DNA of 40,245 bases from Acidobacteriota bacterium (GTDB lineage: Bacteria > Acidobacteriota > Thermoanaerobaculia > Gp7-AA8 > JAHWKK01): contig JAHWKK010000002.1 of the NCBI GenBank assembly GCA_019347945.1, forward strand, positions 221,316 through 261,560, read 5' to 3'. Position 1 is the stretch's first letter. The number at the start of each line of letters is the position of its first letter. The notes below the pieces were generated by a model. It worked only from the letters and a program-made list of their open reading frames with translations. It did not search any database and had not been told where the DNA came from. Shown here one piece after another: positions 1-40,245 of the stretch. A program made the translations under genes and the position numbers.

Positions 1-193
1 CGGGCTTTACAACGTCGGAGGGTTCTGGGATCCCCTGATTCGAATGCTCGAGCACATGGTCGCGGCCGAGTTCGTCCAGATCACGCACGCGCGAATGGTT
101 CACGTCGCGGACGAGCCGCGGCAACTGCTCCTCTCGATGGCGGCGCACGTACCGCCTCCGGTGCGCACCTGGATCGAGCCCGACGAGACGTGA
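1..193 (+). CDS. LOG-family protein (TIGR00730-like), C-terminal fragment
   Basis: Only the last 63 codons are present; the 5' end lies before the window and the gene ends with TGA at 191-193. The visible residues contain GLYNVGGFWDPLIRMLEHMV, followed by a stretch ending in VADEPRQLL. This is the C-terminal signature of LOG-type nucleotide 5'-monophosphate phosphoribohydrolases, which release a free base from nucleoside monophosphates (the family includes cytokinin-activating enzymes). The catalytic PGGxGTxxE motif would be upstream and cannot be checked. The next gene starts 28 bases downstream. Family call is by recognition of the tail; the substrate is unknown. Confidence 0.75.
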   Translation, partial: GLYNVGGFWDPLIRMLEHMVAAEFVQITHARMVHVADEPRQLLLSMAAHVPPPVRTWIEPDET

Positions 194-195
194 GC

Positions 196-201
196 TATGA
201 T
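196..201 (+). promoter_or_regulatory. Possible -10 element (TATGAT) before the cyclic-nucleotide-binding gene
   Basis: TATGAT lies 20 bases before the ATG at 222, just after the stop of the LOG-family gene. No convincing -35 hexamer is seen 17 bases upstream. A start site near 208 would leave a short leader containing the GAGGGGG ribosome-binding site. Read-through from the upstream gene is equally possible. Confidence 0.3.
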
Positions 202-221
202 CCTCTCCGAGGGGGTCCGCG

Positions 222-731
222 ATGTCCGAGATCGCAAAATTTCTCCGCACCGTACCGCAGCTCCGGCTGCTCGATGAGGTCGAGCTGACCGCACTCTCCG
301 AGGCGATGTCGGAGGTCGAGTACGAGAAGGGAGCCGTCATCATCGAGGAAGGAGCCCACAATCACGCCTTCCACATTCTCCGAAGCGGAAGACTCCGCGT
401 CTGCCGCATCGTCGAGGGGCGGGAGGTCGCGCTCTGCGATCTGTCACCCGGACAGACCTTCGGTGAGCTCTCGATCCTCGGCGATCAGAGAACGACTGCG
501 ACGGTTCGGACGGTCTCCCCGAGCCGTGTGCTTTCCCTCTCGATGGATGATCTCGACTTCGTCCTCCGCCAGAGTCCCGTGGCTGCCGCGATGTTCTGGC
601 AGGCGCTCGCTCGCGATCTCCGCGACCGGCTCGTCGAGACCAACGAGGTCGTCCGCCAGTACTTCGAGGTCAACCGCGCTCTGGTGGACAACCCTACCTT
701 CAGGGAAGCGTACGCGATGTGTACGAGGTGA
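222..731 (+). CDS. Cyclic nucleotide-binding domain protein
   Basis: A 169-residue protein that is essentially one cNMP-binding (CAP effector) domain. Residues about 10-125 carry the beta-roll glycines, the phosphate-binding-cassette-like GQTFGELSILGDQRTTATV segment (with the usual GE and R-T-A residues) and a following helix. No C-terminal helix-turn-helix is present, so it is unlikely to bind DNA as Crp does; it may sense cAMP/c-di-GMP or act through a partner. The ATG at 222 follows GAGGGGG with a 6-base spacer. The 3' end overlaps the next gene by 13 bases, which suggests co-translation. The ligand is not determinable from sequence. Confidence 0.85.
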   Translation: MSEIAKFLRTVPQLRLLDEVELTALSEAMSEVEYEKGAVIIEEGAHNHAFHILRSGRLRVCRIVEGREVALCDLSPGQTFGELSILGDQRTTATVRTVSPSRVLSLSMDDLDFVLRQSPVAAAMFWQALARDLRDRLVETNEVVRQYFEVNRALVDNPTFREAYAMCTR

Positions 732-1063
732 GCGGTTTGTTCCGGGACGCACAGCGCGAAGTAGACGGCTGGATCGGTCAGTTCGAAGAGGGATACTGGC
801 CTCCGCTCGCAATGCTGGCCCGGTTGACCGAGGAGGTGGGGGAGCTCGCACGCGAGATCAACCACTCTTTTGGCGAAAAGCCGCGCAAACCCGGCGAGCG
901 GAGCGCAGAAATCTCCGAGGAGATCGCCGACGTCGTCTTCGTCCTGCTGGCGCTGGCCAACTCGCTCGACGTCGACATGGATGCCGCCTTCGAAGGGGTC
1001 ATGAACAAATACAGAAGCCGCGACCAGACGCGCTGGACTCCCCGAACCGGCGGATCGCGGTAA
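719..1063 (+). CDS. MazG-like nucleotide pyrophosphohydrolase
   Basis: A 114-residue all-alpha NTP pyrophosphohydrolase of the MazG/dUTPase superfamily, which hydrolyses (d)NTPs to NMP and pyrophosphate. The metal-binding motif is visible as LTEEVGELAREIN (EExxE) and, after about 20 residues, EISEEIADVVF (ExxD). It is a single-domain short form, not the two-domain E. coli MazG. The start is GTG at 719, inside the end of the cyclic-nucleotide-binding gene, with AGGGA about 12 bases upstream; a GTG at 728 is the alternative. Likely role: house-cleaning of non-canonical nucleotides (inference). Confidence 0.85.
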   Translation: MYEVSGLFRDAQREVDGWIGQFEEGYWPPLAMLARLTEEVGELAREINHSFGEKPRKPGERSAEISEEIADVVFVLLALANSLDVDMDAAFEGVMNKYRSRDQTRWTPRTGGSR

Positions 1064-1089
1064 GATTGGAGCTGCCACGACTTTCGCGC

Positions 1090-2586
1090 ATGTCTCCACG
1101 TAAAGACGACAACGTTCCACCCCCGTTCGACCAGGGAGTCTTCCTGATTCACTACAACCGTGGAAAGGAAGCCTTTCAGGCCGGACGCTTCGGCGAGGCC
1201 CGCAAGGAGCTCGAAGCGGCTCAGAAGATGCGCCCCGACGACGCGGAGGTCCTCAACCTGCTCGGCCTCGTCTACTTCAGACTCGAGGCATACCCCTCTG
1301 CCGAGTTCGTCTACGAGAAGCTGCTGGCAGACAATCCCGAGGTCTTCATTCTCCAGTCCAACCTCGGGCTGGTGAAGTACAAGCTGAAGAAGACCGGGGA
1401 TGCCGAAAAACACCTGCTGAAGGCGATCGAGCTCAAGCCCAACTACATCCGATCTCACCTCTATCTCGGTCTGCTCTATCGCGACAAGGGCAAGCTGGGA
1501 CTCGCGCTCGAGCATCTCCGCTTTGCCGGCGCAGACCGCGCAGTCGAGCAGGTCGAACAGATGATGAAGGGGGGCCAGCGCGGGCCGAGTGGCGTCGTCC
1601 AGACGGCCCCTGCCAAGGCGGCCCCCCCCGGGGAACAGGCCGATGAGCAAGCCCCGGCCCCCCCTCCCCCGAAAGCTCGAGAGGAACGCATGCCGGAGCG
1701 CCCTGCCGAAACGGCCCCGCAACCGAAAGCGACGCCACCCGCTGCCGAACAGCGAATCTCCGGTGTTGAGCAGCGTTCGACCGCGTCATCGAAACCGATT
1801 GCTCCGCGAGATACCTTTTCCACTCAACCCGGCCAGAACCGGGTCGACGAGCGGGAGGAAGCACCTTTCCCGGAGGACGAATTCACCCGTCCGACCCTCG
1901 ACCAGAAGGCCTCGCCTCCTCCGCAGGCAGAGAGTGCCGCTGCCAAGCTCCAGATGGCCGTCGATCCGGAAGAGCTCGATCAGACCCGACGAATCGACCT
2001 GCGAAAGATCGAAGGAGCATCGAGAACGTTCCTGCTCCACGAGAACGGATTTCTGGAGATCAACTTCTCGAACAAAGTCCGCGTCAAACGGGGAACGATC
2101 TCGAGCTACTCCGGCAATCTGAGGTTCATCGAGGAGCCCGCTCCGGCGGGAACGCAGGCGGCGACCATGGTCAATGCCGAGGGCTCCGGACGGCTCGTGG
2201 TGTATGACCGGGGCCGGCAGACGTTCCTTCTCGATCTCAATGACGAATTCGTCTTCGTAGAAAGCCGGCACCTGCTCGCGCTCGAGCAGTCCCTCTCGTC
2301 GCGACCCGAACCGATCTTCGATTCCACCTACCAGAACAAACTCGATGTCGTGAAGGTTTACGGTCGCGGCTCGCTCGCGATCTCCACGACGATCGAGCCA
2401 CTGACCCTCCGCGTTCAGCCGAACTATCCGCTGTCGATCTCTTCCGGCTCCATCGTCGCCTGGACCGGGAGTCTCCTCGCCACCGTCGTCGACGATCACG
2501 ACCTCGGGCAGTTCATGGTCGAGGACGCATCCGACTCGTTCCACGTCCGCTTCCAGGGCTCCGGCGTCGTGGTTTCCGAGCGATGA
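1090..2586 (+). CDS. TPR protein with C-terminal AIM24-like domain
   Basis: A 498-residue protein in three parts. Residues about 15-155 are tetratricopeptide repeats (for example FGEARKELEAAQKMRPDDAE and AEKHLLKAIELKPNYIRSHL). Residues about 160-300 are a Pro/Ala/Glu-rich, low-complexity linker. Residues about 308-498 resemble the AIM24/DUF124 beta-sandwich (VRVKRGTISSYSGNLRF, GSGRLVVYDRG, SISSGSIVAWTGSL). No signal peptide is seen. ATG at 1090 is chosen because the frame upstream overlaps the MazG gene and is not family-like; no strong ribosome-binding site precedes it, and a TTG at 1066 is possible. AIM24 proteins are poorly understood; the TPRs suggest a scaffolding role (inference). Confidence 0.8.
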   Translation: MSPRKDDNVPPPFDQGVFLIHYNRGKEAFQAGRFGEARKELEAAQKMRPDDAEVLNLLGLVYFRLEAYPSAEFVYEKLLADNPEVFILQSNLGLVKYKLKKTGDAEKHLLKAIELKPNYIRSHLYLGLLYRDKGKLGLALEHLRFAGADRAVEQVEQMMKGGQRGPSGVVQTAPAKAAPPGEQADEQAPAPPPPKAREERMPERPAETAPQPKATPPAAEQRISGVEQRSTASSKPIAPRDTFSTQPGQNRVDEREEAPFPEDEFTRPTLDQKASPPPQAESAAAKLQMAVDPEELDQTRRIDLRKIEGASRTFLLHENGFLEINFSNKVRVKRGTISSYSGNLRFIEEPAPAGTQAATMVNAEGSGRLVVYDRGRQTFLLDLNDEFVFVESRHLLALEQSLSSRPEPIFDSTYQNKLDVVKVYGRGSLAISTTIEPLTLRVQPNYPLSISSGSIVAWTGSLLATVVDDHDLGQFMVEDASDSFHVRFQGSGVVVSER

Positions 2587-2630
2587 AGGTCCCCTCGGGT
2601 GCATCTCAGACGGGAGCGTTCCCAACGGAA

Positions 2631-2659
2631 CTGACAACCACCAAAAAAGCAGCTATACT
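2631..2659 (+). promoter_or_regulatory. Sigma-70-like promoter for the AraC-type gene
   Basis: CTGACA at 2631-2636 and TATACT at 2654-2659 are separated by exactly 17 bases, close to the housekeeping consensus. Transcription would begin near 2666 and leave a leader of about 65 bases before the TTG start at 2732. The leader contains the GGCTCCGGGCGGAGTCGCC inverted repeat. Confidence 0.65.
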
Positions 2660-2731
2660 ATCGTCTGGTCCCTGTAGTCGCGGCTCCGGGCGGAGTCGCC
2701 GGCCAATCAATTGTTACGTAAGGAGGTCCCA

Positions 2732-3130
2732 TTGGACGGACTGGTCGGAAACATCGTTTCATGCGTAGAAAGACGAATTCTCCAGGATGAAGAGGTATCT
2801 GTCGGAGCGGTATCGAGAGAGCTCGGTTTCACGCGGCAGTACGTGTCAGGCCGGTTTCATCGCACAACGGGCAACCTGCTGAGCCACTACCTCAAGGAGC
2901 GAAGGCTCGACAAAGCGGCTCGGCTTCTTCGCGAAAAGAAGATGCGCGTGTCTCAGGTCTCGCGACTCTGCGGATTCGACTCGGAAAACTACTTCCGCCA
3001 GCAGTTCAAGCTGAAGTTCGGTATGTCGCCGAGGCAGTTCCGGGCCAAGGGCGACCTCTCGGTCCTCCAGGAGACTGCCTTTCCCGATCTCGCGGAGATG
3101 CGACTCCGGATCCGCAAGAATCGCGCTTAG
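2732..3130 (+). CDS. AraC-family helix-turn-helix DNA-binding protein
   Basis: A 132-residue protein consisting almost only of the two helix-turn-helix motifs of the AraC/XylS DNA-binding domain. The first is around VSVGAVSRELGFTRQYVSGRF; the second is MRVSQVSRLCGFDSENYFRQ followed by the signature FKLKFGMSPRQFR. There is no ligand-binding or receiver domain, so regulation must come from expression level or a partner. The start is TTG at 2732, set by a textbook AAGGAGG at 2720-2726 with a 5-base spacer; the in-frame TTG at 2711 lies before that site. It is monocistronic behind its own promoter. Targets are unknown. Confidence 0.85.
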   Translation: MDGLVGNIVSCVERRILQDEEVSVGAVSRELGFTRQYVSGRFHRTTGNLLSHYLKERRLDKAARLLREKKMRVSQVSRLCGFDSENYFRQQFKLKFGMSPRQFRAKGDLSVLQETAFPDLAEMRLRIRKNRA

Positions 3131-3135
3131 AAGCG

Positions 3136-3186
3136 GTCAGACAGTCGGACACGTCTGACATGTCGGACGTGTCCGACGTGTCAGAC
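3136..3186. repeat. Short TCNGAC-type tandem/inverted repeats
   Basis: About five units of a 9-11-base motif (GTCNGACNTG and its complement) follow directly on the stop of the AraC-type gene, including the near-palindrome GTCGGACGTGTCCGAC. Related arrays occur at 5229-5268 and 15552-15578. The array may act as a transcription stop or may be a purely repetitive intergenic element. Confidence 0.7.
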
Positions 3187-3200
3187 TCTCCACCCTTCCT

Positions 3201-3312
3201 TTCACTCTTCACTCTTCACTCTTCACTCTTCACTCTTCACTCTTCACTCTTCACTCTTCACTCTTCACTCTTCACTCTTCACTCTTCACTCTTCACTCTT
3301 CACTCTTCACTC
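3201..3312. repeat. Perfect heptanucleotide tandem array, 16 x TTCACTC
   Basis: Sixteen exact copies of TTCACTC run without interruption for 112 bases and end 17-20 bases before the -10 hexamer of the RidA-like gene. The absence of any mismatch points to recent slippage expansion or homogenisation. The same heptamer recurs in inverted arms at 28480-28514 and 28850-28884. Confidence 0.95.
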
Positions 3313-3331
3313 TTCCCTGCCCTCTTCCTGC

Positions 3332-3337
3332 TATCCT
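3332..3337 (+). promoter_or_regulatory. Possible -10 element (TATCCT) giving a leaderless RidA mRNA
   Basis: TATCCT is followed by 7 bases and then the ATG at 3345, with no ribosome-binding site between. The -35 position would fall on the edge of the heptamer array. The spacing matches the elements at 28470-28475 and 37611-37616. Confidence 0.35.
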
Positions 3338-3344
3338 GAGCCGG

Positions 3345-3773
3345 ATGACGGGCCGAAAGAACATCTCGAGTCACACCGCGTGGGAGCCGGTCGTCGGGTA
3401 TTCGCGAGCGGTCCGGATCGGGCCCTTCGTCTACGTCTCCGGAACGACCGCGACCGACGCCAGAGGTGAGCTGGTCGGGCTCGGGGATCCGGAAAAGCAG
3501 ACGGCCCAGGTGCTCGCGAACATCGAGCGCGCACTCACCGAGGCCGGCGCGCGGCTGTCCGACGTCGTGCGTACCCGGATCTACGTGACCAACATCGCGC
3601 TGTGGGAAAAGATCGGACGGGTCCACGGAAAAGTCTTCGGTGACATCCTGCCGGCGACCTCGATTGTCGAGGTTAAGCGACTGATCGATCCGTCGATGCT
3701 CGTCGAGATCGAAGCGGAAGCGATCATCGCGTCCGCTTTCGAGAAATTCGTGGGCGAGCGCGTCGACGATTGA
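3345..3773 (+). CDS. RidA/YjgF/UK114 family protein
   Basis: A 142-residue member of the Rid superfamily, trimeric chorismate-mutase-like proteins whose RidA branch deaminates reactive enamine/imine intermediates made by PLP enzymes. The body is typical: [49 protein letters not shown] and a C-terminal VEIEAEAII strand. The arginine that RidA uses to hold the substrate carboxylate (in PARSCVEV of E. coli) is replaced by threonine here (PATSIVEV), so canonical deaminase activity is doubtful. This variant is seen in other Rid subfamilies. The gene ends in a TTGA overlap with the next gene. Confidence 0.88.
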
Positions 3774-5215
3774 AGCGAAGCGCCGGGGACGAAACCCCTT
3801 CCCGCGACTGGTTACCCTTCGCCCTCCTTCTGCTAGTCGCGGTCCTCCCCCGGCTCTTCACACTCGGCGCACCGTGGCTCTGGGACGACACCGCGCTGAT
3901 CGCAAACGCCAACGCTTTCGATGAGGTGTCCGAGATCCCGGGCGCGTGGACGAGCGAGCTCTGGTACGACGGGCGCCCCGGCTCTCCTCTCTACCGCCCC
4001 GTTCCCCGCACGCTCTGGATCCTCCAGCACGCCCTCGGTGGTGGCAGCCCGATTCCTTTCAGGCTCGTTTCGATCCTTCTCCATGCGGGGGTTGTGGTGC
4101 TGCTGTTCGCTTATCTTCAGACCCACGTCCGACGAAAAACCGCGCTGATCGCATCCCTTCTCTTCGCGGTCTTCCCGGTTCACACCGAGGTGATCGTTCA
4201 GGCGGCGAGCCAGTCGGAGCTCCTCGCCGCTGGTTTCGGCCTGGCGTCCCTTCTTTTCTGGAAGCGATCGAGACCCGCAGCCGCTCTGCTCTTCTTCGCG
4301 CTCGCCGTCCTCAGCAAGGAGAGCGCAGCTGCGATCGCGGTGCTCGGCTGGCTGGAGACGCCTTCGCCGAAGCGGCGGATGATTCCGGCGGGACTCGCGG
4401 TGTTGGCCATCGTCGCGTGTGCAACATGGGCCCGCCTCTCCGTCGACGCCGGATCGACCGAAATTCCGGCGCTCGACAATCCCGCCTCTCTCCTCCCCCA
4501 TTTTCCGCGAATTCTCACCGCGCTCTGGGTGCAGTGCCTCTATTTGTGGAAGACGCTGATTCCGCTGAACCTCGCCGCGGATTACTCCTACCGGGAGATT
4601 CCGCTCGTGATGTCGCTCGGGGATCTCCGGGCGTTGGCGGGACTCGGTCTCGCGATCGGATCGGCCGTACTGATCGTGAAGAGATCGCGCGGATGGAAGG
4701 GGGTTCTGGCGTGGTGGGTTCTCTTCCTTCCCGCATCGAACCTTCTCTTTCCGATCGGAACGATCATGGGAGAACGGCTCGCATTTTTTCCGAGCGCCGG
4801 GCTCGCATACTTTCTGGCGGTCCGGGTTTCCGGAATCAGGACGTCCCGGCTGAAGCCGGCGATGATCATCGTCGTCCTGGTGCTCGCATCTTTGAGCGTG
4901 GTCCGCTACCGCGACTGGTCGAGCGGTGAACGATTTCACGAAGCCTTCGTCGAGGATGCGCCGAACAATGCGAAGGCGTGGAGCGCGCGGGGGGTATGGC
5001 TCGCCGGTGACGGTCGGATGGAGGAAGCGATCGCATCGTACGATCGCTCGATCGAGCTCTACCCGTACGACGGGACCGCGCACTTCAACCGGGCGAATGC
5101 GCTCGTCCGGCTCGGGCGCACCCAGGAGGCGATCGACGGATACCAGCGCGTCGTGCAACTCTCGCCGGGTCAAACCGACGCCAAGCGACTGCTGCGGGAG
5201 CTGCTGGCGAGATAA
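3770..5215 (+). CDS. TMTC-like polytopic membrane protein with C-terminal TPRs (putative GT-C glycosyltransferase)
   Basis: A 481-residue integral membrane protein with roughly nine hydrophobic segments, then a C-terminal tetratricopeptide region (residues about 400-480, with [20 protein letters not shown] and [19 protein letters not shown]). The N-terminal half carries landmarks of TMTC/GT-C proteins: an acidic pair in the first loop ([14 protein letters not shown]39-D40), FPVHTEVI (H138, E140) and LSKESA. Such proteins transfer sugars from lipid-linked donors on the outer face of the membrane; donor and acceptor are unknown here. The start is TTG at 3770, overlapping the RidA-like stop codon (TTGA), so the pair is probably translationally coupled. 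Confidence 0.75.
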
Positions 5216-5228
5216 TTTTTTTCTCTCT

Positions 5229-5268
5229 CCGACGTGTCCGATCCGTCGGACGGGTCAGACCGGTCCGA
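5229..5268. repeat. TCNGAC-type short repeat array
   Basis: Four to five 9-10-base units of the form TCCGACGTG / TCGGACGGG / TCAGACCGG, starting 13 bases after the stop of the TMTC-like gene. Inverted units (GTCGGACGGGTCAGAC) allow hairpins. Same family as 3136-3186 and 15552-15578. Confidence 0.65.
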
Positions 5269-5373
5269 AGCCTCCCTCCATGTGACCGACATCACGGCAG
5301 AGCTCCGGCGGAGCCCTATGCTCCCCATCGCTAGTTGCTGGACTTCGTTGGGACAAAAGTCTAAGCTTCGGTT

Positions 5374-5405
5374 CCTCCAGTGGAGGCCGCCAAAGGGCGG
5401 TCCTC
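5374..5405 (+). promoter_or_regulatory. Candidate alternative-pairing hairpins in the leader of the giant gene
   Basis: GGAGG at 5382-5386 can pair with CCTCC at 5374-5378 (loop AGT). It can instead form a 9-bp stem, GAGGCCGCC with GGCGG-T-CCTC (5383-5405, loop AAAG, one bulged T). The two stems exclude each other and lie 30 bases before an intrinsic terminator. This is the layout of an attenuator, but no known riboswitch class is recognised. Confidence 0.3.
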
Positions 5406-5435
5406 TTCCGGTCGGTTCCAAAATTCGACGTAAAG

Positions 5436-5464
5436 GGGCGGGTGCTTTGTGCCGTCCTTTTTTT
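5436..5464 (+). terminator. Intrinsic terminator upstream of the giant gene
   Basis: GGGC-G-GGTGC pairs with GTGCCGTCC around a TTT loop (nine pairs, three of them G-U, one bulge) and is followed by seven T. It lies 24 bases before the ATG at 5488, so it either ends transcripts of the RidA/TMTC-like operon or conditionally attenuates the giant gene. Confidence 0.6.
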
Positions 5465-5487
5465 ATTTTCTTGCGAGGCTCGACACA

Positions 5488-8400
5488 ATGCGTGAATATC
5501 TCTCCCTCAACTCGATGACCCGGTGTCTGATCATTCTGGCGGCCGGGCTCTCGCTGCTTGCCGTGACCCCATCGGTTTACGCCGCCACCTGCGATTCGGT
5601 CACGACTGGGACCTGGGACAACGCCGCCACATGGAGCTGCGGAGCCGTGCCGAGCTCGATTGACGACGTGACTGTAGTATCGCCCCACGTCGTCACGCTC
5701 AATACCTTCGAAGCGGCCCAGACGACGACGGTCTTCGGCACGCTCGATCTCGCCAACAACAGTTCGAGCAATCTCACTACGAGCGGGCTCACGGTCGATG
5801 CGGCGGGTCGGGTCCAGCTGGACGACTCATCGGCCCTCAGCTCGAGCGGGGCAATTCAAATTGACGGGAACATTCTCCCGCTCCCAACAGCGACTTTCGG
5901 TAGCGGTCAATTTTTCGTGGATGCCGGAACGACGTCATTCGGTGGCTCCGGCTCGATTGACATCCTGACAAACATCAGGGCGTCGAGTTTGACGCTCGCC
6001 GATCCCATTCCGGCTTTTTCTGTAGGCCTCACTTTCGACACGACCGATACCGCGGGTGCGACTTTTACAGTCAACGGAACGCTCGTGGTGACAGGCCAAC
6101 TGCGCATTGAAACCTTCAACCCCAATACGGTCAGCCTCGGTCCCGGCAGTATCATCGATCTCGCGGGAGATCTTACCGGGGGCGGGAATGTGGTCTTCGA
6201 CACGGGCAGCGAGCTCCGGCTCGAAGGAGAGGACTTCAATTTCGGCTCGTTTTCCGGCGCCAATATCACCTATGACGGTACCGTCACTTACGACGGGACC
6301 ACGGCGCAGAAAATCGAGGGGAGAAATTATTACAATCTGACGCTCGACGCGACGGCTTCCCCGGAGTTCTTCTACTACTACGACCCACCGACTGTCTACA
6401 ACGACTTCACGATCAGGAAGAGCGGACATCTCCAGATCGCCGAAAGCTCGGTCCTGTCGGGTCCGGGCGCGAACCAGCTCGTCATGGAAGCTGTGTCGAG
6501 GTTCGATCTCGAAGGCAACAATGCCAAGACTCCGCCCGCGTTCGCGACTTTTCCAAAGGGTTTCACGGGCTATCAGCTCGACCCCACGAGTACGGTCGAG
6601 TACAGCGCGGCCGCCAATCAGATCATCGACGGGACCCCCGCATACGGCAACCTGATCGTCACATCGATGTATCAGAAGATCTACGTCGGTGCGAACCTGC
6701 CACCAGCATCTCTCGAGGGAGGTGAGGAGAGCAATTCGGTCACGTCGCGTCAGCGTGCGGTCAGCCGGTCCGGAAGCTCGGTCCTTCGTCCCAACGCAGG
6801 GGCAACCTGGACCAAACCGGTGGTCACCGCTGATCTGAATGTCCTCGGTTTTCTCCAGGTTCTCGATGATGGAGCTCAAAGTCCGGCCGACAATGTCATC
6901 CTGGACATGGCCGGGTTCAACCTCAGCGTCACCGGTGACGTGCTTGGAAATGCAGACGAGGGCTTCGACGCCCTGGTCGATGGCACAGTCCTTTTCAGCG
7001 GTACGGAGAAGGTCACGGTCGGCGGAAGCTGGGAAGTCGAAATCTCGGGGACTCCCGCGACGGCGACATTCAACGGGACCGGCACGAGCTTCTCCTCCCA
7101 TTTGATTCTCTATCCATTGGCCTGGAACACTCTGACCATCGCGGGAGGGCCCTATCAGATCGCCAGCCCATCCAGTGCGCAGTCGCTGTTTCTGACGAAT
7201 CTCTCCACCCTCGCTCCGGCGACGGGACGGTTCAGCGTCTTCCAGCAACTCGGCGGTGACGGTTCGTTGTCGGGAACCCTCGACGTCGACGGACCCACCA
7301 CGGTCAGCGGCTCTCCATTCATCTCCCAGGATATTGCCATCAATCCGGCAGCAACTCTCACGAATACCGGTAATCTCAACGTCCTCGGGGGAGTCGTCTC
7401 TCAAAGTTCAGGCGGATCGTTCGTGGCAGGGTCCGGCTCGCTGCTGGCAATCTCGGGGGCCACACCGCTCGACCCGAGCCTCACATTCGACTTTTCGACC
7501 AACCAGAACATTCTGGTCTTTGCCGGTGGCAACCAGTCAGTCCCGTCACTCACCTACAGCGAGTTGAGCCTTCAGGGCTCCGGGACAAAGACCGCGGCAG
7601 GAGACATCGTTGCAGCGGAGCTGGTGGTTGCTTCGGGTGTCACGTTCGACTCTTCGACCGGCCTCAAGGATTCCTTCAGCCGCAGCATCAACATCGCTGG
7701 TACCTATCTCACCGGAACGAAAACGATCGTCTTCAACGGGTCCACCCTGCAGTTTCTCACCGCCGCGAACCCGTTGTCGTTTTCCAATCTGACGATCCAG
7801 CAGAATCTCGATCTCACTTCTGGTACGGATCTCACCATCACCGGGACACTCGACCTCGGCACGAATGTTCTGACCGTGAACGGACCCACGCCGCTGACAC
7901 TCGACTCGACATCCAACGTGTCGGAGGCGGGCGGCTACATCCAGGGCCCGGTCAAACAGATCGTGACCGCGGGACAGACAAAGACCCTTCCCGTCGGAGT
8001 CGGTGGAGTTGTCGCACCAGTGACGATCACGGTCGACGCGACCACGGCGTCTCCCGCCTCGATCCAGGTCACCGCTGTCGGCACGACCGAGCCGAACGCA
8101 CCGGCCGGTTCGCTCGACCTCTACTGGCAGCTCACCCCGACCAACATCGGCCAGGCGGACGTAACCTTCCGGTATGCCGATTCGGACGTGGTGGGGAATG
8201 AATCGCAGTACCAGCTCGCCCGCTGGGACGGCACGCAGTGGGTCGTACCCCCAGGTGCGAACGTCGACACGACGAACAACATCGCCTCTGCGCCGAACGT
8301 CACCGCGTTCTCCCCCTGGACACTGATCCCGTTCGCGAGCTGCACCGTATCGAATCTCGCCGACGGTGGTGGCGGCTCGCTCCGCCAGGCCATCACCGAC

Positions 8401-11400
8401 GCAAACGCCGGGCTGTGCAACGTGATCGATTTCACCGTCTCGGGCACCATCCAGATCACGACTGAGCTTCCCGCGCTGACCCAGACCACCGGCGTTCTGA
8501 TCGATGGATTCACCGCTCCCGGCTCCTCGGCCGACACCGCGCCGATGGGCTCTCCGTCGAACGCCATCCGCACGATCGTCGTCGAGACCGAGCCGGCCAA
8601 CTACATCGGCACCAACATGCTGCAGATCTCCGGATCGAACAACATCATCACCGGCATCCACTTCCACGATACCAACGCTTCGCAAACGCTTTTCGTCACC
8701 GGGCCCGACAATACGATCGCGGGTAACGAGCTCGATACCGGTGTATCGCAGGTCGTGATCTCGGGAGCGGGAGCCACGGGTAACCTGATCGGCGGGCCGA
8801 ACCCGTCCGACCGCAACGTCTTCCATTCGGCCAGCAACTTCGGAGTCGAGCTCTCCGGTCCGTTCAACACGGTCGAGGGCAATACCCTCGGCTTCGACAT
8901 GTCGGGCGCACCCGCCGGATCCGGCGGCAGCGGTATTCACACGAACAGTGTGAACGGAAACGTGATCGCCGCGAACGTCATATCGAACAACGCCCAGTTC
9001 TCGGGGGCTGGAGTCGAGATCTTCGGAGGAACGGGAACGCAGATCACGGACAACTGGATCGGGACGGGCCTCGACGGAACGGGCGGGCTCGGCAACGGCG
9101 TCGGCTCGTCCAGCGGCCCGGTCGGCATCCTTCTCTCGAGCACCAGCGGAAACACGGTCACCAGCAACGTCATCACGGGTCACGACGGTGCCGGCTTCGC
9201 CACGGGAGGCATCTACATCGATGGTTCCGACACGAACACCCTCGCCGGCAATACGATCGGTCTCGACGTCACCAGCGCAGCTGCCCCGAACTCCTACGGA
9301 ATCTTCATCGCCAGCTTCTCCGATCAGAACGTCATCGGAGGTGGCAACGGCATCAATACGATCAGCAGCAACACACTCGACGGGGTCGCGATCGTCGATA
9401 CATCCGGTTCGGTGAGCACGGCCCCGCTCGGTAATAAGGTCGTCGAGAACATCATCGAGTCGAACGGGGACCTGCCGATCGATCTCGCCGACGACGGCCT
9501 CACGGCAAATGACGCCGGCGACGCCGACATCGGCCCGAACAATCTCCAGAACTTCCCGACGCTGAACTCCGCCTGGTACGACTCGACCGCAGGAACGGTG
9601 CAGGTGCACTTCGCACTCGACTCATCGTCGTCCGGCGCCGGCGGCACTCTCGTCGAGCTCGCCCGTGTGGATGCGACCGGCATTCTCGAGCCCCTCGGAG
9701 CTCAGTGCTTCGCCGGAGCGTTCTTCACGAACCAGTCGATGACCACTCCATCGGGTGGCGTCGTCTCGGGATCGTCGGTGGCGGCACTCGCCACTTCCTA
9801 CGCCGATACCGGGTGCACCACTCTGCTCGACGGAACGTCTGAGCTTGGGACGCCAATGGTCGTCAACACCTATCCGATCGCCAACGCCGACTCGGCGGCG
9901 ACGAACGAAGATACCGCGGTCACCATCAACGTCGTCGCGAACGACACGGATGCCGAGGATGGCACTCCTGTTCTGGTCTCGGTGGGGCCGGCTGTCAACG
10001 GCACGACGGCGATCGTCAGCGGGCAGGTTCAGTACACGCCGAATGCGAACTTCTTCGGAACGGACAGCTTCTCCTACACCGTTCAGGACTCCGGAGGCCT
10101 GACCGCTTCCGCCACGGTCACCGTGACGGTCAATGCCGTCAACGATCCGCCGGTGGCGGCCAACGACGCCTATTCGACCTCCGAGGACACCGTCCTGACG
10201 GTTCCAGCGCCGGGTGTTCTCTCGAACGACACCGACGCTGATGGCGATCCCCTCACCGCGGTCCTCGTGACGACGACCTCGAACGGGACGCTCACGCTCA
10301 ACAGCGACGGCTCGTTCACCTACACGCCCAACGCGGATTTCAACGGCTCCGACAGCTTCACCTATCAGGCCTTCGACGGAGCGGCTTCGTCGAACACGGC
10401 CACGGTCACCCTCACGGTCAATGCTGCCAATGACCCGCCGGTCGCGGCCAACGACGCCTATTCGACCTCCGAGGACACCGTTCTGACCGTTCCAGCGCCG
10501 GGCGTTCTCTCGAACGACACCGACGCCGACGGCGATCCCCTCACCGCGGTCCTCGTGACGACGACCTCGAACGGGACGCTCACGCTCAACAGCGACGGCT
10601 CATTCACGTACACGCCCAACGCGAACTTCAACGGCTCCGACAGCTTCACTTATCAGGCATTCGACGGATCCGCTTCGTCGAACACGGCTACGGTCACCCT
10701 CACGGTCAATGCAGTCAACGATCCGCCGGTGGCCAACCCCGACTCCGCGTCGACTTCGTTCGAAACATCCGTCGTCATCAACGTCGTGTCGAACGATACG
10801 GACGTGGATGGGGATACGCTGACGGTCAGCGGCAATACCCAGCCCGCGAACGGCTCGGCGAGCTGCTCCGGCACGAGCTGCACCTATACCCCCGCCGCCG
10901 GGTTCACCGGAACCGATTCGTTCAACTACACCGTCTCGGACGGCAATGGCGGAACCGATACGACTACCGTCAACGTCACCGTGCTCGCGGCGACCGACGC
11001 GGACCTGCAGATCACCAAAACGGGTCCTGGTACCGCCACGCGAGGTAGCCAGATCGACTTCACGATCATGGTGAAGAACAACGGTCCGGGTTCCGCGCTG
11101 AACGTGGTGGTCGACGACACATCGGACCCAGGCCTCGAGCACCAGGACAACAGCGGCGACTGCACGACCGCGTTCCCCTGCAACCTCGGGACTCTGAGCT
11201 CGGGCCAGACGAAGGTGATCACGTCGACCTTCGGCGTGATCGGGGCCGGCTCGCTCAGCAACACCGCCTCGGTCAGCTCGTCGACGGCGGATCCGAACAC
11301 TTCGAACAACACCTCGACGGCGGTCGTCAACGCCTGTCCGAGCGCGCCGACGGGTCTTCAGCCATCGGGCACGATTAACAATCCGCAGTCCGGAACGCTG

Positions 11401-14400
11401 GGCTGGAACGGCTCGGCCGACCGGTTCGTGGTTTTCCTCGGTCCCGCCGGAGCGGGCTGCAATACCCGGCTCGGCGAGACCACCGACAACTCGATCAGCT
11501 ACAGCGGTCTCGATCCCAACACCGAGTACGACTGGCGCGTGGTCGCGATCTCCGACGGTTGCATCGAGGCCTCATCGAGCTGCGTACGGTTCACGACCGG
11601 CGGCGAGTGCGGTACCGAAGCCCCCGAGCTGATCTCGCCCGACGACAACTCCGCTCCGACCACCCCCGTGCTGTTCCAGTGGAGCTCGGTCGAAGGGGTC
11701 AGCGGATACGTGGTCTATGCGGGCGCCGAGGGCGAGCCGATGAACGAGGTCGCGCGCACGAGCCAGAATGAGACGAGCGCGAGCGTCGCGATCGGTCCTG
11801 GTCGCGTGCAGTGGCGCGTCGAAGCATTGTATGGAACCAACTGCCCGCCGGTCTCGTCGCGAACGGGAGCCTTCACGGCCGTTCTCGCAGGCGAGTGCCG
11901 CGAAGAGAAGCCGCAGAACATCAATCCGGCTCAGGGAGCGAGCAATCTGGCCTCACCGCTGACTTTCAGCTGGATCGGGGTCGACGGAGCCACCGGCTAT
12001 CGCGTCTGGGTTGCGATCGAGGACGAGTTCCCGGTCGTCGTTGCAACCACGTCCGGGGCGACCAGCGCAACGGCTGAGGTGCCGTCCGGACAGCTGTTCT
12101 GGTACGTCCAGGCGCTGTTCGACGGATGTCCTCCCACGATCTCGGATCCGACGAGCTTCAGTGTCGCCCCCGGATCGAATTGCCCGACCGACGCCGCACA
12201 ACTGATCGCACCGCAAAACGGCGAGACCGTTGCCGGTGAAGTGACGTTCGAATGGACCGAGGTTTCGGGAGCGGTTCGCTATGCCGTCTGGGCGAGTGTC
12301 GATGGTGATGCACCTGCAATCGTCGGCACCACGACCGACCCGACGCTCACCCGCCGGATGGACTTCGGCGAGATCGAGTGGTTCGTCCAGACCTTCTTCG
12401 GAGGCTGCCCGGCGATATTCTCCGAGCGCAATACCTTCGACTCGGTCGAGGACTTCGAGTGCCCGACCGGTGTTGCACAACCGCTGTTGCCGGCTGACGG
12501 GGCGAGCTTCTCGAATGCTCTGGTCGCCTTCTCATGGACGCCGGTCGACGGCGCGGACGGTTACCGCGTGCTCGGCCGCTTCGGCGGCATCGGCGAGTTC
12601 GAGGTCATCGGCTCATCGCTTGCCGGCACCGAGCTTCAGATCCCCATCGAGGGAAGCTTCCTCGAGTGGAAGGTCGAGACGGTGTTCATCGGCTGTCCGC
12701 CGACCGAGTCGATCACCCGCTCTCTGGAGATCAACCAGATTGCATGTTCGACAGAGGTCTCGGAGCTGCTGCTCCCGGCCGTGCAGTCGACCCTGCCGGA
12801 TGAACGCGTCCTGATGACCTGGACGCTTGTCGACGGTGCGGCGGCCTACGAAGTGTGGGTCGCTTCGATCGACGGTGTTCCGAGCAAGGTTGCCCTGACC
12901 GACGGGCTCACGACCGATGTCGAGGTCGACCTCGACGAGGGTGTCTACCAGTGGTGGGTCAATGCTGTTCTCGGCGGCGAGTGCGACAAGACGCGCTCCG
13001 AGAATGGATCCTTCTCGGTCGACTTCCCCAGCCCGGACGCGTGCGACTCCGAGTCGGAGCTCGTGCTGATCTCGCCGAGCGAAGGTGCGGCCGAGCTCGT
13101 CTCGCCCATCATCCTCGAGTGGACGGCCGTGCCGGACGCGACCAGCTACAGGATCTTCACGATCAATCCGGCCGGCGTGGCCACGCCGTTCGGCCCGGTC
13201 CGCGAGTCGAACCAGGCAGTCGTCCAGTTCGAGCCCGGAATCGTCCGCTGGTACGTCGTCGCAAACCGCGCCGCATGTTCGCCGCTGCGGAGTCCGATCC
13301 AGCACTTCCGCGTCGAATCGGGCGCTGAATGTGACGTTCCCGACCGGCCGAGTCTCAGAGTTCCACAGAAGGTCGCTTCCGACACCGAGTACCGGGTGGC
13401 CTGGGATCAGGTCCCTGGAGCGACGGTCTACGAGGTCCAGGAAGCCCCGGTCCCGGTCTTCGCCGGTGTTCCGGTACAGGTCGTCAACGGCACGACCGCG
13501 AGCTTCATCCACACGGTCGAGGCGGGGCGCAGAAGCTTCTTCTATCGTGTCCGGGCGATCGGCGACTGCAACGGCGAGCGCGGCAACTACTCCTCGGTGG
13601 CCCGCGTCTTCGTCGACGCATCCTCGGTCTCCGAGACTGACGCGCTGAGCCGTGGAGGTCTGACCACGATGGCCGAGGATGTTCCGGGGGGATTCGCCAC
13701 GGTCGAGCTCAACAAGGACTCGCTGTCGAGAAAAGACATCGAGCAGTTCACGGTGACTCTGACCGGAGATGGAACCTTCCAGGTCGTACCCGATCAGCCA
13801 TGGCTCACCGTCGAGCCGGAGATCGTCACACTGACGCCGGCCGGCGTTCAGGTGACCGTCTTCGCCGAGATGGGTGATCTGCCCCTGGGATCGAATCAGG
13901 CGAGCCTCGATCTGATACCGGTGGCCGGCAAGAACGGCGTCACGACCAACCAGACTGGCGGAACGGTCGGGGTCTCGGTGGCGATGGTGACACCGGTCTC
14001 GTCCCAGCCGAAGAACGAGCCGCTGCCGGAGTCTCTGATCATTCCGGCGGTCGCGCACACGAACGGCGCAAACGGCTCGACGTGGCTCTCCGATGTCCGG
14101 CTGAGCAACGTCGGATCGACCGCGCAGAAGTACCAGCTCAACTTCACGCCATCGTCGACCGACGGTACCCGCGAGGGACAGTCGACGACGATCGACGTCA
14201 AGCCGGGCAGCTCGGTTGCGCTCAACGATCTGCTGGCCAACTGGTTCGGTGCCGTCGAGGAGAACGCCTCGGGTCTTCTCGAGATCCGTCCTCTGAAAGC
14301 GACGACCTCCTCATCGATCGGCGGTCTCGCCGCGGTCGCCTCGGGCGGTCCGGCTTCGCTCGCGTCGTCGCGAACCTACAACTTCACCCCCGAGGGGACC

Positions 14401-15489
14401 TTCGGCCACTACGTCCCGGCGATCCGGTTCGATCAGTTCGTCGGCACGACCGTCCCCGAGGGAGAGACCAAGCCGGTGCTTTCGATGCAGCAGATCGCGC
14501 AGTCCTCGGCGTTCCGCACGAATCTCGGCCTGGTCGAAGCCTCCGGCAACGCGACGACCGCGCAGGTCACCATCTTCTCGGCCTCCGGCGCCCAGCTCGG
14601 TCAGTTCCTCGTCCCGATGCAGGCTGGCTCTCACGTCCAGCTCAACGCCGTTCTCGCGCAGAACAACATCTTCGTCGAGAACGGACGGATCGAGGTCGAG
14701 GCCGTCGAAGGTGACGGCAAGCTGATGGCCTATGCCGCCGTGATCGACAACCGCACCAACGATCCCCAGCTCGTTCAGGCCGTCTCGAAGAATTCCGCGA
14801 GCGGCCGGCGCTGGGTCATCCCAGGTGTGGCCGACATCGATACCGGCGCCGCGTCCTGGCGAACCGATACCAGGATCTACAACGCCGGCAATCAGAGCGT
14901 CGAGGCAACCCTGACGTTCTATCCGCAGGCGGATCCGGGATCCCCGATCACCCGCTCAGTGACGATCAACTCCGGCGAGACTTTCGTCGCCGACGACATC
15001 CTCCAGTCGCTGTTCGGCGTAAACACCAACGGTGGCGCCGTTCACGTGGAGACGGCGCAGAACGCGCAGCTGATCGCCACCGCGAGAACCTATGATCTCC
15101 GCTCCGACGGCGGCACGGTCGGACAGTTCATCCCGGCGCAGGCGGCCGACCGCGGTACGGCAGTCGGCGAGCGTGCGCTGCAGATCCTCCAGGTCGAACA
15201 GTCCGACAGGTTCCGCGCCAACATCGGTCTGGCCGAGACCACCGGCAACCCGGTCGTCGTCGAAGTCTCGGCGATCGTTCCGGGAGCGAAGGCCGCTCCG
15301 AGAATCCGGGTCAACCTCCAGGGCAATCAGTTCACTCAGCTCCTCAAGGTCCTCGAAACCCTCGGTGTCCCCAACTCGTACAACTCGCGCGTCGCGATCA
15401 AGGTGGTCGGCGGCAGCGGGCGGGTCGTCGCCTACGGCTCGATCATCGACAACATCACTCAGGACCCCACCTACGTCCCCGCACAGTAG
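5488..15489 (+). CDS. Giant secreted modular repeat protein (3333 residues)
   Basis: The start is ATG 5488 (GAGG 10 bases upstream; ATG 5515 is possible). A signal peptide ends near VYA (residue 32). Domain order: residues 33-950, beta-rich repeats rich in Thr/Ser/Gly, like G8/beta-helix adhesins. About 952-1460, a right-handed beta-helix opening with a CSLREA-type motif (SNLADGGGGSLRQAITDAN) and including NLIGGPNPSDRNVF. About 1462-1833, four cadherin-like Ig repeats (NDPPVAANDAYSTSEDTV). About 1837-1945, a DUF11-type domain. About 1949-2710, eight FN3-like units with paired cysteines. About 2712-2840, a BACON-like domain. About 2850-3333, two copies of a roughly 240-residue domain (IPAVAHTNGANGSTW, IPGVADIDTGAASW). 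There is no sortase motif or autotransporter barrel. Probably a surface or extracellular adhesin or matrix protein; its function is inferred only from the domains. Confidence 0.9.
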   Translation: MREYLSLNSMTRCLIILAAGLSLLAVTPSVYAATCDSVTTGTWDNAATWSCGAVPSSIDDVTVVSPHVVTLNTFEAAQTTTVFGTLDLANNSSSNLTTSGLTVDAAGRVQLDDSSALSSSGAIQIDGNILPLPTATFGSGQFFVDAGTTSFGGSGSIDILTNIRASSLTLADPIPAFSVGLTFDTTDTAGATFTVNGTLVVTGQLRIETFNPNTVSLGPGSIIDLAGDLTGGGNVVFDTGSELRLEGEDFNFGSFSGANITYDGTVTYDGTTAQKIEGRNYYNLTLDATASPEFFYYYDPPTVYNDFTIRKSGHLQIAESSVLSGPGANQLVMEAVSRFDLEGNNAKTPPAFATFPKGFTGYQLDPTSTVEYSAAANQIIDGTPAYGNLIVTSMYQKIYVGANLPPASLEGGEESNSVTSRQRAVSRSGSSVLRPNAGATWTKPVVTADLNVLGFLQVLDDGAQSPADNVILDMAGFNLSVTGDVLGNADEGFDALVDGTVLFSGTEKVTVGGSWEVEISGTPATATFNGTGTSFSSHLILYPLAWNTLTIAGGPYQIASPSSAQSLFLTNLSTLAPATGRFSVFQQLGGDGSLSGTLDVDGPTTVSGSPFISQDIAINPAATLTNTGNLNVLGGVVSQSSGGSFVAGSGSLLAISGATPLDPSLTFDFSTNQNILVFAGGNQSVPSLTYSELSLQGSGTKTAAGDIVAAELVVASGVTFDSSTGLKDSFSRSINIAGTYLTGTKTIVFNGSTLQFLTAANPLSFSNLTIQQNLDLTSGTDLTITGTLDLGTNVLTVNGPTPLTLDSTSNVSEAGGYIQGPVKQIVTAGQTKTLPVGVGGVVAPVTITVDATTASPASIQVTAVGTTEPNAPAGSLDLYWQLTPTNIGQADVTFRYADSDVVGNESQYQLARWDGTQWVVPPGANVDTTNNIASAPNVTAFSPWTLIPFASCTVSNLADGGGGSLRQAITDANAGLCNVIDFTVSGTIQITTELPALTQTTGVLIDGFTAPGSSADTAPMGSPSNAIRTIVVETEPANYIGTNMLQISGSNNIITGIHFHDTNASQTLFVTGPDNTIAGNELDTGVSQVVISGAGATGNLIGGPNPSDRNVFHSASNFGVELSGPFNTVEGNTLGFDMSGAPAGSGGSGIHTNSVNGNVIAANVISNNAQFSGAGVEIFGGTGTQITDNWIGTGLDGTGGLGNGVGSSSGPVGILLSSTSGNTVTSNVITGHDGAGFATGGIYIDGSDTNTLAGNTIGLDVTSAAAPNSYGIFIASFSDQNVIGGGNGINTISSNTLDGVAIVDTSGSVSTAPLGNKVVENIIESNGDLPIDLADDGLTANDAGDADIGPNNLQNFPTLNSAWYDSTAGTVQVHFALDSSSSGAGGTLVELARVDATGILEPLGAQCFAGAFFTNQSMTTPSGGVVSGSSVAALATSYADTGCTTLLDGTSELGTPMVVNTYPIANADSAATNEDTAVTINVVANDTDAEDGTPVLVSVGPAVNGTTAIVSGQVQYTPNANFFGTDSFSYTVQDSGGLTASATVTVTVNAVNDPPVAANDAYSTSEDTVLTVPAPGVLSNDTDADGDPLTAVLVTTTSNGTLTLNSDGSFTYTPNADFNGSDSFTYQAFDGAASSNTATVTLTVNAANDPPVAANDAYSTSEDTVLTVPAPGVLSNDTDADGDPLTAVLVTTTSNGTLTLNSDGSFTYTPNANFNGSDSFTYQAFDGSASSNTATVTLTVNAVNDPPVANPDSASTSFETSVVINVVSNDTDVDGDTLTVSGNTQPANGSASCSGTSCTYTPAAGFTGTDSFNYTVSDGNGGTDTTTVNVTVLAATDADLQITKTGPGTATRGSQIDFTIMVKNNGPGSALNVVVDDTSDPGLEHQDNSGDCTTAFPCNLGTLSSGQTKVITSTFGVIGAGSLSNTASVSSSTADPNTSNNTSTAVVNACPSAPTGLQPSGTINNPQSGTLGWNGSADRFVVFLGPAGAGCNTRLGETTDNSISYSGLDPNTEYDWRVVAISDGCIEASSSCVRFTTGGECGTEAPELISPDDNSAPTTPVLFQWSSVEGVSGYVVYAGAEGEPMNEVARTSQNETSASVAIGPGRVQWRVEALYGTNCPPVSSRTGAFTAVLAGECREEKPQNINPAQGASNLASPLTFSWIGVDGATGYRVWVAIEDEFPVVVATTSGATSATAEVPSGQLFWYVQALFDGCPPTISDPTSFSVAPGSNCPTDAAQLIAPQNGETVAGEVTFEWTEVSGAVRYAVWASVDGDAPAIVGTTTDPTLTRRMDFGEIEWFVQTFFGGCPAIFSERNTFDSVEDFECPTGVAQPLLPADGASFSNALVAFSWTPVDGADGYRVLGRFGGIGEFEVIGSSLAGTELQIPIEGSFLEWKVETVFIGCPPTESITRSLEINQIACSTEVSELLLPAVQSTLPDERVLMTWTLVDGAAAYEVWVASIDGVPSKVALTDGLTTDVEVDLDEGVYQWWVNAVLGGECDKTRSENGSFSVDFPSPDACDSESELVLISPSEGAAELVSPIILEWTAVPDATSYRIFTINPAGVATPFGPVRESNQAVVQFEPGIVRWYVVANRAACSPLRSPIQHFRVESGAECDVPDRPSLRVPQKVASDTEYRVAWDQVPGATVYEVQEAPVPVFAGVPVQVVNGTTASFIHTVEAGRRSFFYRVRAIGDCNGERGNYSSVARVFVDASSVSETDALSRGGLTTMAEDVPGGFATVELNKDSLSRKDIEQFTVTLTGDGTFQVVPDQPWLTVEPEIVTLTPAGVQVTVFAEMGDLPLGSNQASLDLIPVAGKNGVTTNQTGGTVGVSVAMVTPVSSQPKNEPLPESLIIPAVAHTNGANGSTWLSDVRLSNVGSTAQKYQLNFTPSSTDGTREGQSTTIDVKPGSSVALNDLLANWFGAVEENASGLLEIRPLKATTSSSIGGLAAVASGGPASLASSRTYNFTPEGTFGHYVPAIRFDQFVGTTVPEGETKPVLSMQQIAQSSAFRTNLGLVEASGNATTAQVTIFSASGAQLGQFLVPMQAGSHVQLNAVLAQNNIFVENGRIEVEAVEGDGKLMAYAAVIDNRTNDPQLVQAVSKNSASGRRWVIPGVADIDTGAASWRTDTRIYNAGNQSVEATLTFYPQADPGSPITRSVTINSGETFVADDILQSLFGVNTNGGAVHVETAQNAQLIATARTYDLRSDGGTVGQFIPAQAADRGTAVGERALQILQVEQSDRFRANIGLAETTGNPVVVEVSAIVPGAKAAPRIRVNLQGNQFTQLLKVLETLGVPNSYNSRVAIKVVGGSGRVVAYGSIIDNITQDPTYVPAQ
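10141..10716 (+). repeat. Two-copy 288-bp tandem duplication within the giant gene
   Basis: 10141-10428 and 10429-10716 are in-frame copies with only scattered, mostly synonymous differences (I estimate above 90% identity by eye). Each encodes one 96-residue cadherin-like Ig repeat beginning NDPPVAANDAY. The flanking repeats at 9871 and 10717 are much more diverged, so this pair is a recent duplication. Confidence 0.9.
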
Positions 15490-15514
15490 CAAAGGTCCAG
15501 CAGTTGCGACTCCC

Positions 15515-15547
15515 GGGGCAGCGCTCACAAGCGCTGCCCCTTTTTTT
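15515..15547 (+). terminator. Strong intrinsic terminator of the giant gene
   Basis: A perfect 10-bp stem, GGGGCAGCGC / GCGCTGCCCC, with the 6-base loop TCACAA is followed by seven T. It lies 25 bases after the TAG of the giant gene, between convergent genes. Confidence 0.95.
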
Positions 15548-15551
15548 AAAC

Positions 15552-15578
15552 TCGTCCGACCTGTCTGAACCGCTCGAC
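15552..15578. repeat. TCNGAC-type short repeat
   Basis: Two to three degenerate 9-10-base units (GTCCGACCT, GTCTGAACC, GCTCGAC) sit between the terminator of the giant gene and the stop of the convergent glycosyltransferase gene. This is the third, weakest member of the family at 3136-3186 and 5229-5268. Confidence 0.45.
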
Positions 15579-15595
15579 ACGATCCTTGCGAAGCA

Positions 15596-16468
15596 TCACA
15601 TTCGGGCCGCAACCGTCCCGCTCAGGCCGCTGACGATTCCCCGGATACGGTCGATGACCGATCGGGCGTGGAGCCTCGCCGACGATCGAACGATCGCGCG
15701 GAAATCCTCCGAGAGAAGCGCTGGAATGTTGCCGACGCCATGATGGATTCGCGCGATGAAATATCGATTTCTCGTCCGAAGAAACACTGCTCTGCCTGCA
15801 AGTTTTACCTCTGAACCCGACCCGATGTGCACGGCCAGGGGCTCGTCGAGTAGCTCGGCCTTCCATCCCTCTCTTCGAAGACGCGCTGCCAGCTCGACGT
15901 CTTCGTAGTAGGTCTCGAGAAGACCGAGGAAGATCTCGCCGCCTTTGCGTACGCTCTCGAGCGCTCCTCGCCGGTAGAGGGCCGCAGTCGCCGAAACACC
16001 CCAGATCTCGCGGAACCGGCAGTCGAAAGATTCGAGCGGACTCCCGTGACCGGCCTGAACGATCCGGCCATCCCGCGGCGCGATACCCGCTCCGTCGATC
16101 ATCCCGTCGGGCTGAAGATTGAGCGACTGAACCGCGGCCAGATCATCTCGCTCCTCGAGCCTTCCCGCGAGATTTTCCAGCCATTGCGGTTCGAGTACGA
16201 CGTCGTTGTTGATCAGCGCGACGTACGGTTCGCTCGTCGCTCGGATCGCCTGGTCGGCTCCCCGCGCAAATCCGATGTTGCGATCATTCCGGATGATCTC
16301 GATCGGAAGGGATGCAGGCCTCAGCCGGCCGGCGACAGGATCGACGGAGCCGTTGTCGAAGATCACCACCCGCTTCGGAGCAAGCGTCTGTCGCTCGAGC
16401 GAATCCAGGCAACGCTCGAGCATCTCGCCCCCGTCGAGGTCGAGGATGACGATCGCCACCTCAGTCAC
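15596..16468 (-). CDS. Family 2 glycosyltransferase
   Basis: A 290-residue GT-A enzyme of the GT2/rhamnosyltransferase type, cytoplasmic or membrane-associated, which transfers a sugar from a nucleotide donor to a glycan or lipid acceptor. Visible motifs: AIVILDLDGGEMLERCLDSL at the N-terminus, FDNGSVD (D38), NIGFARGADQAI, the DxD-equivalent INNDV (N88-D89) and the acceptor-side YYEDVELAARLRREGW near residue 190. The start is GTG at 16468, overlapping the stop of the upstream membrane-protein gene by 8 bases, so it is the last gene of the dapF operon. The sugar and acceptor cannot be told from sequence. Confidence 0.9.
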   Translation of the reverse strand: MTEVAIVILDLDGGEMLERCLDSLERQTLAPKRVVIFDNGSVDPVAGRLRPASLPIEIIRNDRNIGFARGADQAIRATSEPYVALINNDVVLEPQWLENLAGRLEERDDLAAVQSLNLQPDGMIDGAGIAPRDGRIVQAGHGSPLESFDCRFREIWGVSATAALYRRGALESVRKGGEIFLGLLETYYEDVELAARLRREGWKAELLDEPLAVHIGSGSEVKLAGRAVFLRTRNRYFIARIHHGVGNIPALLSEDFRAIVRSSARLHARSVIDRIRGIVSGLSGTVAARM

Positions 16469-18419
16469 CGGCGATCCAGTCGGCCGTTACCTCGCCGCTC
16501 AGAACCTCGATCTCGACGGCCGATCCGGCGGAGCGAGCAACCGGAAGCTCGGCGCGCAGCCACCCGGACGGAGGCGTCGGCCGCAGCCGGAAGGGCGCCC
16601 CATTGACCCGGATCACGGCGCTCCCCTCGCTCTGATACCGGAGAATCGCTTCGTCGCCTCGAAGCCGGAAGCGCGCGCGATCGCCGGGACGCAGCTTCCA
16701 CCCTCCATCGAAGCGAAACCGGGCAACCGTCCACCGCGGAGGGTGGAGCTCCCCCCCTTCATGGATCACGTGCGCATCTTCCAGATGAACGATCGCTCCC
16801 GGTGAGGATCCCAGGGCTACACCACAAGCGAGCGCGATTGCCAGCCCCGAGATCACGACTCTCGGGTCGATCGAACCGCCACGACGCAACATCAGAGCGA
16901 AAGCCGCGAGAAACGCGATTGCAATGGCCGTCCAGACGATTGCCGCTGCATTCGGGCGAATGAGACTCGGGAGAATCCTCGAAAAGTCACTGCCCCACGT
17001 CATCGACAGCCACTCGCCGAGAACGCTCTCTCCATTGGCGATGTTAAAGAGCCTCCCCGGGAAGGCGATGCCGTGAACGACGAGCCCTGCGGACCCGATC
17101 GCAGCGATCAGGATGATCCATCGCGGAATCGCGACCCAAAGGCGAGCAATCCCCAGAGCGAGGAGCGGAGCGAAAATCACCACATATCTCAGCGGAGGAG
17201 ACCATCCCCCATGCCACTCCGCCCTTGGAACGAGGAGCACGAGATAGGGAACAAGGGCGAGTAATCCCAGCCGGACAACCGGCGGCGAAACGGCCGCGAA
17301 CACGCAAACCAGCCCGACAAACATGAACGGACTCTGGAAGAGAAAACCGGCTCGTGCATCCACAAGGAGACCGGTCGTGCCCCTGATATAGTTCAGCGGG
17401 CCACCCGGCACGATCTCCGACAGAGTGTGAATACCCAGTGCACTCCCCTGTGCAACCGTCATGACGAGCATCGGCACGGTGACGATCAGCACGAACCCTC
17501 CGATGAGCGCCCATCGAACGCGGCTCGCCAGCCCTCCGATCCTCTCGCGATCCCTCCAGAGCGTCAACAGGATGAGAGTGACCACGACCGGCAGAAATCT
17601 CAGCTTGAAAAGCGCGGTGAGGAGACTCCATCCGAACAGAGCGGCCCAGTGCCGCCTGCTCGCAGCCCTCAGACTCTGCACAAAACAGAACGCCGCCGGC
17701 ACCTCGGGCCAGATCCGAGTCGAGTAGAAGACGACCGGTGGTGCGAAGCTGAGAAAGATCCAGCAGCGCTGAAGCGTCACGGTCCCGATTCCGGTCTCGG
17801 CGCCAAGCCGAAACCACGCCCAGGCGAGAAGCCCAGCGAAAATCGCGATCGTTGCAGCGGCGCCGCCAACACCCGCAATCGATACACCCGGAAGGATGAA
17901 AAGCGGCAGAAGCGGACCGTGCCGGCTGTAGAGCTCGCCGCTCGGACCCACCGGATCACCGAGTTGCGGGCCCAGATCCGTCCGACCAATGGCCGAGACC
18001 TCCGGATTGGCATATTGATTCGCCAGGTCGAGGTCACCGTCATGAAGGATCGACTCGGCGATCAGCACGTAGTAGGACTCGTCACCGTCGGTCGATACCG
18101 CACCGAGCTGAGCAGGTATCAATGCCGCACAGAAAAGGCTCGTCACGGTCCCCGCTCTGACGGGAGTGAGCCAATCGTGACCATTCCAAACTGCCAGGCC
18201 GATCAGCACCACCCTGGAGACCACCCACGCGCCAGTCAGGAGCCTCCAGCTCGAAGGGAAGGATCCCAACGCCATCGCCACGGTGGCTGCAATCAGAAAG
18301 AGCGAAGTCATGACCGCGTCCGTCACGAACAGTCGCATTCGATTCTCACTCGGAGATTTCACCGAGACGATTCCCGCGACAAGGGCCGTGAGGACGATCG
18401 TTGCCAGTTCGGGAGTCAC
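16461..18419 (-). CDS. Polytopic membrane protein, GT-C-like, with C-terminal beta domain
   Basis: A 652-residue integral membrane protein with about 12 hydrophobic segments. A large first periplasmic loop carries STDGDESYYVLIAESILHDG (acidic residues D111, D113, E114) and SRHGPLLPLFILPG, both typical of GT-C lipid-linked sugar transferases of the PMT/ArnT kind. The last 110 or so residues are a soluble, beta-strand-rich module (WTVARFRFDGGWKLRPGDRA onward) that could be a carbohydrate-binding-like domain. The start is GTG at 18419, in a GTGA overlap with the stop of the upstream gene. Between another membrane protein and a GT2 enzyme, it probably builds or decorates an envelope glycan (inference). 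Confidence 0.75.
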   Translation of the reverse strand: MTPELATIVLTALVAGIVSVKSPSENRMRLFVTDAVMTSLFLIAATVAMALGSFPSSWRLLTGAWVVSRVVLIGLAVWNGHDWLTPVRAGTVTSLFCAALIPAQLGAVSTDGDESYYVLIAESILHDGDLDLANQYANPEVSAIGRTDLGPQLGDPVGPSGELYSRHGPLLPLFILPGVSIAGVGGAAATIAIFAGLLAWAWFRLGAETGIGTVTLQRCWIFLSFAPPVVFYSTRIWPEVPAAFCFVQSLRAASRRHWAALFGWSLLTALFKLRFLPVVVTLILLTLWRDRERIGGLASRVRWALIGGFVLIVTVPMLVMTVAQGSALGIHTLSEIVPGGPLNYIRGTTGLLVDARAGFLFQSPFMFVGLVCVFAAVSPPVVRLGLLALVPYLVLLVPRAEWHGGWSPPLRYVVIFAPLLALGIARLWVAIPRWIILIAAIGSAGLVVHGIAFPGRLFNIANGESVLGEWLSMTWGSDFSRILPSLIRPNAAAIVWTAIAIAFLAAFALMLRRGGSIDPRVVISGLAIALACGVALGSSPGAIVHLEDAHVIHEGGELHPPRWTVARFRFDGGWKLRPGDRARFRLRGDEAILRYQSEGSAVIRVNGAPFRLRPTPPSGWLRAELPVARSAGSAVEIEVLSGEVTADWIAGD

Positions 18420-20008
18420 TCGAATCTCACCCCTTCGATGATCAATCCTTCATCGGGATCGAGCTCGGAAGACGCCCCGATTGAAACGAGCTTCACCGCA
18501 CCCGCTCCTCTCAGAATCATTCTGCCCGTACCCCGCCGGAACGCGTCGATTCCCCAGCCGGTCACGGGCCCGGAGGCAATCCGGGGCGGGACATTGAGAG
18601 TCCGGTACCAGGCAGTGCTCCGGAACGCGCCCCAGTCGGCGACGTCACCGATCGCAACCTCATGGCGAACGACGCCGCCATCCTCTCCCACCACGTCGAT
18701 ACTCCCCAGCGCCGTCCCCGCCGGGCGATCGCTCGCATTCTCCGCCGAAAGTTCGACGATTACCCGGTCCGCGCCCGCTTCCCCGCTGATGAAGCTGAGG
18801 CGCTCGCCTGCGCGGAGCGTCGCGAACGAGCTCCCGCCCGCGTAATGCGAGGAACCGAGCAGAAAAAGACCGGCACCGAGGATCACCGGGATCGCCACCG
18901 CGGAGAGCCTGCCGAAGAGGGGAGCGTACAGAATGGCGGCCGTCGCCAGCGTGATTGCCGTCGAGGAGTTGAACGGGAACCCGGCCATCACGGCTCCGCT
19001 CCAGGGAAACAGCGAAACAGCGATCGCCGCCAGGACGACCAGCGGAAGAGACGTGCTCTCCTCGCCGTGATCTCGCACTGCCGCCGTGCCGCCCGCGGCC
19101 AGGGCTCCGCCTAGGATCACGCTTGCCAGCGCAACCGATGGGCGGCTGATCAGAGCGATCCCGACTCCGGCGGCAAGCGGAATCCATAACGTCAGCTTCC
19201 GCGTCCGAATGGTGCCGGCGACGAACGGGAGCAGCGTCCACCACCCCGAGGCGAGAGAAGCCAGAGGGCTGAGCAGTACGATCGGGGCTCCCGTGAACGC
19301 GGGTCGTCTCCCGGCCCCCGCTCTCACCCCGAGAACGAGGACGGCCGCGAGGAGCGCAGCCCACAATCCGATCACGATGCCTGCGGCGAGCGCGGCGATC
19401 TCGATCACGACTCGGCGGCGCCCGCTCTGACGGATCCCGAACATCAGCAGGGCCGCGAACAGCGGAATGAGGCTCGCCCGCAACGGAAAGGCCGGCGTGA
19501 CGGCGGCCAGCAGGAGGGCGAATGCGACTCCCTCTCGTGGGGCGAGGAGTCTTCCCCGGTCATGGGGCCAGGCCAGGACGAACCCAGCCGCCCCCGCCAA
19601 AACGACCAATCCAGAAACCACATCCGCAACACCCGCGGCGCCGAGCAGACGAAAGGGTGCCATTCCGGTAGCGACGAGCACAGCAGTCTCGACTCGATGA
19701 TCGCTCACAATGACCAGCCAGAGGATCATTGCGCTCCAGGCGCCGCCGACGATCAGCGCGCGCACCGTGTCGTCGCCCGCGATGATCCACGCACCGAGCG
19801 CCAGGAGCGAAAGAGCACCGGTGACCGGGAAGGAAAGCCGCCGCGAGCCAAAAACTCCCACCACCAGAATGAGGAGTGGCAGCAGCAGATCTACAGGAGT
19901 CGTCCCGGCGCGGCTCCGCACGACGACCAACGCTGCCGCGGCGATGACGCCCGCAGTCGCGAGATTGGCCGAAAGAATCGGGTGGCCTGTGGTCGCATCC
20001 GCGCTCAC
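18416..20008 (-). CDS. Polytopic membrane protein of unknown function with C-terminal beta domain
   Basis: A 530-residue protein with about 13 Ala/Leu/Val-rich membrane segments up to residue 400, followed by about 130 soluble residues rich in beta strands (RVIVELSAENASDRPAG, DWGAFRSTAWYRTLNVPPR). I do not recognise the family. The overall plan, many membrane helices then a beta module, mirrors the downstream 652-residue protein, so both may work on the same extracytoplasmic glycan, for example as a polymerase, flippase or transferase. The start is GTG at 20008, overlapping the stop codon of dapF by 4 bases (GTGA); the alternative is a downstream start within the first 20 codons. Function is not assigned. 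Confidence 0.7.
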   Translation of the reverse strand: MSADATTGHPILSANLATAGVIAAAALVVVRSRAGTTPVDLLLPLLILVVGVFGSRRLSFPVTGALSLLALGAWIIAGDDTVRALIVGGAWSAMILWLVIVSDHRVETAVLVATGMAPFRLLGAAGVADVVSGLVVLAGAAGFVLAWPHDRGRLLAPREGVAFALLLAAVTPAFPLRASLIPLFAALLMFGIRQSGRRRVVIEIAALAAGIVIGLWAALLAAVLVLGVRAGAGRRPAFTGAPIVLLSPLASLASGWWTLLPFVAGTIRTRKLTLWIPLAAGVGIALISRPSVALASVILGGALAAGGTAAVRDHGEESTSLPLVVLAAIAVSLFPWSGAVMAGFPFNSSTAITLATAAILYAPLFGRLSAVAIPVILGAGLFLLGSSHYAGGSSFATLRAGERLSFISGEAGADRVIVELSAENASDRPAGTALGSIDVVGEDGGVVRHEVAIGDVADWGAFRSTAWYRTLNVPPRIASGPVTGWGIDAFRRGTGRMILRGAGAVKLVSIGASSELDPDEGLIIEGVRFE

Positions 20009-20892
20009 GAGACTTCGGGGTCGCGTAGGCCGGGGTGCCGCACCCAGTGCGGATCGAATCCCGCAATCGTTTCTCTCGTCATCGTTCCTTCGTACACCAC
20101 CCGCGCGTCGCCGATGAGCGTCAGCTTCGAGATTCCGTCGCTTCCGATCTCGAACGCAGCCTCGTAATCGATGCCGCTGCGCGTCCGCACTGTCAGCGGC
20201 GAGCTCACACGGCCAGTCAACGCCGAGGCTGCAACACCGGCAAGCACACCCGACCCGCAGGAGAGTGTTTCCCCCTCGACTCCTCTTTCGAAAGTACGGA
20301 TGTCGATCCGGTCCCGTCCGTGGACCTGAACGAAGTTCGCGTTCGCGCCGTCCGGAGCGAGGTCGGGATGCTGGCGGATACTCCGTCCACGGCCCGCGAC
20401 GTCGACTTCCCAGATCCCGTCGACGAACTCGACGAAATGCGGAACGCCGAGGATCATCGTGACTCCGGTTGCGAATCCGTCATCGCCGAGGTCGAGTCGC
20501 CGGTCGAGCCGGGCGGCCTCCGGACCCGCGACTTCGAGTTTGACCCGGTCGTCGTCGAGAAGCGTGGCGCTGACCACTCCGCAATCTGCCTCGATCGTCA
20601 TTTTCCGACTGGCAAGACCTTCCAGCACGGCGAACCGTGCAGCGCACCGGGTCCCGTTCGCGCAGAAATCAGCTCTCGAGCCGTCGGAATTGAAATAGAT
20701 CATTCGAACATCGGCCGTTTCCGATTCGGTACTGAGGACGATCAAACCGTCTGCGCCGATCCCGAGTCCCCGAATGCATGCTCTAGCCGCGAGATCCCCG
20801 AGATCGCTGATCTTCTGCTTGCGGCCGTCCAGCATGATGAAGTCATTGCCTCCACCGGCCATCTTGACGAATTTCGAGCGCGTCAGATCCAT
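20005..20892 (-). CDS. dapF: Diaminopimelate epimerase
   Basis: A 295-residue cofactor-independent racemase that converts LL- to meso-diaminopimelate for lysine and peptidoglycan. Both catalytic cysteines are present: C77 in NSDGSRADFCANGTRC and C212 in FERGVEGETLSCGSG. The usual GNDF (KMAGGGNDFIMLDG), GVPHFVEF and NANFVQV segments are also there. The first cysteine motif reads CANGTR instead of the common CGNGxR. ATG 20892 is chosen because it gives the standard N-terminus (MDLTRSKFVKMAGGGNDF); the frame stays open for another 36 codons upstream without family similarity. It is the first gene of a four-gene operon whose other members are membrane and glycosyltransferase proteins. Confidence 0.92.
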   Translation of the reverse strand: MDLTRSKFVKMAGGGNDFIMLDGRKQKISDLGDLAARACIRGLGIGADGLIVLSTESETADVRMIYFNSDGSRADFCANGTRCAARFAVLEGLASRKMTIEADCGVVSATLLDDDRVKLEVAGPEAARLDRRLDLGDDGFATGVTMILGVPHFVEFVDGIWEVDVAGRGRSIRQHPDLAPDGANANFVQVHGRDRIDIRTFERGVEGETLSCGSGVLAGVAASALTGRVSSPLTVRTRSGIDYEAAFEIGSDGISKLTLIGDARVVYEGTMTRETIAGFDPHWVRHPGLRDPEVS

Positions 20893-21035
20893 GAGATCGA
20901 AGGTGAGCGCTGAAATAATCACCCCCGCGCTCGTGCTACAGCATAGCGTCTCGACACCTGCGCGGGCGCAACTTTTCGCCCGCCCGGGCGTCGAAGTCAT
21001 GGACGTCCCGAAAAGGGCCGCACGGTCTGAATCCT

Positions 21036-22712
21036 ATGAAACCAATACTCACACTGGCACTCCTCCTCTCTGCCGGCGCCGCTCAGGCGCAGCAAACACC
21101 CCCAGCCGACGACCAGACTCCCCTGATGGAGACGATCGACATCCGGGTCATCAACGTTGATGCCGTCGTGACCGACCGCAAGGGAAATCCCGTAACAGGC
21201 CTCACGAGGGACGATTTCGAGATTTACGAGAATGGCCAGCCCCAGAGGATCACCAACTTCTACGAGGTGAACCTCGAAGAGCGCGATGCAACCGTTGATG
21301 CTCAGGGCACATCGACGACGAGTGCTGAAGCACCCGCCAGCCTGCCGGAGAGAGAAACACGACGGAAGATCGTATTTTTCGTCGACAACCTCTCCCTTTC
21401 TCCATTCAACCGGAACCGCGTATTCGAGGCGATGCAGGACTTCGTGGATGAAGTCATGCGGCCCGGCGACGAGGGAATGGTGGCGGCATGGAACCGGAGC
21501 ATGAAAGTCCGGGTCCCGTTTACCCAGGACACCCAGCAGATCAAGCTCGAGCTCGAGGCGATGAAAGGCGAAAGCGGTCTCGGAGTTCACTACCAGAGTG
21601 AGAAGCGTCAGATCGAAAACCGAATCAGAGAAGCGATGTCGGTGCAGGACGCGATCGTCGAGGCTCGCAGCTGGGCGATGTCGGTCGAGCACGATCTGCG
21701 GACGACCGTCGGAGCGGTCAACAGCCTCCTCGAGACACTCGGAGGAGTCGACGGCAAGAAGATCATGGTCATGACCACGGAGGGCTTCTATATGTCACCC
21801 GGCCGGGAAGCGTTCGCGTTCATCGATGAGATGAAGCGTGAAAAGCCGGAGTGGGGCGCCTACGGTTCCTCCGGCATGTTCGAAGGGATGGGATTCAACG
21901 CCAGCCACGAGATCCGATCTCTCGCGACGACCGCGAACGCCAACGACGTGACCCTGTACACCGTTCACGCGGCCGGCCTCGTAGGGATGTCGTCATCCTC
22001 GGCCGAGAACATGCACGCGCGCTCGGTGACCGTCGATACGGTCGCTCTGACCAACAGCACCGAGTCCCTTCAGTTTCTCGCCGAGATGACCGGAGGCGTC
22101 GCGACAGTCGGAACCAACAACTTCAGACGCGGGTTCGACACCATCAAGAGCGACCTCAGCTCGTATTACTCGCTCGGCTACCGCTCGACCACGCAGCGGA
22201 TCGACCGCCAGCGCAATCTGGAAGTCCGAATGAAGGACCGCAACCTGCGCGTGCGTGCAAGAAGAACCTTCATCGAAAAATCGATCGAGACGGAGATGCG
22301 CGACAAGGTCCTCGCTAAAGTTTTCTATTCGAGCGACGAGAACGATCTCGGCATCGTGCTTCGAACGGGCAAGCCCAGCCGATCGAGCGCCGAGATCTAC
22401 ACCGTTCCGCTCGAAGTGATGATCCCGATCGACAAGCTTACGATGCTCCCGGCCGGCGATACCCACCGCGGCAGCTTCACACTCTGGCTGGTCGTCGCGG
22501 ACGATCGTGGCGACACCTCGGATGTCGTGACCCAGCAACACTCCGTCGTTCTCACCGATGAACAGCTCGAGAGCCTCAAAGGAAAGTACTACACGTATGC
22601 CGTCGACCTTCGAATGCGGAAAGGCCGTCACGTGATTTCTGCCGGTGTGCTCGACGGGCTCACCAAATCGACGGGGTTTCGCCAGCAGCCCGTATACGCA
22701 ACCAGCCGCTAG
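21036..22712 (+). CDS. Secreted VWFA-related domain protein (Acidobacteria-type)
   Basis: A 558-residue exported protein. A signal peptide covers residues 1-18 (MKPILTLALLLSAGAAQA). Residues about 35-78 form the characteristic opening module (VINVDAVVTDRKGNPVTGL, DDFEIYENGQPQRITNFYEV). From about residue 110 comes a von Willebrand A-like domain (RKIVFFVDNLSLSPFNRNRV) with a long helical insert around 180-235, then SYYSLGYRSTT and a beta-rich C-terminus. This matches the VWFA-related family (TIGR03436) that is strongly expanded in Acidobacteria; the MIDAS is atypical (DNLSLS). Molecular role unknown, probably protein-protein contacts outside the cytoplasm. The next gene, truA, begins about 15 bases after its stop. 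Confidence 0.88.
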   Translation: MKPILTLALLLSAGAAQAQQTPPADDQTPLMETIDIRVINVDAVVTDRKGNPVTGLTRDDFEIYENGQPQRITNFYEVNLEERDATVDAQGTSTTSAEAPASLPERETRRKIVFFVDNLSLSPFNRNRVFEAMQDFVDEVMRPGDEGMVAAWNRSMKVRVPFTQDTQQIKLELEAMKGESGLGVHYQSEKRQIENRIREAMSVQDAIVEARSWAMSVEHDLRTTVGAVNSLLETLGGVDGKKIMVMTTEGFYMSPGREAFAFIDEMKREKPEWGAYGSSGMFEGMGFNASHEIRSLATTANANDVTLYTVHAAGLVGMSSSSAENMHARSVTVDTVALTNSTESLQFLAEMTGGVATVGTNNFRRGFDTIKSDLSSYYSLGYRSTTQRIDRQRNLEVRMKDRNLRVRARRTFIEKSIETEMRDKVLAKVFYSSDENDLGIVLRTGKPSRSSAEIYTVPLEVMIPIDKLTMLPAGDTHRGSFTLWLVVADDRGDTSDVVTQQHSVVLTDEQLESLKGKYYTYAVDLRMRKGRHVISAGVLDGLTKSTGFRQQPVYATSR

Positions 22713-22727
22713 CGAATCGTGAGCGAG

Positions 22728-23459
22728 ATGCGCGTACTGCTCTCGATCCAGTACGACGGGTCCGGGTACTCCGGATGGCAGACACAGGAAAACGGCAAAA
22801 CGATCCAGGCTGAGATCGAAAAGGCTCTCGGTCTGATCTGCCGCACCGATGTGCGAGTCACCGGAGCCGGGCGGACCGACGCCGGTGTGCATGCCGCGGA
22901 TCAGAAAGCCCACTGCGACATTCCGGACGGCTTTCCTCTGGACCGCCTCCTCCCCGGGCTCAATGGCGTTCTGCCGAAAGAGATTCGTGTCAGGGCCGCG
23001 GAAAAGAAGGGCGCGGACTTTCACGCGCGATATCACGCAACCGGCAAGACCTACTGCTACAGGATCTGGAACGATCCTGTCGAGGACGTTTTCCTCTCCC
23101 GAACCCACACTCACATCCCCTGGCCGCTCGACGTCGAGCGGATGCGAACGGCGCTGCGAGCCGTCGTCGGAGAGCACGATTTCCGGGCATTCACGGTTGC
23201 GAGCCCGGAAGTATCCACCACCCGCCGGGAGATCTTCGAGGCACGAATCGAACCGACCGGAAGCTCGATCAGGATCACCCTTCACGGCTCGGGTTTCCTC
23301 CGTTTCATGGTCCGGCGAATCGTCGGCAGCCTCATCGAGATCGGTCTCGGCAGGATGGACGCGGCGAAGTTGCAGGCGAGCCTCGAACCGACGTTCGAGC
23401 AGGCCCGGTGGACGGCCGCGCCGGACGGTCTGACCCTCGAGCACGTTCACTACGACTGA
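22728..23459 (+). CDS. truA: tRNA pseudouridine(38-40) synthase
   Basis: A 243-residue TruA. It isomerises uridines 38-40 in the anticodon arm of tRNAs. The N-terminal RVLLSIQYDGSGYSGWQ and the catalytic motif GAGRTDAGVHA (nucleophilic Asp 51) are intact, as are the Y-containing KTYCYRIWN and the late GSGFLRFMVRRIVGSLIEIG segment. Length fits the family. ATG at 22728 gives the standard N-terminus; a GTG three codons upstream at 22719 is also possible, and neither has a strong ribosome-binding site. It is probably cotranscribed with the preceding VWFA gene. Confidence 0.94.
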   Translation: MRVLLSIQYDGSGYSGWQTQENGKTIQAEIEKALGLICRTDVRVTGAGRTDAGVHAADQKAHCDIPDGFPLDRLLPGLNGVLPKEIRVRAAEKKGADFHARYHATGKTYCYRIWNDPVEDVFLSRTHTHIPWPLDVERMRTALRAVVGEHDFRAFTVASPEVSTTRREIFEARIEPTGSSIRITLHGSGFLRFMVRRIVGSLIEIGLGRMDAAKLQASLEPTFEQARWTAAPDGLTLEHVHYD

Positions 23460-23575
23460 AGGATTCACGACTCGCCCGATCGTTTGGCCTCCTGGCTCTC
23501 CGGCGGGTTCCCAGCCTCACACAATTCACTCCGATCCGATGGAATTCGTCTTGCAGCGGGCGTCGCTGGCTAGGC

Positions 23576-24778
23576 ATGACGATCAGTTGCGCCGACTGCG
23601 GAAGCCCGCAGAAGATTCCCCGAGTTCCTCCGGGTGGGACAGCCCGCTGCTTTCGCTGTGACCGAGTCCTGGCGCGAGGGCATCGGGCGGGTGTGACGAT
23701 CCCGCTGGCGTGTGCCGCAGCAGTGCTCGTTCTTTTGCCTGCGAGCGCATTTCTGCCGCTGATGGAGTCGACTTTCAGAAACATCCTCTTCGAGGAGAGC
23801 CGGCTCGTTTCGAGTGTCGGTGTGATCTACACGGAAGTATGGTTTCCGTTCGCGTTCGGCTTTCTCTTCTTCGCCTTCATCTTCCCCGCCGTACGAGCAA
23901 TATTTCAGATACTCGTTCTCGGCTCGGTCCTCGTCGGATTTGTTTTCCGCGAGACCGGACGAATTTTTCGATGGAGCGAGCAACTGAGGACGTGGAGCAT
24001 GGCGGATGTCGTGGTGATCGGAGGCATCATCGCGTATTACCGCGCCGCGGTACCGTCCAGAGTCGAGATCGAGCCTGGCGCCTGGTTGTACATCGGCGTC
24101 GCAGCGTTCGCGTTGCTCGGCGATCTCACGCTGGATCGGCGAAGGGTCTGGAGCTCGATCATGCCGGACCGCGAAGCGTTCTCCAGCGGCGAACCCTCCT
24201 GCGACGTCTGTGAACTGATCGTACCCGGTGCCAGTATCGGCGACCCGTGTCCCCGGTGCGGGGAAAAACTCGGATCCCGCGTCGTGATCCGCTTCGTCAC
24301 CGCCCTCACGGCGGTTGCGGCCGCGATTCCTCTCTGCATTCCATCCTTCTCCACGGCCGTCATGGTCAACAATCGGCTCACGGGCACACTAGAACATACG
24401 GTGCTCGGAACGATCCAGCTGATTGCCGACTACGGAATGTGGACTGCAGCCGTCGTGCTCTTCATCGCCGGTGTAACCGTGCCGCTCGTCGAGCTGGCAG
24501 CTCTCTCCTGGCTGCTCCTTCGCGTCCGTTTTCCAAGCGTGCGCGGCCTGGTACTGCGCACACGCATGCACCGCATGCTTCGACACCTGATGCGCTGGCC
24601 GATGATCATTCCGTTCACCGCTGCGATCGCGGCTCCGATCATCGACTTTCGGGGGGTCGACGACATCATCTCGGGGCCCGGCGCAACCCCCCTGTTCATG
24701 GTCATCACTCTGATGATGCTCGGAATTAGCGTTCTCGAACCAAGGCTCATGTGGAGATCCGCGGGTGAGGCCGAATGA
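23576..24778 (+). CDS. pqiA: PqiA-family inner-membrane protein
   Basis: A 400-residue protein of the paraquat-inducible A family, the inner-membrane partner of an MCE lipid-transport bridge. It has the family's duplicated plan: a zinc ribbon (CADCGSPQ, then CFRC) followed by about four membrane helices, then a second ribbon (CDVC, then CPRCGEKL) and four more helices ending near LEPRLMWR. ATG 23576 is selected because MTISCADCG puts the first ribbon at the N-terminus as usual; the longer open frame upstream is Arg/Ser-rich and not family-like. The stop overlaps the ATG of pqiB by 4 bases. It probably acts in phospholipid trafficking to the outer membrane, implying a diderm envelope. Confidence 0.88.
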   Translation: MTISCADCGSPQKIPRVPPGGTARCFRCDRVLARGHRAGVTIPLACAAAVLVLLPASAFLPLMESTFRNILFEESRLVSSVGVIYTEVWFPFAFGFLFFAFIFPAVRAIFQILVLGSVLVGFVFRETGRIFRWSEQLRTWSMADVVVIGGIIAYYRAAVPSRVEIEPGAWLYIGVAAFALLGDLTLDRRRVWSSIMPDREAFSSGEPSCDVCELIVPGASIGDPCPRCGEKLGSRVVIRFVTALTAVAAAIPLCIPSFSTAVMVNNRLTGTLEHTVLGTIQLIADYGMWTAAVVLFIAGVTVPLVELAALSWLLLRVRFPSVRGLVLRTRMHRMLRHLMRWPMIIPFTAAIAAPIIDFRGVDDIISGPGATPLFMVITLMMLGISVLEPRLMWRSAGEAE

Positions 24779-26463
24779 ACGGGCACGATGACGACGTCAC
24801 GCCGGACCTCGCCGACGAGGGGAGCGATCAGGAATCGCGGGAGGCGAGCCTCCAGGTCGGCCACTGGTCTCCCTGGATCTGGGTGGTCCCTGCCATCGCG
24901 ATTTTCGTGGTCGGTTATCTCGTGGTGCGGTATGGCCTTTTCGGAGGGGGCGACATCACCGTTCGCTTCGTCGACGCCAGGGGACTCGAGCGCTACAGTC
25001 CCGTCCGATATCGCGGGGCGAAAGTCGGGACCGTCCAGAAGATCACGATCGATGACGAGCTCGAAGAAGTGATCGTCCGCATCTCGATGGATGCCGCCAT
25101 GGACGACGCTTTGCGAATGGGGACCAGCTTCTGGATCGTCGAGCCCGGTCTCGAGTCGGGCGGTCTCGGCGGGCTCCTCGGAGGTACCTATATCGGAATG
25201 GAACCGGGCGAGGGCGAACCGGCAGACGAGTTCGAGGGACAGGAGTACCCACCCATACTGACCGCGCCCCAGCCGGGAAAGACATTCGTTCTCGAATCCG
25301 AGGACGTCGCATTCATCTCGATCGGGGCCCCGGTCCAATTCGAGGGAACGCGCGTCGGCCGTGTTCTCGGTGCCCGATACGACGCCGAAGAGGGCGTCGG
25401 CTCGGTCTATGTCTTCGTCGTCGAGCGCTTTGCCAGCCAGGTTCGCGAGAGTACCCGTTTCTGGCGAACCGGAGGAGTGTCGATCTCCACCGAGGGAGGC
25501 AGGATCTCGATGGGCGACGTCTCTCTGGCTACGCTGCTGAACTCCGGCATCGCCTTCTACACTCCCGAGATTTTCGCCGGTGATCCTGCTTCCGAGGGGG
25601 CGGTGTTCGAACTGCACGACTCCCGTCCCGCGGCTATCGCGTCTGCCGACGGACCCCACATGACCTATCTCACCTATTTTCCGGGGGCGATCGGCGGGCT
25701 GGCCCCGGGGACATCGGTTCGCATGAAAGGGGTTCAGGTCGGCCGGGTGCGGGACGTGAGACTCCGCTACGTGCCGGAAAATGCGACCCTCGAAACTCCG
25801 GTCACCCTGGAGATCGACCCGAGACTGCTCGAGATCCAGGTCTATCCGGGCGAGACCAGAGAGGACCTGCGCGCTCGAATGGACGGCGCGCTCGAAGCGC
25901 TCGTGCAAAACGGACTGCGCGCCACCCTCACCTCTAGTCTTCTCGGCTCGACGTCGGTCTCTCTCGAGACCAGTGCCGCGCCGGGAACAGGCCGGCTCGC
26001 GGTCGAGCACGAACCTCCGGTCATTCCGGCCGCGCCTGGCAGCAGTGGGCTTGACGACGCCATCGCATCGCTGAACCGCGTGGCAGGCACGCTCGAGGAT
26101 CTGCCGCTCCGGGAGACGATGTCGCATCTTCGCAGCGCCGCGGCACGCGTCGATTCGCTGGTCAGCGATCCCGCTCTGCAGGATAGCGTGCAACGGTTGA
26201 ACGCTGCGCTCACCGATATCCAGGCCGCGGCACAAACGACCAACGAGAACATCGGACCGATTGCAGAAAAACTCCGGAGCGCCGCGACTTCCGCAGAAGC
26301 TGCAGCTTCCCGTGCTCAGGAGCTCGTCGGATCCGCTCCGAAACAGAATTACGATCTGGCGGAGCTTATCCGCGAGCTCACCCGGGCGGCCGAGTCAGTC
26401 AGAGCTCTGGCGAGCTACCTGACCGAAAACCCGGATGCGCTCCTCAAGGGAAGAGCCGAATGA
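24775..26463 (+). CDS. pqiB: PqiB-like MCE-domain protein
   Basis: A 562-residue periplasm-spanning protein with a single N-terminal membrane helix (residues about 34-54, WIWVVPAIAIFVVGYLVV) followed by three MCE domains. These begin near residues 60 (ITVRFVDARGLERYSPVRYR), 175 (AFISIGAPVQFEGTRVGRV) and 300 (GLAPGTSVRMKGVQVGRV). Residues about 430-560 are a long alpha-helical/coiled-coil tail (LRSAAARVDSLVSD, EKLRSAATSAEAAASRAQEL). In E. coli PqiB such hexamers form a lipid tube between the membranes. The gene overlaps pqiA upstream and pqiC downstream by 4 bases each (ATGA), a clear three-gene operon. Confidence 0.92.
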   Translation: MNGHDDDVTPDLADEGSDQESREASLQVGHWSPWIWVVPAIAIFVVGYLVVRYGLFGGGDITVRFVDARGLERYSPVRYRGAKVGTVQKITIDDELEEVIVRISMDAAMDDALRMGTSFWIVEPGLESGGLGGLLGGTYIGMEPGEGEPADEFEGQEYPPILTAPQPGKTFVLESEDVAFISIGAPVQFEGTRVGRVLGARYDAEEGVGSVYVFVVERFASQVRESTRFWRTGGVSISTEGGRISMGDVSLATLLNSGIAFYTPEIFAGDPASEGAVFELHDSRPAAIASADGPHMTYLTYFPGAIGGLAPGTSVRMKGVQVGRVRDVRLRYVPENATLETPVTLEIDPRLLEIQVYPGETREDLRARMDGALEALVQNGLRATLTSSLLGSTSVSLETSAAPGTGRLAVEHEPPVIPAAPGSSGLDDAIASLNRVAGTLEDLPLRETMSHLRSAAARVDSLVSDPALQDSVQRLNAALTDIQAAAQTTNENIGPIAEKLRSAATSAEAAASRAQELVGSAPKQNYDLAELIRELTRAAESVRALASYLTENPDALLKGRAE

Positions 26464-27011
26464 GAATCCGACACGCCATCGCCGCGGCAGCCCTCGTCGT
26501 CTGCTCCTGCGGCTTTTTCTCGAGACCGGACCAGCAGTTCTTCACCCTCGAGACGATTCCTCCTGCGCAGCGCTCGGCAACCATCGGCGCCAACCCCGTC
26601 GCGATAGGAACGGTAGAGCTTCCCCCCGGGCTGGACCGACGAGGAATCGTCGTCCGGAAATCGGACCATCAACTCGACATCCGGGGAACTCATCAGTGGT
26701 CCGACACGCTGGAAACCGTCGTGCTCCACACGCTGGCCCACGATCTGGCTGCGAGACTTCCCGACGGAGAGGTCATCCTTCCGGGCCAGTCGACGCCGGC
26801 GGGCGGGGTGCGGTCGATCGACATCATCTTCGAAGAGCTCGCAGCAGGACCGGAAACGATCTTCCAGCTTCGAGCGCGCTGGACGGCCGATGGCCTGACG
26901 AGATTCGACGAGATCTCGGTCCCGATGTCGTCTCTCGACAGCTCCGAGGTCGCCTCAGCGACGAGTCAGGCGCTCGCGCAGCTCGCCGACCGAATCGTGG
27001 CCAGCATCTGA
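26460..27011 (+). CDS. pqiC: PqiC-like outer-membrane lipoprotein (ABC-type transport auxiliary family)
   Basis: A 183-residue lipoprotein with an N-terminal signal and a plausible lipobox (VVCSC, lipidated Cys near residue 17). The mature part has the YmbA/PqiC layout: FFTLETIPPAQ, VAIGTVELPPGLDRRGIVV (the V-x-L-P-x-L-D-R-xx-I-V signature), then WSDTLETVVLHTLAHDLAARLP. PqiC caps the PqiB tube at the outer membrane. The ATG overlaps the stop of pqiB. Together pqiABC form a full set, in the usual order. Confidence 0.9.
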   Translation: MRIRHAIAAAALVVCSCGFFSRPDQQFFTLETIPPAQRSATIGANPVAIGTVELPPGLDRRGIVVRKSDHQLDIRGTHQWSDTLETVVLHTLAHDLAARLPDGEVILPGQSTPAGGVRSIDIIFEELAAGPETIFQLRARWTADGLTRFDEISVPMSSLDSSEVASATSQALAQLADRIVASI

Positions 27012-27026
27012 ACCGGGAACGGTCGG

Positions 27027-27242
27027 TCAGCGCTCCGCGTCTGGCGCCTCGCGATAAGGATCGCGACGTTCCCGATTTGCCTCGGCCACCGAACGAAACC
27101 GTCGCACCCCGGACCGTGGGCGCGGATTCATGCGGAACCACACGGACATCATGGCGGCTATTCTTCGAAGATTTCCGGGGTCGTCCGGATCCCGCCACGG
27201 GACCGGCATCTCATCAATGGATCTGTATTTCTCGATTACCAT
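27027..27242 (-). CDS. Small protein paired with a nucleotidyltransferase
   Basis: A 71-residue basic protein (YRSIDEMPVPWRDPDD, then GNLRRIAAMMSVWF and VRRFRSVAEANRER). It starts (ATG 27242) three bases after the stop of the nucleotidyltransferase gene, so the two are cotranscribed and probably coupled. I recall similar small EMPxPWRDP proteins next to nucleotidyltransferases in other genomes, but I cannot name a family. A role as partner or toxin-antitoxin component is inference only. Arg/Pro-rich composition makes the coding call slightly less certain. Confidence 0.65.
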   Translation of the reverse strand: MVIEKYRSIDEMPVPWRDPDDPGNLRRIAAMMSVWFRMNPRPRSGVRRFRSVAEANRERRDPYREAPDAER

Positions 27243-27245
27243 GAC

Positions 27246-27731
27246 TCAACGATCCTCGAATCCGAACCGCTTCGCCAGATAATCGGCGTCGATTCGATCC
27301 ACTGGCCGTACAGTATCCTTCTTCATCTGCCACAGCGTATGGGGGCTCACGACCTGTATCGCAACATCATCGATTCGCTTCTCCTCGATCTCGAGCGTGT
27401 CGAACTCAAAAGCCTCGCCAAGCCTGGTGAGAATGTCGAAACCGAATCCCTCGGGTGGCCAGTATCGAACAGCCGGGTACGGGCCACAAAGTTCGTCAGC
27501 GGAAATTTCGTCGATGCTCGGATCATCGAATACCGCGCGCAACGCATTCTTCAGCCGCTCGATATTCTCCCTCTCGGGCCGGACAAAAAGATCGAGGTCG
27601 GCGGTCGCACGCGCGAGCCCATGCAGACCGAGAGCAATTCCGCCGAAAATCGCATAATCGACTCGATGCTCCTCGAGTGCCCGCAGCACGACCAGGAGTT
27701 GCTCTTCGTCCACCCTGACATCGTCACTCAT
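27246..27731 (-). CDS. Nucleotidyltransferase (AbiEii/MNT-like fold)
   Basis: A 161-residue member of the Pol-beta nucleotidyltransferase superfamily. The active-site layout is FGGIALGLHGLARATADLDLFV: the GG pair (residues 30-31), a conserved Arg and the DxD metal site (D45, D47). A third acidic residue is likely within GFDILTRLGEAFEFD. The C-terminal part (SPHTLWQMKKDTVRPVDRIDADYL) resembles the lysine-containing segment of AbiEii-type proteins. Such proteins transfer NMP to RNA, tRNA or proteins, often as half of a toxin-antitoxin or phage-defence pair. Its partner is the 71-residue gene 3 bases downstream. Target unknown. Confidence 0.85.
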   Translation of the reverse strand: MSDDVRVDEEQLLVVLRALEEHRVDYAIFGGIALGLHGLARATADLDLFVRPERENIERLKNALRAVFDDPSIDEISADELCGPYPAVRYWPPEGFGFDILTRLGEAFEFDTLEIEEKRIDDVAIQVVSPHTLWQMKKDTVRPVDRIDADYLAKRFGFEDR

Positions 27732-27834
27732 ATGACCGGAATGATCTCACAACCCCTCTGATCAGGAGGGACTGGAACGGCTTGGATCCGAGCACATCAT
27801 CCAGCCGGGGATACGGTTTGGCCTTGAAACTCGC

Positions 27835-28461
27835 CTATTCCGCGGGGTCCCCGGTCTCGGCAGGAGGATCGATCGATTCGAACATCAGAACTTCCCAGCC
27901 GCTACTGGTCTCCAGCAAAGTCGCACGCGCATAGTTGGTCGTATTGAAGCGGTCGTACAACGGGCCGGACTGGAAAACCGCTCCGATCTCGTTCGGGATC
28001 CATCTCCACGAAAAGTCGACCGTAGGATCCCCGGATGCGTTCTCGCCCACAGCGAGTACCTCCCCGAACTGTTTCCGTGCGAGGGGAACGATGTCGAGAT
28101 TGTCGTTCGGGCGTACGATGAACCGTCCGTCTCTCAAAGCCCGCTGGGTGATCACGACATTTCCCTGGCTGTCGAAGCCGATCCACCCGGTCCGTGCGAG
28201 ATCCTGCGCGATCGCCCGCACCGAATCGCCGAGGTACTCAGTCTTCATCGGTATCGTGAAGGCGGCATTCGAGAACTGATACTGCCCGAACTCGGGAGAG
28301 CTGGCGATCAGCGTGGCGAGCTCTTCTTCGCTCGGAAGCTCGCGCGACGCGCTCTCCGGCTCCGGTTCGGAAGAAGGCGCCTCGGAGGTTGTCTCGCCCC
28401 CTCCGCAGGCAATCAGCGACGGGATCAACAGGGCTGCGAGCAACGATGACCTGATCTTCAT
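27835..28461 (-). CDS. Lipoprotein of unknown function
   Basis: A 208-residue exported lipoprotein. The N-terminus MKIRSSLLAALLIPSLIACG has a clear lipobox (LIAC, Cys 19), followed by a Ser/Glu/Pro-rich spacer to about residue 48. The mature domain, residues about 50-200, is mixed alpha/beta (QYQFSNAAFTIPMKTEYLGD, NVVITQRALRDGRFIVRP, VDFSWRWIPNEIGAVF). I do not recognise a family. The ATG at 28461 follows a TATATT box by 8 bases and has no ribosome-binding site, so it may be leaderless. The gene faces the repeat block at 28480-28886. Confidence 0.85.
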   Translation of the reverse strand: MKIRSSLLAALLIPSLIACGGGETTSEAPSSEPEPESASRELPSEEELATLIASSPEFGQYQFSNAAFTIPMKTEYLGDSVRAIAQDLARTGWIGFDSQGNVVITQRALRDGRFIVRPNDNLDIVPLARKQFGEVLAVGENASGDPTVDFSWRWIPNEIGAVFQSGPLYDRFNTTNYARATLLETSSGWEVLMFESIDPPAETGDPAE

Positions 28462-28469
28462 CCCCGAAC

Positions 28470-28475
28470 AATATA
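28470..28475 (-). promoter_or_regulatory. Possible -10 element (TATATT) for the lipoprotein gene
   Basis: On the minus strand TATATT is followed by GTTCGGGG and then ATG at 28461, a spacing that would place the transcript start at or next to the start codon. The GAAGAGT repeat arm begins four bases upstream of the hexamer, at 28480. Confidence 0.4.
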
Positions 28476-28479
28476 AAAA

Positions 28480-28886
28480 GAAGAGTGAAGAGTGAAGGGT
28501 GAAGAGTGAAGAGTGAAAAAAGGATTCAGGAGCCAGGATTCAGAAGCAGGATTCAGGAACCAGGATTCAGAAGCAGGATTCAGGAATTAGGATTCAGGAG
28601 CCAGGATTCAGGAGCCAGTGTTGAGAGTGAGGAGTGAAGCACTCGTCATTCTGAGCCCGGCGGAGCGCGGGCGAAGAATCTGGGCGGGGGCTCGTGATTC
28701 ACCGCTGCCGCCCATTCGCCACTTTCTTTCACGAGCCTGCCCCCAGGTCCTTCGTCGCTGCGCTCCTCAGGATGACGAGCGTTTGGATGTGGCGAGAGCA
28801 AACGACCCTCACTCTTCAACCTGAATCCTGGCTCCTGAATCCTTTTTTCCCTCTTCACTCTTCACTCTTCACCCTTCACTCTTCAA
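28480..28886. repeat. Nested inverted-repeat block filling the intergenic region
   Basis: No gene is seen in this 420-base gap. The left arm is five GAAGAGT heptamers (28480-28514) followed by the 28-base segment 28516-28543. That segment is repeated exactly, inverted, at 28821-28848, and is followed by inverted CACTCTT heptamers running to the stop codon of the next gene. Between the arms, 28520-28620 carries about six degenerate CAGGATTCAGGAGC units, and 28642-28779 is a complete fold-back element. The outer arms together span about 65 bases each and could form a long stem. Confidence 0.9.
28642..28779. repeat. Dispersed fold-back element, copy A (MITE-like)
   Basis: About 138 bp with terminal inverted repeats CTCGTCATTCTGAG / CTCAGGATGACGAG (13 of 14 match) and an inner inverted repeat GGGGGCTCGTGA / TCACGAGCCTGCCCC. 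A second copy lies at 39998-40125. Similar CATTCTGAGC...GAAGAATCT sequences are, from memory, widespread intergenic repeats in environmental bacterial genomes. No transposase is linked. Confidence 0.85.
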
Positions 28887-30091
28887 TGAAGGCCGATCGA
28901 CGAGCCCACCCAGGTAAAATCCTTGTTGTAGTCGACGCCCAGCATTTTGCCTCGCGAGAGGCGGACGAGATTCTCGGCGAGTACCATCCGCTCCGTTCCC
29001 CGCGGACGCAGATACATCATTCTCACCTCGGCCTTCACCGACCCGCCGTCGGCAGCCTCGAGCGCACCCGCATACTCGACCTTCCGCTGAATGCACCAGA
29101 GTCCCTTCTGGTCGTCGGGTACCACGTTCAGATCAGCGACCGTCGGCTCCACGTTGACGCCGACGCCCGCAAAGGAAAACAACGGCTTCAGCACCCATGC
29201 CGTGTCGAGGTCGTCCGGCGGCTCATCGAGATCGCTCAACAGGATCGACTCCGGCACCGACGGATGCTCGAGAAACGGAAGCGTGTACTTCGACCAGATC
29301 CAGTACCAGTCCGGATGTGCTACCCACTCAACGTCGAGCTCTTCGCGGAAGTCGAACGGGAGAGCAGCGTTGCGCCGTACGAGCTCGTCGGCGATGACGC
29401 GGTTGTAAATTCGAAGGATTCGGCGCGAACGACCATTTTCATCGCGGCGAAAGAGCTGTCGCCCTCGGAGCTCGAGCTGGAGAACGTCCGCCTCCGGCAC
29501 GCCGAGTAACCTGGTAGTCGACGAAAAGTCACAGTTCGTCTTCTGGGTAGACGGTTCAATATCAATAAGGCACACATCTTCAGGGTCATGAGGGCCGACG
29601 ATGGTCTGCCCCGCCAGATCGACAAACGACTCCCGGTCGAGTCCCGAGAACCAGCAGCTCCAGTCCCGATTGAGTCCCGGGATCGCCGCAATCGTCTCGA
29701 CCCAGGCATCCCGTTGAAAGACTTCGAACATGAAGAGCGATGGAAAGCCCTGCAGCTCGATCAGTTTGGGTTCGAGCGTTCCGTCCGCTCCTCTGACGAT
29801 TGCGAAGTCGATCGTCGCGAAACTCGGAAGATGATCCCGCCCCGGTGCTCGGTAGGCATCCGGTACCGCCTTCTCCGAACGGGCGATCATGGCCGGGTCG
29901 CGGGCTTCTGCAATGATCGCATCCGCTGCGTCGGTCATCTTCCTGACCAGTTCCGGTGGAAGAAAAACGGGGGTTTCGGCGAGTCTGAACCCCGGCTCGC
30001 GGCCGCAAAGCAAGGTCAGTCTCTCACGGTAGCTTCGATACAGCTCATCGGTGAAAGCCTCATTGAATCTCTGGCGGTAGCGGCGATCCAT
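28883..30091 (-). CDS. ATP-grasp-like protein of unknown specificity
   Basis: A 402-residue cytoplasmic protein, last gene of a four-gene ligase operon. The C-terminal third has ATP-grasp-like features: WVLKPLFSFAGVGV (nucleotide-binding Lys and Gly-rich loop, residues about 310), WCIQRKVEYAG and VKAEVRMMYL. An N-terminal segment, PKLIELQGFPSLFMFE (residues about 108-123), resembles the acidic metal-binding part, so the fold may be circularly permuted as in glutathionylspermidine-synthase-like enzymes. If so, it forms an amide bond from a carboxylate and an amine using ATP. It starts 8 bases after the amidotransferase-like gene. Family assignment is by motif only; the substrate is unknown. 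Confidence 0.65.
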   Translation of the reverse strand: MDRRYRQRFNEAFTDELYRSYRERLTLLCGREPGFRLAETPVFLPPELVRKMTDAADAIIAEARDPAMIARSEKAVPDAYRAPGRDHLPSFATIDFAIVRGADGTLEPKLIELQGFPSLFMFEVFQRDAWVETIAAIPGLNRDWSCWFSGLDRESFVDLAGQTIVGPHDPEDVCLIDIEPSTQKTNCDFSSTTRLLGVPEADVLQLELRGRQLFRRDENGRSRRILRIYNRVIADELVRRNAALPFDFREELDVEWVAHPDWYWIWSKYTLPFLEHPSVPESILLSDLDEPPDDLDTAWVLKPLFSFAGVGVNVEPTVADLNVVPDDQKGLWCIQRKVEYAGALEAADGGSVKAEVRMMYLRPRGTERMVLAENLVRLSRGKMLGVDYNKDFTWVGSSIGLH

Positions 30092-30099
30092 CCGGGCGA

Positions 30100-31101
30100 T
30101 CAGACTGCGATCGATTCTCCCAACCGCGCGTGAGCCAGTCGGCGCAAATGAAACTCGAGGACGCCGAGCAACGTGTACATCGACGTCCGTCTCACGCGCT
30201 CGTCGACATCGCGTTCGTTCCAGTATCGCCTGAGCGCCTCGCCGCGCTGTTCATACCATTCCGGGCTCACCTCACCGCTCCCGAGCTTTTCCTCGAGGAC
30301 TTCTTCCAGATGCGCCAGGTCGACGACTTCAGGGTGGTGGTTGGCGCCGAATACCCGAGGCATCGTTCCGCTGACGTCTCTCGCGAGCTCGAACATCGTG
30401 AGCGCTTCACCCTCGCTCCCCTCCGGAGTCGACTCGAAAGCGAGATAGCTCGATCCGGCAGGCAACGGGCGCCCGTTCGGGATCAGATCGAAGAGCCGGC
30501 TGTCGAGCGCTCGAAAAAGAGGAGACTCCTTCAGCTCGCGTGCGAACCGGCCGAACCACGGATGCGCGAGGGCCTCTTTCGTGAGCCGATTCCTGACGAT
30601 GCCGCTGCTGGGCGCCTTGGTCCCGGCTCGAAGAGCCGGATCAGCGAAACCGCCCCAGCGGCACATCAGGCCGAACGAATGGCAGTACGAGAGCAGCGCG
30701 ACCCGCTCGTCCGCCAGAATCCGGTCGTACAAAGCAAACAGCGCGTCTTCCCATTCGATCTTCTCTGCCACACCCTCGGAGTACTCGGAAACGCCGTCGT
30801 TATTTCGGGGATCGAGGTGGCCCGGTCCTCCGGTCCCGACGTAGAGACCGAACCGCTCGGGATCGAAAGGCGGAATCGAATGCAAACGCCGGATGTCGAA
30901 CGAGAGGACCCGGATTTCGAGGCTCGTCCCCTCGAGCGCGACCTCGGCACTCTCGTGCACGGCGTGCACGAGCGAGTCGTGCCCCAGATTGGGAAGCCCG
31001 AAATTCATGTCGAGAATCACGACGTCGAGCATTCGAGGATCCCACCGAGGGAGGTCTCGCTCGACTCGCTCGAAACTGAACATCTGACCTTTGCGTTTCA
31101 T
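30100..31101 (-). CDS. Class-I glutamine amidotransferase-like protein
   Basis: A 333-residue protein with the elements of a class-I glutaminase: an oxyanion-type GTGGPG loop (residues 89-94), a nucleophile-elbow cysteine in LLSYCHSFG (C140) and the His-x-Glu pair in ANHHPEVV (H256, E258). These residues would release ammonia from glutamine or cleave a gamma-glutamyl bond. It is longer than a bare GATase domain, with about 70 extra C-terminal residues that are mostly helical. The N-terminus (DVVILDMNFG, residues 26-35) is the first Rossmann strand. It lies between the GCS2 ligase (19 bases upstream) and the ATP-grasp-like gene (8 bases downstream). It may supply ammonia, or hydrolyse a gamma-glutamyl intermediate, for that pathway. 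Confidence 0.78.
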   Translation of the reverse strand: MKRKGQMFSFERVERDLPRWDPRMLDVVILDMNFGLPNLGHDSLVHAVHESAEVALEGTSLEIRVLSFDIRRLHSIPPFDPERFGLYVGTGGPGHLDPRNNDGVSEYSEGVAEKIEWEDALFALYDRILADERVALLSYCHSFGLMCRWGGFADPALRAGTKAPSSGIVRNRLTKEALAHPWFGRFARELKESPLFRALDSRLFDLIPNGRPLPAGSSYLAFESTPEGSEGEALTMFELARDVSGTMPRVFGANHHPEVVDLAHLEEVLEEKLGSGEVSPEWYEQRGEALRRYWNERDVDERVRRTSMYTLLGVLEFHLRRLAHARLGESIAV

Positions 31102-31120
31102 CGTCAGCTACCGAGCCTCA

Positions 31121-32230
31121 TCAGGCCGTGATCCCCCGTTCGGTCTCGGCCATGATGTAGTCCACCACGGCTTCGAGGCTCTGTGTCTCCTTCCACACCC
31201 GCAGCTGCCGGTCGGCGCCGGGCCCCATTTTCATGATCTCGTGTGCATACTGCACTTCTTCGAGGCAACCGAGCTCCCGCGCGGACTCGGCGATCAGCTC
31301 GAGCAGCTCTTCGATGAGGCTCCTCGTATCGACCTGAGTCATCAATCCAAAATCGACGAGCTTTCCATCGAGACCCGCCTTCGCCGCCCGATTCTTGTTC
31401 TCCATGATCAAAGCCCGCCGATACAGTCGCCAGCTCATGTTCCGCCTGTGCAATTTCCACAGAGTATGAGTCAGAGCCTGGAAGATCGCGGCGATGCAGA
31501 TCGTCTCCTCGACTCTCATCGGAACGTCGCATATCCGGTACTCGATGGTCGGAAAATATGGATGAATCCTGAGGTCCCACCAGATCTTTTTCCCGTCGTC
31601 CAGGCAATCGGAAGCGATCAGTATGTCGAGAAATTCTTTGTACTCACCCCACGAGCGGAACGGGTCGGGGATTCCTGTACGGGGGAAGCGCTCGAAAACT
31701 TTCGTCCGGTAGCTCTTCCATCCCGTTTCCCTGCCGCACCAGAAGGGTGAATTGACCGACAACGCGAGGATGTGGGGCAGAAAGTATCTCGCCTGGTTGA
31801 GCAGATGAATTCTCGTCTCGTCGTCTTCTACCGCGACGTGAACGTGAAGGCCGAAGATCAGATTCGCCCGGGCGATCATGCCGAGGTCAGAGATGATCTT
31901 GAGATATCGCGGAGCCTCGACGATCGGAATCTCCGACCAGTGGGTCGACGGATGGGTGCCCGCAGCCGCGATTCTCAACCCGTTCTCTCTGGTGAGCCGG
32001 ATGATCTCGCGACGAAGCCGGGTCACTTCCCTCCGCGCATCCTGAATGTTGTGACAGATCGGCGTACCGACTTCGATGACCGAGTCGTGCATCTCCCGCT
32101 TGATCTCGTCGCGAAGTCGAGTTTCGCCCTCGGTGAAAAGCTCCTGAATGTGGGACCGGAGTTTTCTCGTCTCCGGATCGACGACCTGAAGCTCCTCTTC
32201 GATGCCGAGCGTGAACGATGGCTCGACCAT
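31121..32230 (-). CDS. GCS2/YbdK-family carboxylate-amine ligase
   Basis: A 369-residue member of the glutamate-cysteine ligase type 2 family, glutamine-synthetase-fold enzymes that use ATP to join a carboxylate (often the gamma-carboxyl of glutamate) to an amine. Visible: FTLGIEEELQVVD at the N-terminus (metal-binding glutamates 11-13), SVIEVGTPICHNIQDARRE, FGLHVHVAVED, SVNSPFWCGRETGWKSYRT and IEYRICDVPMRVEE. ATG 32230 is chosen because of the GGGAG site 5 bases upstream and because the motif sits at the N-terminus; the frame extends a further 70 Lys/Arg-rich codons that overlap the preceding gene. ATG and the preceding stop share one base (TAATG), so translation is coupled. The amine substrate is unknown. 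Confidence 0.88.
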   Translation of the reverse strand: MVEPSFTLGIEEELQVVDPETRKLRSHIQELFTEGETRLRDEIKREMHDSVIEVGTPICHNIQDARREVTRLRREIIRLTRENGLRIAAAGTHPSTHWSEIPIVEAPRYLKIISDLGMIARANLIFGLHVHVAVEDDETRIHLLNQARYFLPHILALSVNSPFWCGRETGWKSYRTKVFERFPRTGIPDPFRSWGEYKEFLDILIASDCLDDGKKIWWDLRIHPYFPTIEYRICDVPMRVEETICIAAIFQALTHTLWKLHRRNMSWRLYRRALIMENKNRAAKAGLDGKLVDFGLMTQVDTRSLIEELLELIAESARELGCLEEVQYAHEIMKMGPGADRQLRVWKETQSLEAVVDYIMAETERGITA

Positions 32231-33276
32231 TACTCTCCCTTTCGATCGGGGTTCCGGGTGGTTTTCCGGGGGCTCGATTTTTTCCTCGCTGGCGACTTTT
32301 TCGCACCTCCTTTTTTTTTCGTTTCTCTTCTCTTCTGCTTCTTCGATCCGAGAGTTTCGGGCCACGACCCGGTCGGCTCGTAGCCCGGAGGATCGAGAGC
32401 ACGTTCGATACAGACGCTCGCAACGGTCTCGACGACCCACTCGAAATTCTGCTCACCGACAGAAAAGGGATCGGCGTCGGGTGCAGGATTCATGAAATCG
32501 ATCGCGTAGGGCACTCCATCCCGGACGGCCAGCTCGACCGTATTCATGTCGTACCCGAGCGCTCGGCACAGCTCCAGAGCATCGCGCTCGATCTTTTCGA
32601 CGAGACCTGGATGCTCCGACACGTAATCACGGATGTAGCGCTCGTGAAACTGTCTTCGCGGATCGTAAGCCATTACCTTCACGTGCTTGCGGCCGATCAC
32701 ATAGCATCGAAAGTAGTCGGTGAAATCGATCGCCTCCTGGGCCATCATGCAGAGATCTCTCGTCTGGTCATACGAGGAAAAAAACTCCGCCCGGTCGTGG
32801 CATTTGTAGACGTCCTTCCATCCTCCCCCGTAAGCGGGCTTGAGGAAGATCGGGAAGCCGAGAAAGTCGAAAACTCCATCCCAGTCGACGAACTCGAGGT
32901 TGCGGAATGAATTTCCCTTCGTATTCGGTGGATGTTGCTTGTGCGGAAGCAATACCGTTCGCGGTACGGCCACTCCGACCGACTTCGCAACCAGGTTGTC
33001 GAAGAATTTGTCGTCGGCCGACCACCAGAATGGGTTGTTGATGATCGTCGCTCCACTCGCGGCGGCGCACTTCAGGAATGTCCGATAAAAAGGGACATCG
33101 TGACTGATCCGGTCGACGATGACCGCGTACGGAGTCTCCGCTCGATCCTCGACGTGAGAAATTCTCACGGCCTCGGCGCGCACGCCGCTCTCATTCCTGT
33201 CGTTGATCCTGTTGATGAGAGCCCAGGGAAAATGGTCCTCCATCCCGAACAGCACTCCTACGACCTTCTCCTTCAT
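32230..33276 (-). CDS. ATP-grasp ligase (RimK/D-Ala-D-Ala-ligase-like)
   Basis: A 348-residue ATP-grasp enzyme and the first gene of the operon. An N-terminal domain (VVGVLFGMEDHFPWALINRI) is followed by the ATP-binding core: FLKPAYGGGWKDVYK (K146), MAQEAID (Q180-E181), FRCYVIGRKHVKVM, and the metal-binding VELAVRDGVPYAIDFMNPAP (E249, D260, N263). A Lys/Arg/Ser-rich, probably disordered tail follows residue 300. These enzymes form acyl-phosphate intermediates and ligate them to amines. ATG 33276 is preferred: AAAGGA lies 9 bases upstream; ATG 33303, nine codons earlier, lacks a binding site but directly follows a -10-like sequence. Substrate not determinable. Confidence 0.85.
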   Translation of the reverse strand: MKEKVVGVLFGMEDHFPWALINRINDRNESGVRAEAVRISHVEDRAETPYAVIVDRISHDVPFYRTFLKCAAASGATIINNPFWWSADDKFFDNLVAKSVGVAVPRTVLLPHKQHPPNTKGNSFRNLEFVDWDGVFDFLGFPIFLKPAYGGGWKDVYKCHDRAEFFSSYDQTRDLCMMAQEAIDFTDYFRCYVIGRKHVKVMAYDPRRQFHERYIRDYVSEHPGLVEKIERDALELCRALGYDMNTVELAVRDGVPYAIDFMNPAPDADPFSVGEQNFEWVVETVASVCIERALDPPGYEPTGSWPETLGSKKQKRRETKKKGGAKKSPARKKSSPRKTTRNPDRKGE

Positions 33277-33303
33277 TTTCGACGATCCTTTCCGGTCTTC
33301 CAT

Positions 33304-33320
33304 CGTTATCGTATTAGAAT
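33304..33320. promoter_or_regulatory. Candidate divergent promoter core between the ligase operon and mscL
   Basis: On the minus strand the sequence contains TAATACGATAACG (a TACGAT hexamer ending near 33308). On the plus strand it contains TATTAGAAT (TAGAAT at 33315-33320, 27 bases before the mscL ATG). Both read as -10-type hexamers in opposite directions in a 44-base gap. No clear -35 hexamers are seen. Confidence 0.35.
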
Positions 33321-33347
33321 CGAAATGGAGTTCACGAAGAAAGCCAG

Positions 33348-33836
33348 ATGAGTCTGAAAAGCGAATTCCGGGAGTTTGCCGTACGAGGCAACGTCGTCGA
33401 CATGGCCGTCGGGATCATCATCGGTGGTGCATTCGCCACGATCGCAAGGTCGCTCGTCGAGGACATCATCATGCCGCCGGTCGGTCTCATTCTCGGTGGC
33501 GTTGATTTCAAGGACTTCTTCGCTGTGCTGAAGTCGGGCACGCCCCCCGGACCCTACGTCACGATTGCCGACGCGCAGGCGTCCGGGGCGGTCACCCTCA
33601 ACTGGGGCGTTTTCATCAACAACATCGTCAGCTTCCTCATCGTCGCCTTCGCTGTGTTCATCCTCGTCAAGGCGATCAACCGGATCCGCCGGGCAGAAGT
33701 CCCCGTACCGGAGGATCCGACGACGAAAGTCTGCGAATTCTGCCGGCTCGAAGTCCCCGTACAGGCCACCCGATGCCCCAACTGCACTTCCGAGCTGGGC
33801 TCGCCCGGGGGAGTCGCGCCGCCCCCGCGAGCCTAG
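33348..33836 (+). CDS. mscL: Large-conductance mechanosensitive channel with C-terminal zinc ribbon
   Basis: A 162-residue MscL. This inner-membrane homopentamer opens under membrane tension to release solutes during hypo-osmotic shock. The first helix, [20 protein letters not shown], carries the pore-lining glycines, and the second is [22 protein letters not shown]. Where typical MscL ends in a short charged cytoplasmic helix bundle, this protein adds a treble-clef or zinc-ribbon module with C129-x2-C132 and C143-x2-C146, then a Pro/Gly tail. That could give metal- or redox-dependent control of the channel mouth (inference). It is transcribed divergently from the ligase operon. Confidence 0.95.
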
Positions 33837-33846
33837 CAATCCGTTT

Positions 33847-34395
33847 TTACAGCTCGGAGGCGACCGGCTCTGCCAGACCGTAGCGGTCCCTCAACACGGA
33901 CAGGTGATGCTCGAAGTGACCGGCGAGAATCCACATCAGAGCCCGGACGGTGACCCTGGCGTTGCTCGCGACGCCCGAGCGCATCCACTGTTCCGGCCTC
34001 AAACGCTGAAAGAGCCGGCTGTTCGCGTACCTCATCGCCTCCAGCTCGCCGACGAGATCCACAAGGGGCACGTCGTCCGCCCCGCCTTCGGATACATAAA
34101 GGTTCTCTTCGAATCCCGGCAGCTCCGACTGATCCCCCCGCGAAAAGCGCAGCGCTCGATAGCCGAAGACTCTCTCAGCGTCGCAGAGATGACCGATCAC
34201 TTCCCGGACGCTCCATTTTCCCTCCGCATAACGGGCTTTCTCAGCCTCCTCGTCGAGCGTCTCGGTCATTCCCCGCAATGAGGCGATCTGGCTTCCGAGG
34301 AGATCCAGGGGATCCCGATCTCCCAGGCCTTCCACGTAGGACCGGTAAAACGAGGCGTATTCATCGGGCTCCGGCTTTTCAATTGGTCTTTCCAT
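33847..34395 (-). CDS. DinB-family putative metal-dependent hydrolase or transferase
   Basis: A 182-residue four-helix-bundle protein of the DinB/YfiT superfamily. The signature GKWSVREVIGHLCDAERVFGYRALRFSRGD contains the first metal-ligand His (about residue 69), and WILAGHFEHHLSVLRDRYG holds the last two (about 159 and 163). Some relatives are bacillithiol or mycothiol S-transferases, others stress-induced proteins without known activity; the substrate here is unknown. ATG 34395 follows AGAGGA with a 5-base spacer. It faces mscL tail-to-tail with an 11-base gap, and its upstream side is the repeat block at 34402-34872. Confidence 0.88.
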   Translation of the reverse strand: MERPIEKPEPDEYASFYRSYVEGLGDRDPLDLLGSQIASLRGMTETLDEEAEKARYAEGKWSVREVIGHLCDAERVFGYRALRFSRGDQSELPGFEENLYVSEGGADDVPLVDLVGELEAMRYANSRLFQRLRPEQWMRSGVASNARVTVRALMWILAGHFEHHLSVLRDRYGLAEPVASEL

Positions 34396-34401
34396 TCTGT
34401 T

Positions 34402-34872
34402 CCTCTTCGGCTTGTGAGTAGTGGCTTGTGAGTAGTGGCTTGTAAGTAGTGGCTTGTGATTAGTGGCTTGTGATCAGTGGTCAGTGTGCCACAGTGCGCG
34501 ATCTGTTTCACTGGCCACTAGCCACTCATCACTAACCACTTGTAAGTGGCTTGTGATCAGTGTGAATGGAAATCGGCTTTCATTCAAGGTCCCGATAGCT
34601 TTTTAACCGTGTCATGGTGTGGTGACTCCGTGTAGTGGCTGGTGGTTCAGTGTGTCACAGTGCGCGATCTGTTTCACAGGCCACTAACCACTCAGCACTG
34701 ACCACTTTCAGCCCGCGATCTGTTTCACTGGCCACTAGCCACTCATCACTAACCACTTGTGAGTAGTGGCTCGTGGCCAGTGTTTCACCCCGCCCGCTCT
34801 GTTTTCACTGGCCACTAATCACTCAGCACTGAACACTTTCAACGCCACTAGCCACTCATCACTAACCACTTT
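34402..34872. repeat. GTGGCTAGTGA-type degenerate repeat block
   Basis: A 466-base gap without a gene. Near 34408-34490 there are about five 14-base GGCTTGTGAGTAGT units. From 34496 on, four copies of a roughly 45-base unit (GCGCGATCTGTTTCACTGGC followed by ACTAGCCACTCATCACTAAC-type sequence) start near 34496, 34662, 34712 and 34794, and a fifth partial copy is at 34844-34872. The 14-base units are largely the reverse complement of parts of the 45-base unit, so hairpins can form across the block. The last copy overlaps the stop codon of the neighbouring regulator gene. Confidence 0.85.
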
Positions 34873-35758
34873 CCGCCGCGGGGATGATGCCGATGACCCG
34901 GTTGCCTCGCCCTTCATAGCGAAGATCGGTAAAACTCAGCAGGTTGGCAATCGCAATTCCGCGTCCATGCGTGTCGAATACTCTTCCGGGGTCGACTTCG
35001 AGAAAGCGCTTCCAGTCGAATCCGGGGCCGTCGTCCTCGATCGTGATGCGGAGGTGCTCGCCGGTCTGCTCGAAATCGACTCTCACAAAACGGTCGGCGT
35101 TTTCCGGCAGGGAGGCGCGTCGGTTGATTTCCGCCTCCCATTCACCGCGTTCGGTCAACCGGGTCTTCTCCTCGTAGGTGATTCCGAGGGTGCCATGCTC
35201 GACTGCATTGACGAGTAGCTCGGTCACTCCGATGACCGCATTCTCCGGGTCCCTGGCGGTCGAGGCGATGAGGGTGCCGAGGTCGGCCGCCTCGCTCAGA
35301 GTCCGGAAGGCAAAGCTCCCCTTTTTCAGCAGCGACGCTGCGCGGGTACAACGCAATACGTCCTCCTGTAGTGTTCTGTACCGTCTGTGGTCGTTCGCAG
35401 CGGTCTGGACGATCGAGACCAGCATCTCCCGATCATAGGGCTTGACGACGTAGTAATAAGCCCCCTTCGCGATCCCCTCCTGCATCGACTTCGGATCATC
35501 GACGGCAGACTGAAGGATGACTGGTACCGAAGCAAGCCGGTCGTTGCTCTTGATCCGTTCCAGAAGTTCGAAGCCATCCATTCCGGGCATGAGCCGGTCG
35601 GTCAGGACTACGTCGTAGTCCCGTTCGTGAGCCTGAAGCTCGCGCCAGGCCGCGTTACCGTTGGCGCAGGACTCGACCTCGAATCCGGCTCCGTCGAGAT
35701 ATTCAAACAGGAGCTCCCGATCCGACATGTGATCGTCGACGATCAGTACACGCGCCAT
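34862..35758 (-). CDS. Response regulator receiver fused to a histidine-kinase-type ATPase domain
   Basis: A 298-residue cytoplasmic protein. Residues 1-125 are a CheY-like receiver: acidic pair D8-D9, phospho-acceptor D54 in VVLTDRLMPGMDG, S84 and K106 in VVKPYDRE. A helical linker follows. Residues about 165-295 are a GHKL ATPase with N box ELLVNAVEHG, G1 box IEDDGPGFDW and HGRGIAIANL. No H-box histidine is seen, so it resembles RsbW/SpoIIAB-like serine kinases more than a sensor kinase. Such proteins often act on anti-anti-sigma factors to control stress responses (inference). ATG 35758 has no evident binding site. The last codons and the stop lie inside the repeat block. Confidence 0.88.
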   Translation of the reverse strand: MARVLIVDDHMSDRELLFEYLDGAGFEVESCANGNAAWRELQAHERDYDVVLTDRLMPGMDGFELLERIKSNDRLASVPVILQSAVDDPKSMQEGIAKGAYYYVVKPYDREMLVSIVQTAANDHRRYRTLQEDVLRCTRAASLLKKGSFAFRTLSEAADLGTLIASTARDPENAVIGVTELLVNAVEHGTLGITYEEKTRLTERGEWEAEINRRASLPENADRFVRVDFEQTGEHLRITIEDDGPGFDWKRFLEVDPGRVFDTHGRGIAIANLLSFTDLRYEGRGNRVIGIIPAAESG

Positions 35759-35797
35759 GGGGTCGCTCGCCCCGCTAGCTTATCGATTCGGCTCGTG

Positions 35798-35827
35798 AAA
35801 AAAAAGCGCCCGGCTCTCGCCGGGCGC
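35798..35827 (-). terminator. Intrinsic terminator of the secreted Ig-repeat gene
   Basis: On the minus strand a perfect 9-bp stem, GCGCCCGGC / GCCGGGCGC (35806-35827, 4-base loop), is followed by eight T (A-tract 35798-35805). It begins 28 bases after the stop of the gene ending at 35855. Confidence 0.95.
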
Positions 35828-35854
35828 CTCATACATTTCACTCAGTACCAGAGG

Positions 35855-37477
35855 TCAGGGTTGCTGATTCGCGGTGAAGAAGTCGATCGACCCGATGATC
35901 GAGGAATCTCCCTCTCCATCGAGTACCTGGACCGTGAGGCGATGCCGGGCATTCGCCAGCTGCCGGGTATCGAACTCGAACCTCCACCCACTGTTGATCG
36001 AGTTGGAGATCATCGGGTAAGCGTCCCGGACGTCGGGTCTCGAAAGTCCGTGGACCGCATTGCCGACCAGAATCCCGTCGACGTAGATCTGAACGGCCTG
36101 GACTCCGCCCGAGTCGCGGTCGATGGCCCAGCCTCGGAATGTGACCGTCCCGTTGATGAAATCCATCTGAACGGGGAAATCGATATAACCGAGCGTGGGG
36201 AAATTGTCGCCGTCCTGCGCACACTGGAAGAAGACCGGAATCCCGGATGTGTTCGGAACGTCGGCGAACGTCTGTTCCTTGTCGCCGACTCGCACCTTCA
36301 GATCGTGATGGCCGGGGGCGACACCGAGAGCGAGCATCGCTCCGACGTCGAGCCCGAAAACGAAGCCGGACCGGGGTGCATCGGGATAGGTCGGGTAGTA
36401 CTTCTGCACGTCGAACCGGGTCATCCCGTAGCAATTGACGAGGCCGCCCCACGCATCGACGAAGGTACAGTCATCCGTCGACAGCCAGCGCACTCCGTCG
36501 ACCAGCAGCTCGACGTAGGCGACCCGGCCCGTATCTTCACGGGTGCCGAGATCGAGAGCCCATCCCCGGATCGGGGTGAGCTCGCTTGCCGGACGGGTGC
36601 CGGGAGACGGGAGGGGCGAGAAAGTCCCCCCACCAGTAATCGTATCCGTGCATGCAGTCCCGTAAAGAACGTCGTCCCGCAACGGCTCATCCAGCCAGCC
36701 GAACGGACGAAGGTTGTTGGTCGTATTGAATACCTGAATGCTACGACGGGCGATCGGCCTGGTCAGCCCTCTGTTATCCGTGACCCTGACCACGAGCTCG
36801 TGCACCCCGTTGAGGAGACGCGTCGAGTCCATGTGGGCGATGAACCCGCTGAACATGGCGCTCGCGAAATCCGGATAGGCAATCGCCACGTCCGGTCGCG
36901 GATCCCCGTAGATGGCCGACTGCATCACGAGCCCATCCACGACGATGTCGATTCTGTCGATTCCGTCGGTATCGGTCGCCCAGCCGACGACCGGGAACGA
37001 ACCACTCGCATCGTGCACCGGACCCGTGGACGGGATGTCCAGATGCCCGAACGGAGGCTGGTTCAGTGTGTTGTCGACCGTGATGACCCGCCGGCCGATC
37101 TCGAACACCTCGTTCTCGGAGGTGACGACCACCACGTGGATCGTGTGGGGCCCGTTCGAGAATCGACTCGCGAGGAACCCGGTCGAGAAGCCCGGTTGCT
37201 TCGTCTGGATCCCTTCCCAGTCGGGGTACGCCTGGATCACGTCGATCCTCGGTACGTTAATGGTCGCCGAGTGAAGGAACTGATCGTCGACGTAGAGGTC
37301 GACTCTCGAGATCTCGTCCTCACTGAGTGCAAAACCCTGAACCAGCACCACGCCGCTCACGACGAGTCCCGGTGCGGGTTTATCGAGTGAAGCGACGAAA
37401 CCCTGCGCCACAGCCGGCGCAGCAACCAGAGAAACTGCAGCAATAACAATCAGGCCGCGGGCAACCCATCTCCACAT
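35855..37477 (-). CDS. Secreted protein with bacterial Ig-like repeats
   Basis: A 540-residue exported protein. A signal peptide (MWRWVARGLIVIAAVSLVAA, cleaved near AVAQG) is followed by four to five beta-sandwich units of about 110 residues. Each has the pattern GWA-x-D, VDIYVDG-type strands, an RPDVxxAYP motif, GF and a closing H-x-L-x-V strand (for example DPRPDVAIAYPDFASAMFSG, SRPDVRDAYPMISNSINSG). The ATG at 37477 has an excellent GGAGG 8 bases upstream; earlier in-frame ATGs lack one. No catalytic residues or anchor are seen, so it is probably an extracellular structural or binding protein. It is monocistronic, with its own terminator at 35798-35827. Confidence 0.85.
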   Translation of the reverse strand: MWRWVARGLIVIAAVSLVAAPAVAQGFVASLDKPAPGLVVSGVVLVQGFALSEDEISRVDLYVDDQFLHSATINVPRIDVIQAYPDWEGIQTKQPGFSTGFLASRFSNGPHTIHVVVVTSENEVFEIGRRVITVDNTLNQPPFGHLDIPSTGPVHDASGSFPVVGWATDTDGIDRIDIVVDGLVMQSAIYGDPRPDVAIAYPDFASAMFSGFIAHMDSTRLLNGVHELVVRVTDNRGLTRPIARRSIQVFNTTNNLRPFGWLDEPLRDDVLYGTACTDTITGGGTFSPLPSPGTRPASELTPIRGWALDLGTREDTGRVAYVELLVDGVRWLSTDDCTFVDAWGGLVNCYGMTRFDVQKYYPTYPDAPRSGFVFGLDVGAMLALGVAPGHHDLKVRVGDKEQTFADVPNTSGIPVFFQCAQDGDNFPTLGYIDFPVQMDFINGTVTFRGWAIDRDSGGVQAVQIYVDGILVGNAVHGLSRPDVRDAYPMISNSINSGWRFEFDTRQLANARHRLTVQVLDGEGDSSIIGSIDFFTANQQP

Positions 37478-37610
37478 GACCCACACCTCCAAGCCCTTGA
37501 TGACCATGACTTCCGGAAAGATCTCGGTCAAAGATACCCTTCCGGACCAGCAGAGTCAAACTCTCATTTCAGAGCTCCTCGATTTCGAGGACGAACTCTC
37601 TCCCCGTCAT

Positions 37611-37616
37611 TATACT
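37611..37616 (+). promoter_or_regulatory. Possible -10 element (TATACT) giving a leaderless dehydratase mRNA
   Basis: TATACT is followed by ATCGGTC (7 bases) and the GTG start at 37624, with no ribosome-binding site. The ten bases TATACTATCG also occur at the AraC-type gene promoter (2654-2663). A -35 hexamer is not evident here. Confidence 0.4.
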
Positions 37617-37623
37617 ATCGGTC

Positions 37624-38583
37624 GTGAAATCAGCAACCACCACAGAGCTCGGGCTGGAGAACGTCGAGGCCGCTGCCCGGCGGATTTCCTCCCTGGTTCA
37701 CCGGACCCCCCTTCTCTCCAGTCGCATCATTTCGGAACGTGCCGGACTGGAGGTGAGACTCAAGTGCGAAAACCTCCAGAGATCGGGGTCGTTCAAGATA
37801 CGAGGCGCCACCAATGCGATGCGCTCGCTTTCGGCCATCGATCGCCGTAAAGGTGTCATCGCTTACTCGTCGGGAAACCATGCCCAGGCCGTTGCGCTCG
37901 CCGCTCGGGATGCGGGGGTATCGGCCACGATCGTGATGCCGCCCGATTCGATGCCTTCTAAGCTCGCCGCAACCGCCGCCTACGGAGCCCGAATCGTCAC
38001 TCAGGATGTGACGACGGCCAACCGGAGGGAAGTCGCCGAGAAGCTCGCCGAAAAGACCGGAGCCGTCCTCATCCCCCCCTTCGACCACCCGCACATCATT
38101 GCAGGCGCCGGAACCGCCGCCCTCGAGATCCTCGAGGATTGGCCGGACGTCCGCACGATCATCACCCCCCTCGGAGGAGGGGGACTACTCGCAGGCACCG
38201 CGCTGGCCGCCCGGCGATCGCCCGGAGTCGTGATCGTCGGAAGCGAGCCGTTGGCCGGGAACGACGGGCAGCGCTCTCTCCAATCCGGTCAGATCGTCAC
38301 CATCGCCCCCCCCGCCACTATCGCGGACGGCGCCCGAACGACCGCTGTCGGTGATTTGAACTTCCAGATCATCCGGGAAAGCGTGGCCGACATCATCACG
38401 GTCGACGACGCGACTCTGCTCGAGATCACTCGCTTCGCCATCAGCCGGACGAAGCTTCTCATCGAGCCGACTGGCGCGCTCGGTCTGGCAGCTCTTCTCT
38501 CGAGCGCGAATCCCGCCATTCAAGGGCCGGTAGCCGTCATCATCTCCGGCGGAAACGTCGACCTCGAGCGGCTTTCCGGATGA
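37624..38583 (+). CDS. PLP-dependent threonine/serine dehydratase
   Basis: A 319-residue fold-type-II PLP enzyme that would deaminate threonine to 2-oxobutanoate (or serine to pyruvate). The Schiff-base lysine is in GSFKIRGA (K58), the substrate loop is SSGNHAQ (residues 83-88), the phosphate-binding glycine loop is LGGGGLLAG (184-187) and the pyridine-nitrogen region is ISGGNVD near the end. There is no C-terminal ACT-like regulatory domain, as in catabolic dehydratases and serine racemases; specificity among these cannot be settled. The start is GTG 37624, probably leaderless. The stop overlaps the ATG of rarA by 4 bases (ATGA). A product enamine would be a classic RidA substrate, though the RidA-like gene here lies 34 kb away. 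Confidence 0.88.
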   Translation: MKSATTTELGLENVEAAARRISSLVHRTPLLSSRIISERAGLEVRLKCENLQRSGSFKIRGATNAMRSLSAIDRRKGVIAYSSGNHAQAVALAARDAGVSATIVMPPDSMPSKLAATAAYGARIVTQDVTTANRREVAEKLAEKTGAVLIPPFDHPHIIAGAGTAALEILEDWPDVRTIITPLGGGGLLAGTALAARRSPGVVIVGSEPLAGNDGQRSLQSGQIVTIAPPATIADGARTTAVGDLNFQIIRESVADIITVDDATLLEITRFAISRTKLLIEPTGALGLAALLSSANPAIQGPVAVIISGGNVDLERLSG

Positions 38584-39923
38584 GCGGATCCCTGTTCGAT
38601 CTCGGGGCGCCCGACACCCGATCTCGAAAATCCGCTGACGACGCTCCGCTCGCCGAGAGGATGCGGCCCGGCTCTCTCGATCAGATCGTCGGTCTCGAGA
38701 GCATCATCGGCCCGGGATCGATGCTGCGCACTGCCATTGAAAAGGACCAGTTGCCGTCGATCATCCTCTGGGGACCACCCGGATCCGGGAAAACGACCCT
38801 CGGCTTCGTCATCGCAAAGCAAACCCGTGCGCGATTCATCCCCTACTCCGCCGCGACCTCCGGCATCAAGGAAGCCCGCGAGATCATGGAGGGCTCGAAA
38901 AAGCTTCGAGAAAAGACCGGCCAGCGGACGATTCTCTTCGTCGACGAGATTCATCGGTTCAACCGCGCGCAACAGGACGCTTTCCTCCCCTACGTCGAGC
39001 GAGGCGACATCACTCTGATCGGCGCAACGACCGAGAATCCCTCCTTCGAAGTCAACTCAGCGCTCCTTTCACGTTGCCGCGTCGTCGTACTGCCGAAGCT
39101 CGAGACCGAATCTGTGGAAGCCATCCTGCGACGCGCCCTCGGCACCGAGCCGATTGCTTCCTCGGGAATCGATGTTCCCGCCGAAACCATCCGTTTCCTC
39201 GCCACGCTCTCCGCCGGCGACGCGAGACAGGGCCTCGGAATGCTCGAAAGTATCGCCGGAACCGCCAAAAAGGGAGAGATCGTGACCGTTGAACGGGCCG
39301 GCGAGATCATCCAGCGCCGCTCACTCCGCCACGACCGGAGCGGCGACTCGCATTACCAGCTCATCTCCGCGATTCACAAGTCGATCCGGAACAGCGACGT
39401 TGATGCGACCGTCTACTGGCTCGCCCGCATGCTCGAAGGCGGCGAAGATCCGATGTATGTCGCAAGACGTCTCGTGCGCGCCGCCTCCGAGGACATCGGG
39501 CTCGCTGACCCCCTCGCCCTGCAGCTGGCAGTGGCAGCGAAGGATGCCGTACATTTCATCGGCATGCCCGAAGGCGGGGTCGTCCTGACCCAGCTCGCCA
39601 TCTACCTCGCTCAGGCTCCCAAGTCGAATTCCGCCTACACCGCCTGGGAAAAAGCGCGGCAGCAGATCAGGAGCGGAGACGATCCGCCGGTTCCCCTCCA
39701 CATCCGCACCGCACCTACCGCTCTGATGAAGGAGCTCGGATACGGCAAGGGTTACGAGTACGCTCACGACCATGAAGATCGAATCACCTCGATGACCTGC
39801 CTGCCGGAGTCTCTCGAAGGAACGGAGTTTTACGAGCCCGTACTCGAAGGGGCCGAGGAGGAGATCGCCAGGCGGCTCGCACGAATCCGAAAGCTGAAAG
39901 AAGAAAAAAAGCCACAGAGGTGA
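38580..39923 (+). CDS. rarA: Replication-associated recombination protein RarA (MgsA/WRNIP1 family)
   Basis: A 447-residue AAA+ ATPase of the clamp-loader clade that works at stalled replication forks. Walker A is WGPPGSGKTT (K71), Walker B is ILFVDEIHRF (D122-E123), and the sensor region is IGATTENPSFEVNSALLSRC. The C-terminal tetramerisation part (DPMYVARRLVRAASEDIGLAD, LPESLEGTEFYEP) is complete. ATG 38580 overlaps the dehydratase stop by 4 bases. Length and motif order are standard, so there is no sign of truncation. Confidence 0.95.
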   Translation: MSGSLFDLGAPDTRSRKSADDAPLAERMRPGSLDQIVGLESIIGPGSMLRTAIEKDQLPSIILWGPPGSGKTTLGFVIAKQTRARFIPYSAATSGIKEAREIMEGSKKLREKTGQRTILFVDEIHRFNRAQQDAFLPYVERGDITLIGATTENPSFEVNSALLSRCRVVVLPKLETESVEAILRRALGTEPIASSGIDVPAETIRFLATLSAGDARQGLGMLESIAGTAKKGEIVTVERAGEIIQRRSLRHDRSGDSHYQLISAIHKSIRNSDVDATVYWLARMLEGGEDPMYVARRLVRAASEDIGLADPLALQLAVAAKDAVHFIGMPEGGVVLTQLAIYLAQAPKSNSAYTAWEKARQQIRSGDDPPVPLHIRTAPTALMKELGYGKGYEYAHDHEDRITSMTCLPESLEGTEFYEPVLEGAEEEIARRLARIRKLKEEKKPQR

Positions 39924-39997
39924 CAGCTCGAGGTCGTCCTGTCGTTTCGCGCGAGCAAACCTTCGTCCACGATCGTCGCTTCGCGCCAACACAACAT

Positions 39998-40125
39998 TCG
40001 TCATTCTGAGCCCGGCGGAGCGCGGGCGAAGAATCTGGGTGGGGGATCGTGAGTCACCGCTGCCGCTCACTCGTCAACTTCTTTCACGAGCCCCCGCCCA
40101 GATCCTTCGCCGTCCTTCGGCGGCT
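39998..40125. repeat. Dispersed fold-back element, copy B
   Basis: This matches copy A (28642-28779) over most of its length in the same orientation: CGTCATTCTGAGCCCGGCGG, GCGGGCGAAGAATCTGGG, TCACCGCTGCCGC, TTCTTTCACGAGCC and GATCCTTCG. The right terminal inverted repeat is replaced by CCGTCCTTCGGCGGCTCCTAAT, so this copy lacks the matching GATGACGAG end. Confidence 0.85.
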
Positions 40126-40154
40126 CCTAATGAAACATCCGTTCGCGAGTCTTT

Positions 40155-40182
40155 CCCGTGCCCGTGCCCGCGCCCGTGCCCG
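40155..40182. repeat. CCCGTG hexamer array
   Basis: About four and a half units (CCCGTG, CCCGTG, CCCGCG, CCCGTG, CCCG) follow the fold-back element copy B. Confidence 0.8.
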
Positions 40183-40245
40183 GCCTCATCGAAACCAGCG
40201 TTCCGCGCCATGGATCACATTTCCGGGGTTCATTTCCGATCCCAC

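What the first reader, a model, noticed from the sequence alone, without database searches (positions are those of the whole stretch)
28883..33276. Four-gene amidoligase operon: candidate pathway for an unknown amide- or peptide-bonded metabolite
Seen: four consecutive minus-strand genes with a 1-base overlap and gaps of 19 and 8 bases. They encode an ATP-grasp ligase, a GCS2/YbdK carboxylate-amine ligase, a Cys-His-Glu glutaminase-like protein and a second ATP-grasp-like protein, with no peptidase, transporter or regulator. Known: both ATP-grasp and GCS2 enzymes form C-N bonds from carboxylates; class-I GATases release ammonia or cleave gamma-glutamyl bonds. Inference: two or three successive ligations plus an amidation or deprotection step would make a small gamma-glutamyl-type compound (thiol, polyamine conjugate or capped peptide). 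I recall related amidoligase neighbourhoods from comparative genomics but cannot match this exact set to a characterised product.
Basis: partly seen in the sequence, partly recalled or inferred. Interest (0 to 1): 0.75.

Follow-up and report, generated by a model that had tools for sequence, protein, structure and literature searches.

The report
Conserved four-gene peptide-ligase operon, product unknown
A tight group of four bacterial genes, three encoding enzymes that join building blocks by amide bonds and one encoding an enzyme that cuts such bonds, recurs across at least five well-supported bacterial phyla and very probably makes a small peptide-like molecule that nobody has described yet.

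Summary
The operon is real: four minus-strand genes, 28883-33276, with a 1-base overlap and gaps of 19 and 8 bases. B is a GCS2/PRK13515 carboxylate-amine ligase; A is a distant RimK/LysX-type ATP-grasp. C and D match no Pfam or NCBIfam family. D's confident AlphaFold2 model has the full-length fold of eukaryotic-type glutathione synthetase and E. coli YgiC/YjfC/GspS (Z 24-26). Its metal-site motifs are altered (E-x-N to E-x-Q; R-E-G to F-A-G), so its activity is inferred. C has an intact Cys-His-Glu triad and is closest to plant gamma-glutamyl peptidase 1. The order A-B-C-D, usually preceded by an esterase gene, recurs in five phyla or more. D occurs in 29/247 Acidobacteriota and 60/198 Bacteroidota genomes; 28/29 and 58/60 of these also carry A, even where D is unlinked. 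In the C slot the GAT-type hydrolase is exchanged for an M29 metallopeptidase, never both, with about 4-5 swaps on the D tree: C probably hydrolyses an amide and is not an ammonia supplier. Best reading: a glutathione-style stepwise ligase pathway with a hydrolytic step; product unknown. Nearly all carriers also have BshC (bacillithiol), which argues against a sole-thiol role. No description of this set was found in the papers searched.

The parts
32230..33276 (-). Gene A: RimK/LysX-like ATP-grasp ligase (ORF can be read from 33303; homologues support the start at 33276); Lys/Arg-rich C-terminal tail
   Evidence: TIGR00768 E 4.7e-8, below cut-off; 29-row alignment; distribution
31121..32230 (-). 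Gene B: GCS2 / YbdK-type carboxylate-amine ligase (PRK13515); 1-base overlap with A
   Evidence: PF04107 E 4.8e-59; NF010039 503.6 bits, cut-off 371; YbdK 1r8g E 1e-47
30100..31101 (-). Gene C: class-I GAT-fold Cys-His-Glu hydrolase, closest to gamma-glutamyl peptidase 1; slot taken by an M29 metallopeptidase in other lineages
   Evidence: (C140, H256, E258 invariant); slot exchange
28883..30091 (-). Gene D: family without a Pfam or NCBIfam match; eukaryotic glutathione synthetase / YgiC / GspS-type ATP-grasp fold with altered metal motifs
   Evidence: no family; pLDDT 93.9; Z 24-26

Best explanation
The operon makes a small, non-ribosomal, amide-bonded metabolite by stepwise ATP-dependent ligation, in the manner of glutathione or glutathionylspermidine synthesis. 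Proposed steps (inferred): B (GCS2) joins a carboxylate, most likely the gamma-carboxylate of glutamate, to an amine; A and D each activate a carboxylate as an acyl phosphate and extend the product, D playing the part that glutathione synthetase or GspS plays, adding an amine or amino acid to the C-terminal carboxylate of a short peptide; C cuts one amide bond, either removing a gamma-glutamyl (or other N-terminal) residue used as a handle or turning the product over. Shown here: gene order, families, folds, conserved residues, co-occurrence and hydrolase exchange. Not shown: any substrate, product or activity.
For: A+B(+C) and D are adjacent in about half of 109 D-containing loci, in at least Acidobacteriota, Bacteroidota, Ignavibacteriota, Verrucomicrobiota and Vulcanimicrobiota. 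D implies A genome-wide: 28/29 in Acidobacteriota (Fisher 1e-15) and 58/60 in Bacteroidota (7e-34), also where D is unlinked: A-GCS2-M29 lies apart from D in f17 genomes such as those of L144-L145, and D-carrying Sorangium and Minicystis have A elsewhere. D fold: YjfC Z 26.4, YgiC 26.0, human glutathione synthetase 24.0, GspS 24.0, over 340-375 residues; YgiC and YjfC are peptide-spermidine ligases and Cp1B (9cjn, Z 22.4) is an amide-forming ATP-grasp of E-64 synthesis (PMC12568646). C: GGP1 by profile (E 4e-4), Foldseek (E 2e-11) and VIA Z 18.8. The C slot holds GAT or M29, never both in these loci; both have conserved catalytic residues, with about 4-5 swaps on the D tree. In some genomes without D, a circularly permuted ATP-grasp (PF14403) lies next to A.
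Against: D departs from glutathione synthetase/GspS at two metal-site motifs (E-x-N to E-x-Q; R-E-G to F-A-G), so it may do other chemistry or be a weak enzyme. 41 of 109 D loci have none of A, B or C in reach. Est3-A occurs without B, C and D nearby in some genomes (L139-L141), so the whole set is not obligatory. Nothing here fixes glutamate as a substrate; PRK13515 ligases have no substrate assigned in the library used. Co-occurrence p-values ignore shared ancestry. No PDB hit to D by sequence was significant, and the direct D-GSP_synth profile match is weak (E 0.007).
Confidence: 0.55

Rival explanations
1. Peptide-polyamine conjugate: D joins spermidine or another amine to a short peptide made by B and A, and C is the amidase that reverses it, as in GspS/GspA or trypanothione metabolism.
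For: The best structural matches of D are YjfC/YgiC and GspS; YgiC/YjfC are described as peptide-spermidine ligases (cited in PMC12568646); a hydrolase is part of the fullest clusters.
Against: The same fold also makes glutathione, homoglutathione and E-64, so it does not fix the nucleophile; no polyamine genes recognised in the neighbourhoods; C resembles a gamma-glutamyl peptidase, not the GspA amidase.
Confidence: 0.18
2. Glutathione-like low-molecular-weight thiol: B makes gamma-Glu-Cys, D adds the third residue, C and the esterase (as an S-acyl thiol hydrolase) recycle conjugates.
For: GCS2 plus a glutathione-synthetase-fold enzyme mirrors glutathione synthesis; GGP1 acts on glutathione conjugates (own knowledge); 0/29 carriers have a glutathione synthetase above cut-off; the esterase is a PF00756 protein.
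Against: 28/29 D genomes and 63/66 genomes with a close A homologue have BshC, so bacillithiol is probably already there; cysteine-ligase models score far below cut-off; S-formylglutathione hydrolase model not matched by est3.
Confidence: 0.1
3. Osmolyte or storage dipeptide system analogous to the N-acetylglutaminylglutamine amide trio (ligase, amidotransferase, peptidase).
For: Ligases with an interchangeable peptidase fit turnover of a stored peptide; in the window the divergent neighbour of A is an MscL channel (33348-33836).
Against: MscL next to the operon was noticed only in the window; no acetyltransferase or asparagine-synthase-like protein was recognised in the operons; the analogy is from memory.
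Confidence: 0.1
4. Protein or peptide tagging (RimK-, Pup- or COG2307/2308-like): the ligases attach amino acids to a protein and C removes them.
For: A is distantly RimK-like; some tagging systems use permuted ATP-grasp plus GCS-like ligases (own knowledge), and a PF14403 protein takes D's place next to A in some clusters.
Against: No small carrier or tag ORF fits between the window genes; no proteasome or transglutaminase family was recognised nearby; D's solved relatives act on small peptides.
Confidence: 0.07
5. C is a true glutaminase that feeds ammonia to A, B or D for an amidation.
For: C has the class-I GAT fold and triad and also resembles GMP synthase and other glutaminase subunits.
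Against: C is replaced by an M29 metallopeptidase in the same slot, never together; the closest characterised solved relative by profile and Foldseek is a gamma-glutamyl peptidase.
Confidence: 0.06

Closest known systems
Glutathione biosynthesis (GCS2-type gamma-glutamylcysteine ligase + eukaryotic-type glutathione synthetase)
   Same: A GCS2 ligase next to a protein with the full-length glutathione synthetase fold; stepwise ATP-dependent ligation
   Different: Two further genes (A, C); D has altered metal motifs and no family match; B is PRK13515, not a cysteine-ligase equivalog; carriers already have BshC
Glutathionylspermidine synthetase/amidase and YgiC/YjfC (Pfam GSP_synth)
   Same: Closest solved folds to D; a ligase paired with an amide hydrolase
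   Different: D misses PF03738 and lacks the R-E-G glutamate and the E-x-N asparagine; C is GAT-fold or M29, not the GspA amidase
Gamma-glutamyl peptidase 1 (GGP1, class-I GAT fold), also PuuD and gamma-glutamyl hydrolase
   Same: Closest to C by profile and Foldseek; Cys-His-Glu triad
   Different: C is about 80 residues longer and 13-16% identical; substrate not known
GCS2-like ligase plus GAT-like thiol peptidase neighbourhoods (Iyer, Burroughs and Aravind, PMC2588565)
   Same: Same principle: GCS-type ligase beside a GAT-like thiol peptidase or an alternative gamma-glutamyl-cleaving enzyme, proposed for glutathione-like peptides
   Different: That is another GCS-like family (Clostridium CJD_1902 type), and the passage names no ATP-grasp partners
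E-64 pathway ligase Cp1B (PMC12568646)
   Same: Glutathione-synthetase-fold ATP-grasp making an amide in a small peptide-like product
   Different: Fungal; no GCS2 or GAT partner in the passages read; epoxysuccinate substrate

Membership tests
GCS2 / YbdK carboxylate-amine ligase (gene B) | Match to PF04107 and to a carboxylate-amine ligase model above cut-off | tested here: met
   E 4.8e-59; NF010039 503.6 bits vs 371
GCS2 / YbdK carboxylate-amine ligase (gene B) | Glutamate:cysteine ligase activity | not testable with these tools
   Needs an enzyme assay; cyanobacterial GshA (53.5 vs 249 bits) and EgtA (17.3 vs 371) models are missed
Eukaryotic glutathione synthetase / GspS / YgiC superfamily (gene D) | Full-length fold | tested here: met
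   Z 24-26, 340-375 residues, rmsd 3.4-3.8 A
Eukaryotic glutathione synthetase / GspS / YgiC superfamily (gene D) | E-x-N metal motif | tested here: not met
   E112-L-Q114 invariant in 28 rows aligns with E-Y-N of GSP_synth
Eukaryotic glutathione synthetase / GspS / YgiC superfamily (gene D) | K-P-x-x-x-R-E-G loop with metal-binding Glu | tested here: not met
   KPLFSFAG aligns with KPLLSREG; Lys and Pro kept, Glu replaced by Ala; ligand roles from memory
Pfam GSP_synth (gene D) | Match to PF03738 | tested here: not met
   No Pfam family at E up to 1
Class-I glutamine amidotransferase fold (gene C) | Fold and Cys-His-Glu triad | tested here: met
   (C140, H256, E258 invariant in 19 rows)
Class-I glutamine amidotransferase fold (gene C) | Glutamine-dependent ammonia delivery to a partner synthetase | tested here: inconclusive
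   Slot exchange with M29 argues against; no assay
RimK / LysX ATP-grasp (gene A) | RimK family model TIGR00768 above its cut-off | tested here: not met
   32.7 bits vs 143.4, E 4.7e-8: a distant relative only
Bacterial glutathione pathway in carriers | Glutathione synthetase TIGR01380 above cut-off in the genome | tested here: not met
   0 of 29 D genomes; G000 has one hit at 183 bits vs 299
Ergothioneine pathway (EgtA) | EgtA model TIGR03444 above cut-off for gene B | tested here: not met
   17.3 bits vs 370.8
Cyanophycin or mycosporine pathway | Match of any of the four proteins to a family of these pathways | tested here: inconclusive
   No such Pfam or NCBIfam hit, but only family models were tried
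Pup / COG2307-2308 tagging systems | Small carrier or tag gene and proteasome or transglutaminase partners | tested here: inconclusive
   No room for a carrier between the window genes; carriers elsewhere in the genome not searched

The most novel reading that the evidence does not exclude
The operon makes a so far undescribed small peptide-type metabolite, shared by roughly 30% of sampled Bacteroidota species, about a tenth of sampled Acidobacteriota species and lineages in at least three further phyla, through a glutathione-synthetase-fold enzyme family with its own metal-site chemistry and an exchangeable amide hydrolase.
Probability: 0.45. Interest if true: 0.8.

Novelty: new variant of a known kind. 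Interest (0 to 1): 0.62.

Why it matters
Two of the four protein families have no Pfam or NCBIfam model although one of them occurs in 60 of 198 sampled Bacteroidota genomes. A pathway kept in the same order across distant phyla suggests a metabolite with a general role, and some carriers are named isolates (Pedobacter, Mucilaginibacter, Edaphobacter), so gene deletion plus metabolomics could test it directly. The hydrolase exchange gives a concrete handle on the step to assay.

Tried and rejected
Single-sequence scan of genome contigs with D found nothing; the alignment query worked. Sequence search of D in the PDB gave no significant hit, alone or as a profile. Glutathione, EgtA and GshA identities for B were rejected on cut-offs. 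Sole low-molecular-weight thiol: disfavoured by BshC co-occurrence. Defence system: no PADLOC hit for the four proteins. Plasmid-borne: no match for a Pedobacter D in 72,556 plasmids. Literature: no paper found describing this set; the 2009 comparative-genomics paper on amidoligases by Iyer and colleagues (Mol. BioSyst.), the most likely place, is not held, so prior mention there cannot be excluded. L047 was counted as GAT although its GAT gene lies outside the tight cluster; without it the swaps on the tree may be 4 rather than 5. Gene calls in other genomes are from a simple longest-ORF, homology-weighted script, so starts, and thus gaps, are approximate.

Full report
Observation. The window (contig C2 of G000; an acidobacterial genome judging by its nearest named relatives) holds four minus-strand genes, A (32230-33276), B (31121-32230), C (30100-31101) and D (28883-30091).

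What the proteins are. B is a GCS2 ligase: PF04107 E 5e-59 and the carboxylate-amine ligase model PRK13515 well above cut-off, while cyanobacterial glutamate-cysteine ligase and EgtA models are far below theirs; YbdK is the nearest solved structure. A is a distant RimK-type ATP-grasp (TIGR00768 E 5e-8, a quarter of the cut-off score) with conserved K-P, GGGW, E257 and D..N positions. C and D match no Pfam or NCBIfam family.

D. An AlphaFold2 model from 28 homologues has mean pLDDT 93.9. It matches, over its full length, YjfC (Z 26.4), YgiC (26.0), human glutathione synthetase (24.0), E. coli GspS (24.0) and the E-64 ligase Cp1B (22.4). Other ATP-grasp proteins come much lower (Z about 8). A profile comparison with GSP_synth proteins fetched from the same phylum is weak (E 0.007) but collinear and pairs PKLIELQ with PKLLEYN and KPLFSFAG with KPLLSREG. 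Thus E112, S118, K302 and P303 are kept, while the Asn of E-x-N is Gln and the Glu of R-E-G is Ala. The roles of these residues as metal ligands in glutathione synthetase are from memory. E112, Q114, K302, E355, R357, R377 and N389 are invariant in 28 sequences, which argues for a working but changed active site.

C. The model (pLDDT 92) has the class-I GAT fold. Nineteen homologues keep C140, H256 and E258. The best characterised hits are gamma-glutamyl peptidase 1 by profile (one uncharacterised protein scores higher) and by Foldseek; by VIA-align, GGP1, TM1158 and others tie at Z 18-19, so the fold alone does not single out gamma-glutamyl cleavage.

Conservation of the set. The common order is esterase (PF00756) - A - B - C - D. 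It appears in Acidobacteriota, Bacteroidota (Pedobacter, Mucilaginibacter, Pararhodonellum), Ignavibacteriota, Verrucomicrobiota and Vulcanimicrobiota, with single MAGs labelled Planctomycetota, Gemmatimonadota and Chlorobiota showing parts of it. In the window the esterase is not adjacent, but the genome has one elsewhere.

Co-occurrence. In Acidobacteriota D is in 29 of 247 genomes, A in 75, both in 28. In Bacteroidota D is in 60 of 198, A in 72, both in 58. Where D stands alone, A is usually found elsewhere in the genome: f17 genomes keep A-GCS2-M29 apart from D (L144, L145), and Sorangium and Minicystis have A with GCS2 elsewhere. These tests do not correct for ancestry. A also occurs without D; in several such genomes a circularly permuted ATP-grasp (PF14403) lies next to A, and in three only esterase-A remains.

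The exchangeable hydrolase. Of 109 D loci (some duplicated between the two collections), 32 have the GAT-type C and 29 an M29-type protein on the same strand in the neighbourhood, and none has both. The M29 proteins match PF02073, AmpS and more weakly the dioxygenase NicX, and keep two Glu, two His and one Asp that fit M29 metal ligands (assignment from memory). On a D tree the two states need about 5 changes, at least 3 forced by well supported branches. Two unrelated hydrolase folds in one slot are most simply explained if both cut the same amide; ammonia supply by C is then unlikely. The NicX hit leaves a small chance that the M29 type does something else.

Mechanism. I infer a stepwise ligase pathway: B forms the first amide, A and D extend, C trims or turns over. 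A gamma-glutamyl handle is the best guess (B family, C relatives) but not shown. A sole-thiol role is unlikely since BshC is present in 28 of 29 D genomes and 63 of 66 genomes with a close A; 0 of 29 have a glutathione synthetase above cut-off. A polyamine conjugate remains open because D's best matches YgiC and YjfC are peptide-spermidine ligases (PMC12568646).

Known or new. PMC2588565 describes another GCS2-like family beside GAT-like thiol peptidases and proposes glutathione-like peptides; the principle is thus known. I found no description of this set, but the most relevant comparative paper was not readable. I file it as a new variant of a known kind: an uncharacterised, widely conserved amidoligase operon with a family of glutathione-synthetase fold that the model libraries lack.

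Noticed in passing
33348-33836 (+): MscL mechanosensitive channel with a C-terminal CxxC..CxxC zinc-ribbon-like extension, divergent from gene A.
   Followed up: no
5449-15489 (+): A 3346-aa protein with Big_9, cadherin-like and DUF11 repeats, probably a large surface or secreted protein.
   Followed up: no
15596-21692 (-): Overlapping minus-strand genes: GT2 glycosyltransferase, two large proteins without Pfam match (652 and 530 aa), a DAP-epimerase-family protein and a 231-aa protein without match.
   Followed up: no
27246-27731 (-): Lone AbiEii-like nucleotidyltransferase, weak PADLOC match, no antitoxin partner looked for.
   Followed up: no
32230-32330 (-): Gene A of the window ends in a Lys/Arg/Ser-rich tail (KKKGGAKKSPARKKSSPRKTTRN); some Bacteroidota homologues have similar Lys/Ala-rich tails.
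   Followed up: no
L139-L141: Esterase-A pair stands without GCS2, C or D nearby in three f17 genomes, next to genes otherwise found beside D.
   Followed up: partly
L150, L152, L155, L156: A next to a circularly permuted ATP-grasp (PF14403) in genomes without D, suggesting that D's step can be done by another permuted ATP-grasp.
   Followed up: partly
L086-L135, Pedobacter loci: Downstream of D: Crp-type regulator, YceI and pirin-like genes in a conserved order.
   Followed up: no
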